A stretch of DNA of 64,000 bases from Ereboglobus luteus. Its GTDB lineage: Bacteria; Verrucomicrobiota; Verrucomicrobiia; Opitutales; Opitutaceae. The number at the start of each line of letters is the position of its first letter. The first letter of the stretch is position 1. The stretch spans positions 473,299 to 537,298 of the forward strand of contig NZ_CP023004.1 of the NCBI RefSeq assembly GCF_003096195.1, written 5' to 3'. The translations under genes and the position numbers were made by a program. The notes beneath the pieces were generated by a model. The model had not been told where the DNA came from. It made no database searches and was given only the letters and a program-made list of their open reading frames with translations. Shown piece after piece: positions 1 through 64,000 of the stretch.

Positions 1-315
1 ACGAGCGTGCAACAGCAAAACACGGCGCGCATTTACGGCACGAAGGGCTGGCTGCATGTCGTGGAGCCGTGGACCCCGTCGCGCAACGAGGGCGGCCGGG
101 CCCGCATGTGGCTGCACCGTCCGGACGCGGCGGCGGAGGAGATCGCGCTGCCGTATCAAGAAAGTGAATACATGCTTGAGGCCGATGTCGTGGCGGAGTG
201 CGTGGCCGCGGGAAGGCGCGAGGCGGGCCAGATGAGCTGGGCCGACTCGCTCGGCAACGCGGCGGCGCTGGACAAATGGCTGGAGCTCGCGGGCGTGAAA
301 TACGGCGTCGCGTGA
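1..315 (+). CDS. Gfo/Idh/MocA-type oxidoreductase, C-terminal fragment
   Basis: The reading frame is open from the first base of the window and ends at TGA 313-315, so this is the 3' end of a gene that starts upstream. About 104 residues are visible. The motif GTKGWLHV, followed by a region rich in acidic and hydrophobic residues and a final helix with ECVAAGRREAGQMSW and LDKWLELAGVKY, is the usual C-terminal pattern of Gfo/Idh/MocA oxidoreductases (glucose-fructose oxidoreductase and dihydrodiol dehydrogenase types). The NAD(P)-binding Rossmann domain and catalytic residues lie outside the window, so the substrate cannot be judged. It converges on the autotransporter gene with only a 10-base gap. 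A second member of the family is at 58127-59278. Confidence 0.68.
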   Translation, partial: TSVQQQNTARIYGTKGWLHVVEPWTPSRNEGGRARMWLHRPDAAAEEIALPYQESEYMLEADVVAECVAAGRREAGQMSWADSLGNAAALDKWLELAGVKYGVA

Positions 316-325
316 GCGCGCCGCG

Positions 326-3300
326 TTACCAGGCGCGGCGGTAGCCGAGGTTTATGCTCCAGGGGCGCTCGTAGTGCGGGGCCTTGTTGTATTCGTAATC
401 CAAATACAACTGGCTTTGCTCGTTGATCAGGTAGCCCGCGCCCGCGCCGGTTTCCAATCGCCAGCCTTCAAAACCGGGGCTCTGGGTGCGGCCTTCAACA
501 TGGACCTTGCCGCCGCTGATGTCGCTTTTGACGACGCCGAATTTTATGTAGGGATTCCACCGGGCGAAGGTGGCGCCGGTGCGGACTCGCGCGGTGTATT
601 GCCACGAGTCGGCATCGCCGATGCGCACGTGGATGTCGCGGTGGTGGTCGTTCCTCATGGTGTAGTCGGTTCCGTTGATCCAGGCGACGGCGGCTTGCAC
701 CGAGGGCTCCACCCAGTAGCGGCCGTTTATAAAGCGGCGCCCGGCTTCAACCGAGATGCCCTGGATGTTGTTTTTGTATTTGCCGTGCGAGAGGTAGCCG
801 TCAACGCCGCGCGCGTTGAGTTCGCTTTCAGAGCGGTCAAGGCGAAGCACGGAATCGATGAACCAGCCGGCGTCGTGAATCCAGAGCGCGTAGAGGCCGC
901 CGCCGAGGATCGTGCTGTTGCCGTCGCCGTATTTGTGACCGAGGTCCTCGAAGGAGCGGTCGCTGTAGTTCATGCCGGCGTGAACGCCGGCCATGAGGAT
1001 CGCGTTTTTAATGGTGAAGATTTTGTCCGCGCCAACGGTGAGGCCGTAGGTGTCCTGCTTGACGCGGCTGTTTCCAAATTGGGAATCGGTGTTGAGGCGG
1101 TATGTGTTGGCGCGGGCCCAGATGCTGCCGCGGTCGCGCGACGGGGTGCCCCGATCATGCGGTATGCTTGCGCGGTCGCCCAGCGTGTTGAGGTAGTCAC
1201 CCGGCATGGGGGCGCGAATGCCGCCCGGCATGTTGACGCGGATGTCGCCCATGCGCTTGTGGACGTTGTCGAGGCCGTAGTGCAGGTCGGCGGTCATCAC
1301 GCCGGCGGTGCTCAGGATCGCGTCGCCGCCGCGGCTGATGGAGTTGCCGGCGGTCAGGTAATAGGCCGAGGTGTCGGGCATGACCGCGCCGCCGTCGCCT
1401 TTGTGGAGCTCGTAGGTGGTCATGCCGAACTCGATTCCGTCGGAGGTGAACACGGGCGCGCCGTGCTCGTAATCGACAACGAGCAGCGCGTATCTGAAGC
1501 CCGGGTCGTAGGGGCGGCTGTCGTTCAGGCTGTTGAACACAATGTGGTGCGCGCCGTCCGCGCTGCCGCTGATGATGAGGCGGTCGGTTTGTTTGTTGGC
1601 GAGGTCGACGTTCATGTGGCTCGTCGTTTCGCCGGTGTAGTTGCCGGTTATCGTGAGCGTGGTGTAGGTGGCGTCGTTCGAGCCGGGTGTGTGGTAGTGG
1701 ATCGCGCCCCCGACGGCATGGAGGTTTTGGAGGGTTTGCAATTTGTTGCCGAGGTCGAGCGCGGCGTTTTCGAGCGTGATGCCGCGGCTCGTCTGGATGG
1801 CGTTTTCGGCGGCGAGGCGCAGCGTGCCGTTTTTAACGGTGGTCGCGCCGGTGTGGCGTTGCGCCTTCTCAAGCACAACGACGCCGTTGCCGATGGCGGC
1901 GATGTCGCCCGCGCCGTCGATCACGCCGGCGTAGGTGACGAGGTCGGAGCGGTTGAAGATGAGCGAGGCGGCGTCCGCGACGGTGGCGTCGGCGGCGATG
2001 GCGGTGTCCGGAGCCCAGCCGTTTGCCGCGCCGTCGCCGATTTGGAGCGCGCCGTTTTCGACGACGAGTTTGCCGGTGAGGGCGTTCGCGCCGGTGAGCG
2101 TGGTGGTGCCGCTGCCGCGCTGGACGAGGTCGCCCGAGCCGATGATCGCGCCGGCGTGGGTGATGTTGCCGGAGCGGTTGATTGTGAGCGTGCCGGAGTT
2201 GGCGACCGTGGCGGAGGCGATCATGCCGGAAGCGCCGCCGCCCTCCCCCGCCCCGAGCCGGAGGTGCGCGCCGGTTTCGATTGTCGTGACGCCGGTGTGG
2301 GTGTTGTCGCCCGTGAGCGTGAGGACGCTGTCGGCGGTGAGTGTGAGCGCGCCGGCGCCGTCGATCGTGCCGGAAAAGACGAGGCCGTCGGTGTTGTTGA
2401 TGATGTTGATCGCGCCGGCGCCGATGTGGATGGCGCCCGCGCCGGAGAGGTTGCGCAGGGTCTGGCTTGTGCCGGCGGTATCGAAGGCGGCATCGGCGGT
2501 GATGGTCACTTTCGTGCTGCTGGCGATGATGTTGGATGCGCCGGCGGTGGTGAGCGTGGCGGAGCCGGTGATGAGCGTCTCGCCGGTGTAGTCGTTGCCG
2601 TCGTGGCCGAGGACGATGGTGCGGCTGCCGGTGAAGGTGAAGCCCGCCGAACCGGTGCCGGTGAGCTGCGCGCTGAGTGTGTTGTCGAGCGCGTCGCCCG
2701 GATTGATGACGAGGCTTTCGGCGTCGCTGAGCGCCTCGATTGAGATGAGGCCGTAGTTGATCAGGATGTCGCCGCCCTGGGTGATGGCGTTGTAGCCGTA
2801 GGTGTTTTTTCCAACGGGCGTGGCACTGTTTTGGCCATAGGTGAGCGTGGAGGTGCCGGAGGGAAGCGGGGCGCCGTTGCTGTCGATAAGCTCAAAGGCG
2901 ATGCCGTCGGCCGGGCCGCTTTCGGTGGAGTGGACGATGGTGCGCTCGTGCAGGAGGTAATCGGGCGCGGCGACGTCGATGTCGAATATGTTGCCGTTGA
3001 GACCGTGACCCGGAGGCGCGGGCGGGTTGATGCCGGAGAGGACATCGGTGTCGACGCCGATCTTGGTCGCGGCGGCGAGGCCGGTTTCGCTGACGGAGAG
3101 CGTTTTTACCGTGAGCGTGTGGGGCTCGATGCCGGAGGTCGTGTTGGTTTTCACGATGAAGGTGCCGCCGGCGAGGTCGAGGCCGCCGATGGTGCGATCG
3201 GCGTCGAGTGTGGTTTCGGAATTTCCGGCAAGCTGGAGGGTCGCGTTGGCAAGGGCGGTTTCCGCGGTGTCGTTGAAATTGAACTTGGAAGTCCGCGCGC

Positions 3301-5356
3301 CTCCGCCGACGCCGATTGTGCCGGTGAAGGAAAGGGCTGAAGGACTGGAGGGTTGAAGGCTGAAGGTGACTGATTGCGCGTCGCCGGTGTTGCGCAGGTT
3401 TATGAAGCCGTCGCCGGTGAGCGTGTTGGCGACGGTGGCGTCGGTGGTGGCGTGCACGCCGAGGGTCGCGCCGGACTCGATGTTCACGGTGGCGTCCTTG
3501 AGTTGGGTGACATCCCACGCGACGGCCAGGCTGCCTTCGCGCACATCGACGGAGAGCATGTCGAGGTCGTCCGTGTCCATTATCCACGAGCCCGCGCCCT
3601 GCTTGACCAGTGTGCCGGTGAAAGTCGTGGGACCGATGACCGCCGAGGTGTAGGCGGTTTCGCTGCCGGACGCGCCGTTGAGCACCAGTTGCGAGTCGTC
3701 ACCGGCGATGAAGAGCTGCCCGACCAGCGTGCTGCTATTCCAGAGATTCACCTTGTGCACCGCGTCCCCGTCATCGCCCTCGTCCAGATAGATGGCGTAG
3801 TCGCCGCCGCGGATCACGCCGCCGGTCGTGTTCGTGACGGTCGTGTCGAACAGGGCGGCGAGGCCGGTGTCCGTCACGCCGCTGATGGTGCCGCTGTTTG
3901 TGAACGTGCCGCCGCCCACCATGATGATGCCGGCATCGGCGCCCTCAATCAAACCGCCGATGTTTGAGACGGTCGCCTCGTCCGCGATGTCAACGGCAAA
4001 GGCGTATGCCCCGTCGGGGCGGCCCGTGGCGATGATGGTGCCGGTGTTCGTCAGCTCGCCCCTGGCATACAGGGAGACGCCGGCTATGCCGCCCCGGATC
4101 AGGCCCGCGTCGTTCGTGATTATGGCGTCAGACCAACTGGTGATGCCGCTCACCGTATCGCCGATGATCGTGCCGCTGTTCGCGAACGTGCCGCCGCCCA
4201 GCGCGTGGACGCCAATTTCGGCGCCGTGGATGAGGGCGCCGGCGTTGTTAGAAATCGCCACCGCGACACCGTGCGCATAAACGCCGTTGTAACGCTCGCC
4301 GATGATCGTGCCGCTGTTGGACAGCGTGCCGCCGTATTGGAACCAGACGCCGCTGTCGCCGCCCGAGAGGAGGCCGCCGGCGGTGTTGGTCACCAATATG
4401 GGCGCGCTCAAATTGGTGATCGCGTTTTCGCCGCCCTTGATGACGCCGCCGTTGACGATTTCACCGCCGCCCGTCATTTGAACGCCGGCGCGGATGCTCG
4501 AAATCACGCCGGTGGCGTTGTTGATGACCAGAGCGGGCGAAACGCCGGTGGAAACTCCGTTGGCCGACTGGCCGTAGTAGGCGGGGTTGATGATCGAACC
4601 GGAGTTGATCACGGTGCCCCCGGCTCTCAACGTCACGCCGGCGGAGGTGCCTCGCAGCAAACCGGTGGAGCCGTTGATGACGAGCACGCTGGCGCTGTCG
4701 GCATAGATGCCATGGCTGCTGGAACTGTAATTACTGCTTGTGCTGAGGATCGCCCCGGTGTTTGTCACCGTGCCCCCGCTGGTGAGCTTGATGCCGCCCT
4801 GCCCCCCTTGGATGGTGCCGCCATTGTTCGTAATCGTCACCGCGCCCCGCTGGGAGTTGATGCCATATTCACCGGAGTTTGTGTTTTTGATGAGACCGGC
4901 GTTTGTGATCGTGCCCCCGCCGTGCAAGAACACGCCGTTGGTGATTCCCTCGATCACCCCTGTGGCAGTGTTGTTGATGAACGAGGAATTGCCACGGGAA
5001 TAAACACCAAAAGCCGACCAAATCGCCGTGGACTTGATCGTGCCGGCGTTGTTGATGACGGCGCCGCCATCTTCAAAAATCACGGCGTGGGAAAAGGTGG
5101 AGGACACCAGCGAGCCCGCGGAAATGTCAAGCGTCACACCGGTCATCGACCCACTTATGCCCCCGCCTATGATCACGCCGGAAAGGACGTATTCCCCTGC
5201 CGCGGGAATATCGTATTTGGTCCCGGACTGAATGCTCGTCGGCTGCGCGGACAGATGCCCGGCAAAGATAGCAGACAGCAGAACGGCGAAAATGCCGGCG
5301 ACCTGAAACGACTCGCGAACCAACCAACGTGTCTTAATAGATATTTTACTTTTCAT
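326..5356 (-). CDS. Autotransporter (type Va), repeat-rich passenger and C-terminal beta-barrel
   Basis: Predicted 1676-residue surface protein. Residues 1 to about 37 form a signal peptide (basic start, hydrophobic core, SAQ cleavage site). Residues about 50-590 are a run of rungs with the pattern GGTxxNSGTIxG, about 40 residues each, as expected for a right-handed beta-helix. A middle part (about 590-1150) contains PATR-type autotransporter-associated strand repeats such as LTLTGDNTHTGVTTIETG. A pertactin-like stretch precedes a barrel of about 270 residues starting near 1405 and ending in the aromatic LGYRRAW, the usual outer-membrane insertion signal. I saw no cysteine in the passenger, which is typical of the class. 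The start at 5354-5356 gives the full signal peptide; no Shine-Dalgarno sequence precedes it. It is a paralogue of the giant gene upstream; the final barrel strands are nearly the same. Function is probably adhesion or surface structure, which is inference. Confidence 0.93.
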   Translation of the reverse strand: MKSKISIKTRWLVRESFQVAGIFAVLLSAIFAGHLSAQPTSIQSGTKYDIPAAGEYVLSGVIIGGGISGSMTGVTLDISAGSLVSSTFSHAVIFEDGGAVINNAGTIKSTAIWSAFGVYSRGNSSFINNTATGVIEGITNGVFLHGGGTITNAGLIKNTNSGEYGINSQRGAVTITNNGGTIQGGQGGIKLTSGGTVTNTGAILSTSSNYSSSSHGIYADSASVLVINGSTGLLRGTSAGVTLRAGGTVINSGSIINPAYYGQSANGVSTGVSPALVINNATGVISSIRAGVQMTGGGEIVNGGVIKGGENAITNLSAPILVTNTAGGLLSGGDSGVWFQYGGTLSNSGTIIGERYNGVYAHGVAVAISNNAGALIHGAEIGVHALGGGTFANSGTIIGDTVSGITSWSDAIITNDAGLIRGGIAGVSLYARGELTNTGTIIATGRPDGAYAFAVDIADEATVSNIGGLIEGADAGIIMVGGGTFTNSGTISGVTDTGLAALFDTTVTNTTGGVIRGGDYAIYLDEGDDGDAVHKVNLWNSSTLVGQLFIAGDDSQLVLNGASGSETAYTSAVIGPTTFTGTLVKQGAGSWIMDTDDLDMLSVDVREGSLAVAWDVTQLKDATVNIESGATLGVHATTDATVANTLTGDGFINLRNTGDAQSVTFSLQPSSPSALSFTGTIGVGGGARTSKFNFNDTAETALANATLQLAGNSETTLDADRTIGGLDLAGGTFIVKTNTTSGIEPHTLTVKTLSVSETGLAAATKIGVDTDVLSGINPPAPPGHGLNGNIFDIDVAAPDYLLHERTIVHSTESGPADGIAFELIDSNGAPLPSGTSTLTYGQNSATPVGKNTYGYNAITQGGDILINYGLISIEALSDAESLVINPGDALDNTLSAQLTGTGSAGFTFTGSRTIVLGHDGNDYTGETLITGSATLTTAGASNIIASSTKVTITADAAFDTAGTSQTLRNLSGAGAIHIGAGAINIINNTDGLVFSGTIDGAGALTLTADSVLTLTGDNTHTGVTTIETGAHLRLGAGEGGGASGMIASATVANSGTLTINRSGNITHAGAIIGSGDLVQRGSGTTTLTGANALTGKLVVENGALQIGDGAANGWAPDTAIAADATVADAASLIFNRSDLVTYAGVIDGAGDIAAIGNGVVVLEKAQRHTGATTVKNGTLRLAAENAIQTSRGITLENAALDLGNKLQTLQNLHAVGGAIHYHTPGSNDATYTTLTITGNYTGETTSHMNVDLANKQTDRLIISGSADGAHHIVFNSLNDSRPYDPGFRYALLVVDYEHGAPVFTSDGIEFGMTTYELHKGDGGAVMPDTSAYYLTAGNSISRGGDAILSTAGVMTADLHYGLDNVHKRMGDIRVNMPGGIRAPMPGDYLNTLGDRASIPHDRGTPSRDRGSIWARANTYRLNTDSQFGNSRVKQDTYGLTVGADKIFTIKNAILMAGVHAGMNYSDRSFEDLGHKYGDGNSTILGGGLYALWIHDAGWFIDSVLRLDRSESELNARGVDGYLSHGKYKNNIQGISVEAGRRFINGRYWVEPSVQAAVAWINGTDYTMRNDHHRDIHVRIGDADSWQYTARVRTGATFARWNPYIKFGVVKSDISGGKVHVEGRTQSPGFEGWRLETGAGAGYLINEQSQLYLDYEYNKAPHYERPWSINLGYRRAW

Positions 5357-6211
5357 GCAGTTTTCGATGTCTAGTGATCCGTTTGCGGAAGACCGAAATG
5401 GAACGCTATATAATGCAACAGGGATTCATTTACGTCGGGAATTCAACGAAATTCGCATACTTTTTACTTTAATAATTTGTGTGTATTTATGTTTTTATAA
5501 ACACACAATTTCATGACCGGTGCGCGGGTTTATTCACGGGACTTATATATAAAAACAGTGTCATGTATTTATATTATATCCACAAACCAAACCCAGCGGG
5601 TCAAAATGGCTCAAGTTACACAGGCTACAAGAGGGGTCTTCACACGGGAACGGGCGCGGATAAACAAAGACCCGAAAACAAGATACAATGGGTTAAACGG
5701 GGTGTGTTTTAACACATCGCGCATGTGCGCGCCAATTTCAGTCGCGCTTATATTCACGCACACCAGCGATTAAAGTTTCTTTCAGCCGGAGCTTTTGAAA
5801 CACCATCATCGAATGGCCGAAATCACTGCGGTTTTCGTTTTTATTTTCTGCGTTTTATACAAAAAGTATTTATATTTTGACGAAAACAAATGTGCTTTTT
5901 AAATTTTGGCTTCTTCGCTTCATTGAGAAGAAGGAACACAGAGGGCATGGAGTTCCTTTCCGTATCTACAAGCAATCCCGAAAAGTTCACCTCTGAAGCG
6001 TATGATGCTCCCATGCGCAAAAACACTCAAACAACCAATCCATTTAGCCACAAAAAGGCGCAAAAATTCCGTCCGGCTATTCAACGCTTCGAGGCGCCTA
6101 TAGGCGCGCGTAAAATTTCAGCCGAGGTGGAGATTATTTTTGTGCCTTTTTGTGGCTAAAAAAATTTCATTCTCTTTGCTGCCATTCTTTACTTTTTCCG
6201 GGACGGGTTAA
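5357..6211. other. AT-rich spacer between the two autotransporter genes
   Basis: No convincing gene. Short frames at 5479-5773 and 5890-6159 have unlike codon use and no recognisable product. The segment is much richer in A and T than its flanks and should hold the promoter of the 326-5356 gene and the end of the giant transcript. A small inverted pair (5477-5484 and 5501-5508, TTGTGTGT/ACACACAA) lies about 120 bases upstream of the smaller gene and could be an operator or a hairpin. A larger inverted repeat at 6043-6160 is listed separately. Confidence 0.6.
6043..6160. repeat. Long inverted repeat with 24-base arms
   Basis: Arms 6043-6066 and 6137-6160 are reverse complements with a single mismatch (core AGCCACAAAAAGGCGCA against its complement). 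The 70-base loop contains a perfect 14-base palindrome, GCGCCTATAGGCGC, at 6094-6107. It lies about 50 bases past the stop of the giant autotransporter gene, so it could fold in the 3' end of that transcript. It could also be a dispersed repeat; no second copy was seen in this window. Confidence 0.75.
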
Positions 6212-9200
6212 TTACCAGAGGCGGCGGTAGCCGAGGTTGATCGACCAGGGACGCTCGTAGGCGCCGGCCTTGTTGTATTCATAATCCAAATACACCTGGC
6301 TGCGCGGATCGATCAGGTAGCTCGCGCCGAAACCGGCCTCGAATCGCCAGCCGTCGTAGTCAGGGAGGAAGGTCTTGTCGTTCGCATGGATTTCGCCGCC
6401 GTCGGTGAGGGTTTTCACCACGCCGATTTTGCCGTAGGGCGACCATCTCGAATTTGTGATCTGCCGGCCAAAGCGCACCTGGCCGCGATACTGGGCGGCG
6501 CGGGAGCCGTCCACTTTCACATCAATCGCGACGTCATCCGGCGTGGTGCGATAGCTTGCGCTGTTCAGCCAGGCAAAGGCGGCTTGCACGCCCGGCTCGA
6601 CCCACCAGCCGTCGCCGCGCCCAAACCGGCGGCCCAATTCCAGCGACACGCCTTGCGCGTTGCTGTTGTAATCACCGCGAACCAACCGGTTCCCGGCCGT
6701 GCGCGTCTCAAAGCTGTTTTTGTAGCGGTCCACCTTGAGCACGAGGTCGGCATACCAGCCGTTGTCGTGCAGCCACGCGGCGTAGAGGCCGACCGAGAGA
6801 TTGCGGGTCTTGCCCTCGCTGCCGGCGGCGTCGAAGTCGCGGTCAATGTTGCCCATGTCAACAAATCCGCCGATGAGGTTCACGCTGCTCCGCGCACGGA
6901 AGGCTTTGTCACCGCCGGCGGTCAGGCCGTAGGCATATTGGTCAAAGCCGCGACCGGAGATCGTGTTGTTCGCGTTCAAATGGTAGCCGCGACCGCGCAG
7001 CCACAGGTTGCCGGTCGGTTTTTCGACACCGGTCAACTCGGCGCGGACATGACCCATGCGCAGGTAAAGCGCGTCGAGGGAATAGTGCCAGTCCTTGGCG
7101 AGCATGGCGGCGGTGTTGATGATCGAGTCCGCCACGTCCGAAAGACCGGCGTTGAGCAAATACCATTTGTCGGGATCAAGGTTCAATCCGCTGAGGACCG
7201 CGGAACCCTTGTTGAGCTCGAACGAAACCAGGCCAAAGTCGACCTTCTCACCGTCGAGCAGATAGGTCGCGACTCCGGCGTCGGTGATGAGCGGGATTGC
7301 CGTCTCGCCGTCGGACGGCACGCCGGCGGCGGACACGGAGTTGACCAAAACGGTGTGTGTGCCGTCGGAGCTGCCGTTGGTGATTGCGAGGTGATCGGCC
7401 ACCTCGCCATCGGCCTTGAGCCCGGGGGCGTTGGTGAAGTCGACGTTGAACACCAGCGAGCCATTGTCGCCGGAGAGACTGGCAAGCGTGGCGCGCCTGA
7501 AGGTTGAGCCGGAATGGACAAAACCCAGCGTGGAATTGTTGAGCGCCGTGGCGCCCAGTTGCGCCTGGTCGATGTCGATCCAGATGGCGGAGTCGTCGCG
7601 GACGTCCACGCGGGCGGCGGTTCCGCCGAGGGCGTTGGTGGCGCTCAGGTAAACGATGGCGCTGGAAAGCTCGACGTTGTCGATCGCATTGTCGTGCCCG
7701 ATGCCAAACGAGCCGCTGGTGGTGATCGCGAGCGTGCCCGGGCCGGAGACATTGTTGCCCATCACGCCGTTGACATTGCGATACTCGAGGGTGCCTTCGG
7801 CGGCGACGGAGACATCGGCGGTGTTGAGCGCGGCGAGGTCCTCGAACACGAGCCGGCCAAACTCGACGCTCGCACGGCCGAGGAATCCGGCGTTGGCCGT
7901 CGCGATGACGGCGGTGCCGCTGTTGGCCTTGATGATTTCGCCCGCGCCGCCGAGCGCGTTGACGATGGTGCCGCTCGCGGCGACATCAAACCGGAGCGTG
8001 CCGCCCACCGCGATGTCGCCCGTGCCGAGCGCGGCGAGATCCCTCAGGTCCACCATGGCGGGCTCGGCGATCTCGATGCTGGCGGCGAAACCGGTGTTGG
8101 CGGAGGTGACGGTGAACGTGCCGCCTCGCAATTCGAGCAAGCCGCCGCCGGTGAGCGTGCCGTCCGCGACGCCGCCGTTCACGATGGTGAGCGCGCCATT
8201 GGGGCCGAGGGCGATGGTGGAGCTGGCGGCGGTGTTGAGCGCGCCGATAATTTGCGCGGTATTGCCGATCAGGGTCGTGGTGTTGTTTTCCAAGCGCAGG
8301 AGCGAGGTGTGGCTGTCGTTGCCGCCAAGGACATTGTTTTTGCCGGTCACCAGCATGCCGCCCGCGGTGACAACGGTTTCGCCGGAATAATCGTTGCCGC
8401 TGTTGTTGAGCGTGATGCTGCCGCCGGTGGCGTTGATATGCAGACTGCCCTCGCCGGTGACCCTTGCGTCGAGCACGCTGTCCGTCGCGTCGATGGTGTC
8501 GAGCGCGAGTGTCTTGTCGCGCTGGATGTCGAGCTCCGTGAGCAGATAATCGTAATAGAGACCCGAGCCCCGCCCGTCCGTGGTGTTCGTCGCGGAGGCA
8601 AAGGCCGCGTATTCGTAATTGGCGATCACGACGTCGTCGTAATTTATTTTCTGGCCGTCTCCGATGGCGCGGCCGTCCACGCGCATGATTTCCATCTGGC
8701 CTTCCTGCGTGACGATATCCGCGTCCAAGAGCTTGACGGCGTTCGCACCGGGGCCGTCCTGGTCGAGGAAGTTGGTCGAGGGCGGCAGCGTGCCGGCAGG
8801 CGTCAAGGTTTCGGAGAGGCCTTCGAGGACGACTTTGCTGGAGGAGTCCGCCACCGCGAGCGTGCCGGTCTTGAAAACGTGCGCGGGGCTGAGCGCATCC
8901 ATGGCGATGCCGAGCGTGCCGCCGTCCATCGTCAGGCCGCCGATTGCGCCGCCGCGCGCGACGCGCACATTCGAGGCGGAACCGGCGCGCACGGTCGCGC
9001 GCGCGAGCGCCTGCTCGTTGAGCAAGCCGGCGGCATCGTTGGAGAAGTCGAGCTTGGTCGAGACGAGACTGAGCGTGCCGTTGAAATTCGTGCCGGCGGA
9101 GGCGGCGAAGCTGAATGTGCCGCCGGCGAGATCGACGGCCACCACTCCGGCGCCAGTGAGCGCATTTCCGTAAGTCCAGGCAGGGACTGTGTCGCTTTCG

Positions 9201-12200
9201 ATTCGGAGCGTGCCGCTGACATTGGTCGCGGCGGCGCCGAGATTGTTTTGCCCGCTCACAAGCATGTCGCCGATGATGTCCCACTCGCCGTCGAAGCCGG
9301 TGTTGTCGCCGCCGACCGTGACGGACGCGTCGGACGCGATGCGGTTGGTGCCGCTGCCGCTGATATTCGCCGCCAGGTCAACGCCCGTGACGCGCACATC
9401 CAGCAAACCCGCATTGGCCGTGGTGTTCGCGTATGCGCCGGCGGCGGTGAGCGCGAGCGTGGCGTTGTTGGTCACGTTGCCATCGCCGAGACCGCCAAGA
9501 TGCGCCAGCGTGAGCGTGCCGCCCGTGATCGTGGTCACGCCGGTGCGGACGTTTGCCTGGCTGATGACGAGGTTGCCGGTGTTTTGCTTGATGAGTTCGC
9601 CTGCGCCGGAGAGGGCGTTGGCGAAGTCCCACGTCGCGGCATTGTCGGCGACAAATACACCGCTGTTGGCAATCGCGGCCGCGCCGGTGTTCTCGGCCCG
9701 GCTCGCGATGAGACGCGAATCCGCGTCGATGATGAAACTGCCGGATGCGGTGATGGCGTTTGCTCCGGTGAGCGTGATCGTCGAGCTGCTTGAAAGTTGC
9801 ACGTTGCCGTCGCCGTTGACGGATTTCGCGAAGTCTCCGCGCGCCGCGTCGAACAACACCAGGTTGCTGTTTTCGATCTCACCGGTCACGCCGACGCCGT
9901 CAGCCTCGCGCAATTTGAGCGTGCCGCTGTTTTCAATCGCGGCGGTGAATCCGCTGTTCGAGTTGGTCACATCAAGCATGCCGCCGATGAGCGCGAGCGT
10001 GCCGCCGCCGGTGAGCGCGCCGGAGCTTGTGCCGCCGGACAGAATCGTGAGCGCGCCGGAGTTCAAGTTCAGCGTTGAGGTTGCGGCGCCGTTGAACGCG
10101 CCCACGGTTTGCGCCTTGCCGTCGAGGTCCGCGCCGGTGTTGGCGGCGAGATCAAGCAGGCGCGTCTGGCCGAGCGCGCCGTCAACGCCGAGCTTCAAGG
10201 TGCCGCCGGTGACAAGCGTCGCGCCGGTGTATGTGTTGCCGGTGTTGACCAGGGTGATGATGCCGGTTTCGCCGTCGGCGTTGATTTGCAGGTTGCCGTC
10301 GCCGCTAACCAGGGCGCGCAGTTCGGCGCCGCCGAGGAAGGCGGTGTCCTTGTCCAGCAGCGTCGTCTGGCTGGTGAGCAGGTGCAGGTGTGTGAGCGTG
10401 TAGGCGAGGAAAATGCCGTCGTCGCCGGCCGTCGCCATGAAGTCGTAGGTGCCGCTGGCGGTCACCGTGCCGGCGCGCGTGATGTCGCGCTGCGTGGCGT
10501 CGCCGAGTTCGTTGCCGGCCTGGTCGACAAGCTGCGCGCCGGTGAGCGCGGTCTTGCCGCTGTGCGCGGAGCTCTTGACGAGCTGGACACTCATCTCCTC
10601 ATCCTGCCGCAGGAGCGAGAGCACGGAATTGAAACCGCCCGTGTCAACCACCAGCACGGTGTCGCCGACGTGCAGCGCGTTTGTTTCAACGAAGGAGGCG
10701 GCGGCGGTGCCGCTGTTATCCAGCGCGAAACGGATCGTGCCGCTTTCCAGCAGCAGGTTTCCGATTCGCTGCGAGCCGGTGGCGACTGTCGTGAAATTGC
10801 CGTCATCAATAACCAGGCTCGCGTTCGTGAGCGCGGAGGCATTGTCCGCGCCGAGGGCGAATGTGTTGTTTTGCAAACGCACCGTGCCGCTGTAATTCGC
10901 GCCGACAACAGTGGTCGCGCCGAAATTGAAGCTGCCGGCATTGCGCACCAGCAACTCGCCCGACGCGCCGGCCAAACGGTGGTTGAAAACGTAGTCGCCG
11001 CCCATGCCGTCCAACACGAGGCGGCCGCCGTCGATTTCCACGGCCGCGCCGGACGCGCCGGCGACGCCGAGATTGTCTTGCGAAGTCATGGTGCCGCCGC
11101 CGCGCACGAGCCACGTGCCCGTGAAGCCGGTGTTGTCGCCGGCGATGGAGATATCCGCACCGGAGCCGACAATGGCGGAGCCGACGCCGCTGATGTCGTT
11201 GGAAACGGCGCCGTCGAAATTGTCGAAAACAAGAACGCCCGCGGATTGCACCTCGACTTCCGACGAGCCAAGCGCGCCGGCAATCGCGGCGGTGAGCGTG
11301 CCGGTCGCGATGAGCGTGTCGCCGGTGAAGTTTTCGTTGGCGCGGGCGATGGAGAGGTTGCCGGTGTTTTGCTTGAGGAGCGTGCCGGTGCCGGCGAGGA
11401 CGTTGGTGAAGTCCCATGTCGCGGCATTGTCGGCGACAAACACGCCGGTGTTGGCAATCACGGCCGCGCCGGTGTTGGCGGCCTGGCTCGCGATGAGGCG
11501 CGAATCCGCGTCGATGATGAAACTGCCGGAGTCGGTGATGGCGTTGGCTCCGGTGAGCGTGATCGTCGAGCTGTTTGAAAGTTGCACGTTGCCGTCGCCG
11601 CTCACGGATTTCGCGAAGTCGCCGCGCGCCGCGTCGAACAACACCAGGTTGCTGTTTTCGATCTCGCCGGACACACCGACCGCGCCGGCCTCGCGCAATT
11701 TGAGCGTGCCGCTGTTTTCAATCGTTGCGGTGAATCCGTTGTTGGAGTTGACCACGTCGAGCACGCCGTCGATGAGCGCGAGCGTGCCGCCGCCGGTGAG
11801 CGCGCCGGAGCTTGTGCCTCCGGACAGGATCGTGAGCGCGCCGGAGTTCAAGTTCAGCGTTGAGGTTGCGGCGCCGTTGAACGCGCCCACGGTCTGGGTC
11901 TTGTCGTCGAGGTCAACGCCGGTGTTGGCGGCGAGATCGAGCAGGCTCGTGCGGCCAAAGGCGTTATCCGTGTTGGCGATCACGGTGCCGCTGGTGATCG
12001 TGGTCGTGCCGGTGTAGCTGCTCATCGCGTTGCCGATGAACACCTCGCCGGTGGCGCGCATTTCGAAATTGCCGGTGCCGGTGAGTTGCACGCCAAGAGT
12101 ATCGTCGGTGGCGCCCTCGTTGGCGAGCACGATGGTCTTGCCGTCGTCGGCGTCGAGCCGCTTGAGGCCGTAGGTGAGATACACGCCGCGGCTTCCGTCC

Positions 12201-15200
12201 TCGTCGCTGACCACGGCGAAGTAATCGTAATACGCGGTGCCGAGCGTGCCGCTCGCGTCGGTGACTGGCTTGCTAATCGCGGCTGTGCCGCCACTGAGCG
12301 CGCTGCCGCTGATCGTGGTGATGGAAAGCTGCGCGCCCGCGCCGCTTTCAACAACGCCGGCGGCGATAACTTGCTGGAGATTTTCGCCGTCGTCCTGGTC
12401 GAAGAACGAGGTCGCGGTGGGCGCGTCGGCTTCGAGATCGATCGGGCCGCTGCCGCTGATGACGATGGTGCCCGTGCCGGACGCGCCGAGGCGGTCGACC
12501 GTGAGCGTGCCGGTGATGACGTTGTTGACCATCCTCGTGACAAAGGAGCCGCCGTCGAAGTCGAGGCCGGCGATTTTGCGATTGGATGCGATGGACGCGC
12601 TGCCGCTCGCGCCGAGGTGAAGCATTGCCTTTTGCAAGGCGGTTTCCGAGGTGTCGTCGTCGAGCAGGAATGATCCGTTTTTGACGAGCACCGCGCCGGT
12701 GAAATGGCTTCCGGTGGAGGCGGCGTTCGCGGCGGCGAAGCGGAACGTGCCGGAGCCGCCGAGATCGGCCGCGAGCACGCCGGCGCCACTGAGGGCGTTG
12801 TAGTAGGTCCAGTCGGAGCCGTTGCCGACGGTGAGCACGCCGTCAACGCGCGTGGCGGCGTCGCCGAGATTGTCCTGCATGGCGACGGTCGCGGAGCCGT
12901 CGGCGGCGATGTGCCACAGGCCGTCGAAGCCGGTGTTGTCGCCGGTGATGTTTGTATCCAGATTTTCAATACGGTTGGTGCCGCTGCCGGTGATGTCCGA
13001 CGCAAGCGTGACACCGCTGCCGGTGACAAGGAGCACACCGGCGTTGGCCGTGTTGTTGGCGAAGGCGGCGTTTTCCAGCGCGAGGGTGAGCGTGCCGGTT
13101 TGCGCGATGCGCGCGACGCCGGTCGCGCCGATGGCGCCGGACGCGCCGAGCTCGAGCTCGCCGTTGTTAATGAAGGTGTCGCCCTCGTAGGTGTTGTCGG
13201 ACGTGAGCGCGAGGGTGGAGTCGCCCTCCTTCACCAGCGCGCCATCGCCGGCGATGAGGCCGGAGAAGGTGGAGCTTCGCGCGGTGCTCACCGTGAGCGT
13301 GCCGGTGCCGAGGGTGATGTCGCCGTCGCCGGAGAGGTTGTTCACGCGCTGGTTAAAATTGTTCAGGTCGAACACCCCGTCCACGATGACGGCGTCGCTG
13401 GCGGCGATGGCGTTGGCCGTGCCTGCGCGCAGCACACCCTCGCTGACGAGCGTCGTGCCGGTGTAAGTGTTTTCCGCGCTCAGGATGAGTGTGCCCTCGC
13501 CGAGCTTGGTGAGCGATTTGCCGTCCCAGCCGGCGTGCGCGGTGGTGTTGCCCAAAACGACATCAACGTCGAACGTGTTGCCCGCGCCGAGCGTGAAGTC
13601 GCCGTGGCTGTATGCAGCGTTGCCGCCGAACCATGAGAGATCAATGCCGGCGAGGTATTGTTTCGCATCGGCGGATTTGTAGATGCCGCCGTAGAGATAG
13701 TCGGGAAGGCTCGCGGCGTCGAAACCGGCGAGTGTGGCGCTGGCGAAGGTGCCGGAGATCGTGCCGGTGGTTGTTTTGAGGAGCACTTGCGTGCCGTTCG
13801 CAAGAACCGCGCTGGCGGTGGAAAGATTGGAGTCGATGGTAAATCCGGTCACGCTGAGCGTGCCGTCAACTGTCGCCGTCGATGCGATGACGAAGGCGTC
13901 GTCAAGGCCGCGCGAGGAGGCGTCGAGCGCGAGCGTGGACATGGCATTTTGATAATACCTGCCGCCGACGTTGACGAGACCGCTGCCGGAAACGCCGAGG
14001 TAACCGACGCCGGAATATCCGACGCGGAGGTTGTTCATGTTGTTAAAATAACCGGTGCCGCTCACCGTCACGCGGCCGTCGCTGCCGGCGTAGCGCCCGA
14101 TGTATCCGTGGGTGGTTTGCACACTGCCGCTCCCGGCAATCGTCAGGGTGCCCGTGCCGGTGCGGCCGACATAGAGACCGACCATGCTCGTATTATTCCA
14201 GTATCCAAAATCATCCACGGTCACGCTGCCGTTGCTGTTGGCGGCGTAGCCGATGTTGCCGCTGTCGCTTTGCACGCGGCCGCTGCCTGAAATCGCCAGG
14301 CTGCCGGTGCCGCTGTTGCCGACGCGCAAGTCGCCCGTGTTATTAAAGTAACCGGAGCCGCTCACGGTCACACTGCCTTTACCGCTGGCGTTGTTGCCGA
14401 CGTAACCGTTGGTGGTTTGCACGCTGCCGCTCCCGGCAATCATCAGGATGCCCGTGCCAGACCGTCCGACGTGGAGATCGCCCGTGTTATTCCAGTATCC
14501 GGAACCGTCCACGGTCACGCTGCCGGTGCTGTTGACGCTGTTGTTGCCAATGTAACCGGTGGTGTTTTGCACGCTGCCGCTTTCGGTGATCCTCAGGCTG
14601 CCGGTTCCGTTATTGCCGATGGCGAGTGTGAGCGTGTTATTCCAGAAACCGGAACCGCCCACCGTAACGGCGCCGACGCCGGTGGCGTAGCCGCCGATCT
14701 CGCCGCTGTCGCTTTGCACGCTGCCGCTTCCGGCAATTGTCAGGGTGCCGGTGCCGTTAGCGCCGACATAGAAGCCGCGTGTGTTATTCCAGAAACCGGA
14801 ACCGCCCACTGTCACGTTTCCGACGCCGCCGTCGTAGGCGCCAATGTAACCGAACGCGCTTTTCACGCTGCCGCTTTCGACAATCGCCATGTCGCCCGCG
14901 CCGGTGTCGCCGACATAAAGGTAGCCGTTGCTGGAAACGCCAGCCTCGACGCCGAGATAACCGCTCACGGTGACCGTGCCGCTGTCGGCGGCGGTTTCGC
15001 CAATGATGACGCGCGTGTTGCCACCCGTCCAGTCGGTGATGTTAAGCGCGCCGCCGTTGACGAAGGTCGTGCCGGTGTAGGTATTGCTCGCGCTGAGAAC
15101 GAGCGTGCCCTCGCCGAGTTTGGTGAGCGATTTGCCGTCCCAACCGGCGTGCGCGGTGGTGTTGCTTAGCGCCACGTCAACGTCGAACGTGTCGCCCGCG

Positions 15201-18200
15201 CCGATGGTGAACGTGCCGTGGCTTCGCGGCGCGTCGCCGAACCAGGAGAGGTTGACCCCGGCGAAGTATTGTTTCGCGTCGGCGGATTTTTGAATGCCGC
15301 CGTAGATATAATCTGGCAGGTCGGCGGCGTCGAAACCGTCGAGCGTGGCGCTGGCAAACGCGCCGGCGATCGTGCCCGTGGTTGTTTCGAGGAGCACTTG
15401 CTTGTCGTTGGCGAGAACCGCGCTGGCGGTCGAGAAATCCTCGCCGATGCTGAACCCGGTCACACTGAGCGTGCCGCCGACTGTCGCCGATGACGCGATG
15501 ACGAAGGCGTCGTCGCTGCCGCGCGAGGAGGCGTCGAGCGCGAGCGTGGACATGGCGTTTTGGCGATAGGCGCCGCCGACGGTGACGAGGCCGCTGCCGG
15601 ATATGGCGAGGCGGCCCGTGCCGCTGTTGCCGACGATGAGGTTGCCCGTGTTGTTCCAGAGGCCGGAATCGGAAACGGTCACAACACCATTGCCGCTGGC
15701 GAAACGACCGATGTAAGCGGTGTCGCTTTGCACGCTGCCACTCCCCACAATCGCTAGGGAGCCATCGCCGTAACGTCCGACGGAGAGGTTGCCCGTGTTG
15801 AGCCAGTGGCCCGAACCGCCCACGGTCACGGCGCCAACGCCGCCGGCGCTGTTGCCGATGGCGCCGATGTTGTTTTGCACGACGCCGCTTCCGGAAATAG
15901 TCATGCCGCCGGCGCCTTTATCGGCGACGTAAAGATCGCCCGCGGTGCCAAGGTAACCGCTCACGTTGACCGTGCCGCTGTCGGTCGCGGTCGCGCCAAT
16001 GATGACGCGCGCGGTGCTGCCCGTCCAGCCGGTGATGTCGAGCGCGCCGCCGTTGACGAGGGTCGTGCCGGTGTAGGTGTTGCTCGCGCTGAGGATGAGC
16101 GCGCCCTCGCCGAGCTTGGTGAGCGATTTGCCGTCCCAACCCGCGTGCGCGGTGGTGTTGCCGAGCGCCAGGTCAACGTCGAATGTATCGCCCGCGTCGA
16201 TGGTGAAAGTGCCGTGGCTGTATGACGTGTCGCCGAACCAGGAGAGGCTCAGGCCGGCAAGGTATTGTTTCGCGTCGGCGGATTTGTAGATGCCGCCGTG
16301 CAGATAATCGGGAAGCCCTGAGCCGTCGAAGCCGTCGAGCGTGGCGCTGGCAAACGCGCCGGAAATCGTGCCCGTGGTTGTTTCGAGGAGCACTTGCCGG
16401 GCGTTGGCAAGAACCGCGCTGGCGGTCGAATCATCCGAGCTCGCGGCGAATCCGGTCACGCTGATCGTGCCGCCAACTGTCGCCGATGTTGCGACGATGA
16501 AGGCGTCGTCAAGGTCGCGCCCGGAGGCGTCGAGCGCGAGCGTGGACCTGGCGTTTTGGGAATACGCGCCGCCGACGTTGACGAGGCCATCGCCGGAAAT
16601 GCCGAGGTAGCCGGCGCCAAGATCGCCGAGAGTGAGATTGCCCGTGTTATTCCAAAGGCCGGAATCGGACACCGTCGCGCGGCCGGTTGCGGCGGCGGCG
16701 GAGCCAATGGTGACACCGACTGTTTGCGCGGAGCCGCTGCCGGCGATCACAATTTCGCCGCCGCCATCGCCGCCGACGTGGAGTTCGCCGGTGCTGCGGA
16801 GATAACCGGCCACATCGACCGTGCCTGTGTAGGTGACGAGGTCGGAGCGGTTGAAGATGAGCGCGGCGCCGGCGGCGACTTGCGCGTTGGCGGCGACCGC
16901 GCCGCCCGCCCAGCCGTCGGTTGCGCCGGAGCCGATTTGGAGCGCGCCGGTTTCGACGACGAGGTTGCCGGTGATGGCGTTCGCGCCGGTGAGTGTGGTG
17001 GTGCCGGCGCCGAGCTGGACGAGGTCGCCCGCGCCGGTGATCGCGCCGCCGTGGGTGATGTTGTCGGAGCGGTTGATTGTGAGCGTGCCGGAGTTGGCAA
17101 CCGCGGCGCTGGCGATCATGCCGGACGCGCCGCCGCCCTCCCCTTCGCCGAGCTGGAGGTGCGCGCCGGTTTCGATTGTCGTGACTCCGGTGTGGGTGTT
17201 GTTGCCGACGAGGATGAGCGCGCCGCCGGCGGCGAGTGTGAGCGCGCCCGCGCCGTCGATCGTGCCGGAGAAGACGAGGCCGGCGGTGTTGTTGATGATG
17301 TCGAGCGAGCCGTCACCGATGTGGATGGCGCCCGCGCCGGAGAGGTTGCGCAGGGCTTGGTCCGTGTTGTCGGTGTCGAAGGCGGCGCCGGCGGTGATGG
17401 TCACCTTCGTGCTGCTGGCGATGATGTTGTCGATGCCGGCGGTGGTGAGCGTGGCGGAGCCGGTGATGAGTGTCTCGCCGGTGTAGTCGTTGTCGGTGTG
17501 GCCGAGGATGATGGTGCGACTGCCGGTGAATGCGAAGCCCGCCGCGCCCGTGCCGGTGAGTTGCGCGCTAAGTGTGTCGTCGATGGCGTCGCCCGGATCG
17601 ATGACGATGTTTTCGATGTCGCTGAGCGACTCGATTGAGATGAGGCCGTGGTTGAGCAGGATGTCGCCGTCCTGGGTGATGGCGTTGTAGCCGTAGGTAT
17701 TTTTGCCGACGGGCCTGCCGCCTGTATCCGTGCCGTAGGTGATGGAGGAGGTGCCGGAAAGGATCGGGTCGCCGTTGCTGTCAACAAGGTCAAAGCCGAT
17801 GCCGTCCTCGGGGCCGTTTTCGGTGGAGTGAACGATGGTGCGCTCGCGCAGGAAGGAGCCGGACGCGATGACGTCAATGTCAAAGATATTTCCCTCAAGG
17901 CCAATTCGCGGGTCCGGTGCCTGGGGGACGCCGGAGAGGAGTTCGGTGTCGACGCCGATCGTCGTCGAGGCGGTGAGGTTGTCCTCGTTGACGAGGAGCG
18001 TTTTCACGGTGAGCAGATGTGGCTCCACGCCGGAGGTCGAGTCCGTGTTGGTTTTCACGATGAAGGTGCCGCCGTCGAGGTTGAGGCCGCCGATAGAGCG
18101 GTCGGCATCGAGGATGGTCTCGGAGTTTTCGGTGAGCCAGAGGGTCGCGTCAGCGAGAACGGTTTCGGCGTCGTCGTTGAAATTGAAATGGGTCATTTGC

Positions 18201-21200
18201 GCGCCTCCGCCGACGCCGACTGTGCCGGTGAAGTAAACGTCTGAGGGATTGAGAGGCTGAAGGCTGAAGGTGACGGCGTCGGTCGGTGAGGTATTGAGGA
18301 GGCGCACGAAGCCGCCGCCGGTGAGCGTGTTGGCGACGGTGGCGTCAGCGGTGGCGCGCACGCCGAGAGTCGCGCCGGCGGCGATGTTCACGGCGGCGGC
18401 GTTGAGTTGGGTGATCCCCCAGTCCACGGTCAGGAGGCCTTCGCGCACATCGACGGCGTGCATGTCGAGGCCGTCGGTGTCCATGATCCATTCGCCCCCG
18501 CCTTGCTTGGCCAGCGTGCCGGTGAAAGTCGTGGGGCCGGTGACCGCCGAAGTGTAGGCGTATTCGCTGCCGGCCGCGCCGTTGAGCACCAGTTGCGAGG
18601 CGGTGCCGGCGATGGCGAGCCGCCCGACCAGCGTGCTGCTGTTCCAGAGATGCACCTCGTGCGCCTCGTCGTCGCCGAGCAAGTCAATGGCGTAGTCGCC
18701 GCCGAGAATGACTCCCCCGGCCAGGTTTGTGACAACGGTCCGGCCCTCCTCGTTGGAAACGCCCACGTCGGCCAAGCCGATGATCGTGCCGCTGTTTGCC
18801 AGCGTGCCGCCGTATGCCAGCATGACGCCGGCATCGGCGCCCTGGATCAAGCCGCCGGCGTTGTTGGTAATCGTGGCCTCCTCCTCGGATTCGATACCAC
18901 TTGCGTAAGACTGGCCGGGGATGCCCTCGGCGAGGATGGTGCCGCTGTTCGCAATGGTGCCTCCGGCTCCCAGGAAAATGCCGAACCTGCCGCCTTGGAT
19001 GAGGCCGGTGGCATTGTTGGTGATCCTGGCCGCGTCGCGACTGCTGATGCCGGTAATGGCCCCGCCGATGATCGTGCCGCTGTTGGTGACCTCGCCCCCG
19101 GTTTGCATGCGGATGCCAAGCGTGCCTCCGCGGATGAGACCTCCGGCGGCGTTTGTGATTGTCGCCCCGGTGTTGATGGCGTGGATACCCGTCACGCCCT
19201 CAATCGTGCCGCTGTTGAGAACGGTGCCCCCGGCTTGCAACAGGACGCCGCCCCTGAAGCCCCTGATGAGGCCGCCGTCGGTGTTGCTCACCAGCATGGG
19301 CACGTTAACGTTGGTGACCGCGTATTCGTCGCCTTTGATGACGCCACGGTTGGTGATTTCGCCGCCGGCATCCAATTGCACGCCGTTGCGACTGCTCGAA
19401 ATCAAACCGGTGGCGTTGTTGGTGAGCAGCACGGGCGCGCCGCCGCCGCGGACTCCGGCGGCGTCCGCGTTGAATATGCCACTGCTGATGATCGAGCCGG
19501 AATTAATGACGACGCCCCCGGCTGTCAGCGCCAGACCGGCGGACTCGCCATACATCAAGCCGGTGACGCCGTTGGTGATGTGCGCGGCGGCATTTTCGGA
19601 AAGCACGCCGTGGCCCCCGCTAATGAAAGAACTGCGCGTGCCGCGGATTTCCCCGGTGTTTTCCACCGTGCCCCCGGCCTGCATGTGAACGCCGGCCAGG
19701 ACACCCTGGACCAGGCCGCCGGTGGTGTTTGTGATTGTGACGGTATCGCCGGCGCGGATGCCGTAACTGGCGGCGTTTGTGCCAATGATCCGGCCGCTGT
19801 TTGTGATCGTGCCATTGCCCGCCAGCGAAATGCCCGCGGTGCCGCCTTGGATCAGGCCGATGACGGCGTTGGTGATTATTATATTATCGCCGCCCTCAAT
19901 GCCGTGAGCCTCGGTGCCGATGATCGTGCCGCTGTTCGTCACCGTGCCGCCAACGGCGAGATGCACGCCGGCGATGCTGCCTCGGACAAGGCTTTCGTTG
20001 GCAAAATCCGCCGCGCCCTCCAAGATAACCGCCGTGCCGGTGACGTCGATGGTGCCGGTGTTGGCGAGCGTGGAACTGGCCCCGATGACGGCGCCGCGTT
20101 CGCCGCGCATGAGGCCCCGGTTGTCAACCTTGGTGGTGCCTCCCGCGTAGATGCCGCCCTCGATAACGCCGGTGTTGGTGATTTCCGCCCTGCCGTCGTT
20201 AACGAGCACAGCGTAGTCGTTGCCGCCGATGATCGTGCCGCTGTTCGCGACCGTGCCGCCGGCGCTGAGAAACACGCCGATGAGCCCGCCGCGGACAAGG
20301 CTTCCGTTGGCAAAATCCGCCGCGCCCTCGAAGATGACCGCCGTGCCGGTGACGTCGATGGTGCCGGTATTGGCGAGCGTGGAACTGGCCCCGATGACGG
20401 CGCCGCGTTCGCCACGCATGAGGCCTTGGTTGTCAACCCGGGTGGTGCCGCCCGCGTAGATGCCGCCCTCGATGACACCGCCGGCGGCGTTGGTGATGTC
20501 CGCCACGCCGTTGTTAACGAGCACAGCGTAGTTGCTGCCGCCGATGATCGTGCCGCTGTTCGCGACCGTGCCGCCGACGCGGAGATGCACGCCGGCGAGA
20601 CTGCCGCGGGCAAGGCCTTGGTTGTTGAAATCCGCCACGCCCTCGAAGATGACCGCCGTGTTGGTGACGTCGATGGTGCCCGTGTTGGCAAGCGTGGAAC
20701 TGGCTCCGATGACGGCGCCACGGACGCCGCGCATGAGGCCCCGGTTGTCAACCCGGGTGGTGCCGCCCGCGTAGATGCCGCCTTCGATGACGCCGTCGGC
20801 GGTGTTGGTGATGTCCGCCACGCTTCTGTTTGCGTTCACCGCGTATTCTTTGACGCCAATAATCGTGCCGCTGTTTGTCACGGTGCCGCCACTGAAGAGA
20901 TTCACGCCCTGAACCCTGCCATGAATCAGGCCGCCGACCGCGTTATCCACGGATCCGATGCCGATGTGGGAAAAGACGCCGTAACCGTCGGATCCGACGC
21001 CGGAAATCGTGCCGGCATTGACCAGCGTGCCGCCGCCGCCGAGATACACTCCGTGGCGGGAGCCTTGAATCAGGCCGCCCGTCGTGTTGCTTACGAGCGT
21101 GGCGGTGGAGGCGGAATAGATGCCGCTACCTCCGGCTCCGGTGCCGGATATCGTGCCGGCATTGAGCACCGTGCCACCCGCCCTGAGATACACGCCGCGA

Positions 21201-23350
21201 CTGAGGCCCCAAACCAGGCCGCCGGTCGTGTTGCTCACGAGTGTGGCGTTGTTGGAAGACTGGACGCCGAAACCACTGGCGCCGGTGGCGGAAATGACGC
21301 CGCTGTTGACCACGATGCCGCCGCCCTCAAAGTTCACACCGCGATCGAGGCCCTGAATCAAGCCGCTGGCAGTGTTGTCCACGAGCGTGACGGCAGAGGA
21401 GGAATAGGCGCCGCCAACGCCGGCTCCGGCGCCGATGATCGTGCCGCTATTTGTAACCGTGCCGCCGGCGACGAGTTGAACGCCGGTGATGCCGCCTCGG
21501 ATGAGGCCCCCGTTGGCGAAATCCGCCACGCCTTCAAAGATGACCGCCGTGCCGGTGACGTCGATGGTGCCGGTGTTGGCAAGCGTGGAGTCAACCCCGA
21601 TGACGGCGCCGCGGTCGCCGCGCATGAGACCCCGGTTCTCAACCTGGGTGGTGCCTCCCGCGTAGATGCCGCCTTCGATAACGCCGACGACGGCGTTAGT
21701 GATTTCCGCCATGCCGTCGTTAACGAGCACAGCGTAGTCGTTGCTGCCGATGATCGTGCCGCTGTTCGTCACCGTGCCGCCATTGAAGAGATACACACCC
21801 ACGGTGCCGCCCTGAATCAGGCCGCCGGTCGCGTTATCCACGGATCCGATGCCGAGGTGGGAATAGACGCCGTGACCGCCGACTCCGGTGCCGGAGATCG
21901 TGCCGGAATTGAGAACCGTGCCTCCCTCCCTGAGATACACGCCGCGAAGGCCGCCCTGAATCAGGCCGCCGGCCCTGTTGCTCACGAGCGTGGCGTTGTT
22001 GGCGGAATGGACGCCAAAACCACTGGCACCGGTGGCGTCAATGATGCCTCTGTTGTCCACGATGCCTCCGCCGACGAAATACACACCACGGGCGACGCCC
22101 TGAATCAGGCCACCGGTCACGTTATCCACGGATGCGATGCCGGCATGGGAATAGACGCCGTAACCGCCGGAGCCGTTGCCGGAAATCGTGCCAGAATTGA
22201 GCACCGTGCCGCCTACCCAAAGATACACGCCATGATTGACGCCCCGGATCAGGCCGCCGTCCGTGTTGCTCACGAGCGTGGCGTTGGAGCTGGAATAGAC
22301 GCCCGCGCTGTAAGCTCCGGTGCCGGAAATGGTGCCGGCGTTGAACACCGTGCCGCCTCCCGCGAGATACACGCTGTTGTAATCGCCCTGAATCAGGGCT
22401 CCGGTCGTGTTGCTCACAAGCGTGGCGTTTGCCTTGGAATAGACTCCTGCGTCCAAGGATCCGGTGACGCCGGTGCCGGAGATCGTGCCTGCATTGAGCA
22501 CGATGCCTCCGCCGCCGAGAGACACTCCCTGATAATTGCCACGGATCAGGCCGCCGGTGCTGTTGCTCACGAGTGTGGCGGCGGCACTGGAAGATACACC
22601 GACGCCGGCGGTGGCTCCTGTGCCTGAGATGACGCCGGCATTGAACACCGTGCCGCCTGCGACGAATTTCACGCCGTGAATGCCCTCGATCAGGCCGCCG
22701 GTGGTGTTTGTGATTATTGTATTATTGTTCGCGAGGACGCCGGTGTCCGTCCCTCCGATGATCGTGCCGCTATTTGTGATCGTGTTGCCGCCGCCCTGCA
22801 GGAAAACGCCCATGTTTGTGCCTTGGATCAACCCGGCGCTGTTTGTGATTGTTATATCACTGCTGCCGGTAATGCCATAATACTTCGTGCCGATTATCCT
22901 GCCGGCATTTGTCACCGTGCCCCCACCCCGCATGTTAATACCGGCACCGCCGCCTTGAATCAGACCCGTGGCATAGTTTGTGACGGACGAGGGATTGGTG
23001 GCCGAAAAAACGCCGAAGTCCGACGAACTGATGACCGTGCCGGAGTTGTGAATGACAGCGCCGCCCTTAATAAAATTCAAGGCATAGCCACTTGAGTTCA
23101 CGCGTCCGAGGGAATCGATGAGTAGTGTCACGCCTGGCATTGATCCTGTTACGGTTCCGTTGTCGCGCGTGCCGCGAATCGCATAAGTTCCAGAGGACGG
23201 GATATTAAAATTGCCGGGCGTGAGGGGGATGATCGTCACATCTTGCGAGGGCAGCTGAACGGCGAAGGCCGCAAACAGGAGAAACACTGGGACGGCGCGC
23301 AAACCGCAGGGAGCCATCCGATATGTCGCGGGAGGGTTTGTAGTTTTCAT
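6212..23350 (-). CDS. Giant autotransporter (about 5712 residues) with nested repeat passenger
   Basis: One uninterrupted frame of about 17.1 kb. The frame is open to 23407, but the ATG at 23348-23350 directly precedes a normal signal peptide (MKTTNPPATYRMAPCGLR, hydrophobic core, QLPSQ), so that start is chosen. Approximate layout by residue: 100-1560, rungs with GGTVxNSGTIxG; 1500-2175, a block homologous to the smaller autotransporter; 2180-3300, three copies of a PATR/T5SS-PEP-CTERM-repeat super-module; 3300-5200, more PATR units including two near-identical copies of about 205 residues; 5200-5400, pertactin-like end of passenger; 5445-5712, beta-barrel ending LGYRRLW. The passenger appears free of cysteine. 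The barrel should sit in the outer membrane and the passenger outside the cell. Role (adhesion, biofilm or attachment) is inference. Precise repeats make recombination and length variation likely. It is far larger than most autotransporters. Confidence 0.93.
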   Translation of the reverse strand: MKTTNPPATYRMAPCGLRAVPVFLLFAAFAVQLPSQDVTIIPLTPGNFNIPSSGTYAIRGTRDNGTVTGSMPGVTLLIDSLGRVNSSGYALNFIKGGAVIHNSGTVISSSDFGVFSATNPSSVTNYATGLIQGGGAGINMRGGGTVTNAGRIIGTKYYGITGSSDITITNSAGLIQGTNMGVFLQGGGNTITNSGTIIGGTDTGVLANNNTIITNTTGGLIEGIHGVKFVAGGTVFNAGVISGTGATAGVGVSSSAAATLVSNSTGGLIRGNYQGVSLGGGGIVLNAGTISGTGVTGSLDAGVYSKANATLVSNTTGALIQGDYNSVYLAGGGTVFNAGTISGTGAYSAGVYSSSNATLVSNTDGGLIRGVNHGVYLWVGGTVLNSGTISGNGSGGYGVYSHAGIASVDNVTGGLIQGVARGVYFVGGGIVDNRGIIDATGASGFGVHSANNATLVSNRAGGLIQGGLRGVYLREGGTVLNSGTISGTGVGGHGVYSHLGIGSVDNATGGLIQGGTVGVYLFNGGTVTNSGTIIGSNDYAVLVNDGMAEITNAVVGVIEGGIYAGGTTQVENRGLMRGDRGAVIGVDSTLANTGTIDVTGTAVIFEGVADFANGGLIRGGITGVQLVAGGTVTNSGTIIGAGAGVGGAYSSSAVTLVDNTASGLIQGLDRGVNFEGGGIVVNSGVISATGASGFGVQSSNNATLVSNTTGGLVWGLSRGVYLRAGGTVLNAGTISGTGAGGSGIYSASTATLVSNTTGGLIQGSRHGVYLGGGGTLVNAGTISGVGSDGYGVFSHIGIGSVDNAVGGLIHGRVQGVNLFSGGTVTNSGTIIGVKEYAVNANRSVADITNTADGVIEGGIYAGGTTRVDNRGLMRGVRGAVIGASSTLANTGTIDVTNTAVIFEGVADFNNQGLARGSLAGVHLRVGGTVANSGTIIGGSNYAVLVNNGVADITNAAGGVIEGGIYAGGTTRVDNQGLMRGERGAVIGASSTLANTGTIDVTGTAVIFEGAADFANGSLVRGGLIGVFLSAGGTVANSGTIIGGNDYAVLVNDGRAEITNTGVIEGGIYAGGTTKVDNRGLMRGERGAVIGASSTLANTGTIDVTGTAVILEGAADFANESLVRGSIAGVHLAVGGTVTNSGTIIGTEAHGIEGGDNIIITNAVIGLIQGGTAGISLAGNGTITNSGRIIGTNAASYGIRAGDTVTITNTTGGLVQGVLAGVHMQAGGTVENTGEIRGTRSSFISGGHGVLSENAAAHITNGVTGLMYGESAGLALTAGGVVINSGSIISSGIFNADAAGVRGGGAPVLLTNNATGLISSSRNGVQLDAGGEITNRGVIKGDEYAVTNVNVPMLVSNTDGGLIRGFRGGVLLQAGGTVLNSGTIEGVTGIHAINTGATITNAAGGLIRGGTLGIRMQTGGEVTNSGTIIGGAITGISSRDAARITNNATGLIQGGRFGIFLGAGGTIANSGTILAEGIPGQSYASGIESEEEATITNNAGGLIQGADAGVMLAYGGTLANSGTIIGLADVGVSNEEGRTVVTNLAGGVILGGDYAIDLLGDDEAHEVHLWNSSTLVGRLAIAGTASQLVLNGAAGSEYAYTSAVTGPTTFTGTLAKQGGGEWIMDTDGLDMHAVDVREGLLTVDWGITQLNAAAVNIAAGATLGVRATADATVANTLTGGGFVRLLNTSPTDAVTFSLQPLNPSDVYFTGTVGVGGGAQMTHFNFNDDAETVLADATLWLTENSETILDADRSIGGLNLDGGTFIVKTNTDSTSGVEPHLLTVKTLLVNEDNLTASTTIGVDTELLSGVPQAPDPRIGLEGNIFDIDVIASGSFLRERTIVHSTENGPEDGIGFDLVDSNGDPILSGTSSITYGTDTGGRPVGKNTYGYNAITQDGDILLNHGLISIESLSDIENIVIDPGDAIDDTLSAQLTGTGAAGFAFTGSRTIILGHTDNDYTGETLITGSATLTTAGIDNIIASSTKVTITAGAAFDTDNTDQALRNLSGAGAIHIGDGSLDIINNTAGLVFSGTIDGAGALTLAAGGALILVGNNTHTGVTTIETGAHLQLGEGEGGGASGMIASAAVANSGTLTINRSDNITHGGAITGAGDLVQLGAGTTTLTGANAITGNLVVETGALQIGSGATDGWAGGAVAANAQVAAGAALIFNRSDLVTYTGTVDVAGYLRSTGELHVGGDGGGEIVIAGSGSAQTVGVTIGSAAAATGRATVSDSGLWNNTGNLTLGDLGAGYLGISGDGLVNVGGAYSQNARSTLALDASGRDLDDAFIVATSATVGGTISVTGFAASSDDSTASAVLANARQVLLETTTGTISGAFASATLDGFDGSGLPDYLHGGIYKSADAKQYLAGLSLSWFGDTSYSHGTFTIDAGDTFDVDLALGNTTAHAGWDGKSLTKLGEGALILSASNTYTGTTLVNGGALDITGWTGSTARVIIGATATDSGTVNVSGYLGTAGDLYVADKGAGGMTISGSGVVQNNIGAIGNSAGGVGAVTVGGSGHWLNTGNLSVGRYGDGSLAIVGSGSVQSDTAYIGRFASGNGVVTVSDSGLWNNTGNLIVGNSGTGRLAISGSGLVTVGGAYRQNAMSTLALDASSRGSDDAFVIASSATVGGTLSVTGFSIGEDFSTASAVLANDKQVLLETTTGTIAGAFASATLDGFDAADLPDYIYGGIQKSADAKQYFAGVNLSWFGDAPRSHGTFTIGAGDTFDVDVALSNTTAHAGWDGKSLTKLGEGTLVLSASNTYTGTTFVNGGALNITDWTGGNTRVIIGETAADSGTVTVSGYLGVEAGVSSNGYLYVGDTGAGDMAIVESGSVKSAFGYIGAYDGGVGNVTVGGSGFWNNTRGFYVGANGTGTLTIAGSGSVQSDSGEIGGYATGVGAVTVGGSGFWNNTLTLAIGNNGTGSLRITESGSVQNTTGYIGNNSVNSTGSVTVDGSGYWNNTGDLHVGRSGTGILMIAGSGSVQTTNGYVGNNASGKGSVTVSGSGYFNNTGDLRVGNSGTGSLAISGSGRVQSDSGNIGYAANSNGSVTVDDFGYWNNTSMVGLYVGRTGTGTLTIAGSGSVQTTHGYIGRYAGSDGRVTVSGTGYFNNMNNLRVGYSGVGYLGVSGSGLVNVGGRYYQNAMSTLALDASSRGLDDAFVIASTATVDGTLSVTGFTIDSNLSTASAVLANGTQVLLKTTTGTISGTFASATLAGFDAASLPDYLYGGIYKSADAKQYLAGIDLSWFGGNAAYSHGDFTLGAGNTFDVDVVLGNTTAHAGWDGKSLTKLGEGTLILSAENTYTGTTLVSEGVLRAGTANAIAASDAVIVDGVFDLNNFNQRVNNLSGDGDITLGTGTLTVSTARSSTFSGLIAGDGALVKEGDSTLALTSDNTYEGDTFINNGELELGASGAIGATGVARIAQTGTLTLALENAAFANNTANAGVLLVTGSGVTLASDITGSGTNRIENLDTNITGDNTGFDGLWHIAADGSATVAMQDNLGDAATRVDGVLTVGNGSDWTYYNALSGAGVLAADLGGSGTFRFAAANAASTGSHFTGAVLVKNGSFLLDDDTSETALQKAMLHLGASGSASIASNRKIAGLDFDGGSFVTRMVNNVITGTLTVDRLGASGTGTIVISGSGPIDLEADAPTATSFFDQDDGENLQQVIAAGVVESGAGAQLSITTISGSALSGGTAAISKPVTDASGTLGTAYYDYFAVVSDEDGSRGVYLTYGLKRLDADDGKTIVLANEGATDDTLGVQLTGTGNFEMRATGEVFIGNAMSSYTGTTTITSGTVIANTDNAFGRTSLLDLAANTGVDLDDKTQTVGAFNGAATSTLNLNSGALTILSGGTSSGALTGGGTLALIDGVLDVVNSNNGFTATIENSGTLKLREAGAVGVSGEIENSNLVLFDAARGDFAKSVSGDGNVQLSNSSTITLTGANAITDSGSFIIDADSRLIASQAANTGAAVIANTGVFVADNAATWDFTNVLAGTGTLLKQNTGNLSIARANENFTGDTLIATGTLTAAIAGALGSSEVEVQSAGVLVFDNFDGAVSNDISGVGSAIVGSGADISIAGDNTGFTGTWLVRGGGTMTSQDNLGVAGASGAAVEIDGGRLVLDGMGGDYVFNHRLAGASGELLVRNAGSFNFGATTVVGANYSGTVRLQNNTFALGADNASALTNASLVIDDGNFTTVATGSQRIGNLLLESGTIRFALDNSGTAAASFVETNALHVGDTVLVVDTGGFNSVLSLLRQDEEMSVQLVKSSAHSGKTALTGAQLVDQAGNELGDATQRDITRAGTVTASGTYDFMATAGDDGIFLAYTLTHLHLLTSQTTLLDKDTAFLGGAELRALVSGDGNLQINADGETGIITLVNTGNTYTGATLVTGGTLKLGVDGALGQTRLLDLAANTGADLDGKAQTVGAFNGAATSTLNLNSGALTILSGGTSSGALTGGGTLALIGGMLDVTNSNSGFTAAIENSGTLKLREADGVGVTGEIENSNLVLFDAARGDFAKSVNGDGNVQLSSSSTITLTGANAITASGSFIIDADSRLIASRAENTGAAAIANSGVFVADNAATWDFANALSGAGELIKQNTGNLVISQANVRTGVTTITGGTLTLAHLGGLGDGNVTNNATLALTAAGAYANTTANAGLLDVRVTGVDLAANISGSGTNRIASDASVTVGGDNTGFDGEWDIIGDMLVSGQNNLGAAATNVSGTLRIESDTVPAWTYGNALTGAGVVAVDLAGGTFSFAASAGTNFNGTLSLVSTKLDFSNDAAGLLNEQALARATVRAGSASNVRVARGGAIGGLTMDGGTLGIAMDALSPAHVFKTGTLAVADSSSKVVLEGLSETLTPAGTLPPSTNFLDQDGPGANAVKLLDADIVTQEGQMEIMRVDGRAIGDGQKINYDDVVIANYEYAAFASATNTTDGRGSGLYYDYLLTELDIQRDKTLALDTIDATDSVLDARVTGEGSLHINATGGSITLNNSGNDYSGETVVTAGGMLVTGKNNVLGGNDSHTSLLRLENNTTTLIGNTAQIIGALNTAASSTIALGPNGALTIVNGGVADGTLTGGGLLELRGGTFTVTSANTGFAASIEIAEPAMVDLRDLAALGTGDIAVGGTLRFDVAASGTIVNALGGAGEIIKANSGTAVIATANAGFLGRASVEFGRLVFEDLAALNTADVSVAAEGTLEYRNVNGVMGNNVSGPGTLAITTSGSFGIGHDNAIDNVELSSAIVYLSATNALGGTAARVDVRDDSAIWIDIDQAQLGATALNNSTLGFVHSGSTFRRATLASLSGDNGSLVFNVDFTNAPGLKADGEVADHLAITNGSSDGTHTVLVNSVSAAGVPSDGETAIPLITDAGVATYLLDGEKVDFGLVSFELNKGSAVLSGLNLDPDKWYLLNAGLSDVADSIINTAAMLAKDWHYSLDALYLRMGHVRAELTGVEKPTGNLWLRGRGYHLNANNTISGRGFDQYAYGLTAGGDKAFRARSSVNLIGGFVDMGNIDRDFDAAGSEGKTRNLSVGLYAAWLHDNGWYADLVLKVDRYKNSFETRTAGNRLVRGDYNSNAQGVSLELGRRFGRGDGWWVEPGVQAAFAWLNSASYRTTPDDVAIDVKVDGSRAAQYRGQVRFGRQITNSRWSPYGKIGVVKTLTDGGEIHANDKTFLPDYDGWRFEAGFGASYLIDPRSQVYLDYEYNKAGAYERPWSINLGYRRLW
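9560..10172 (-). repeat. Intragenic direct repeat, copy A (about 610 bp)
   Basis: Near-identical to 11345-11957 at an offset of exactly 1785 bases (595 codons). It encodes a PATR-containing segment with LDLAANTGADLDGK, LTILSGGTSSGALTGGG and SGSFIIDADSRLIAS. Differences are scattered single bases, which suggests recent duplication or gene conversion. Confidence 0.85.
11345..11957 (-). repeat. Intragenic direct repeat, copy B (about 610 bp)
   Basis: Partner of 9560-10172. A third, clearly diverged relative (LTIVNGGVADGTLTGGG) is encoded around 8050-8310, so the recent pair sits on top of an older series. Confidence 0.85.
13446..13990 (-). repeat. PATR super-module, copy 1 of 3
   Basis: Encodes the segment running from YTGTTLVSEG back through HAGWDGKSLTKLGEG, FTLGAGNTFDVDV and STLALDASSRG. 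It aligns base for base over most of its length with 15058-15598 (offset 1614) and 16056-16592 (further offset 996); both offsets are multiples of three. It is followed on the N-terminal side by eight T5SS/PEP-CTERM-type repeats. Confidence 0.82.
13991..14990 (-). repeat. Tandem T5SS/PEP-CTERM-associated repeats (about 8 units)
   Basis: Units of about 46-47 codons with the pattern GTGxLxIxGSGSVQ, xGYIG, VTVxGSGYWNNTGxLxVG. This matches the family known as the T5SS/PEP-CTERM-associated repeat. The same unit occurs about three times at 15600-15990 and about twice at 16600-16810, in each case next to a copy of the PATR super-module. Confidence 0.82.
15058..15598 (-). repeat. PATR super-module, copy 2 of 3
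   Basis: Encodes HAGWDGKSLTKLGEG, FTIGAGDTFDVDV, FASATLDGFD and STLALDASSRGSDD. It is the middle copy of the triplicated super-module and is followed towards the N-terminus by about three T5SS/PEP-CTERM-type repeats (15600-15990). Confidence 0.82.
16056..16592 (-). repeat. PATR super-module, copy 3 of 3
   Basis: The N-terminal-most copy, encoding HAGWDGKSLTKLGEG, FTIDAGDTFDVDL and STLALDASGRDLDD. It is followed towards the N-terminus by only about two T5SS/PEP-CTERM-type repeats (16600-16810), the shortest array of the three. Confidence 0.8.
19916..20850 (-). repeat. Three tandem units of about 310 bp in the rung region
   Basis: Successive units are offset by 309 and 315 bases (103 and 105 codons). 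Each encodes VIEGGIYAGGTT, NRGLMRGERGAVIG, STLANTGTIDVTGTAV and a closing GGTVANSGTIIGG rung. A fourth copy lies at about 21428-21745 inside a larger repeat. Long stretches are identical at the DNA level. Confidence 0.8.
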
Positions 23351-23989
23351 GGCATTACTGTGTTTGCAGTCCGGCTGCGGAAACACGCGCCGGGCGGCGC
23401 ATTGCATGGATTAATTAACGGGAAAAATCATGGTATTTTTGAATTCACATTCATTGCTATAGCGCGTCTCAAAACCGTCGTTTAATTAAATTCTAAAAAT
23501 GTAAAATACCCCGCGGCCAAACCGCCCGATAAAAAAACAGATCGATTATATAGTAAATTATTAAATCGGTTCGTTCGGTCAAAATGGAGTAAAATGAAAC
23601 GAAATTTTGCATATACATAATCATGCTTTCCGGCGCGGGTGCCACAACTCGCGACGGAAGTTGATCGCGCGTCGACCGCGGCATTAACAACAACCCGGCG
23701 CCACCCATAAATTTAACAAATCGAAATCCAGCGGGCCAGTCATCAAAAGGAAAAACTCGATTGCTAGTATAATTAAACAAACAACAACAATCGGATTCGT
23801 TTTATTATAATTTCATAATTTTATCACATATTGCACACAACGCGAGCGCCGCCACAATTTCTGCGTATGCAATTAATATAAAACAAAAATGTCATTCATG
23901 CCCCCGCTGGCCATCAATACGGGGACGGCTTCGCCAAACCCGCCGTGTTTGTCGCCCGCAATTCCCGCCACATTCGGCGCGCAAAGGTA
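23351..23989. other. AT-rich spacer upstream of the giant autotransporter
   Basis: About 640 bases without a convincing gene, far richer in A and T than the neighbouring coding DNA. It lies between the start of the giant gene and the 3' end of the M23 peptidase gene, so it should contain the giant gene's promoter and leader. Two TTAATTAA palindromes occur at 23411-23418 and 23482-23489, 71 bases apart; whether they are protein sites is unknown. The minus-strand frame at 23493-23780 has no recognisable product and unlike codon use. Confidence 0.55.
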
Positions 23990-25036
23990 TTATTGCCCGA
24001 AAATCAGCCCCAACACCGTTCGCAGGTCGCGCCCCGGCACGGGCGCGCCGCGCTGGTTGAGCACGAGCGATTTGCAGCGCCACGCCTTGAGAATTGCGTC
24101 GTCCTTCCAGACTATCCTCGCCTCGCCCGCGATGCCCACAATCTCCGTCGCGCCAAGCGGTGTCCACGCGAAGGGAATCCCCGTCTCGTTGAACTGAATC
24201 TCCCAGCCGCCCACGCCGCCGGGTGGCACCGGCTTGGTCAGCAACGCCGGATAACGCCGCGTAAAATCAGGCACCGTGCGCGTGACATAACGCACGCGCA
24301 CCGCCGGTTTCATCCGCGCAAAATACGCGCGAAAATCAGGAGCCGCCCCCGTTCGCCACTTGCTGAAAAAATCCAGCGGATCAAACCCCATCAGGTTCAT
24401 TCCATTCCAGACGCCGTGTTTGTTTTTGCCGCTGAAATTTTGCGCGTCATACCACGGCTGAAAATTGTCAGTCAGCCGCACGCCGAGTTCGAAGTGCAGA
24501 TGCGCGCGGCTTTTCGGAATTGCGATCACATCCGAGCTGCGCCCCATCGTCGCGATGCGCTGCCCGCGCGCGACCGTGTCGCCGGCGCGCAACCCCGGCT
24601 GCGCCGCGCTCAAATGCGCATACAACGAATACACCGCAGGCGACACGCCAGGATGCTCGATCACAATGTAGCGCCCGTAGTTGCTATTTCCGGGGACGAG
24701 GTTGATGTGGCGCACCACGCCCGGCAGCACCGCGAAGATCGCGTCGAGCGGCTCGTCCCGCGTATCGCGCAACGTCGGCATCAAGTCGATCCCCTCGTGA
24801 AAACGCCGGCCGCCGTTGCGCGTGCCGCCATACAATCCCGACGTGGTCACGCCCGACGCAGTCGGCTGGATATACGCCTCGATTCCCCTGCCCTGCATGA
24901 AAGCCGTGTTCGGCGTGGGCCACGCCATGTCGAGCTTTGCCGGTTGCGCCCGCGCCGCGCCCGCGAACAACAGCGCCAACGCCACGGCGACGGCTAATCT
25001 ATAATGAATAATGTATAATTTATAATAAAAGGCCAT
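23990..25036 (-). CDS. Secreted M23-family metallopeptidase
   Basis: Predicted 348-residue periplasmic or exported peptidase. Residues 1-30 are a signal peptide ending AGAARA. The M23 (lysostaphin/LytM) motifs are complete: H80 and D84 in HEGID, YSLYAHL near 137-142, and HLH at 179-181 followed by FELG. The family cuts peptide cross-links in peptidoglycan or glycine-rich peptides. The C-terminal 130 residues are not recognised. The frame is open to 25081, which would overlap the HemW-like gene upstream; the ATG at 25034-25036 gives a clean signal peptide and a 37-base gap, and is preferred. It follows the HemW-like gene in the same direction and may be cotranscribed. Substrate is not known. 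Confidence 0.88.
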   Translation of the reverse strand: MAFYYKLYIIHYRLAVAVALALLFAGAARAQPAKLDMAWPTPNTAFMQGRGIEAYIQPTASGVTTSGLYGGTRNGGRRFHEGIDLMPTLRDTRDEPLDAIFAVLPGVVRHINLVPGNSNYGRYIVIEHPGVSPAVYSLYAHLSAAQPGLRAGDTVARGQRIATMGRSSDVIAIPKSRAHLHFELGVRLTDNFQPWYDAQNFSGKNKHGVWNGMNLMGFDPLDFFSKWRTGAAPDFRAYFARMKPAVRVRYVTRTVPDFTRRYPALLTKPVPPGGVGGWEIQFNETGIPFAWTPLGATEIVGIAGEARIVWKDDAILKAWRCKSLVLNQRGAPVPGRDLRTVLGLIFGQ

Positions 25037-25073
25037 GATGATAAATATCCCGGGTGTGGTTACTCGCCATCCG

Positions 25074-26318
25074 CTACTCACCGCCCGTCCCTTCCGTCAG
25101 CGCGCCCAGCATTTCGGAGGCAATCGCATCGGCCACGAGCCTGCCCTTCAAAGTAAGGCGCAACCTGCCGCCATCGCCCGTGGCAAGCGCGCCGTTTGTC
25201 AGCCGGTTCACAAGCGCGCCGACCGCCGCCCAGTTCAAGGCATCGGCGCCCGCCTTCTTGCGCAGCGCATCCATGTCCACGCCCTCGTTCATGCGCAGCC
25301 CAAAAATCAACGCGTCCTCGGCCAGCAACGCCGGCGACATCCTCACACGGTCCTCCGTGGCGCGCGCGCCGGTTTTCATGCCCTCCAGCCATTTCTCCAA
25401 ATCGCGCGCATTTGCGCCGCGCCAGCCCGCGTGCTGCGACGCCGCGCTCGGGCCAAGGCCGATCCACTCCGCCATGCGCCATGTGTTCAAATTGTGGACG
25501 CATTCGAAACCGCGCCTCGAAAAGTTGGAAATCTCATACTGGGGAAATCCCGCGGCGTCCAGCTCCGCCCAAGTGCGCTCGTAGAGACGCGCCTCGCGCT
25601 CCGCGTCCAGCTTCACCTTGCCCTGCGAAAGTTTCACCCACAACGCCGTGTCCTCCTCAAAAGTCAGGCAATACGTCGAGAGATGATCCGGGCCGAGCGC
25701 GATTGCCTCGCGCACATCGGCAAGCCACGCCGCCTCCTCCTGCCCAGGCAGCGCGAACATCATGTCCAAGTTCACATTCTTGAAACCCGCCGCGCGAATC
25801 CGTTCGTAAGCGCGATAAATCTGCGACGGCGAGTGACGCCGCCCCAGCGCCTCCAGCAAATCCGCGCGGAAACTTTGCACGCCAAGCGAAATGCGCGTCA
25901 CGCCAATCTCGCGCAACGCCTCCAGCCGCGCCTCCGACACCGAGCCCGGCGCCAGCTCAACCGACCACTCCCCTGGCGCGCCCTTCCCTTCCCAAAGCTC
26001 GCGCACAATTCCGCCCAGCCGCAGGATGTCCTTCGCGGCGAGCACCCCCGGCGTTCCCCCTCCCCAAAAAACCGTGTCCACCGTCCGCGCCTTTTCACCG
26101 TCGCCGATTTCCCGCCCGCCATTTTCCGTCAGGACTTCCATCTCGCGCGCAACCCCGTCCAGATACCGGCGCACCTTTTCCGCCGTCGGAGCCTCCTCGT
26201 AAAACGCGCAAAAATCGCATCGCGTCGCGCAAAACGGCACGTGCACATACAGTCCGAGCGCGCGATTTTCAGGGCGCGCGGGCTCGTCCGTATTCTTGAG
26301 GGAGTCAATTTCGCTCAT
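25074..26318 (-). CDS. hemW: HemW-like radical SAM protein (coproporphyrinogen oxidase family)
   Basis: Predicted 414-residue cytosolic protein. The N-terminus has YVHVPFCATRCDFCAF, the radical SAM cluster site in the CX3CX2CXF form seen in HemN and HemW. It is followed by FWGGGTPGVL and the HemN-type C-terminal domain (FGLRMNEGVD). HemW proteins are heme chaperones or heme-binding relatives of HemN; length and motif spacing fit HemW better than the longer HemN. The frame extends to 26390, but the ATG at 26316-26318 avoids most overlap with the divergent lipoprotein gene, and the extra residues upstream look non-conserved. The divergent promoters must lie within the 55-base gap to 26374 or inside the coding starts. 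Confidence 0.86.
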   Translation of the reverse strand: MSEIDSLKNTDEPARPENRALGLYVHVPFCATRCDFCAFYEEAPTAEKVRRYLDGVAREMEVLTENGGREIGDGEKARTVDTVFWGGGTPGVLAAKDILRLGGIVRELWEGKGAPGEWSVELAPGSVSEARLEALREIGVTRISLGVQSFRADLLEALGRRHSPSQIYRAYERIRAAGFKNVNLDMMFALPGQEEAAWLADVREAIALGPDHLSTYCLTFEEDTALWVKLSQGKVKLDAEREARLYERTWAELDAAGFPQYEISNFSRRGFECVHNLNTWRMAEWIGLGPSAASQHAGWRGANARDLEKWLEGMKTGARATEDRVRMSPALLAEDALIFGLRMNEGVDMDALRKKAGADALNWAAVGALVNRLTNGALATGDGGRLRLTLKGRLVADAIASEMLGALTEGTGGE

Positions 26319-26373
26319 TGCCAAGCGGGAATGTTTGTGTTGCGTTTGCGTCGTTTTTAACCGGAAAACACTC

Positions 26374-27396
26374 ATGCAAAACAACCGCACCTTTCACGCG
26401 AGATCATTCTTTGTCATCATCAGCGCCCTTGCCGTCCTCGTGCTGGCCGGGTGCGGCACGCCGTCCATCACCAACCTGACGGCACCGTCGCTTCCGCCCA
26501 ACCCGTCGCAGATCTACACGATCACCGCGCGCATCAAGCCGCAGGCCTCCAACGTCGTCGAGGGCAGCACCGTCGCCAAGCTCATCATCGACGGCAACGC
26601 CCACAAGATGACCATGATTCCCGACACCCCCGGCATCTACGAATACGAATTCCAGGCGCCCCCCGGCGTGACCGAACTTCGCTACTACTTCCTCATCGAG
26701 TATCAAGTTTCCAATATCGGCATCCTCCGCTCGCGCACCGATTACAGCCCGTTGCAAGTCGCCACGATTGTGGGGCGCGACGCCGTCGGACTCAGCTCCA
26801 ACCGCGGCCCCGCCGGCTCGCGAATCGCCATCACCGGACGCGGCTTCACCAGCCACGACAACGTCTATTTCAACGACAGCCTCGCGCGCTCCATCTACGA
26901 CTCCGCAAACTCAATCAGCTTCTACGTGCCCGATCTTCCCGCCGAGCAAAACTACACCATCTCGATCGGCGACGTCCCCGGCAAACTCGTGATCGGCACA
27001 TTCCGAATCGACCCCGGCGCGGACTCCGGCTCCGCCGCAACCGTGATTCACAACAATCCGCAACCAGCCGCCGACACGACAATGGCCACCGTGCAAACCA
27101 CGCAACAAGGCGGCACGCTCACGGTCAGCCCCTCGGAAATCAAAATTCGCAAGAGCCAGACGCTCGTGCTCAAGTTCATCACGCCGCAAGTCGTGCAAGG
27201 CGCGCCCATGCTCATCGACGTGACGACCGACATCCCCGAAAGCGTGATCATGCCCGAAGTTTACGTGCAGCCCGGCAGCAACGTCGGCAGCGTCACCATC
27301 GAAGGCGGACGCCCCGGCACCGGCCATCTCTACGCGCAAATGCCCGGCGCCGACAAACCGCTCGTGATCCCCGTCACCATCCAGCCGCTCAACTGA
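26374..27396 (+). CDS. Lipoprotein with IPT/TIG-like domain
   Basis: Predicted 340-residue lipoprotein. The signal peptide ends in a lipobox, VLAGC, so the mature protein would be lipid-anchored. Residues about 48-130 form a beta-rich domain. Residues about 137-215 resemble an IPT/TIG fold (GPAGSRIAITGRGF then NVYFNDSLA). The last 90 residues are another beta-sandwich-like region. No enzyme motif is seen; a structural or surface-binding role is possible but unproven. The start at 26374 puts the basic residues and hydrophobic core in the right place; the longer upstream frame has no signal character. It is monocistronic, ending at a shared hairpin terminator. Confidence 0.78.
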   Translation: MQNNRTFHARSFFVIISALAVLVLAGCGTPSITNLTAPSLPPNPSQIYTITARIKPQASNVVEGSTVAKLIIDGNAHKMTMIPDTPGIYEYEFQAPPGVTELRYYFLIEYQVSNIGILRSRTDYSPLQVATIVGRDAVGLSSNRGPAGSRIAITGRGFTSHDNVYFNDSLARSIYDSANSISFYVPDLPAEQNYTISIGDVPGKLVIGTFRIDPGADSGSAATVIHNNPQPAADTTMATVQTTQQGGTLTVSPSEIKIRKSQTLVLKFITPQVVQGAPMLIDVTTDIPESVIMPEVYVQPGSNVGSVTIEGGRPGTGHLYAQMPGADKPLVIPVTIQPLN

Positions 27397-27430
27397 CGCG
27401 CGCAAAAGAAAACAATTCCATTTCTCACAA

Positions 27431-27458
27431 ACGCCCCGGATTTTCCCGGGGCGTTTTT
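27431..27458 (+). terminator. Rho-independent terminator, convergent genes
   Basis: Nine-base stem ACGCCCCGG (27431-27439) pairing with 27446-27454, a six-base loop, then a T run. It lies 34 bases past the lipoprotein stop and 15 bases before the end of the convergent kinase gene, so it may serve both strands. Confidence 0.85.
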
Positions 27459-27473
27459 CATGAAAGGCCGCCC

Positions 27474-28664
27474 CTACTTCAACATCCGCACGCGGCGGTC
27501 TTTTCTTGGGAATTGCAGGGTCACCACGGTTCCCGCGCCCTCGCGGCTTTCGATGCCGATCTGGCCGCCGTGCTCGCGCATGATGCGTTGCACGATCATC
27601 AGCCCGAGACCGTGACCGCCCTGCTTGGTCGTGTGATACGGCTGAAACAGCTTCGCGAGATCGGCCTGCTTGATGCCCGCGCCGGTGTCTCCAAAAAGCA
27701 AATACACATTGTCGTCGTCCGCGCGCGCCTTGACGCGCAACACGCCGCCGGGCTGCATCGCCTCCATCGCGTTTTTGTTGATGTTAAAAAACACCTGCTT
27801 GAGCTGGTTGCGATCCGCCATCACTAGGGGCAGGTCTCCCGGCGCCTCGACCTCGACCGTAATGCCGCGATCCTCCAGTTCGCGCCGCTGAAAATGCAGC
27901 ACGTCGGCGAGCACTTCGCTGACCTGCGTCTCGCACAAATCGGGCGGACGCGGATGCACCGCCTCCAGAAAATTCGTGATGATTCCATCGAGGCGCTTCA
28001 CCTCCTCCTGGCAAACGCCAATCGACTCGGACAGCGCGTCGGCGTCCTTTTTTGCGGAGCCCTTGAGTTTTTTCAAACGACGTTCGATGAGCTGCAGATG
28101 AATTGTGAGGGAGTTGAGCGGATTGCCGAGCTCGTGCGCCACGCCGGCAGCGAGCAGTCGGATCGACGACGTGCGCTCGTCCGCGATGCGTTGCTCCGTC
28201 TTTTCGCGCTCGTTGGTAATGTCGCCCAGAATCACGGCGTATTGCTGCCGCCCGCCGTTTTCGTCCGAGAAAAACGGCACCATGTAGAGCCGCAACACGC
28301 GCGACTCGGGATAGGTCAGCTCGATCTCTCGCGTCATCGCATGGGCCGCCTGCACGGCGTCGTCGCGCGCGTCCTCGCTCACATCGATGATCGGCGGACG
28401 CAGCCCCGGCACAAAACGCCAGAGCACCACATCGCCGAGCTGGTCGTCGCGCAGGCCGAGCATTTTGCCGGCGGTCTGGTTCGCATACTCGACGTGCCCG
28501 TCGGCATCGACCAGAATCACGCCGTCCTTGAGCACGTTGAAAATGTTTTCGAGCAGGCGGCGTTCCCGCGCGAGACGCTGCACGAGGCTGGCACGGCTGG
28601 CGGGATCGAGGCTGTCGAACCTGCCCAGGACATGATCAAGCGATTTATATGTTTTGGCCGCCAT
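27474..28664 (-). CDS. PAS-domain sensor histidine kinase (orphan)
   Basis: Predicted 396-residue soluble kinase. Residues about 35-155 are a PAS domain (ILVDADGHVEYANQTAGKMLG). The dimerisation/phosphoacceptor helix has H177 in VAHELGNPLNSL. The ATPase domain has the N box (NKNAMEAM), G1 (DTGAGI), F box (FQPYHTTK) and G2 (GHGLGL). No membrane segment is seen, so it senses something inside the cell. The layout resembles NtrB or AtoS-type kinases. Its first 20 bases overlap the end of rnhB, so the two are probably cotranscribed and translationally coupled. No response regulator is in the window, so the partner is unknown. Confidence 0.9.
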   Translation of the reverse strand: MAAKTYKSLDHVLGRFDSLDPASRASLVQRLARERRLLENIFNVLKDGVILVDADGHVEYANQTAGKMLGLRDDQLGDVVLWRFVPGLRPPIIDVSEDARDDAVQAAHAMTREIELTYPESRVLRLYMVPFFSDENGGRQQYAVILGDITNEREKTEQRIADERTSSIRLLAAGVAHELGNPLNSLTIHLQLIERRLKKLKGSAKKDADALSESIGVCQEEVKRLDGIITNFLEAVHPRPPDLCETQVSEVLADVLHFQRRELEDRGITVEVEAPGDLPLVMADRNQLKQVFFNINKNAMEAMQPGGVLRVKARADDDNVYLLFGDTGAGIKQADLAKLFQPYHTTKQGGHGLGLMIVQRIMREHGGQIGIESREGAGTVVTLQFPRKDRRVRMLK

Positions 28665-29424
28665 TTTCGAAAAACGATAATTGCCCCGGATCCTCGCGAT
28701 GGTCGAGCAGCTTGCGCAAGAATTTCGCGCGATGCTGCGGGCAGCTTCCCTTTTCCAGCACCGCCTCGCGATGCCTTTCGGTGCCGTAACCCTTGTGCTG
28801 GTCGAAGCCGTAGCCCGGATGCTCGCCGTCGAGCTCCGTCATCAGGCGGTCGCGCGTCACCTTCGCGATGATCGACGCCATCGCGATGCAAAGCGAGCGC
28901 GCGTCGCCGCCGACAACCCCGGTGTGCGGATACGGAAAACTTTTCAGCGGCAATCCGTCGACCAGGATGCGGCACGACAATTTTTGCCCAAAAAACGGAC
29001 TGCGCGTTTCCATGTCCGCAAATAATTCCGGCTCGCCGGGCTTGCTGCGGCGAAAGGCCGCCGGCGGATAAATGCCCTCGAGCGCGCGCCGCATGGCGAG
29101 CTTTGTGGCGCCGAGGATGTCGAGGTGCTCGATCTCGTCCACCGACGCGACACCGTGATGCGCGTGGATGAGCCCGCCGCGGGCAAGCTTGTCGAGGTCG
29201 TTCCACGCCTCCTCGCGTCCGGCGGCGGTGAGCTGCTTCGAATCGTTGATGCGCCCCGCGTTTCGCATGGCCCAGTTGCTCGTCAGAAACTCGCACGTCA
29301 CGAGCACGGCGGCGGCCACAACCGGCCCGGCGAGAGCGCCCCGGCCGGCCTCGTCGACACCGATGAGGGTTTCGTAACCGTTGATCTGTTTTAAGTCGTA
29401 GCCGCGCAGCTGGCGGCGTTTCAT
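28645..29424 (-). CDS. rnhB: Ribonuclease HII
   Basis: Predicted 259-residue enzyme that cuts RNA in RNA-DNA hybrids and removes misincorporated ribonucleotides. The first acidic pair is in GVDEAGRGALAGPVVAAAV; further acidic residues are in GGDARSLCIAMASIIAKVTRD and GYGFDQHKGYGT. The ATG at 29422-29424 starts 16 residues before the family's conserved beginning and is preferred over the longer frame to 29517. There is an insertion of about 30 residues (near FRRSKPGEPELFADME) compared with the usual length. It lies upstream of and overlaps the kinase gene. Confidence 0.92.
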   Translation of the reverse strand: MKRRQLRGYDLKQINGYETLIGVDEAGRGALAGPVVAAAVLVTCEFLTSNWAMRNAGRINDSKQLTAAGREEAWNDLDKLARGGLIHAHHGVASVDEIEHLDILGATKLAMRRALEGIYPPAAFRRSKPGEPELFADMETRSPFFGQKLSCRILVDGLPLKSFPYPHTGVVGGDARSLCIAMASIIAKVTRDRLMTELDGEHPGYGFDQHKGYGTERHREAVLEKGSCPQHRAKFLRKLLDHREDPGQLSFFENGGQNI

Positions 29425-29623
29425 GCGTTCCGGTTGTAAGACTCGCCGCCCGTGGTGCAAGCACGCTGATTCGGTCGTTGCCACGTGAAAAATCGCGCCA
29501 AGTCCGCCATGTTTCACGCGCGCATCGATGTTTTACTTCAAACGGCGATGCATTTTTTCCAAAATTTCCCTTGCCAGACCCGCGCGGGCACCTTTGCCTC
29601 GCCGACTCTAATCTAATCGAAAC

Positions 29624-29854
29624 ATGGCAAGAATTTGTGCAATAACAGGCAAACGCCCAACCAAGGGCAGCCGCATTAACCGCAAGGGTCAGTCCAAAAA
29701 GAGCGGAGGCATCGGCACGCACGTGACGAGCATCACTCCCCGCAAATTCCGCCCGAACCTTCAGCGAATTCGAATTAAGACCGCAAACGGCGGCACCAAG
29801 CGCGTTCTCGTCTCCGTGAAGGCGATTAAGGCAGGTCTCGTCGAAAAAGTTTAA
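29624..29854 (+). CDS. rpmB: Ribosomal protein bL28
   Basis: 76-residue protein of the large ribosomal subunit. The sequence starts MARICAITGKRPTKGSRIN and contains the family pattern of basic residues with RKFRPNLQRIR; length is normal. It is monocistronic, with a strong terminator 36 bases after the stop. No Shine-Dalgarno sequence is visible before the ATG. The 199 bases upstream, between rnhB and rpmB, hold no gene and must carry the promoter. Confidence 0.97.
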   Translation: MARICAITGKRPTKGSRINRKGQSKKSGGIGTHVTSITPRKFRPNLQRIRIKTANGGTKRVLVSVKAIKAGLVEKV

Positions 29855-29889
29855 TCCGCGAGCCCTCGTATCACGCACCCATTTCCAAA

Positions 29890-29921
29890 AGCCCGCGGAT
29901 CAAGCCGCGGGCTTTTTGTTT
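29890..29921 (+). terminator. Rho-independent terminator of rpmB
   Basis: Stem AGCCCGCGG (29890-29898) pairs with 29905-29913; loop ATCAAG; followed by a T-rich tail. Confidence 0.9.
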
Positions 29922-29973
29922 TTTCTCACTCCCTCTCCAGCATCACACTACAAACTCCACACTTCGCATTCCC

Positions 29974-31545
29974 ATGAGCACACCCACCCAGGTCAAAATA
30001 TACGACACCACCCTCCGCGACGGCACGCAGGGCGAGGGCATCAACTTCTCAGTCACCGACAAACTCCTCATCGCGCAAAAACTCGACCAGTTCGGCGTGG
30101 ACTACATCGAGGGCGGCTTTCCCGGCTCCAACCCGCGCGACATCACGTTTTTCCAGGAGGCGCAAAAACTCAAACTCAAGCACGCACGCCTCGCCGCCTT
30201 CGGCTCCACCCGCCGCGCCAACACCAAGGCCGACGCGGACCCGCAGCTCCGCATGCTTCTCGACAGCGGCATGCCCGTCATGACCATCGTCGGCAAGACG
30301 TGGACGCTCCATGTCACAGAAATTCTCAACACCACCCTCGAGGAAAACCTCGCCATGATCGGCGATTCCGTCGCCTACCTCACCGCGCAGGGACGCGAGG
30401 TGATCTACGACGCCGAGCACTTTTTCGACGGCTACAAAGTCAACCCCGACTACGCGCTCAGCACGCTCGCCACCGCGCTCAAAAACGGCGCCTCCAACAT
30501 CACTCTTTGCGACACCAACGGCGGCACGCTCGCGCACGACTTTGAAAAAATCGTCGCGCGTGTAGTCGGCGAATTCGGCCCCGACAAGGTCGGCATCCAC
30601 ACGCATAACGACTCAGGCCTCGCCGTCGCGCTCTCGCTCGCCGGTGTCTCCGCCGGGGCGCGCCTCGTGCAAGGCACCGTCAACGGCTACGGCGAACGCA
30701 CCGGCAACGCCAACCTCGTAACCATCCTCCCCAGCCTCTTCCTCAAAATGGGCTGCACCGCGCATTGCGCGCCCAGGCTCGAGGAGCTGCGCGAGCTCTC
30801 GCTCTACTTCGACGAACTCGCCAACCTCCCCCCCGACACCAAGACGCCCTATGTCGGCGCCTCGGCCTTCGCGCACAAAGGCGGCCTCCACGCCAACGCC
30901 GCGCAAAAGGTCAAATCCAGTTACGAGCACATCGACCCGTCGCTCGTTGGCAACCGCACCCGCATCCTCGTGTCCGACATGGCCGGTCGCACCAGCATCG
31001 CCACCAAGGCGCGCGAGCTCGGCTACGAATTCGACGAAAAATCCCCCACCATCGCCGACCTCATCAAGCAACTCAAGACGCGCGAGTTCGAAGGCTACGA
31101 ATACGAGGCCGCCGACGCCTCGCTCAAGCTCCTCATCGCGAAAAACCTCGGCCACTACAAACCCGCCTTCGAGCTTGAGGCCTACCGCGTCATCATCGAG
31201 CGCCGCCACGACGAACTCGTCTCCGAGGCCACCGTCAAAATCAAGGTCAACGGACAAACCTACCTCACCGTCTCCGAGGCCAACGGCCCGGTGGCCGCGC
31301 TCGACCGCGCCCTGCGCGACGCGCTCGAACCCGTCTATCCGCAAATCAAAACCGTCACCCTTGCCGACTACAAAGTGCGCATCCTGGACAGCCAGCAGCA
31401 CGCCGCCGCGCGCACCCGGGTTCTCATCGAAACAAACGACGACCATGGAAACATCTGGGGCACCGTCGGCGTGAGCGACAATATCATCGATGCCAGCTGG
31501 GAGGCGCTCCGCGACTCGGTCGAATACAAACTGCTGCAAGGATAA
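29974..31545 (+). CDS. cimA: Citramalate synthase
   Basis: Predicted 523-residue cytosolic enzyme that joins acetyl-CoA and pyruvate to (R)-citramalate, the threonine-independent entry to isoleucine. The HMGL-like TIM barrel starts VKIYDTTLRDGTQGEG (metal and substrate residues), with LCDTNGG and HTHNDSGLAVA further on, and GTVNGYGERTGNANL. A C-terminal LeuA-type regulatory dimer domain follows (residues about 400-520). The GTQGEG form and the length of about 520 fit the CimA subfamily rather than 2-isopropylmalate synthase. It converges on thrC and lysC, so threonine-derived and pyruvate-derived isoleucine precursors are handled side by side. Expected regulation is feedback by isoleucine, from knowledge of the family. 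Confidence 0.9.
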   Translation: MSTPTQVKIYDTTLRDGTQGEGINFSVTDKLLIAQKLDQFGVDYIEGGFPGSNPRDITFFQEAQKLKLKHARLAAFGSTRRANTKADADPQLRMLLDSGMPVMTIVGKTWTLHVTEILNTTLEENLAMIGDSVAYLTAQGREVIYDAEHFFDGYKVNPDYALSTLATALKNGASNITLCDTNGGTLAHDFEKIVARVVGEFGPDKVGIHTHNDSGLAVALSLAGVSAGARLVQGTVNGYGERTGNANLVTILPSLFLKMGCTAHCAPRLEELRELSLYFDELANLPPDTKTPYVGASAFAHKGGLHANAAQKVKSSYEHIDPSLVGNRTRILVSDMAGRTSIATKARELGYEFDEKSPTIADLIKQLKTREFEGYEYEAADASLKLLIAKNLGHYKPAFELEAYRVIIERRHDELVSEATVKIKVNGQTYLTVSEANGPVAALDRALRDALEPVYPQIKTVTLADYKVRILDSQQHAAARTRVLIETNDDHGNIWGTVGVSDNIIDASWEALRDSVEYKLLQG

Positions 31546-31577
31546 CCCCGGCAACGCAACCCGGCCCAAACTAAAAT

Positions 31578-31618
31578 AAACCGGCCGGTTTTCATGGGGA
31601 GTGCAACCTATGGGTTGC
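31578..31618. other. Palindrome and hairpin after cimA
   Basis: A perfect 14-base palindrome AAACCGGCCGGTTT (31578-31591) is followed by a small hairpin GCAACC-TATG-GGTTGC (31603-31618). These lie between the convergent cimA and thrC genes and could act as weak terminators, but the T run is short. Confidence 0.45.
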
Positions 31619-31645
31619 GCTGTTTATGATCTGATTTTGGTCTTC

Positions 31646-31696
31646 AACGGGTGGGACGCGCTCGCCGAGCGCGCCGAGAATCGCGAAGAATAAAAC
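31646..31696. repeat. Dispersed extragenic repeat, copy 1
   Basis: Aligns with 53157-53208, with a two-base gap and scattered changes. Shared blocks are AACGGGT, CGCCGAGCGC and GAGAATC. Both copies are in intergenic DNA at the ends of genes. Confidence 0.6.
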
Positions 31697-31707
31697 ATCA
31701 AACGCGC

Positions 31708-33075
31708 CTAAACCGCGTTTGCCGTGATGAACGCCTTGATCGCGGCGGGATCGGCATTGATCTTGTGCTTCACCAGCGGGCGCGCTTTCAAAATTTCGAG
31801 CGCGGGATCGGTCGGCTCCATGCCGATGGCCTCGCGAATCGTGTCGGGGAATTTCGCCGGGCTCGCCGTCGCGAGCACCACGCTAGCGCGGTCGCGCGAG
31901 AGATCCTTGAAAGCGCATGCCGTGTGCGGGTCGACGATGTATCCGAAATCCTGATACACACGCTTGATGATGCCGGGGATTTCCGCGTCGTCGCAGCGCG
32001 AAGCGCTGAATGTGTCGCGGTCGAAATTTTCGAACACGTAGCGACCGGTCGTCTTGAACGTGCTCATGACCTCGCGCACCCTGGCCGTGTCGCGTCCGAG
32101 GCTGTAATAAAGGAAGCGCTCGAAGTTCGACGACACTTGGATGTCCATCGACGGCGCGAGGCTCGGGCGGACATCCGCCACGCTGTATTCGCCGGTCGTG
32201 AAGAGGCGGTGGAGAATGTCGTTCTGGTTTGTGGCAACCTTGAAGCCGCGAATCGGCACGCCCATTTTTTGGAGCATCCAGCCGGCGAGCACATTTCCAA
32301 AATTGCCGGTCGGCACGACAAACTCCGCCGAGGCGCGCGCGCCCTCCGGCAGGCGCAGCCATGCGGACAAATAATAAACGCATTGCGCGAGCACGCGGGC
32401 GAGGTTGATCGAGTTGACCGCCGACAGATGGTAGCGCGTGCGGAATTCCTGGTCGCCAAAGACGTCCTTCAACGCGGATTGCGCGTCGTCGAAAGTGCCG
32501 TCGATTGCGAGCGCGAAGACGTTTTTCGCGCCGGTGCAGGCCATCTGGCGCTCCTGCAGCGGCGAGGTGCGCCCGTCGGGATAAAGGATGAAGATGGCGG
32601 TGCCAGGTTTGCCAAGAAGCCCGTGAATCGCGGCCGAACCGGTGTCGCCGGATGTCGCCCCGAGGACGTTGATCGACTCGCCGCGCACACGGCATTGGTG
32701 CTCGTAGAGATTGCCGAGCACTTGCAGGGCGAAGTCCTTGAACGCGAGCGTGGGGCCGTGGAAAAGTTCGAGCACAAACAAATCCGGCGAGAGCTGCTTG
32801 AGCGGCGCGATTTCGGGAACGGAAAACGTGGTGTAGGATTTCGCGATGATCGCGCGCAGTGTCTCCTCCGGAATATCGGTCGCGAAGTGGCGCAGAAACT
32901 CGAAGCACAATCCCGCGTAGTCGTTTTTCAACGCGTCGAAGCGCGCGAGCTGCGCGGCATCGAACGCGGGCAACGTCTCAGGCAGAAACAAGCCGCCGTC
33001 CGGCGCGAGCCCGGTGGCGACGGCGTCGGAGAAAGAGAGTGCCGGAGTTTGTCCGCGTGTGGATGTATAGCGCAT
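31708..33075 (-). CDS. thrC: Threonine synthase
   Basis: Predicted 455-residue PLP enzyme that converts O-phosphohomoserine to threonine. The N-terminus has the family pattern (YTSTRGQTP, LAPDGGLFLPE). The PLP lysine is K113 in GPTLAFKDFA. Length fits the longer proteobacterial and yeast-like class of threonine synthase. It starts 11 bases beyond a tract of microrepeats. Upstream in the same direction lie a four-helix-bundle gene and lysC, so threonine synthesis genes share a transcription direction although something has been inserted between them. Homoserine dehydrogenase and kinase genes are not in the window. Confidence 0.93.
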   Translation of the reverse strand: MRYTSTRGQTPALSFSDAVATGLAPDGGLFLPETLPAFDAAQLARFDALKNDYAGLCFEFLRHFATDIPEETLRAIIAKSYTTFSVPEIAPLKQLSPDLFVLELFHGPTLAFKDFALQVLGNLYEHQCRVRGESINVLGATSGDTGSAAIHGLLGKPGTAIFILYPDGRTSPLQERQMACTGAKNVFALAIDGTFDDAQSALKDVFGDQEFRTRYHLSAVNSINLARVLAQCVYYLSAWLRLPEGARASAEFVVPTGNFGNVLAGWMLQKMGVPIRGFKVATNQNDILHRLFTTGEYSVADVRPSLAPSMDIQVSSNFERFLYYSLGRDTARVREVMSTFKTTGRYVFENFDRDTFSASRCDDAEIPGIIKRVYQDFGYIVDPHTACAFKDLSRDRASVVLATASPAKFPDTIREAIGMEPTDPALEILKARPLVKHKINADPAAIKAFITANAV

Positions 33076-33080
33076 GAGAA

Positions 33081-33126
33081 GAAGAGGCCAGAAAACCAGA
33101 GGCCAGAGTGCCAGAGGTCGGAAGAC
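33081..33126. repeat. CCAGAGG-type microrepeat, left of four-helix-bundle gene
   Basis: Degenerate units of about nine bases (GAGGCCAGA, AACCAGAG, GCCAGAGTG, CCAGAGGTC). It occupies most of the gap between thrC and the four-helix-bundle gene and is the reverse complement of the kind of tract found on the other side. Confidence 0.75.
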
Positions 33127-33151
33127 GAAGTATTGAAATTAGAAAATTATG

Positions 33152-33547
33152 TTATGACTGTTTGTCATCGTCGCTCAATAGGAATGGTTCGGGATTGCGA
33201 ATCATGCTTCCCAGCATTCGGCCCACTTCCCGGGCCAGTTCCACGTGTTCATCGAATTCAGGTTGATTGATATATCCGTGACTGCGCGCGAAGCGGAGCC
33301 AGTTTTCGGATTCCAGCAATTCGCCGTCGGCATCGGTAAGCTTGCTGATGAAATGAGCCCTGTAGCGTCGCTTGGCCCATGATTCGCAGATGTTGCCACT
33401 CACCGAGCGCGCAGACCGGCGAACCTGATCGGTCAGGGCGTAACGTTCTTCGCGCGGCCAGTTTCTGGACAACTCAAATATGCGACACCCGAAATCGAAC
33501 GCCTTTTGCCACACAATCAAATCGGTGTAATGGCGAATCAATCCCAT
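33152..33547 (-). CDS. Four-helix-bundle protein (S23 / 23S rRNA intervening-sequence type)
   Basis: Predicted 131-residue all-helical protein. LIVWQKAFDFGCRIFELS followed by QVRRSARSVSGNICES is the diagnostic pattern of the four-helix-bundle family first seen in 23S rRNA intervening sequences. The biochemical role of the family is not established. The gene lies between lysC and thrC in the same direction and is bracketed by short inverted microrepeats that fill both gaps, so gene plus repeats looks like a cassette placed into an amino-acid operon. Its start at 33545-33547 is the only ATG that includes the first conserved helix. Confidence 0.88.
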   Translation of the reverse strand: MGLIRHYTDLIVWQKAFDFGCRIFELSRNWPREERYALTDQVRRSARSVSGNICESWAKRRYRAHFISKLTDADGELLESENWLRFARSHGYINQPEFDEHVELAREVGRMLGSMIRNPEPFLLSDDDKQS

Positions 33548-33566
33548 GGGTTGTCAATGTTTGGGC

Positions 33567-33614
33567 ATTCTGGCCTCTGGCTATCTGGTCTTCTGGCTTT
33601 CCGGCCTCTTGCCT
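33567..33614. repeat. CCTCTGG-type microrepeat, right of four-helix-bundle gene
   Basis: Units such as TTCTGGCCT, CTGGCTAT, CTGGTCT, TCTGGCTTT and CCGGCCTCT. It is inverted relative to the tract at 33081-33126 and ends about eight bases before the lysC stop. A closely similar tract is inside smc at 44988-45035. Confidence 0.75.
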
Positions 33615-33621
33615 TCCCTTT

Positions 33622-34836
33622 TCACGCGTCGAGTCCGAAGACCTTGTGCGCGATGCGGGCGGCTTCGTCGACGCGCTCGCTGGAGATGACGACGGAAATT
33701 TTGATCTCGGAGGTTGTGATCATGTCGATGTTCACATTGGCGTCGGCAAGCGTCTGGAAAAGCGTCGCGGCCACGCCGCTGTGCGTTTTCATGCCAACTC
33801 CGACCACGGAAAGCTTAGCGATATCCTCCTGGATCGTCACGTTGCCGCCGCCGATTTCCACGAGCACGGGGGCGAGCGTTTGCTGCGCCTTCTTGGAGTC
33901 AACCTGCGGAACGGTGAAGGAGAGGTTGGCGACGCCGTTGCGGCCCACGTTCTGGACAATCATGTCGACGATGACATTCGCGTCGGCCAGGGCGCGGAAC
34001 ACCTTGGCGGCGGAGCCGGGCTTGTCGGCGATGTTGCTGACGGTGACCTTGGCCTGGTCCTTGTCGACGGCGACTCCGCGCACGACGACTTTTTCCATAT
34101 ACGAGACTTCTTCTTTCACGATTGTTCCTGGGTTGTGGTTAAAGGATGAGCGGACTTCAAAAACGACGCCGTATTTCTTGGCGAACTCGACCGAGCGGCT
34201 TTGCATGACTTTCGAACCCGACGAGGCGAGCTCGAGCATTTCGTCGTAGGAAATCTCGTCGATTTTCTGCGCGGTTTTCACAATGCGCGGGTCGGCCGTG
34301 TAGACGCCGTCAACGTCGGTGTAGATTTCGCATTTGTCGGCCTTGAGCGGCGCGGCGAGCGCGATGGCGGTGAGGTCGGAGCCGCCGCGGCCAAGCGTCG
34401 TTAACTGTCCCGCGGCGTTGATGCCTTGAAAGCCGGCGACGATCACGACCTTGTCCTGCTTGAGCGCCTCCTCGATTTGTTTGGGCGTGATGGTTTGGAT
34501 CTTGGCGCGTGTGTGCGCGTCGTTGGTGAGGATGCCCGCCTGCGCGCCGGTGAAACTGACCGCGGGCACGCCAAGCGCGTGCAATGCCATCGCGGTCAGC
34601 GCGATGGTTTCCTGTTCGCCGACGGCGAGGAGCATGTCCATTTCGCGCTCGCTGGGCGCGTCGCTGATGGCCTTGGCGCGCGCGATGAGCTCGTTCGTCA
34701 CGCCCGAACGGGCAGAAACGACAACGACTACTTCGTTGCCATCGTCGCGGGTGAGTTTGACGCGTTCCGCGACTTTTTTGATGCGTTCGACGTCACCGAC
34801 TGAGGTGCCGCCATATTTTTGGACGATGCGTGCCAT
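33622..34836 (-). CDS. lysC: Aspartate kinase
   Basis: Predicted 404-residue enzyme phosphorylating aspartate, the first step to lysine, threonine and methionine. The kinase domain starts MARIVQKYGGTSVGD and includes GFQG and GRGGSDLTA. Two ACT domains (about 265-400) follow, the usual site of feedback by lysine or threonine. Length is that of the monofunctional class. The frame is open to 34995, but the ATG at 34834-34836 begins exactly at the family's conserved start. It is the first gene of a lysC, four-helix-bundle, thrC string. Confidence 0.94.
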   Translation of the reverse strand: MARIVQKYGGTSVGDVERIKKVAERVKLTRDDGNEVVVVVSARSGVTNELIARAKAISDAPSEREMDMLLAVGEQETIALTAMALHALGVPAVSFTGAQAGILTNDAHTRAKIQTITPKQIEEALKQDKVVIVAGFQGINAAGQLTTLGRGGSDLTAIALAAPLKADKCEIYTDVDGVYTADPRIVKTAQKIDEISYDEMLELASSGSKVMQSRSVEFAKKYGVVFEVRSSFNHNPGTIVKEEVSYMEKVVVRGVAVDKDQAKVTVSNIADKPGSAAKVFRALADANVIVDMIVQNVGRNGVANLSFTVPQVDSKKAQQTLAPVLVEIGGGNVTIQEDIAKLSVVGVGMKTHSGVAATLFQTLADANVNIDMITTSEIKISVVISSERVDEAARIAHKVFGLDA

Positions 34837-35100
34837 GTAGGAATAGAGACGAAAGTTGAGACTAAAAAACAAGTTTTGCCCTCCCGGCGAGAGGAAAAAC
34901 GAACTGTGCGGGCCTGAAGCCCCAAGGCCGGGGCAATGCATCAGCAGCGAGGGAAGCCCCGGCACCGCTCCATTGAGCATGCACAACCCATTCATCCCGC
35001 GCTCGCAAGCTCCGCCCGCGGACGCGGCACCTCATGAAAACAGTAACTTGCGGCTCGCAAAAACCGTCACAGTTCTTGTGAATGCTGTTTCGATCAACTT
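34837..35100. other. Divergent spacer between lysC and the sigma-factor gene
   Basis: 264 bases without a gene. It must carry promoters for both directions. I looked for a lysine riboswitch in front of lysC and could not recognise one. AAC (35045-35047) and CGTC (35065-35068) with 17 bases between lie 33 bases before the sigma-factor start and resemble an ECF-type promoter; this is weak. Confidence 0.4.
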
Positions 35101-35697
35101 ATGCCTGCCGACCCTGACGCGCCTTTTGACATCGCCCGCTGCCTGGAGCGGGTGCGCGCGCGTGATCAGGAGGCCGCGCGCGAGCTGGTCGAGCACCTTT
35201 ACCCGTTGGTCATCCGCATTGTCCGCTCGCATCTTCCCCGCCGCGTGCCGGAGGAGGATCTCGCACAGGAGGTGTTTATGAAAATGTTCACGCGCCTCGG
35301 CCAATACCAGGGAGCCATGCCGCTCTCGCACTGGGTTTCGCGCATCGCGGTGACAACATGCATCGACCATCTGCGCGCCCAAAAACGCCGCCCCGAGTTT
35401 CGCTGGGCCGATCTTTCCGAGACAGAAGCCGAGGTTCTGGACAGCGTCATCACCAACGAAAACGATGTGGCCGCGGGCGACGCCTTCGCCGCGCGCGAAC
35501 TCGTCCACCGGCTTCTCGACCAGCTCAAGCCCGAGGATCGCATGGTCATCCAACTGCTCGACCTCGAGCAAAAAACACTCGCCGAAATCAGCGCGCTCAC
35601 CGGCTGGAACACCACGCTCATCAAGGTCCGCGCCTTTCGCGCGCGGCGCAAGTTGCGTAAATTTTTTCAAGAACTAAAAAAGGAGGAACGCTCATGA
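35101..35697 (+). CDS. ECF-type RNA polymerase sigma factor
   Basis: Predicted 198-residue sigma-70 family protein with regions 2 and 4 only. Region 2 has YPLVIRIVRSHLPRRVPEEDLAQEVFMKMF, cut here as EEDLAQEVFMKMF, and WVSRIAVTTCIDHLRAQKRR. Region 4 has LKPEDRMVIQLLDLEQKTLAEIS and a helix-turn-helix (TLIKVRAFRARRKLRK). Extracytoplasmic-function sigma factors are usually held by an adjacent anti-sigma factor. The next gene overlaps by four bases (ATGA) and encodes a small membrane protein; a Spy-like periplasmic protein follows. This set is consistent with an envelope-stress or metal-response operon, which is inference. Confidence 0.9.
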   Translation: MPADPDAPFDIARCLERVRARDQEAARELVEHLYPLVIRIVRSHLPRRVPEEDLAQEVFMKMFTRLGQYQGAMPLSHWVSRIAVTTCIDHLRAQKRRPEFRWADLSETEAEVLDSVITNENDVAAGDAFAARELVHRLLDQLKPEDRMVIQLLDLEQKTLAEISALTGWNTTLIKVRAFRARRKLRKFFQELKKEERS

Positions 35698-36035
35698 ATC
35701 CCGCCACACCGAGAACAACCGCATGGAAACGACTGTCGGAGGCCGCCCGGCGCTCGCAATTTGAAAACGTAAGCGAAATCCCCGCGCCCTATGGGTTCGC
35801 CACGCGCGTCGCCGCCCGCGCGCTCAGCATGCCGCCAACCTCCGCCGGGCCGTTTTTCGTGGCCAAGCTCACACTCCGCGGGCTCTGCATCGCCGGCCTG
35901 CTTGCCATTGTCAGCGTGACCATCAACCTCGGCCCGATCCTGCGCAACATCGACAAGGCGGCCGGTGACCTCGGCGGCACGTCCATCGAGGCCGTTGAAG
36001 TTGAGAACAACACCGAAGCCCCCGCCCAGCCCTGA
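35694..36035 (+). CDS. Small membrane protein, possible anti-sigma factor
   Basis: Predicted 113-residue protein with one membrane segment (about 58-80, LTLRGLCIAGLLAIVSV). The N-terminal 50 residues would be cytosolic and the short acidic tail outside. The start overlaps the sigma gene's stop and is preceded by AGGAGG, one of the few strong Shine-Dalgarno sequences in the window. Position and topology suit an anti-sigma factor, but I recognise no anti-sigma domain, so the role is inference. Confidence 0.7.
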   Translation: MNPATPRTTAWKRLSEAARRSQFENVSEIPAPYGFATRVAARALSMPPTSAGPFFVAKLTLRGLCIAGLLAIVSVTINLGPILRNIDKAAGDLGGTSIEAVEVENNTEAPAQP

Positions 36036-36054
36036 GCCTCCCGCACATTTCGAA

Positions 36055-36546
36055 ATGAACAAAACCATCATCACCGTATTTGCCCTGATCGGCATTTTTT
36101 TCTGCGGCGCCATCGCGGGCGGTGTCTTCGCCGTGCGTTATGTGAATGTGACCGTGCAAAGAAAAGCCGCCGCCCAGCAACTCAGCAACCAGCAATGGGT
36201 GCGCATCACCAACCGCCTCGACCCCACGCCGGAACAGCGCGAGCAGATCAAGGCCATCGTCACCGTTTACATGGAGAAACAACAGGCCTCGCGCCAAATC
36301 GAACGCGACGCCTCGGCCAAGCTGCACAACGACATTCGCGCCGTCCTCACGCCCGGGCAAGTGGAGGAATACGACAAAATCCGCGCCCGCCATCGTGAAA
36401 ACGAAAGACTCTGGCAGCGCTGGTATAAGGAACAGCGGGCCAGGCACGGCGAATCCCCGCTTGTGAACCCGAAGCGCGTCGACTTGAAAAACAAGAAGGA
36501 CAAGAACCGGGAAAAGCCTCCCGCCCCCGCCGCGCCGGAAAAATAA
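36055..36546 (+). CDS. Membrane-anchored Spy/heavy-metal-sensor-like helical protein
   Basis: Predicted 163-residue protein. An N-terminal hydrophobic segment (about 5-27) anchors it, with the rest outside the cytosol. Residues about 45-115 are long helices containing LDPTPEQREQIKAI and LTPGQVEEYDKI, the LTxxQ pattern of the Spy/CpxP and CnrX/heavy-metal-sensor group. The tail is rich in lysine, proline and alanine. The ATG at 36055 lies 19 bases after the previous stop. Members of this group are chaperones or sensors that work with ECF sigma factors or two-component systems, which fits the two genes before it. Confidence 0.72.
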   Translation: MNKTIITVFALIGIFFCGAIAGGVFAVRYVNVTVQRKAAAQQLSNQQWVRITNRLDPTPEQREQIKAIVTVYMEKQQASRQIERDASAKLHNDIRAVLTPGQVEEYDKIRARHRENERLWQRWYKEQRARHGESPLVNPKRVDLKNKKDKNREKPPAPAAPEK

Positions 36547-36589
36547 CCGGGCGCGGAGATCGCCGAATTGCCGCCCCTCCCGAATCCGA

Positions 36590-36982
36590 TCAGATCACCA
36601 GAAAATCCTTTTTCGAGGAACCCTTGACCTTGTAAATTACGATGTTGTTGCCGTCGGGATCGTTCACCGTGGCCTGATAAGTGCCCGAAATTTCGGCGGG
36701 CATCGTCACGAAGGTCGTGTCGCGCGAGCGCAACGAGGCGATGACGTCGTTGAAATTGTCCACCTCGAACGCCACGGTGACTCGCGGCATGTTTGCCACG
36801 GGCAGCTGCCCCTCGCACTTGATCGTGATGCGCCCCGAGTCCAAGTCGTAGTCAATCGAACCGCGCCCGTCCTTTTCAAAAATTCGGGCGGGCAGCAAAT
36901 GAAGCGCATCCTCGTAGAATTTTCTCGCACGGGCGATGTCGGACACGGGCAAAACAACGAATGCGATTTTGGTGATTTTCAT
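36590..36982 (-). CDS. VOC-family (glyoxalase/bleomycin-resistance-like) protein
   Basis: Predicted 130-residue protein of a single vicinal-oxygen-chelate unit pair. The pattern ITKIAFVVLPVSDIARARKFYEDAL followed by VNDPDGNNIVIYKV (each read as short motifs, FYEDAL and DPDGN) is typical. These small proteins dimerise to form a metal site; function ranges from glyoxalase to antibiotic binding and cannot be set from sequence. It lies just upstream of nothing it obviously works with, and ends convergently with the sigma operon. Confidence 0.85.
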   Translation of the reverse strand: MKITKIAFVVLPVSDIARARKFYEDALHLLPARIFEKDGRGSIDYDLDSGRITIKCEGQLPVANMPRVTVAFEVDNFNDVIASLRSRDTTFVTMPAEISGTYQATVNDPDGNNIVIYKVKGSSKKDFLVI

Positions 36983-37018
36983 GATATCGTGAGTAGTTAG
37001 ACAGAGTTTCCGCGCAAA

Positions 37019-38659
37019 TCAATCCGCCTCCAGCCAAACCGTCTTGTAGGGATGGTGGTCGAGCAGGGTCGGATGCCAGTTCCTGACCGAAGGCCGGATC
37101 AAAAAAACGTGCGAATAATGATAGAGCGGAATCATCGGCGACTGCCTCAGCAAAATCGCCTCCGCCTTTTGCAGCAACGCCGCGCGCGCCTGTTTGTCCG
37201 TGGTGCGCGCCGCCTGGTAAAGCAGCTGGTCGAAAGCCGCGTCGCTCCAGCCCGTGTGATTGTTTCCGCTCGACGATTCCCATACCTCGAGAAACGAAAG
37301 CGCGTCGGCGTAATCGGCCATCCACGCCGAGCGCAGCACCTGATAATCGCGCGTCCTGCGCGCGCCGAGCACAGTTTTGTTCTCCTGATTGACGAGCGTC
37401 ACGGTCAGCCCCAGCTCACGCCGCCACATTTCCTGCACCGCCTCGGCCACGGCGCGATGGCTCTCCGATGTGTTGAAAAGGAGCTCGACCGGCGGAGCGC
37501 CCTTCCCCTCCGGATAACCCGCCTCGGCGAGCAGGGCGCGCGCCGCGTTTGCGTCGTGCCTCAACGCGCCGGGAACCGGCTTGCCGTCCGCGCGCGCATG
37601 GGCATCCGGCGGCACAAATTCGTATGCGGGCGACTGCACGCCGCGGAGGATTTGCGTCGCGATGAGCTTGCGGTCAACCGCCATCGAAAGCGCGCGCCGC
37701 ACTCGCACATCGTTCAAGAACGGACGCTCCGTGTTGACGCGGTAAAACTCGGTTCCCAAATACGGATCGACACGCAACAGCCCCGGCGAATTGCGACGAT
37801 ACGCGTCGATCTTCGAGGGGGAAAGCGCCTCGGTCAGGTGAAGCTGCCCCGCGCGAAACGCGCGCTCCTCGGCATCGCGACTCTCGAACGAATAAAACAC
37901 GACCCCGTTCAGCCGCACATTTTCGGCATCCCAATAGGTCGGCGATTTTTCGACCGATATCCGCTGGCCGTGCCGCCATTCCTTGAGGGCGAACGCGCCG
38001 TTCCCGACAAAGCGCCCCGGTCTCGCCCAGTCGGTTTTGCGATCCGCAAGCGCGCCGTGCGTCTCGATCGAACGCGCGTGCACTGGGAAAAATGCCGTGT
38101 GATTGAGCATCGACAAAAAATTCGCGCACGGATGCTCCAGCGTGATCTTCAGCGTGCGCTCATTAACCGCCACCGCGCCCACTTGCGCAAAATCCTCCAA
38201 GTGCCCCTTGTGATACGCCTCCGCGTTTTGGATGATGTATAAAAAGTGCGCGTAATCCGCGGCGAGCGACGGCGAAAGCATGCGCTTGAACGACGCCACA
38301 AAATCACCCGCCGTCACCGGGTCGCCGTTGCTCCAGCGTGCGTTGTCGCGCAGCAGAAACGTGTAGGCCAACCCGTCCCGCGAAACATTCCAGCTCTCCG
38401 CGACGCCCGGCTCCGGTGACAGGTCAACCGGATTCTCCGTCACAAGCCCCTCGAGCAGCGCCGACAAAATATTATACTCCGAAGTCCCCGTCGCCAGGTG
38501 CGGATCGAGCGTCGCGATCTCCGGCCCCGCGCCTCGATGCAAAACCTGCTCGCGATTTCCACTGTCGATGGCGCGCTCGCGCTGAAAACAGGAGCCCAGC
38601 GCAAAAACGCCGAGGGCCGCCGCCGCGCAAAAGATTCGTTGAAAGATACGATGAGCCAT
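37019..38659 (-). CDS. Peptide-binding lipoprotein of an ABC transporter (OppA family)
   Basis: Predicted 546-residue solute-binding protein of the SBP_bac_5 (DppA/OppA) family. A lipobox, LGSC, ends the signal peptide that starts at the ATG 38657-38659. Conserved pieces include EIATLDPHLATGTS, GVAESWNVSRDGL, FLLRDNARWSNGDPVTA and RRALSMAVDR. The protein would capture oligopeptides outside the inner membrane. No permease or ATPase genes are near, so it must use a transporter encoded elsewhere or act alone. It is divergent from an M16 peptidase gene across 120 bases, which could reflect joint regulation of peptide breakdown and uptake. A much longer upstream frame to 39151 was rejected because it lacks a signal peptide and overlaps the peptidase. 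Confidence 0.88.
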   Translation of the reverse strand: MAHRIFQRIFCAAAALGVFALGSCFQRERAIDSGNREQVLHRGAGPEIATLDPHLATGTSEYNILSALLEGLVTENPVDLSPEPGVAESWNVSRDGLAYTFLLRDNARWSNGDPVTAGDFVASFKRMLSPSLAADYAHFLYIIQNAEAYHKGHLEDFAQVGAVAVNERTLKITLEHPCANFLSMLNHTAFFPVHARSIETHGALADRKTDWARPGRFVGNGAFALKEWRHGQRISVEKSPTYWDAENVRLNGVVFYSFESRDAEERAFRAGQLHLTEALSPSKIDAYRRNSPGLLRVDPYLGTEFYRVNTERPFLNDVRVRRALSMAVDRKLIATQILRGVQSPAYEFVPPDAHARADGKPVPGALRHDANAARALLAEAGYPEGKGAPPVELLFNTSESHRAVAEAVQEMWRRELGLTVTLVNQENKTVLGARRTRDYQVLRSAWMADYADALSFLEVWESSSGNNHTGWSDAAFDQLLYQAARTTDKQARAALLQKAEAILLRQSPMIPLYHYSHVFLIRPSVRNWHPTLLDHHPYKTVWLEAD

Positions 38660-38779
38660 GGAAACAGTTTGTCGCGCACCCAATACCATCAGCCGCGCCG
38701 TCGCAAGCGCGGAGCTCGCGGTGAATGTGTTTCTCTTGGCTTGCGAACAATTTTCGCCGCCCGCACCCTTGCCGCCAAG

Positions 38780-41626
38780 ATGCCTCCCCGCCGCCATCCC
38801 CTTCCCCGGGTTTTCACGCTGCTCGCCGCATTGATCGCGATCGCGCTGCCCGCCCATTTGGCAAAAGCCGCGCCCTGGGCCAATCTCGAGACCGACTTGC
38901 CCCAGGATCCCGCGCTCGTCCTCGGCGAACTGCCCAACGGTTTTCGCTACGCGCTTCTGCCAAACGCCGAGCCCGCGAACCGCGTCTCGCTCCGGCTGCT
39001 TGTATCCGTTGGATCGATACACGAAAACGACAACGAGCGCGGCATCGCCCACTTCATCGAGCACATGGCGTTTCGCGGCACGCGCAACAAGCCCGGAGGC
39101 GGGCTCATTGCCAAGCTGGAACGCATGGGCGTCAGCTTCGGCCCCGACCACACAGCATTCACCTCATTCAACAACACCATCTACCACCTCGAGCTGCCCG
39201 ACGTTTCCGAGTCCACCCTGCGCGAGGGCTTGCGAGTCTTCCGCGAATACGCATCCGGCATCGAATTCGCGTCCGGCGACATAGAGCTCGAACGCGGCGT
39301 GATTCTCAGCGAAATGGCCACGCGCGACACCGGCATGGCGCGCGCTGCCCAGCGCTACAGCGCGTTCATCTGGCCCTCCGCGCGCGAAAACAGCCGCTCT
39401 CCCATCGGTGTCGAAAAACAAATCCGCCGCTTCACCCAAAAACAATTCCGCGCATTTTATGACGCGTGGTATCGCCCCGAGCGCATGGCGCTCATCGCCG
39501 TGGGGCAGATCGACCCCGATGCCCTGCGCGCGATGATCGCGGATGAGTTTTCCCCGCTTGCCGCGCGCGCCCCCGCGCGCCCGGAACCGCCGCCGCCATC
39601 CCCGCGCCCTGCCTCCAGGAAACTGCCGGCTGTCGGCGTCTTCACCCACAACGAACTCACCGGCATGGGTGTTATGCAAACCTGCGCGTGGGCCGAGCCG
39701 CCCGCGCCCTTCACGCGCGAGAAACTCGCCGAGCACACGCGCCGCAACCTCGCCCTGTCCATGTTCACCCGCCGCCTGACGCTCCGCGCCCGCCAACCCG
39801 GCGCGCCGTTCGGCGCTCCAAATGTCGAATACACGCAACTTTTCCCCGGCCTGCGCATGGTCCAGTTTGCCGTTCCCGGCGACCTCAACAAAACTGACAT
39901 CGTCATCGCCGCCGCCGAGCAATCCCTCCGCGCCGCGATCGAGCACGGTTTCACCCAAGGCGAGCTCGACGAGGCAAAGGCCGACCTCGTCAACCGCTAC
40001 CGCCAGGGTGCCCTTTACGCCCCTTCCCGAAAATCGGCGATGCTCGCCTCGCAACTCGCCTACTTTTTGCTCCATGGCGAGGGATTCTCCACGCCCGAAA
40101 CAACCTGGCGCGAAGTCGAAAAACCAATCGCCGACGCCACACTCGACGAATGCAACGCCGCCTTTGCCAAGCTCTGGAGCCGCGCCCCCGTGCGCACATT
40201 TATCAACGGCAACATCCGCCTCCTGCCCTCCAAGCCCGCCGCCTTTGAGAAAAAAATCGCGGCCAGCCGCGCAATCCCCGTCAAGCCGCCCGCCGGAATC
40301 AAGGCGCTCGATTTTGCCTACACCGATTTCGGCAAGCCCGGACTCATTGCGGAAACCAAAACGCTCCCCGAAATCGACGCGCACCTTGTCCGCTTCGAGA
40401 ACAATATTCTTCTCAACTTCAAGCACACCGAATACGAAAAAGACTACGTTCTCATAAACCTCCGCATCGGGCACGGAAAACGCGAGGAACCCAAAAACGT
40501 TCCCGGCATCGGACTCCTCGCATCAAAAGCCTTTCTTTTCGGCGGACTGGGCCGTCACACCGCAGCCGAAATCACCCAGCTCAACGCGCGGCATCTGCTC
40601 GACATTGATTTTATAGTCGCCGACGACGCCGCGCACTTTTACGCCCAATGCCCGGTGCGGTCGCTCCCCTACGCGCTTCAAATGATGACCGCCTTCATCA
40701 CCGACGCCGCCTATCGGCCCGAGTCGTTCGTTCTCGCCCGGCCCGATCTCACAACACTGTTCCAGCACACCCTTTCGTCGCCCTCCGCAAACCTGAACGC
40801 GATTTGCGAACGCGCGCTCACGCGCGACACGCGCTTCGGCTGGCCCAATTACGACGAGCCCGCCTCCCGCACCGTCAACGAGCTTCGCGAATGGCTCGTC
40901 CCCCTTTTCACCTACGACGACATTGAGCTGAGCATCGTCGGCGATGTCGATTTGCAAGCCGCCCTCGATGCCGCCGCCGGGACGTTGGGCGCCCTTCCCG
41001 TTCGCGCCAAGCGCCTCCCGCCAAAACCCAACACCGGCATCGCCTTCGCCCCCGCGCCCTCCGCGCCCATTGTCATCAATGTGAACCCCGCGCTCAAACA
41101 AGGCGCGTTCCTCCTCGTCTGGCCCGTGCCCGACGCCGGCGACACGCACCAAGACCGAGCCCGTGTGCTTCTTGCCGACGCGCTCGACAATGCCGTCCGC
41201 CTTTGCATCCGCGAACAACTCGGCGCCGCCTACGTCTCATCCGCCGCCTATGCCACGCACGACGGTTTCGACAATTTCAACTACCTCTTCGTCGGCGCCG
41301 AGGTTGACCGCGGCTCGCTCGACAAAGCCATCAACGCCGTGCGCAAAACAATCGCCCGAATCGCCGCCAATGGTTTCAGTGACGACGAATTCCTGCGCGC
41401 CAAAAGGCCCTTCGTCGAACACTACGACCAGCAATCCCGCACCAATGCCTACTGGGGCTACACCGTCCTGCGCGACATTCAAAACCGCCCCGAACGCCTC
41501 ACCCAGGCGCTGACACGCCTTGCCGACGTCTCCTCCATAACACGCGACGAAATCAACGCCATCGCCGCCCGCCACCTCCGCGACGAAACCCTTTTCCTTT
41601 TCAAAACAGCCCCCGCGAAAAAATAG
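38780..41626 (+). CDS. M16-family (insulinase/pitrilysin-type) zinc protease
   Basis: Predicted 948-residue secreted or periplasmic peptidase. The ATG at 38780 gives a signal peptide (ALIAIALPAHLAKA). The inverted zinc motif HFIEH is at 91-95 and the third ligand E171 stands 76 residues on, as the family requires. Two M16 halves are present; the second half lacks the motif, as is usual for single-chain members of the PqqL type. It should degrade peptides in a closed chamber. It is divergent from the OppA-like gene. The frame continues upstream to 38498 but that region lacks a signal peptide. Confidence 0.9.
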   Translation: MPPRRHPLPRVFTLLAALIAIALPAHLAKAAPWANLETDLPQDPALVLGELPNGFRYALLPNAEPANRVSLRLLVSVGSIHENDNERGIAHFIEHMAFRGTRNKPGGGLIAKLERMGVSFGPDHTAFTSFNNTIYHLELPDVSESTLREGLRVFREYASGIEFASGDIELERGVILSEMATRDTGMARAAQRYSAFIWPSARENSRSPIGVEKQIRRFTQKQFRAFYDAWYRPERMALIAVGQIDPDALRAMIADEFSPLAARAPARPEPPPPSPRPASRKLPAVGVFTHNELTGMGVMQTCAWAEPPAPFTREKLAEHTRRNLALSMFTRRLTLRARQPGAPFGAPNVEYTQLFPGLRMVQFAVPGDLNKTDIVIAAAEQSLRAAIEHGFTQGELDEAKADLVNRYRQGALYAPSRKSAMLASQLAYFLLHGEGFSTPETTWREVEKPIADATLDECNAAFAKLWSRAPVRTFINGNIRLLPSKPAAFEKKIAASRAIPVKPPAGIKALDFAYTDFGKPGLIAETKTLPEIDAHLVRFENNILLNFKHTEYEKDYVLINLRIGHGKREEPKNVPGIGLLASKAFLFGGLGRHTAAEITQLNARHLLDIDFIVADDAAHFYAQCPVRSLPYALQMMTAFITDAAYRPESFVLARPDLTTLFQHTLSSPSANLNAICERALTRDTRFGWPNYDEPASRTVNELREWLVPLFTYDDIELSIVGDVDLQAALDAAAGTLGALPVRAKRLPPKPNTGIAFAPAPSAPIVINVNPALKQGAFLLVWPVPDAGDTHQDRARVLLADALDNAVRLCIREQLGAAYVSSAAYATHDGFDNFNYLFVGAEVDRGSLDKAINAVRKTIARIAANGFSDDEFLRAKRPFVEHYDQQSRTNAYWGYTVLRDIQNRPERLTQALTRLADVSSITRDEINAIAARHLRDETLFLFKTAPAKK

Positions 41627-41693
41627 GGCTGTTTAATTGAACTGTATCCGCGCCGTTAAAGGCCAACCCCGGCCATCGCAAATGGCATAAAAC

Positions 41694-42644
41694 CTAATCG
41701 CGTCCGTCGGTCATTATGATCGGGAGGATCAGGCCTTTCTTGTCGTAACGCACGCGCTCAATCGCAATTTGCCGGCGCGTGTTATACGGGCCATCCCCGG
41801 TCTGGCCGTCATAGCGGTGGTAAACAATAAGGTCGGAACCGTCGGCGGGATTTTTGAAAAAGGAATGGTGCCCGGGTCCCTTGTGCGATGCGTCGCTTTT
41901 CAAAATCGCGCCGCGATATTTCCACGGGCCAACGGGGGATTTTGACGTCGCGTAGTGCACAGAATAGGAAGCCCTCTTGTAGCTTCCGTGGCTGTAGGAC
42001 AAATAATACACGCCGTCGCGAAAATGCATGAACGCGCCTTCCGTAAAATGCGGAGGCGTCTTCACGGGGATTTCGGCGGCGAAGCTGACCATGTCTTTGT
42101 TCAGCTCAAACACGCGCAATTTCGAGCCGGCGCTTCCGCCGGCGTAGAAATAATATTTTCCCGACTTCGGGTCGGCGAAAACCATCGGGTCAATTGCCTC
42201 GAAGCCTCTCTTGCCCTCGTCGTCGAGGAGCGGGCGCCCGCTGTCAACAAACGGCCCGGCGGGACTCGCCGCGGTGGCGACACCGATGCGCGAGCGTTTC
42301 GGGCCGACGGAATAATAAAAATACCAAGTGCCGTCGCGCTCAATGATGCCGGGTGCCCATGCGCCGTGATGCGCGCGTCCGTCCACCCCCACCCACGGCA
42401 CGTCCTTGAAATCCAGCACGGGACCGTGGCGCTTCCACGTTTTTAAATCGTCCGATGAAAACGCGTAAAAGCGATCTCTCGATATGGTGGGATATAGCCA
42501 GACGGTTTTGCCGGCGACCACCGCGTGGGGATCGGCGCCGTGCATCAGCGGATTGGCGAACTCGCCCGCACGGGCGTGATCCGCGGCGACGACGAACCCC
42601 GCAATGCAAACGAGCAGGATTGCGTGGCGGAAAACGGTTTTCAT
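41694..42644 (-). CDS. Secreted GH43-like glycoside hydrolase
   Basis: Predicted 316-residue exported protein with a five-bladed propeller fold. The signal peptide follows the ATG at 42642-42644. The GH43/GH32-clan pattern is seen: GADPHAVV (catalytic base Asp), WAPGII, AIDPMVFAD, and FTEGAFMHFRDGVYYLSYS (proton donor Glu; written here in short as EGAF). GHHSFF near the end is also typical. These enzymes remove arabinose or xylose units from plant polysaccharides. Substrate cannot be fixed from sequence. It has no obvious operon partner. Confidence 0.87.
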   Translation of the reverse strand: MKTVFRHAILLVCIAGFVVAADHARAGEFANPLMHGADPHAVVAGKTVWLYPTISRDRFYAFSSDDLKTWKRHGPVLDFKDVPWVGVDGRAHHGAWAPGIIERDGTWYFYYSVGPKRSRIGVATAASPAGPFVDSGRPLLDDEGKRGFEAIDPMVFADPKSGKYYFYAGGSAGSKLRVFELNKDMVSFAAEIPVKTPPHFTEGAFMHFRDGVYYLSYSHGSYKRASYSVHYATSKSPVGPWKYRGAILKSDASHKGPGHHSFFKNPADGSDLIVYHRYDGQTGDGPYNTRRQIAIERVRYDKKGLILPIIMTDGRD

Positions 42645-42737
42645 GATTGGCAAAAAAGTCGGAGCGTTAATGCGCGCAAGACTGCCGCCGCAAACGAACG
42701 AGACAACAAAAACCGCCAATATCCGCGATGACGCGGA

Positions 42738-43904
42738 TTAGTTTGCGGACGGTTTTTTCCCGACAGTTTCCCACCAGTGCGTGAAGGTTTGGGCGTCGTC
42801 GCGAAGGTCAACGATTTCGCCGATGACCGGTGTGAGCAGGCGAAGGTTTGGGGCGCGCTCGCCCTGTGTGACTCGCCGGTGGGGATCGTCCCAGTCGTGA
42901 TTTGAAATGCTGAACTTCGAGTTGTGCACGGGCAGCAGCCGCCTGGTTTTTAAATCGGCCGCGGCTTGCAGTGTTTCCTCCGGCATCATGTGGATGCTGG
43001 CCCAGTTTGGGTCGTATTGTCCGTTTTCGAGAATCGCGAGATCCATGGGACCGAAACGTTTGCCCGCCTCGGCGTAATGCGCGCCGTAGCCGCTGTCGCC
43101 CCCGATGTAGAAACGCAGCGCGGGCGTCTCCACAAAAAACGCGGCCCACATCGAGCGCTCATGCGAAAGGCCGCGCCCGGAAAAATGATGGGTGGTCAGG
43201 CAGTGCACTTTCACGCCCGCCTCCGGCGAGGTTTCGTCGCCCCAGTGCATTTCAATGATCTGCTCCGGCTTGAACCCCCAGTATTCGAGATGCTCGCCGA
43301 CGCCGAGCGCGCAAACAACTTTCCCGACCTTGGGCCTCAGTTTCAAAACAGTCTCGTAGTCGAGGTGGTCCCAGTGATCGTGCGTGATGAAAAGATAATC
43401 GATGACGGGCAGGTCGCCGATCTCATACGCATCGGAGCCATTGAATGCCTTTGTGGTAAAGGAAACCGGCGAGGCCGCGCCGCTGAACACCGGATCAACC
43501 AGGATGCGTTTTCCGCCCGCCTGTATAAAATACGAGGAATGCCCGAACCAGACGAGAACATCGCGGCCGGCGTCGAGATTATGCAAGTCGCGCTTCACGG
43601 ACGGAACAGGGGCGGACGGAGTGCGCTTGCTTTTGTCGCCAAAGAGAAATTTGCCGAACACCTCGAGCGTGCTCACGTTTTCCGGAGTTCGGGGCTTGGG
43701 CTCCACATTGCGAAATTTGCCGTTCTTGAAGTGCGGCGACTTTTGAATTCGTTCAAGGCGCGCGCCACTGGGAAGGCGTCCGAATTTCGGATGCTGCATG
43801 TATGCAAACACAAACAGCGCCATCGCGCCGACCAGGCTGAGTCCGATGATCAACATGCGCTTAATCCACTTTCTTGTTTTGGTTGTTTTTTTGGCGGACG
43901 CCAT
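42738..43904 (-). CDS. Membrane-anchored MBL-fold metal-dependent hydrolase
   Basis: Predicted 388-residue protein. One membrane segment (about 16-35) anchors it, with the catalytic part outside. The metallo-beta-lactamase motif is THDHWDHLD at about 174-182, with GDSGY and the final HNSKF as further ligands. The sequence around LVWFGHSSYFIQ fits the UlaG/NAPE-PLD-like group of hydrolases. The substrate is not known. It follows smc in the same direction with a gap of 114 bases; whether they are cotranscribed is unclear. Confidence 0.88.
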   Translation of the reverse strand: MASAKKTTKTRKWIKRMLIIGLSLVGAMALFVFAYMQHPKFGRLPSGARLERIQKSPHFKNGKFRNVEPKPRTPENVSTLEVFGKFLFGDKSKRTPSAPVPSVKRDLHNLDAGRDVLVWFGHSSYFIQAGGKRILVDPVFSGAASPVSFTTKAFNGSDAYEIGDLPVIDYLFITHDHWDHLDYETVLKLRPKVGKVVCALGVGEHLEYWGFKPEQIIEMHWGDETSPEAGVKVHCLTTHHFSGRGLSHERSMWAAFFVETPALRFYIGGDSGYGAHYAEAGKRFGPMDLAILENGQYDPNWASIHMMPEETLQAAADLKTRRLLPVHNSKFSISNHDWDDPHRRVTQGERAPNLRLLTPVIGEIVDLRDDAQTFTHWWETVGKKPSAN

Positions 43905-44018
43905 GCGGTGTAAAGTTTGACGAGTGGAACGGGCGCGCCGGGGATTTCCGAATTACAAACACGGCGGTGGGCGGAATGTCGCTGGCGCGTGGAACGACGA
44001 AACCGCCCCGCCCTGCGG

Positions 44019-47000
44019 TTACGCGCCGTTGGATTTTTGCTGTGTGCCGCGGACGGCCTCGGCGATGGTGTCGTCGCTGCCTCGCTGGACTTCGGCGTCG
44101 CCGAGTTCCTTGTTGAAGCGCATCGAGACGGTCTTCGAGACGCCGCGCTCCTCCATCGTCACGCCGTAGATCGCGTCGGCGGCGGCCACCGTGCGCTTGT
44201 TGTGCGTGATGATGATGAACTGGCTTTCGTTCGTGAAGTGCGAGAGCAGGTCCGTGAAACGGCCGATGTTGGACTCGTCGAGCGGCGCGTCGAGTTCGTC
44301 CAGCAAACAGAAGGGCGAGGGTTTCACCATGTAGAGCGCGAAGAGAAGCGCGACAGCGGTGAGCGTTTTTTGTCCGCCGGAGAGGAGCGAGATGCCCTTG
44401 AGTTTTGTGCCGGGGGGCTGCGCGGTGATTTCGATGCCGCTTTCGAGCGGGTCGTCGGCTTGCACGAGGTCGAGCGCGGCTTTGCCGCCGCCGAAGAGTT
44501 TTGTGAAGGTGTAGTCGAAGTTCTTTTTGATTTGCTCGAAGGTGATCTGGAACTGCTGCATCGAGGTGTTGTTGATTTCGTCGATGGTTTTCAGGAGTTC
44601 GGTTTTCGCGTTCACGAGGTCGTCGTTTTGCGTCTTGAGGAAGTCGTAGCGTTGCTTGAGCGAGCGGTATTCCTCGATGGCGACGAGGTTCACGTCGCCC
44701 ATGCTGTTGATGCGCTGGCGCAGGCTGGCGACGTCGGAGCGGACTTGGTCCCAGTTGGTGTTGTCGAGCGCGGCAAGATCTGCCTCGGTGGGGTCGCCTT
44801 TTTGCTTTTGCTTGCGGCGGCGGGAGCGTTTGACGGGCTCGGCGGGAGCAGCGGCGGCGGCTTCGGCAGGTGCCGCTTGCGGCGCTTCTGCAGCGGATTC
44901 GGCGGATTCGGAAACGGACGGATCGGATTGATCGGACGGCGTGGACTGATCGGGCGCAGCGGCTTGATCGGAAGCAGGCTGCTGATCCTCCGGTTTCTGG
45001 TCTTCCGGCTTCTGGCTCTCTGGCTTCTGGCCTTCCTCTTCCTCGTCGTCGAGGTCGAGATTTTCGATGCCCTCGGGTTCGTCGTCGGCGTGCCAGAGGA
45101 GGTTTTTCCAGTCGAGCGTTGTGATGTCGGTTTGAAATTCGCGCTCGACTTCCTCCTTGAGAAAATCGGCCCGGGCGCGGCTTTCGGCGAGTTTCACCTC
45201 GCACTTGCTGAATTCGTCGTGCGCTTTTTCCGCCTCGACGCGGAGGCCGTCCTGCGTGCCTTCGACGCCGGTGATTTGTTGCTCAACCTCGACGAGTTGC
45301 ACGCGGATTTGCTCCACTTGCTGCTGCGCGACGGTGATGGTTTCGTCGAGTGTTTCGGCGCGGGCGCGCTTGGCGGCCGTCTCGCCTTCGAGGTCCTGGA
45401 TTTGCTGCGTCCAGAGTTCGATTTCCTGCTGGCGCTGGATGAGGAGGGTGCCGAGCTCGGCGCGACGGCGTTCCATGTCGGCGATGCCGCGGTCGAGGTA
45501 ATCGACTTTGCTGCGTTGCTCGGAGGCGGCGAGGCGGGCGGAATTGAGGCTTTCGCGCTTGGTGTCGCGCTCGACACGGAGTTCGGCGAGGCGCGTCTCC
45601 ATTTGCGCGATGCGCTCCTTGCCTTGCGTGTGAAGGGTTTCGGCCTCGGTGAGCTGGGTTTGCGCTTTTTCCCAGCGGGCGTGGGCTTCGTTGCGCGCGG
45701 CTTCGACCGAAGCGGTCTCGGCTTCCATGCGGCGAAGTTTGTTGGAAATGTCCTCGAGGGCTTTTTGCGCGTTGCGTTGCTCGGCCTGGATGGCGGCAAC
45801 TTGTTGCGAGATGGCGAGTTCCTCCTCGCGTTTTTCGGCGAGGGCGGTTTCAGCCTCGGCGATGCGGGCGTTGATGGCGTCGCAGATGGTCTTTTGTTCG
45901 TCGTGCGCCTTTTGGTCGTCGGCCAGGGCGTTGGCGGTTTCGCGCATTTCGTTTTCGCGCTGGACGATGCTGCGGGGATTTTTCTTCGAGGAGCCGCCGG
46001 AGACGAGGCCGCGGCGGTCAACGTATTCGCCCTTGCGCGTGGCGACGGCGAGGAAGGAGAAGGCGGGGTTTTGTTTCCAGTAATCGAGGAAGGCGGTGAG
46101 GTCGTCGGCGATGTAGCAGGCGGAGAGGAGACCGGCGGCGGGGTGTTGCTCGGCGGCGGTGTTGAGGATTTTTGAAACGGGGGTGAGGCCGGGCACGGAC
46201 GCGGCGCTTGTGTCGCCCGAGCTCACGGGATGGGAGCCCGCGCCACTGAGTTCGCCAACGCGGAGGCAGATGGAGCCGGTTTGGGAGGTCTCGAGGTGGG
46301 TGAGGATTTTTTGCGCGGTGGCGAGGTCGGCGACGGTCACGGCCTCGGCGGCGGTGCCGAGGAGGACTTCGATGGCCCTGGTGTATTCGGGGGCGAAACT
46401 GAGGCCGTCCATGATCGCGACGGGGCGGGGCGCGCCGTCGAGGATGTTGTCGAGCTGGCCTTGGAGAACGGCCTTCGCGCCTTCGCCGAAACCCTCGAAG
46501 GATTCGTGGAGGCGCTGGAGGACTTGGAGGCGTCCGGAGCGGGTGGTAAGCTGGCGATCGATTTCGGTGAGGCGGCGCTGGGCGTCGCGAAATTCGCGGG
46601 TGCGGTCGGCGATGGCTTGCTGCGCGTCGCGGGCGTCCTGCTGGGCGCGGGCCTTGGCAACGTGGGCTTCCTCGACGCGCTGCTCGAACTCGGTGGCGAT
46701 TTGCGCGGCGGCGCTTTGCTGCTGGCGGACGCCTTCGATTTCGGCGAGGAGGGCTTCGTGGCGGTGGACGGAGGTTTTTTGGTCAACCTCGTAGCTGGAG
46801 CAATCGGTGCGAAGGCGCGCGAGGGTGCTTTCGACTTGGAGGATTTGAAACTTGGATTGCGTGAGTTCCTGCTCGGTGTTGGCGAGGGAGGCGTCGGCGA
46901 CGGTGACTTGCTGGATGATTTCCTGGAGCTGCGCCTCGGAGGTGCCGAGGAGGGAAAGCTGGAGTTGTTTGTCCTGCGCGCCTGTGTCGACCTGGGTGGC

Positions 47001-48005
47001 GATGTCGCGGAGCTGCATTTCGAGTTCGCCGAGGGTGGCGCGGGTGGCGTCGAGGCGCTCGATGAGGCCGGTGCGCTTGATTTGCGCGAGGTTGGCGGCG
47101 TTGAGGATTTGTTCGCGCTCGGTGCGCAGGTCGAAAACGGCTTGCTGGGCTTCCTGCACGCGCTGGTTGAGGCGCGAGCGGTGGGCTTTTTTCTCCTCGA
47201 GGTCCTGCTGTTGTTGCGAGTAGTGGACGCGGCGGGTTTCAGAGGCGGCGCGGAGCTTGATGACTTGCTCGTCGAGATCGGCGAGCGTGGCGGTGATTTT
47301 GCCGTGCTGGTGGCCGCTGTGCGCGAGCGCGAGGTGGCGGAGGCGGTGCGAGACGCGCTTGTAGCGAAGGGCCTTCGAGGCCTGACGGCGCAGGGAGCCG
47401 ATCTGGCGGCCGACCTCGGCGATGACGTCGGAGACGCGGGCGAGGTTGGTGTCGGTGAGGGCGAGTTTTTGGAGGGCTTCGCGGCGCTGGCTTTTGTATT
47501 TGGTGATGCCGGCGGCCTCCTCAAACACGGCGCGGCGCTCCTCGGGTTTTGAGGAGAGGATCTGGTCGATCTGGCCCTGCGCCATGATCGAGTAGGACGT
47601 GCGGCCAATGCCGGTGTCCATGAAAAGCTTGTGGATGTCCTTGAGCCGGCAGGGGGTGTTGTTGAAGAAGTATTCGCTGCCGCCGTCGCGATGGACGCGG
47701 CGCATGATTTCGATTTCGTGAAACTGGCTGCCGAGTTGTTTTTCGCAGTCGGTGAGAAGCAGCGAGACTTCGCACATTTGCGAAGGTTTGCGGGTGTCGG
47801 CTCCCTCGAAAATGACGTCCTGCATTTTGCCGCCGCGGAGAGCCTTTGCGCTTTGCTCGCCGAGAACCCAGCGGATGGCGTCGGCGATGTTGGACTTGCC
47901 ACAACCGTTGGGACCGACGACGGCGGTCACGCCGCGTTCGAAGTCGAGTGTGGATGGATCAGCAAAAGATTTAAAGCCGTGCAGTTTGAGTGCCTTGAGA
48001 TACAT
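44019..48005 (-). CDS. smc: Chromosome segregation protein SMC
   Basis: Predicted 1328-residue ATPase of the condensin complex. It starts MYLKALKLHGFKSFA with the Walker A motif GPNGCGKS near residue 35. Coiled-coil arms surround a hinge (about 510-660). The C-terminal head has the signature LLSGGQKTLTA and Walker B LLDELDAPLD. The ATG at 48003-48005 matches the family's start. It is about 140 residues longer than a typical SMC; most of this is an acidic, Gln-, Pro- and Ala-rich insertion at about residues 973-1075, in the returning coiled coil before MGDVNLVAIEEY. Part of that insertion is encoded by a microrepeat listed separately. No ScpA or ScpB gene is in the window. Confidence 0.96.
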   Translation of the reverse strand: MYLKALKLHGFKSFADPSTLDFERGVTAVVGPNGCGKSNIADAIRWVLGEQSAKALRGGKMQDVIFEGADTRKPSQMCEVSLLLTDCEKQLGSQFHEIEIMRRVHRDGGSEYFFNNTPCRLKDIHKLFMDTGIGRTSYSIMAQGQIDQILSSKPEERRAVFEEAAGITKYKSQRREALQKLALTDTNLARVSDVIAEVGRQIGSLRRQASKALRYKRVSHRLRHLALAHSGHQHGKITATLADLDEQVIKLRAASETRRVHYSQQQQDLEEKKAHRSRLNQRVQEAQQAVFDLRTEREQILNAANLAQIKRTGLIERLDATRATLGELEMQLRDIATQVDTGAQDKQLQLSLLGTSEAQLQEIIQQVTVADASLANTEQELTQSKFQILQVESTLARLRTDCSSYEVDQKTSVHRHEALLAEIEGVRQQQSAAAQIATEFEQRVEEAHVAKARAQQDARDAQQAIADRTREFRDAQRRLTEIDRQLTTRSGRLQVLQRLHESFEGFGEGAKAVLQGQLDNILDGAPRPVAIMDGLSFAPEYTRAIEVLLGTAAEAVTVADLATAQKILTHLETSQTGSICLRVGELSGAGSHPVSSGDTSAASVPGLTPVSKILNTAAEQHPAAGLLSACYIADDLTAFLDYWKQNPAFSFLAVATRKGEYVDRRGLVSGGSSKKNPRSIVQRENEMRETANALADDQKAHDEQKTICDAINARIAEAETALAEKREEELAISQQVAAIQAEQRNAQKALEDISNKLRRMEAETASVEAARNEAHARWEKAQTQLTEAETLHTQGKERIAQMETRLAELRVERDTKRESLNSARLAASEQRSKVDYLDRGIADMERRRAELGTLLIQRQQEIELWTQQIQDLEGETAAKRARAETLDETITVAQQQVEQIRVQLVEVEQQITGVEGTQDGLRVEAEKAHDEFSKCEVKLAESRARADFLKEEVEREFQTDITTLDWKNLLWHADDEPEGIENLDLDDEEEEGQKPESQKPEDQKPEDQQPASDQAAAPDQSTPSDQSDPSVSESAESAAEAPQAAPAEAAAAAPAEPVKRSRRRKQKQKGDPTEADLAALDNTNWDQVRSDVASLRQRINSMGDVNLVAIEEYRSLKQRYDFLKTQNDDLVNAKTELLKTIDEINNTSMQQFQITFEQIKKNFDYTFTKLFGGGKAALDLVQADDPLESGIEITAQPPGTKLKGISLLSGGQKTLTAVALLFALYMVKPSPFCLLDELDAPLDESNIGRFTDLLSHFTNESQFIIITHNKRTVAAADAIYGVTMEERGVSKTVSMRFNKELGDAEVQRGSDDTIAEAVRGTQQKSNGA
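44988..45035 (-). repeat. Microrepeat inside smc, encoding QKPE/QKPED units
   Basis: On the plus strand it reads as units CCGGTTTCTGG, TCTTCCGGC, TTCTGGCTC, TCTGGCTTCTGG. It is highly similar to the tract at 33567-33614 (shared CTGGTCTTC and TCCGGC blocks). It stays in frame and encodes the repeated QKPES, QKPED, QKPED, QQP. Confidence 0.72.
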
Positions 48006-48183
48006 GAAAATGAAGCCCGCTAATGGAGCGGACGCTTTCTTGCTCGGCAAACGGAAAATTCACACACACGCGGGAAATTGTTCACATTGCCCGTGGCGGA
48101 CGGTGAACAACTAGCGTCGGGCAAAAGCGCGCCGCATGGTTGACGCCCGCCGGATATCGCCCGCGCACCCGTCGCGTTGCGCA

Positions 48184-48891
48184 TCAATTCCGCCGGGCGG
48201 AGACGAGCCAGAGAAGGTTTATCAGCGAGCTGAGGAAGGCCGCGACGTAGGTGAGCGCGGCGGCGTTGAGGGTTTCGCTCACGCCTTTTCTCTCCTCGGG
48301 CGCGATGATGCCGAGCCCCGCGAGCTCGGCCTTGGCGCGGCGACTGGCGTCGAATTCAACGGGAAGCGTGACGAGGTGGAAAAGCGTCAGCACGGCGTAG
48401 CAGACAATGCCAACGTCCAGCATGATGCCGCCGAAACCGCGAAAGAAAAACGCGCCAACAATCACAAAGGGCAAAATGCGCGAAGTGATTTGCGTGATGG
48501 GCACGAGCGCCATGCGAGTCTGGAGCATCGAATAACCGACCTTGTGCTGAATGGCGTGCCCCGCCTCGTGCGCCGCGACTCCGAGCGCGGCGAGGCTGGT
48601 GCCCTGATAGTTTTCTGTCGAGAGCACGAGGCGTTTGTGCGTCGGGTCGTAATGATCGGTGAGGTGTCCGGGCGTCTGAACGATTTCGACATCGCGGATG
48701 CCGGCGCGCGCCATCACCGCCTCGGCCGCCTCGCGCCCCGTGATGCGCCCGCGCGAGGGAATGCGGACGTTTTTGCCATAGGCGCTCGACACACGATACT
48801 GCGCATAACCCGCAAAAATAATCGAGAAGAGCAACAGCCCCAGGACAATCGGCGGCGAAAGAAATGCGAAGGCAAAAAGTTGTATGGTCAT
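48184..48891 (-). CDS. Integral-membrane zinc metallopeptidase (YugP-like)
   Basis: Predicted 235-residue membrane protein. HEAGHAIQH at 108-116 is a gluzincin-type zinc site, and the flanking AALGVAAHEAGHA and GYSMLQTR match the family of small membrane peptidases related to Bacillus YugP (Zn_peptidase_2). Hydrophobic segments lie at about 8-30, 132-175 and 215-232. The substrate is unknown. It is encoded 178 bases downstream of nothing in particular and follows the smc promoter region on the same strand. Confidence 0.87.
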   Translation of the reverse strand: MTIQLFAFAFLSPPIVLGLLLFSIIFAGYAQYRVSSAYGKNVRIPSRGRITGREAAEAVMARAGIRDVEIVQTPGHLTDHYDPTHKRLVLSTENYQGTSLAALGVAAHEAGHAIQHKVGYSMLQTRMALVPITQITSRILPFVIVGAFFFRGFGGIMLDVGIVCYAVLTLFHLVTLPVEFDASRRAKAELAGLGIIAPEERKGVSETLNAAALTYVAAFLSSLINLLWLVSARRN

Positions 48892-50693
<1,802 letters not shown>

Positions 50694-50729
50694 TTACGCA
50701 TCAAAAACATTTTTAGCCATAACCATGAG

Positions 50730-50760
50730 GCCCCGGTGTTAATAACGCCGGGGCTTTTTG
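50730..50760 (+). terminator. Rho-independent terminator of gdhA
   Basis: Eleven-base stem (50730-50740 with 50744-50754, one G-T pair), three-base loop, then TTTTT. Confidence 0.88.
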
Positions 50761-50973
50761 GTCGGACAAACCCTCTTGGCGCGCCGAAACGGTGAACTGC
50801 GAGCATGGAGAATTCGCCCCGCCAAATTGATTCGCATCCGCCTCGAAAAACAGCCATTCTTACGCTCCCTGCAAGATTTTCGGACACGCGTGCGATTTTT
50901 GATTGGACACACCTCGACCGCCTGTTTCCTAATAGGCAAACTATTTCCTCAAACCTCTAAAAAACAAAATATC

Positions 50974-52071
<1,098 letters not shown>

Positions 52072-52101
52072 GAACCGGCAAGGACAAACATTTGATTAAC
52101 G

Positions 52102-52128
52102 AAGCCCGGATTCACTCCGGGCTTTTTT
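52102..52128 (+). terminator. Rho-independent terminator of the PfkB-family kinase gene
   Basis: Stem AAGCCCGGA (52102-52110) with 52116-52124, five-base loop, then a T run. Confidence 0.88.
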
Positions 52129-52222
52129 GGATTTGCGATTTATTCCGTCCGGACGAGGCGTCGCTATTCCAGAATCACGCTTGCGCCTTTTGCGCCTGTT
52201 TGCGGCAATCCAAGTGAATATC

Positions 52223-53080
52223 ATGCGTTTTCTTCCGCTCATCGTTTTGTCGTGCTGCCTTTCGTCGATTGGCCTCGCCGCGCCCGAAAAGTTTGTCCCG
52301 ACGAAACACGATCCCTTTGTTGGTGACTGGCTGCCGAAGAATCCGGGGGATCATGTCGCGCAAGTCTTCGCAACGGGCGACAACGCATATCAGGCAAACA
52401 TCCTTCTCGCGTTCGACGACGAAAGCAGCGCGGAACCGGTCGCTGTTTTGCGCGGCACGCGCCCCGACGAAAAGTCGCCGGTTTCCCTAAATGGTGGCGA
52501 TTGGACGAGCGCGCTTCGTCCCGACTGCTGCGGCAGTCCGCAAATGGAAATCGTCAATTCCAAGACGGGGGAAAAAATACGTCTCGCCCAATACATGCGC
52601 CCGAATCCGCGGTTGCAAGTAAAGCCGCCGAAAGGCGCAAACACGCGCATGGTGTTCACCAATCGCATGCGCGACGGCGTAAGGACACTTGATTCCGCAA
52701 TCCTCGTAAGCGAAACAATCGCCGGAAAAAACGTCCGCGCGCACATTGAGTTCCGTCTGCTCAGCGACCAAAGCGCGGCCGCCGTCACGCTTTGGAAGGA
52801 CAAGTGGATTGCTCTCCCGGCCAGCTACGGGCGCGCTGGCGCGGCGCCGGCATGCGGAGCGCTCGGCGACACGCCGCCAACGATACGCGCCGAGCGCGCC
52901 ATCCTCGAATGGCAGGCGCTCGACATTGAAACGCGCGACGACCGCGCGACCATTTTTTTAAACGGCGTGAGAATCCACGACAGCGTAAAGATCGCAGAGT
53001 CCACAACGCCCGCGCCGCTAAAAATCGAAACCCGCGGCGCGCCAATCGAACTGCGCAATGCCTGGATTTCAACCGAGTGA
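52223..53080 (+). CDS. Secreted DUF1080-like (3-keto-disaccharide hydrolase fold) protein
   Basis: Predicted 285-residue exported protein. The signal peptide (MRFLPLIVLSCCLSSIGLAA) supports the ATG at 52223. The C-terminal part has LEWQALDIETRD, ATIFLNGVRIHD and IELRNAWI, the pattern of the concanavalin-like DUF1080 domain common in Verrucomicrobia and Planctomycetes, where members can be 3-keto-disaccharide hydrolases. The N-terminal half also looks beta-rich. Catalysis is not demonstrated for this sequence. It lies alone between a kinase terminator and a TonB receptor gene. Confidence 0.72.
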   Translation: MRFLPLIVLSCCLSSIGLAAPEKFVPTKHDPFVGDWLPKNPGDHVAQVFATGDNAYQANILLAFDDESSAEPVAVLRGTRPDEKSPVSLNGGDWTSALRPDCCGSPQMEIVNSKTGEKIRLAQYMRPNPRLQVKPPKGANTRMVFTNRMRDGVRTLDSAILVSETIAGKNVRAHIEFRLLSDQSAAAVTLWKDKWIALPASYGRAGAAPACGALGDTPPTIRAERAILEWQALDIETRDDRATIFLNGVRIHDSVKIAESTTPAPLKIETRGAPIELRNAWISTE

Positions 53081-53156
53081 AGCTTTTCCGGGGCAAGCTT
53101 CGGAACACTTTGCTTTTCTAAAACCCATTGCGCGATTTAAACCAATCATGAGTTTT

Positions 53157-53238
53157 AACGGGTCGGGCGTGCCCGCCGAGCGCACGGCGAGAATCACGTA
53201 AATCAAACACGGCGATTGGCAGTCAGCCAACCGCCCTA
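53157..53238. repeat. Dispersed extragenic repeat, copy 2, with second motif
   Basis: 53157-53208 aligns with 31646-31696. The adjoining 53214-53238 carries, in reverse complement, a motif (AGGGCGGTTGGCTGACTG) also seen with two or three changes at 60582-60603. The short frame at 53216-53404 is therefore probably not a gene. Confidence 0.55.
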
Positions 53239-53311
53239 CCCCAAAGGTCGCGCCCTTTCTGACGCCGCCCGAGCATCAAATAACGCGAGCAAGACCAAGA
53301 AACCAGACCGG

Positions 53312-53477
53312 TTAAAATTTCACCCTTACTCCGGTTTGAATGCGCCAGCGGCTGTTGCTACTTTGGAGAGGTTGCGAGCGGGGCTGGACCAAAGTGCCGG
53401 ATGAATCCGTCATGGAATAACGATACACTTCCGCTTCGGGATCGTAGTAACCATAGGCGATGCCGAGATTGTAGGGG
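53312..53477 (-). pseudogene. Frame-shifted 3' end of the TonB receptor gene
   Basis: In the frame one base off from the main receptor frame, this stretch encodes NLGIAYGYYDPEAEVYR and ends IQTGVRVKF, a normal last strand for a TonB-dependent outer-membrane receptor. Adding one C in the CCCC run (GGGG 53474-53477 on the plus strand) would join the two frames into a 1060-residue protein. As written, the main frame runs on to an unrelated stop at 53410. Confidence 0.75.
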
Positions 53478-56400
53478 AATTGTATTGGTAAACGCGGCCC
53501 CATTTTTCGTTCAACAGATTTGCAAGGTTGGTGATGGTGCAATACACTTCCGCGCGCAAAGTGCGCCAAAAGGGGATTTGTTGCGTAACACTCAGGTTGA
53601 GGCGGTGCTGGAATTTACTGCGCTCGCTGTTGCGGGAAGCGATTCTTCCGGCGTAACGGCGGAGGGCGTCATTGGTGGCGAGGTAGGCGAAAAATGCGTC
53701 CTCGTCGGTTTTGCTCGCCCAGTAGAGTTTTGGATCATTGCGCCCGGCGGGAACGTAGAAAAGATCGTTGCCGGACTGTCCGTCGCCGTTGGCGTCGTTG
53801 CGAAAGGTGAAGCTGTAGGGGCGGCCGCTGTGGCCGTCGTAGGTGAGCGTCATAATAGTGTTGAAGCCGCGGATGAGGGCAAACCTGGTCGTCACGCTTG
53901 CGATGACGCGGTCGCGTATTTCCGTGGCCGACGCGCCCGTTTCATCACTGTTGGGGTTGATGCCGATGCGGCGGGTAAAGTTGGCCGAGGCACTGCTGTT
54001 TGTGAAGGGACTGACCTCGGTTGCGTGCCCGCGAGTGTAGGCGAGCCTCGCGCTCCAATGGTTGCGCATCGGACGACTGAGACTGAATGTGAGATGCGAG
54101 CTGCGGGAGGAATCCTTGTCTTTGTCGGCATTGGTGAGCCAATACACATCATCAAACGCCCCGTGGTTGAGTTGGCTGTCGGTGATGTGCGGAATGCCGG
54201 TGACGTTTCCATACTTGTCGGTTTTGATTTCCCATTGGCCGTAGAGCGGGCGCCCGTCGGGGCCGGCAACGGGCTCCTTCAAATTGAGATTGCGATAGAC
54301 GAGGCTTTTTTCCGCGCGCGAAAAGAGCCATTCAATCGAGGCGCTCATGCGCTGCCAGGGCAGTTGGAAATCCACGGCGATGTTTCCGCGCAGCAGGCTG
54401 GGCATTCGCAGATCCTTGTCCATCATGTCCACGCGCATGCGTTTCGAGCTGGGCTCGCCTTCGGGCTGGGCATCGGCATCCACGATCACACTGCCGGGTT
54501 TTTGCGTGGTGCGAAACGCCGTCATGCCGTCGTTGATGTAGGAGTTGCCCATCCAGACGCCGGGAATCTGCCCCTGAAAAATGCCGACGCCGCCGCGCAC
54601 TTGCACCTTGCGCAGATTGCGCGGCATCCAGGTGAAACTGACTCGCGGGCTGAACGTGTAAACTCCGTCAATCGTCGAGTCGTTTCGCACGCCAAAGGTC
54701 TGCTCGACCTGTTTGTTTTCACGCGGGGCTTCGTTCATCGCGGGGTAATCGAAACGCAGGCCGGTGGTGATGGTGAGCGAACGGAAAAAGCGCCAGTTGG
54801 CCTGCAAAAACGCGGTGTTGATCGCGTAGCCCCAGGCAAAACCCGGCGCGCCGCCATCGGCTGTGTATTGGTAAATGTAGGAGCTGATCTTTCCGCTTTC
54901 AAAATCGTCGATGGACGCAAAGGCGTAGTGCCCCCAGGCGTAATCGAGGTATTTGTTGTCGAAATCATTGCGGACGCGCTCGGCGCCAAACTGAATCGTG
55001 TGCCTGCCAAGCAGCCATGTGGCCGAGATTTTGGCCTGCTGCTTTTTTGTCGTCAAAAAGTTCAAATGGCTCGTGCTGCATGCGCCCAGCCACAGCGTCT
55101 CGGCGCCGCTGCCGTCGGCGGCGTCAACACCGTTCACCCTGATTTGCGGCAGACGAGAATTTGGCTGGCGATCGGAGGAATATCGCTGGTTCGCAAAACT
55201 GATCTCGGTCTGAAAATTCGGATGCCATTGCGAGGTCATTTGCGCGCTCCATGCTTTCAAGTCGCGCGAGTTGACATACCAATGGCTGCTCAGGGACGTG
55301 GACGTCGTGCTGGCATAATTTTGATAAACAGGATTGTCGCCATACGACGATGAGTAACGCGCGGACAAGCGATGCCTCGCATTGATGCGCCAGTCGAGTT
55401 TGGCCATGTAGGAATCGCTTTTCTGGCTTCGCTCGCCCGGGTCAAAAAACACGCCCGGCTCGATGCCGTATTTCTCCCTCGCGATGTTGACAATTCTGTC
55501 AAGCGCCCTGGAAGCGGGAATGAAGCTGGCCTCGCGCGACGGATCAGTGCGCTCCTTGCGCTCCCAGTTCACGAAAAAAAACAGCCGGTTTCTTATGATC
55601 TGACCGGCAAGCGTGAAACCATACGTCTCGTCCGTAAAACGCGTGCGCTGGCCGGTGGAGGGATCCTTTGCGCGAAATTTTTCGTTGGCGTATTTGTAGT
55701 AAGCGGAACCGGAAAAGGCGTTCTCACCGCTCCTCGTCACGGCGTTTATCGACGCGCCGGTAAACCCGCTGCGCCGCACGTCATACGGCGCAAGATCAAC
55801 CGAAACGGCTTGAATGGTTTCCATCGAAAATGGATTCCCGAGCGAAGGCAGGCCGTTGGCGCTCAGGCCAAAACCGTCGTCCAGCCGGATGCCGTCGATC
55901 TGAAGCGAGTTGAACAAATGATGCTGCCCCGCCGCCGCGATGACGCTGTTCTCCTCGTCAAGCATCGTGACACGCGGATCAGCGGTCGCATAATCGTTGA
56001 TCGTCTGGTCGATCGACGGACGCTCCTCGATTTCGCGTTGCGTGAGCGCGGTCGAGGAGCCGGGTTGCGGGTGCTCGCGGCGCGCGGCCACCACGAAAGT
56101 TTCGAGATGCACAATTTCATCCGCTGAATCGGAAAGCGCCACGTCAAGCCGGCGATCCTCCCCAAGCGAAAGCACGATTTCGGGGATATCAGCGGCTTCA
56201 TATCCAGGCGCGCTCACCCTTATCGAGAGGCTTTCGCCCGGACGCAATCCGGTGAACAAATACTGGCCGGCGTGATTGGCGCGCGTCTCAAAAACATCCC
56301 CCGTCGCCGCATGACGCAACATCACGCGCGCACCGCCAATCGGAGTTTTCATACCGCCGCCCAAAACCGTGCCGCCAAGCGCCGCCGTCGTTTCCATTTG

Positions 56401-56493
56401 CGCATGAAGCTCGTCCTGCTGGCACCACGCGATAACGCAGGCACACACAATTTGTCTTAACTTTCGTGCGGAGCCGGGTGAACGCAGACACAT
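53410..56493 (-). CDS. TonB-dependent receptor with carboxypeptidase-like N-domain (3' frameshift)
   Basis: Predicted outer-membrane receptor, 1027 residues as written and about 1060 if the frameshift is corrected. After a signal peptide (about 1-31) comes a carboxypeptidase regulatory-like domain (about 38-115, with GGARVMLRHAATGD and RANHAGQYLFTGL), then the plug (about 130-260, including QIDGIRLDDGF and GASINAVTRSGEN) and a barrel like that of Oar proteins. The last 20 residues in this frame (SPTISASPMVTT onward) do not resemble a barrel end, while the neighbouring frame does (see 53312-53477). It may take up a large substrate with TonB energy. No regulator or binding protein is adjacent. 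Start at 56491-56493; no Shine-Dalgarno sequence is seen. Confidence 0.87.
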   Translation of the reverse strand: MCLRSPGSARKLRQIVCACVIAWCQQDELHAQMETTAALGGTVLGGGMKTPIGGARVMLRHAATGDVFETRANHAGQYLFTGLRPGESLSIRVSAPGYEAADIPEIVLSLGEDRRLDVALSDSADEIVHLETFVVAARREHPQPGSSTALTQREIEERPSIDQTINDYATADPRVTMLDEENSVIAAAGQHHLFNSLQIDGIRLDDGFGLSANGLPSLGNPFSMETIQAVSVDLAPYDVRRSGFTGASINAVTRSGENAFSGSAYYKYANEKFRAKDPSTGQRTRFTDETYGFTLAGQIIRNRLFFFVNWERKERTDPSREASFIPASRALDRIVNIAREKYGIEPGVFFDPGERSQKSDSYMAKLDWRINARHRLSARYSSSYGDNPVYQNYASTTSTSLSSHWYVNSRDLKAWSAQMTSQWHPNFQTEISFANQRYSSDRQPNSRLPQIRVNGVDAADGSGAETLWLGACSTSHLNFLTTKKQQAKISATWLLGRHTIQFGAERVRNDFDNKYLDYAWGHYAFASIDDFESGKISSYIYQYTADGGAPGFAWGYAINTAFLQANWRFFRSLTITTGLRFDYPAMNEAPRENKQVEQTFGVRNDSTIDGVYTFSPRVSFTWMPRNLRKVQVRGGVGIFQGQIPGVWMGNSYINDGMTAFRTTQKPGSVIVDADAQPEGEPSSKRMRVDMMDKDLRMPSLLRGNIAVDFQLPWQRMSASIEWLFSRAEKSLVYRNLNLKEPVAGPDGRPLYGQWEIKTDKYGNVTGIPHITDSQLNHGAFDDVYWLTNADKDKDSSRSSHLTFSLSRPMRNHWSARLAYTRGHATEVSPFTNSSASANFTRRIGINPNSDETGASATEIRDRVIASVTTRFALIRGFNTIMTLTYDGHSGRPYSFTFRNDANGDGQSGNDLFYVPAGRNDPKLYWASKTDEDAFFAYLATNDALRRYAGRIASRNSERSKFQHRLNLSVTQQIPFWRTLRAEVYCTITNLANLLNEKWGRVYQYNSPTISASPMVTTIPKRKCIVIP

Positions 56494-56617
56494 GGGGATA
56501 TGGGGTTGGGGTGGGCGTGGAGTTCCACTCCATTCAAACCGCGCCCCATGAGTTTACAACCCCAAACATCACACGGCCACCGGTCTGGCGATGACTCCGT
56601 GTTCCGGGAAATCCCGC

Positions 56618-56953
56618 CTACGCCTTCTTCACAAAACACGCTTTCAGCGCCATCGCCACTCCGTCGATACGGCAATCGATCTCGTGATCGCCATCGACCA
56701 GCCGGATGCCTTTCGCCTTCGCGCCCTGTTTCAAAACTCCCGACGAGCCGCGCAATTTCAGATCCTTGATGAGCACAACCGTGTCGCCGTCCGCGAGCAC
56801 ATTGCCGTTGGCATCCTTCACGACGCGCGCACCACTCTCCTCGGCGGCGGCCTCCTTGGGCCATTCGTGTCCGCAGGTGGAGCATTCCCAGTGGGAGGGA
56901 TGCTCGAGAATATCTTCAAGTGTGCAGGCGGGACAGGCGTCGGGTTTGGTCAT
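56618..56953 (-). CDS. PhnA/YjdM-family zinc-ribbon protein
   Basis: Predicted 111-residue protein. An N-terminal zinc ribbon has CPAC and CSTCGHEW. The C-terminal domain has DANGNVLADGDTVVLIKDLK and LKQGAKAKGIRLVDGDHEIDC, which is the PhnA/YjdM pattern. The family was named from phn operons but is not needed for phosphonate use; its true role is unclear. Length is normal. It lies alone between the TonB receptor and an L,D-transpeptidase, all on the minus strand with gaps above 100 bases. Confidence 0.9.
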   Translation of the reverse strand: MTKPDACPACTLEDILEHPSHWECSTCGHEWPKEAAAEESGARVVKDANGNVLADGDTVVLIKDLKLRGSSGVLKQGAKAKGIRLVDGDHEIDCRIDGVAMALKACFVKKA

Positions 56954-57088
56954 GATTAAAAAAGTGTGCGCGGACGAGATGCCTCACAGCTCCGTGATTG
57001 TCCAATCGAAACAATATCCGCTGATGGAAAACGCATCATTTCACGCGCATTTGGTTTCCCCGCCGCGCCACAAAAAAACGTCCGTCCG

Positions 57089-58069
57089 TCATGGCAGCAC
57101 GATCACCTCGGTGTCGATTTCGACGAGTTCAACGAGCGCAAGCGCGTCCCAGTTTGCGAGACGGAAACAACCGTGCGATTCAGTGCGGCCCACTTTTTCC
57201 GGTTCCGGCGTGCCGTGTATGCCGTAGCCGGATTTGTCGAGGCCGATCCAGACGAGGCCGACTGGATTGTTCGGGCCGGGAGGGATGATGAGTTTTCGCC
57301 CGAGCTCGCGGGCCTCCTCGGATTCGGTGAAAATCTCGGGATCGAATGTGTAGTTGGGGTTGGGCGCGATGGTTTTGACACGCAGTGTGCCGACGGGGCG
57401 CTTTTCGATTTTGCGCGCGATGCTCACGGGAAAATGCGCAAGGAGGCGGCCGTCGTCAGCGCGTGCCTGAAGTGTGTGCTCGGCAAGGCTGATAATGATG
57501 CGCGCTGCTTTTTCACCGGCGTGAATCGTGGCGGCGCGCGTCGCGGGGCTCGCATCGGGGATGACGATGATCGTGCCGGGCTCGATTTTTTCCCAAACCA
57601 TGTTGGGATTGAGCTGGCGGAGAAGCGCGGGATGCGCACGGGCCTGCTCGGCCGCCATTTCGAGCGCGGTGGCGTAGTCGAGCGAGGGCTGTTGCGATTT
57701 GCCGAGCCAGGTCGGCGGAACGGGACGGAGCGAGGCGATATCCCCGGCAGTGACAATGCGCGTGGTGAGCGAAGGCGCGGCAAGCGCGAGCGCTGCGCGT
57801 GTTTCCTCGTTGAGCCTGCCAGTGGCGTCGAGTGACTGCTCCTCCTGAAACGCGATCAACGCGGCGCGAGTTTGCGCGCCAAACTTGCCGTCAATCGGCC
57901 CGCTGGAAATATTGCGGCGCGCAAGCGCGATCTGGACTTCGAGAACATCCTCCGGCGGACGGGGAAACTCGCCGTCATCGGCGGCGCCGCAGATTCCAAA
58001 GCCCAAAAACCAAATGCCAAAAAGACGGCACATGGCACCGCGCATTCCGATTTTTTGGGATTTTCTCAT
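57089..58069 (-). CDS. L,D-transpeptidase (YkuD) with peptidoglycan-binding domain
   Basis: Predicted 326-residue exported enzyme. The signal peptide (about 1-29) contains FGIWFLGFGIC. Residues about 40-100 are a PG_binding_1 domain (VQIALARRNISSGPIDGKFG, short form PIDGKFGAQTR). Residues about 132-171 resemble a LysM-like region ending GTIIVIPDA. The YkuD domain (about 190-326) has HGT at 285-287 and SHGCFRLANWD with the nucleophile C301. It should form or exchange 3-3 cross-links in peptidoglycan or attach proteins to it. It lies downstream of a Gfo/Idh/MocA gene with a gap of 57 bases. Confidence 0.93.
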   Translation of the reverse strand: MRKSQKIGMRGAMCRLFGIWFLGFGICGAADDGEFPRPPEDVLEVQIALARRNISSGPIDGKFGAQTRAALIAFQEEQSLDATGRLNEETRAALALAAPSLTTRIVTAGDIASLRPVPPTWLGKSQQPSLDYATALEMAAEQARAHPALLRQLNPNMVWEKIEPGTIIVIPDASPATRAATIHAGEKAARIIISLAEHTLQARADDGRLLAHFPVSIARKIEKRPVGTLRVKTIAPNPNYTFDPEIFTESEEARELGRKLIIPPGPNNPVGLVWIGLDKSGYGIHGTPEPEKVGRTESHGCFRLANWDALALVELVEIDTEVIVLP

Positions 58070-58126
58070 TTGGAATTTCTTTTGAATTTCAGAACTTGGA
58101 ATTCAGCGCACCGTTTCAAAACGCAC

Positions 58127-59278
58127 TCACGGACGGAAGGATTTTGACCAGTCGGTTGTTACGGGAACACTCTTTTGCACCTTCTCAATTCTGGAGGTGG
58201 CGATTTGCTGCTTGAGAAGTTGTTCATAGCGCCGGGCGTCCATCGGAAATGGAATGCTCTCGCCGGTCCACGCGGACATGAGCATGGCGTTGGCGAGTTC
58301 GACGGAATACATCCCCTCGGCGGCGGGCGCGACGAGGGACTCGCCTCGCAGAATCGCGTCGGTGAAGTTTTGCATGATGCCGACGTGCTGCGGACCGTGA
58401 TCGGGAAAGGTGAAAACGGACTCGGTCGTCGCCGGCAGCGCAAAGCCCTCGGTGGCGGTGCGGCTGAAACGCGTCATGCCGGTTTCATTCCGGCGGAAAA
58501 CAATTTTTTCGTCCTCGTAAACAATACGCCCGCGCTCGCCGACTATCTCGAGCCGGTGCGTGCCCGGCGCCTCGCCGGTGGACGCGATGAAGACGCCCGT
58601 GGCGCCGTTCGTGAACTCGATGTAAGCGGTGACATCATCCTCAACCTCGATCTGGTGGTAGCGGCCGAACCCGGCGTGGGCGGTCACGCGCACCGGCAAG
58701 CCGAACAACCATTGGAGCAAATCGAGATTGTGCGGACACTGGTTGAGCAAAACACCACCGCCCTCGCCCGCCCACGTGGCGCGCCACGCGCTCGACGCAT
58801 AGTAGGCCTCGGTGCGAAACCAGTGAGTCACAATCCAGTTCACACGGCGGATTTCGCCGAGGTCGCCGCCGCGGATGAGTTCGCGGATTTTGAGGTAATA
58901 CGGATCGGTGCGCTGATTGAAAACAGCCGCGAAAACAAGATTGCCGTCGGTGTGCGCGGCGACGAGGCGCGCGGCATCGGCCTTGTGGACGGCGACGGGT
59001 TTTTCAACCAGCACATGCAGTCCCGCCTTGAGCGCGGCGATTCCGACGGGAACGTGAAAATAGTGCGGCGTCGCGATGAGGATGGCGTCGATGAGGCCGG
59101 AGGCGATCATCTCGTCGGCCGTGGCAAAACCGCGCACGCCGGGAAATCGCGCGAGCTTGCCCGGATCGGTATCCGCGATGGCGGCGAGTTCGAGATCGCG
59201 CACCTTGCCGTCGATGATGTTTTGGGCGTGAACCCCGCCCATGCCCAATCCGACAACGCCTATTCTTACTTTTTTCAT
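58127..59278 (-). CDS. Gfo/Idh/MocA-family oxidoreductase
   Basis: Predicted 383-residue NAD(P)-dependent enzyme. The Rossmann motif is VGLGMGGVHAQ at the N-terminus. EKPVAVHK carries the conserved lysine of the family. The C-terminal sheet domain is complete (RATWAGEGGGVLLNQCPHNLDLLQWL, with the usual HNLDL). The ATG at 59276-59278 directly precedes the dinucleotide motif. These enzymes oxidise or dehydrogenate sugars and cyclitols; substrate cannot be set. It could share a transcript with the YkuD gene. Confidence 0.92.
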   Translation of the reverse strand: MKKVRIGVVGLGMGGVHAQNIIDGKVRDLELAAIADTDPGKLARFPGVRGFATADEMIASGLIDAILIATPHYFHVPVGIAALKAGLHVLVEKPVAVHKADAARLVAAHTDGNLVFAAVFNQRTDPYYLKIRELIRGGDLGEIRRVNWIVTHWFRTEAYYASSAWRATWAGEGGGVLLNQCPHNLDLLQWLFGLPVRVTAHAGFGRYHQIEVEDDVTAYIEFTNGATGVFIASTGEAPGTHRLEIVGERGRIVYEDEKIVFRRNETGMTRFSRTATEGFALPATTESVFTFPDHGPQHVGIMQNFTDAILRGESLVAPAAEGMYSVELANAMLMSAWTGESIPFPMDARRYEQLLKQQIATSRIEKVQKSVPVTTDWSKSFRP

Positions 59279-59438
59279 CCGCGCATAAAAATGCACGCGA
59301 CTTGCGCCTTCGCGAATAAAAAAACGGAATGCGCCGAAAATGCGAATGCGCGGCGTGATTTTTGTGATTTGTTGACGTTATTTTTTAAAAAACTCGTGGA
59401 CTCGCGCGCCAAATCCCGCAACCTGACAGGTTCCAATT

Positions 59439-60419
59439 ATGAAAACACCCATTCGTGTCGCTGTTACCGGCGCTGCCGGACAAATCGGTTATTCGCTCCT
59501 CTTCCGCATCGCCTCTGGCGCGATGTTCGGCCCGGAGCAACCCGTCATCCTCCATCTCATTGAGATCGAGCCCGCGCTTCCCGCGCTCAACGGCGTGGTG
59601 ATGGAACTGCAAGACTGCGCGTTCCCGCTCCTCAAGGGCATCGTCGCAACCGCCGACCTCAACGCCGGCTTCAAGGACGTCAACTGGGCGCTGCTCGTCG
59701 GCTCCGTTCCCCGCAAGCAAGGCATGGAGCGCAAGGACCTGCTCAGCATCAACGGCAAGATCTTCACCGGCCAGGGCAAGGCGATCGCCGCCAACGCCGC
59801 CAAGGACGTGCGCATCTTCGTCGTCGGCAACCCCTGCAACACAAACTGCCTCATCGCCATGAACAACGCGAAGTCGATCCCCTCCGACCGCTGGTTCGCG
59901 ATGACCATGCTCGACCAAAACCGCGCCGTCACGCAGCTCGCGATGAAGGCCGGCGTCGACACGACCGAGGTCAAGAACCTCGCCATTTGGGGCAACCACA
60001 GCTCGACGATGTATCCCGACTACTTCAACGCCAAGATCGGCGGCAAACCCGCCACCGAGGTCATCAAGCACGAGATTTGGTTCAAGGACACCTTCATCCC
60101 GACCGTGCAGCAACGCGGCGCCGCCATCATCAAGGCCCGCGGCCTCAGCTCCGCCGCCTCGGCCGCCAACGCGGTCGTCGACACCGTGCGCAACCTCGTC
60201 AACCCGACGCCCGCCGGCACCTGCTTCAGCGTGGGCGTCTGCTCCGACGGCAGCTACGGCATCGAGAAGGGCCTCATCTACTCGTTCCCGATCGTCAGCG
60301 ACGGCAAGAACTGGAAGATCGTGCAAGGCGTGGAAATCAACGAATTCTCGCGCGAGAAAATGACCGCCACCGAGAACGAGCTCAAGGAAGAGAAGGCGAT
60401 GGTCGCCGAGTTGCTCTAA
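59439..60419 (+). CDS. mdh: Malate dehydrogenase
   Basis: Predicted 326-residue NAD-dependent enzyme that interconverts malate and oxaloacetate in the TCA cycle. The N-terminus has [31 protein letters not shown] carries an Arg of the active site, and GNHSS carries the catalytic His. The sequence class is the type 2 MDH seen in cytosolic eukaryotic and many bacterial forms. It is monocistronic, with a hairpin terminator 42 bases after the stop. Confidence 0.96.
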
Positions 60420-60460
60420 GAGGGGCAACCGCGCAACAAGCAAAATTCTTCCGCACTTTC

Positions 60461-60491
60461 AACGGCGTCCGCAAAAACGGACGCCGTTTTT
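60461..60491 (+). terminator. Rho-independent terminator of mdh
   Basis: Eleven-base stem AACGGCGTCCG (60461-60471) with 60478-60488, six-base loop, then a T run. Confidence 0.9.
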
Positions 60492-60658
60492 TTGCGCATG
60501 GTGGTTTTCAAGCGCAAAAACCGGCTCACTTAAATTGGAACCAATAGAGCGTTTTTATAAATAGTTGTGGTCGTTTTTGACAGGGCGGTCGGCAGACTGT
60601 CGCTAGCGTTCGAAACTCCAAACCCGCCGCGTTTGGCGCGCAAACTCAACCGCCTTTG

Positions 60659-63600
60659 TTATCGTTGCCTGTTTTTAGCGGATGCTTTTTTGCCGGCTTC
60701 CTTTTCGATGAGACGCTGCAATTCGCTCGCGCGGCGCTTCATCGCGTCGGACGATTTCGGATCATTCTTCAATTCGTTTATCACCGCTTGCGCTTCCTCG
60801 TGGCGTTTCAGGCGCCAGTAAACTGTCGCCAGCGCGTAGTGGGTTTTGTCGCGTTCGCGCATGTGCGGAAGCGCCTCAAGCACGGCGTTCATTTTTTCGA
60901 CGCGTATATTTGGATTCTGCGACTCTATGATCGCGAGCATTTCATACGCCTCCATGTAATCGGGCGCGAGTTCGATGGCGCGGTCAGCAAGCGCCGCATA
61001 TTTGGCGGCGGCCCTGGCGGACATAAGGCGACCCGGTTTGTCGGGTTTGATGTCGTCGTATTTTAGAAGCTCGACATAGACTTTCGGATTGGCCGCGTTT
61101 TTTTTGATCGCCTTGGCCTTGTAATGTGCGGCGGTTTTGGCGTCGTTCATGCGCATTTGCGCCTCGGCAAGAATTTCATAAACGCGCGGATTTTCCGGGT
61201 ATTTCTTTTCCAACTTGAACATGACGTCGAGGGCCTCGAGAGACACGGTGGTGGGAGTCATGCCGGCGCGCCAGGCCAGGCCGGCGAGCTCAATTTCGAT
61301 TTCCTCATCGTCCGCCAGCCGGGTTGTGATTTTGTTTCTGATGGGATCGGCGGGAATTGTGGTGGTGGTGGCCACATATTCCCCGGCGCGCATATAGGAA
61401 TTGAGCGCTTGTTCCAGTCCCTTGTAATCGGAACCAAAAACCTTTTCAAAAGCCTTGGCGGTGTCGCCTCGCGGGGGCGATGTTTCGGCAGCGAAACGCA
61501 TCAGGTTTGGCACGGTGTAGGGTTCGTTGTTTTTGCCGAGCATCGCATAATGCAGGAGGAGCCACGAGAGCGCGTAAAATTTGGCCGTCTCGGGACCTCC
61601 TCCCTGATAATAGGGGCTGCGGTAGCCGACGTTGAACAGGGTGCCCAACGGCAACGGTGGAGTGCGGGTTATTGTCTTGAGACGCATTTCCTCCACACGG
61701 CCAAAAGTCACGGTGTCTCCACGGATGGAGGCCGTTTCATAAACTCCGGCCATGCCCTCGCTAAACCACAGGGGAACCCTCGGTCCCATCCGGGTGGAAA
61801 TCAGGGAGTGGATGTATTCGTGGATGATCAGTCGCTGGCCGAACCGGCCCGCGTGTCTCATCATGATGCGCGATTGCAGGTGTCCTCCAAAATACTTGCC
61901 GGGAGGTGTGTGCGCCTTTCTGTCGGGACCGTCGGGCCGATAGCGTTCGTAGTGTTCATTGTCATCAAATATGAATATCAGCGGCTTGGGATCATAGATG
62001 CGGCCCTGCGGAATCGTGCGAAAAAAGAATTCGCGGAATTGTTCGAGTTGGATGAGCAATTGAAGGGACGCATATTCGTGGGCGGAAGTGAATATGTCGA
62101 AATGCTCGCTGGAGAGTTTCAGCCATCTCTCCTTGGTGCCAGGTTCCATGGGCGCGGGCTTCGGAGGCGCTTGTTTGGATTTCGGAAGCGGGGCCGGGGC
62201 GGGCGCACCGGTTTCCTTTGCGATGCGCCGCTGCAACTCGTGCGCGAGGCGCTTCATGTCATCGGACGATTTTGTATCACCCATCGTTTCATTTAACATC
62301 GCTTGCGCTTCGTCATGGCGTTTCAGGCGCCAGTAAATCGTCGCCAGCGCAACGCGTGTTTTGCCGCGCTCGCGCATGCGCGGAAGCGCCTCCATGATGG
62401 GTCTCGTTTTTTCCACGCGCATAACCGGGCTTTGCGACTCGATGATCGCCAGCATTTCATACGCCTCCATGCAATCGGGCGCGAGTTCAATGGCGCGGTC
62501 AACAAGCGCTTTGCATTCGGCGGCCGTCTTTTCCGGCACCAGGCGCCCGGGTTTTCCCTGGTCGATTAGAGTCCCGATGAGCTCGATATATGTCATCGGA
62601 TTAGCGGTGTTTTTCTCAACCGCCTTGGCCAGGTAATTTGCGGCGGCTTGGTTGTCGCGCTTGCCCGTTTGCATTTCCGCCAGGAGTTCGTAAACACGCG
62701 GGTTTTCCGGATGCTCTTTCTCCAACTCGCGCAGGGCGGCCATGGCATCGGGGGCCTTGTTGACGCGCCAGGATAAACCGGCACGCTCGAGCTCGAACTC
62801 CTCGTCCGTGACGGCTAGGGAGGTGATTTTATTCCGAATGGGGCTTGTGGGGATTCTGGCCGTTGACTTCTCGTATGCCCCGGCGCGCAAGTAAGAATCG
62901 AGAGCGTCTTCCAACGTTTTATAATCGAAGCCGAAAACTTTTTCAAAAACTTCGGAAGTGATCGCACCTGGACGCGATGACTCGTCGGCAAAGCGCAGCA
63001 AGTTTTCCAGTGTGCAGGATTCGCTGTTTTCGCCGAGCATCGCGTAATGCAAAAGAAGCCACGCCTGTGAGCGGAACTTGCCCGTCCTGTCGTTTTCCTT
63101 GTAGTGTGGGCTGTTGCGATTGGCGGTAAACAGGGTGTCGAGCGGTATCAGGGGCGGGCGGCTTATTGTCTGGAGTCGTATCGCGTTCGTTCTGCCAAAA
63201 GTAACGGTGTCGCCATTGGCGCTGAGCGTTTCGAAAACTCCGGCCAGCCCCTCTTCCAGCCAGAGGGGAACATCCGGTCCGAGTCGCGCGTTGATCAACG
63301 AGCAGGCATATCCGTGATAACTAATGTGGACGGGCAGCCGCCCGCGATTGACTGTTATCATGATGCGCGGCCGTAATCGTCCTTCCAAATAAGGGGTCGC
63401 GGCCTGGCGCGCTCCTGCATCTGGATTCTTGAATAAGAGGCGGGAGCGTTGTTGATGGGAGTTAAATATAAATATTAGCGGCTTGGGTTCGCAGGCGGAG
63501 TCCCGCATGTGCGGAATCGTGCGCAGGACAAATTCGCGAAATTGCTCAAGCTGGACGAGCGCGTGCATGGATCCGCGCTCGCTTGCCGAACTGAGCATCT

Positions 63601-63730
63601 CGAAGTGCTCGCTGGTGAACTTCAGCCAGTTCTCGTCGTCGGAGGGCTCGGGCTGCGCCACGGTGACAATGGCGCATAACAAGAAAAACAAGGTCAGTAT
63701 GAGGGCACGCATAGGGGGCGAGGGTTTCAT
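60659..63730 (-). CDS. Tandemly duplicated DUF1570-like metallopeptidase with TPR-like regions
   Basis: Predicted 1023-residue exported protein with a signal peptide (about 1-25). It consists of two homologous halves, about 30-510 and 530-1010, joined by a Pro/Lys-rich linker. Each half has a start WLKxxSEHFxxxxSA, a middle PxWxEGxAGVxET, a helical part, and TPR-like helices (HPENPRVYE, AIELAPDYMEAYEMLAIIESQ). In the second half HEYIH at residues 637-641 is a gluzincin zinc motif, with a downstream Glu in the WFSEGMAGVYE stretch. In the first half the same position is HGYAC (139-143), so the catalytic Glu and second His are lost. It resembles the DUF1570 group of secreted zinc peptidases. The substrate is unknown. 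No partner gene is adjacent. The ATG at 63730 suits the signal peptide. Confidence 0.78.
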   Translation of the reverse strand: MKPSPPMRALILTLFFLLCAIVTVAQPEPSDDENWLKFTSEHFEMLSSASERGSMHALVQLEQFREFVLRTIPHMRDSACEPKPLIFIFNSHQQRSRLLFKNPDAGARQAATPYLEGRLRPRIMITVNRGRLPVHISYHGYACSLINARLGPDVPLWLEEGLAGVFETLSANGDTVTFGRTNAIRLQTISRPPLIPLDTLFTANRNSPHYKENDRTGKFRSQAWLLLHYAMLGENSESCTLENLLRFADESSRPGAITSEVFEKVFGFDYKTLEDALDSYLRAGAYEKSTARIPTSPIRNKITSLAVTDEEFELERAGLSWRVNKAPDAMAALRELEKEHPENPRVYELLAEMQTGKRDNQAAANYLAKAVEKNTANPMTYIELIGTLIDQGKPGRLVPEKTAAECKALVDRAIELAPDCMEAYEMLAIIESQSPVMRVEKTRPIMEALPRMRERGKTRVALATIYWRLKRHDEAQAMLNETMGDTKSSDDMKRLAHELQRRIAKETGAPAPAPLPKSKQAPPKPAPMEPGTKERWLKLSSEHFDIFTSAHEYASLQLLIQLEQFREFFFRTIPQGRIYDPKPLIFIFDDNEHYERYRPDGPDRKAHTPPGKYFGGHLQSRIMMRHAGRFGQRLIIHEYIHSLISTRMGPRVPLWFSEGMAGVYETASIRGDTVTFGRVEEMRLKTITRTPPLPLGTLFNVGYRSPYYQGGGPETAKFYALSWLLLHYAMLGKNNEPYTVPNLMRFAAETSPPRGDTAKAFEKVFGSDYKGLEQALNSYMRAGEYVATTTTIPADPIRNKITTRLADDEEIEIELAGLAWRAGMTPTTVSLEALDVMFKLEKKYPENPRVYEILAEAQMRMNDAKTAAHYKAKAIKKNAANPKVYVELLKYDDIKPDKPGRLMSARAAAKYAALADRAIELAPDYMEAYEMLAIIESQNPNIRVEKMNAVLEALPHMRERDKTHYALATVYWRLKRHEEAQAVINELKNDPKSSDAMKRRASELQRLIEKEAGKKASAKNRQR

Positions 63731-64000
63731 GTGCGTGCTCTGAGACTGGACACAAACACGGCGCGCGCAAGCAAATCACCATGCGACGCCTCGGCGCGAA
63801 ATCACGCGTGCGACACGGAGCGGCTGCGTCTCGCTGCCGGACGCGAGCAAAGCGAGCGCCCGCGCGTGTTTGTTTTTCGAATTCAAAACGGCTTCTCTAC
63901 GGCGCTTTCGCATTCGCACGCGCACAGCCGAATGGCGAGGCCGATGGCCTCGTCCGGCGGCGGGACGCGCGCCGCTCCTCGCACACGCGCCCATTCATAC
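63731..64000. other. Unassigned end of window
   Basis: No gene supported. The minus-strand frame at 63776-63994 has no recognisable product and could be chance in GC-rich DNA. A small hairpin GAGGCC-GAT-GGCCTC lies around 63941-63955. Confidence 0.4.

Follow-up and report, generated by a model that had tools for sequence, protein, structure and literature searches.

A giant gene of Ereboglobus luteus (Opitutaceae, Verrucomicrobiota) very probably encoding a type Va autotransporter, with a proposed fibre role and turnover of its repeat array

How a passenger of several thousand residues passes through a single outer membrane barrel and folds, and where such a length comes from, are questions raised by one locus of Ereboglobus luteus, which belongs to a genus of gut bacteria of cockroaches. 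The window (the whole stretch of DNA analyzed, 64,000 nt) covers 473,299–537,298 of a single 4.17-Mb contig; positions are those of the window (genome position minus 473298) unless the contig is named. Two of its genes are at issue:

6212..23407, minus strand: giant autotransporter gene, likely start ATG 23350, 5,712 aa, ~569 kDa, with a syntenic orthologue in Ereboglobus sp. PH5-10
326..5356, minus strand: smaller neighboring autotransporter, 1,676 aa, downstream of the giant and sharing its core

In the ORF list of the window the giant frame runs for 5,731–5,732 codons with zero stops, and 5,731 sense codons in a row could essentially not arise by chance; the initial annotation, which described one 17.1-kb frame of ~5700 residues, was thus correct. 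Position 23350, given there as the end of the frame, is instead its second ATG (residue 20); from this codon the product is 5,712 aa long, with a signal-like stretch right at the N-terminus. The signal peptide claimed by that annotation is retained to this extent, as a signal-like N-terminus recognized by inspection and with a counterpart in the orthologue:

23243..23350, minus strand: signal-peptide-like N-terminus, residues 20–55 (by inspection; counterparts in the orthologue and paralogues)

The sequence from Met20 reads MKTTNPPATYRMAPCGLRAVPVFLLFAAFAVQLPSQ, and inspection of residues 20–55 distinguishes n-, h-, and c-like regions, with a basic n-region and the hydrophobic core AVPVFLLFAAFAV. 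After the signal the mature protein has zero cysteines, and cysteine makes up 0.039% of the residues of autotransporter proteins across the E. luteus genome, compared to 0.79% in eight other proteins of the window. Upstream of the giant gene lie genes for a peptidase M23 and a radical-SAM HemN-like protein, followed by a histidine kinase and amino acid biosynthesis genes; scans for promoters and terminators up- and downstream of the giant gave no excess over shuffled sequences.

The C-terminus carries the parts expected of a classical autotransporter:

6215..7015, minus strand: 12-stranded outer-membrane barrel ending in W (PF03797, structure model, Foldseek)
7037..7138, minus strand: alpha-helical linker (helices 428–438 and 440–461 of the 735-aa model, directly before strand 469)
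7283..7543, minus strand: autochaperone-like segment (weak match to PF18883 AC_1; profile matches to pertactin and IcsA)

The protein ends in ...NLGYRRLW (PWSINLGYRRLW), as had been read from the sequence, and its final 600 aa match PF03797 (140.7 bits); TIGR01414 scores 187.7 bits. When 2,865 aa were scanned against Pfam at once PF03797 went unreported, which we take to be a filter effect. An AlphaFold model of the last 735 aa, based on 27 homologues, has a pLDDT of 87.7 and comprises beta-helix, autochaperone-like part, linker helix, and 12 long strands. In Foldseek this model matches the BrkA barrel (3qq2, E 6.6e-15, TMt 0.89), with EspP next among the best solved matches; a sequence profile of the C-terminus retrieves Vag8 (E 2.4e-57), as well as BrkA, EspP, the C-terminal part of pertactin (E 2.8e-15), and IcsA (5ke1, E 7.9e-11). 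The autochaperone-like segment, absent from the initial annotation, scores 19.2 bits against PF18883 AC_1, under the 27.1 cut-off of that model.

Between signal and autochaperone-like segment, the passenger consists of a tip, an array of rung units (GGTVxNSGTIxG), and a long stalk:

22820..23242, minus strand: mature tip and first two rung units, residues 56–196, position kept between species
19976..22813, minus strand: length-variable middle portion within the distal rung array, with 48- and 105-aa units (TRF, unit counts, DNA comparison)
18701..19972, minus strand: proximal end of the rung array, ~8 units, position largely kept between species
7544..18700, minus strand: constant stalk, beta-strand repeats over ~3,700 aa, among them PATR and T5SS/PEP-CTERM units (PH5-10 alignment)
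14038..14914, minus strand: tandem T5SS/PEP-CTERM-associated repeats (TIGR04393; six stretches, 106.7 bits in total; TRF arrays of 147 and 297 nt)
13148–13237, 13427–13513, 15038–15127, 16034–16123, and 16934–17023, minus strand: five PATR units above cut-off (PF12951)
9506–9595, minus strand: sixth, weak PATR unit (PF12951)

All three repeat classes named at the outset were recovered, as 26 rung units, six PATR matches (five above cut-off), and six TIGR04393 stretches, and the three profiles proposed as checks (PF12951, TIGR04393, and PF03797) all match the giant frame. The PF12951 matches (PATR, also TIGR02601) score 24.8–46.0 bits. The rung units, ~48 aa long, were matched by none of the curated family models and were counted with a small purpose-built profile; in this region TRF reports tandem arrays of 144, 288, and 315 nt with copies 66–86% alike at the DNA level. 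A protein self-BLAST of the giant for internal repeats returned zero rows, so the repeat evidence consists of TRF and the unit searches.

An AlphaFold model of the mature tip and rungs (484 aa; pLDDT 92.9, pTM 0.91) has six strands per 48 aa, and we read the modeled unit as two turns of a three-sided beta-helix. Foldseek alone gave zero matches under 0.001 for this model; in the re-aligned Foldseek list Vag8 is at the top (Z 29.7, 372 residues, 2.5 Å), followed by a phage tail protein, a tailspike, and pertactin (Z 22.8–23.6), and tailspikes and lyases of the same fold score Z 17–26. Beta-helix is therefore present in both modeled parts of the passenger, which are 484 and 735 of 5,712 residues; that the middle of at least 4,000 residues would also be beta-helix is suggested by its repeat families and strand-like sequence. 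Assuming 24 residues and 0.48 nm per turn, a passenger that was wholly beta-helix (~223 turns, 107 nm) would form a rod estimated at ~100 nm. The initial reading, that one frame encodes a giant classical autotransporter, is supported by the barrel, linker, autochaperone-like region, beta-helix model, depletion of cysteine, and a conserved syntenic orthologue that is under purifying selection; with high probability it is a type Va autotransporter, with the fibre role and array turnover proposed below.

Ereboglobus sp. PH5-10 encodes the same gene pair in the same order and place, with frames of 1,694 and 7,032 codons, which shows that the giant frame is not an accident of assembly; in a search of genome contigs with the last 700 aa of the giant, the PH5-10 gene was the only match (83% identity). 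Between the two species DNA identity is 92–95% in the flanks, 86–89% across the small gene as well as the stalk and barrel of the giant, and 73–79% in the rung array, which is rearranged. The alignment that begins at residue 1222 and reaches the C-terminus spans ~4,500 residues and is nearly gap-free. The stalk is ~80–90% identical in most 200-aa blocks, and the sole long indel from residue 1222 onward measures 49 aa, as long as a single TIGR04393 unit. For this pair dN/dS (Nei–Gojobori, own script) is 0.456 over 4,461 codons, 0.40–0.55 per 500-codon block, and 0.257 in the barrel; the overall value of 0.46 is moderate constraint only.

These comparisons bear on whether the frame could be a decaying or unexpressed repeat relic, open because G+C-rich repeats seldom make stops. 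The opposite strand also holds long open frames (1,406 aa at 18407..22627), and some sister genes in the E. luteus genome are broken (one into 2,874 and 1,893 codons, another with its barrel split at contig 1826959/1826974). However, the syntenic PH5-10 orthologue is open for 7,032 codons, no block from residue 1222 onward reaches a dN/dS of 0.6, the barrel being lowest at 0.26, third-position changes are in excess (488/386/687), and signal, tip, and last strand are conserved, all of which makes a relic very unlikely. From the orthologue alignment, dN/dS, and absence of cysteine we read the giant as a translated, exported protein. The antisense frame at 18407..22627 (plus strand) lies opposite the rung array and probably stems from the composition of the repeats; the longest antisense frame in the PH5-10 orthologue (1,239 codons) is at a different place in the gene.

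The rung array is where the two orthologues part. The same purpose-built profile that counts 26 units in E. luteus counts 55 in PH5-10. At the distal end the tip is 50% identical over 141 aa, and the first two units correspond one to one (EL_93/PH5_93, 85%; EL_137/PH5_135, 75%). At the proximal end the units again correspond, from EL_1127/PH5_2220 (86%) through EL_1507/PH5_2854 (70%), with most of the last eight 67–86% identical. Between these conserved ends the units of the two species lack a one-to-one order. By this comparison of two genomes, the distal array has roughly doubled or halved its middle between the species, as tip, array base, stalk, and barrel apparently stayed fixed; the middle is too rearranged to tell a loss in E. 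luteus from a gain in PH5-10.

A difference in unit count could also arise from assembly, through repeats collapsed or expanded, to which tandem arrays of 144–315 nt might be prone. The E. luteus contig repeats at least 16 kb at its two ends, the copies differing by 46 gap openings and one mismatch, indicating that the assembly is incompletely polished there; this overlap is an untrimmed circle, and its first copy has the shorter frames. Against an artefact, the array copies differ by 14–34% and would be placeable even by modest reads, and with copies only 66–86% alike at the DNA level simple repeat collapse is unlikely. Moreover, the single contig and the indel-only differences at its ends suggest long reads, the frame is intact across 17 kb with unit boundaries in frame, and the independent assembly of another species (PH5-10) has the same architecture. 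We consider an artefactual count very unlikely.

Comparison with the neighboring gene indicates what else was added. Residues 98–1156 of the neighbor are 63% identical over 1,055 aa to residues 1134–2188 of the giant (counted from Met20), whereas the C-terminal 412 residues, including the barrel, are only 37.6–38% identical; the barrel of the giant is closest to that of another paralogue (60%). The orthologue of the neighbor in PH5-10 is nearly equal in length and 84% identical. By these alignments, the giant looks like the neighbor with two additions, a distal rung array ahead of the core and ~3,100 residues between core and barrel, and the two would have a common core with reassorted barrels.

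The initial annotation regarded the size as unusual and asked how such a passenger is transported. The question is genuine, but the size is not new. Five frames in the E. luteus genome exceed 5,000 codons (6,440, 5,949, 5,732, 5,491, and 5,482), the giant ranking third among the barrel-bearing frames, and BigE, at 10,429 aa, was the largest autotransporter reported in 2012 (PMC3419190); size as a novelty was rejected on these grounds. What is new is the source of the length, a distal array of 26 versus 55 units with the rest conserved.

Barrel-bearing frames are expanded across the genus, with 44, 45, 30, and 23 PF03797 barrels in four Ereboglobus genomes, compared to 0–1 in nine other Opitutaceae genomes and two or fewer in another six genomes from the order. 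In E. luteus they total ~318 kb, or ~7.6% of the contig. A search of the available literature for work on autotransporters in Opitutaceae found none.

Several observations concern the sister genes themselves. Three sets of distant paralogues (loci L015/L016/L017, L018/L019, and L021/L022) have 330-aa C-termini that are 99.7–100% identical and passengers that differ (DNA 77–98% in pieces), a sign of recent duplication or of gene conversion. Locus L015 adjoins a second frame and seems to be part of a split gene, the one with frames of 2,874 and 1,893 codons noted above. At L030 (contig 1826501–1827258) the barrel is divided between two frames (positions 1–153 and 155–255), either from a broken gene or from a sequence indel. 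One autotransporter gene (L008/L047) is 98.1% identical over 12 kb between species compared to ~88% for others, suggesting recent exchange; its frame is 3,539 codons in E. luteus versus 4,585. Two PATR-rich frames (contig 3021937–3024741, 2,485 codons; 4157478–4160609, 3,075 codons) gave no match to the PF03797 barrel.

Among known systems, BigE is likewise a type Va protein in which the passenger is enlarged by internally replicated beta-strand repeats, but it is described as having eight copies of a ~300-aa segment, 69-aa repeats, and an EstA-type barrel, unlike the 48-aa rung array and PATR/TIGR04393 modules of the E. luteus giant. ShdA-type PATR adhesins (TIGR02601/PF12951) also combine PATR repeats, beta-helix, and barrel; the giant is ~2.8 times longer than the ShdA model (2,050 positions), with rung and T5SS/PEP-CTERM arrays in addition, and its passenger parts score 111–114 bits against NF011847, far under the 2249-bit cut-off. 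The closest solved structures are those of Bordetella Vag8, pertactin, and BrkA (Vag8 for the passenger and C-terminal profile, BrkA for the barrel), the passengers of which are several times shorter and align structurally with the rungs at 13–14% identity. To our knowledge, these passengers are without long tandem arrays. Periscope proteins are length-variable rods, a class defined by highly identical, individually folding repeats, and ShdA, a PATR autotransporter with 4–6 repeats, was counted in their survey (PMC9704523). The giant shares with them a tandem array of variable unit number that sits between an anchored rod part and a conserved distal tip, and repeat number differs between relatives (26 versus 55 with conserved ends, in two genomes). 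Its repeats, however, are 66–86% alike at the DNA level and are turns of one modeled helix, so that it behaves like the Periscope class without having the repeats that define it.

In type Va secretion the protein is exported by Sec, the barrel is assembled by BAM, and the passenger exits as a hairpin and folds outward from its C-terminus. For Pet, vectorial folding promoted by the barrel has been argued (PMC5895577). By analogy, the giant would be exported via its N-terminal signal, its barrel would be inserted by BamA, perhaps with the help of TAM, and the passenger would exit as a hairpin through the barrel/BamA pore. Folding would start at the autochaperone-like segment and proceed toward the N-terminus, with every turn added onto the one before it; length would cost time, and no new principle would be required. 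The distal array would since have gained or lost units, leaving tip, array base, and stalk unchanged.

The E. luteus genome encodes a BamA-like Omp85 and one frame that joins TamB to an Omp85:

Contig 2835807–2841713 (locus L054:1308–7214): TamB (PF04357) and TamA-type Omp85 with POTRA (PF07244, PF01103) in one 1,968-aa frame

In all three Ereboglobus genomes in which this locus was seen, TamB and TamA form a single frame (1,970–1,995 codons), the E. luteus frame being 98% identical to that of PH5-10 and 72% to that of a third genome, whereas in other Opitutaceae in which both were found TamB and TamA are adjacent separate frames. The gene fusion thus appears restricted to Ereboglobus among the sampled Opitutaceae, and one chain would span the envelope. 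As both the barrel expansion and the fusion describe one lineage, a link between them is offered as a suggestion. The fuller scheme, in which the giants would be fibres of tunable length (tip conserved, array turning over, stalk constant) and would depend for export on the unusual one-chain TamB–TamA, a fusion that would have arisen or been kept alongside the several-fold barrel expansion, is quite unlikely to hold.

Processing is common among autotransporters, and the passenger might be cleaved and leave the cell, acting as a secreted enzyme or processed adhesin, instead of being kept as a fibre. Among the Foldseek and VIA matches to the rung model are lyases and epimerases that have this beta-helix fold, but profile searches found no catalytic domain families in any part of the giant, and release seems unlikely. 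Judged from fold and family, the most likely role of the giant is that of a putative cell-anchored adhesive or aggregation fibre with a reach adjustable by repeat turnover. The orthologous pair shows which parts of such a protein may vary in length and which may not, and is a natural test of passenger length as a limit on export. Ereboglobus would be a good model for the export of very long passengers.
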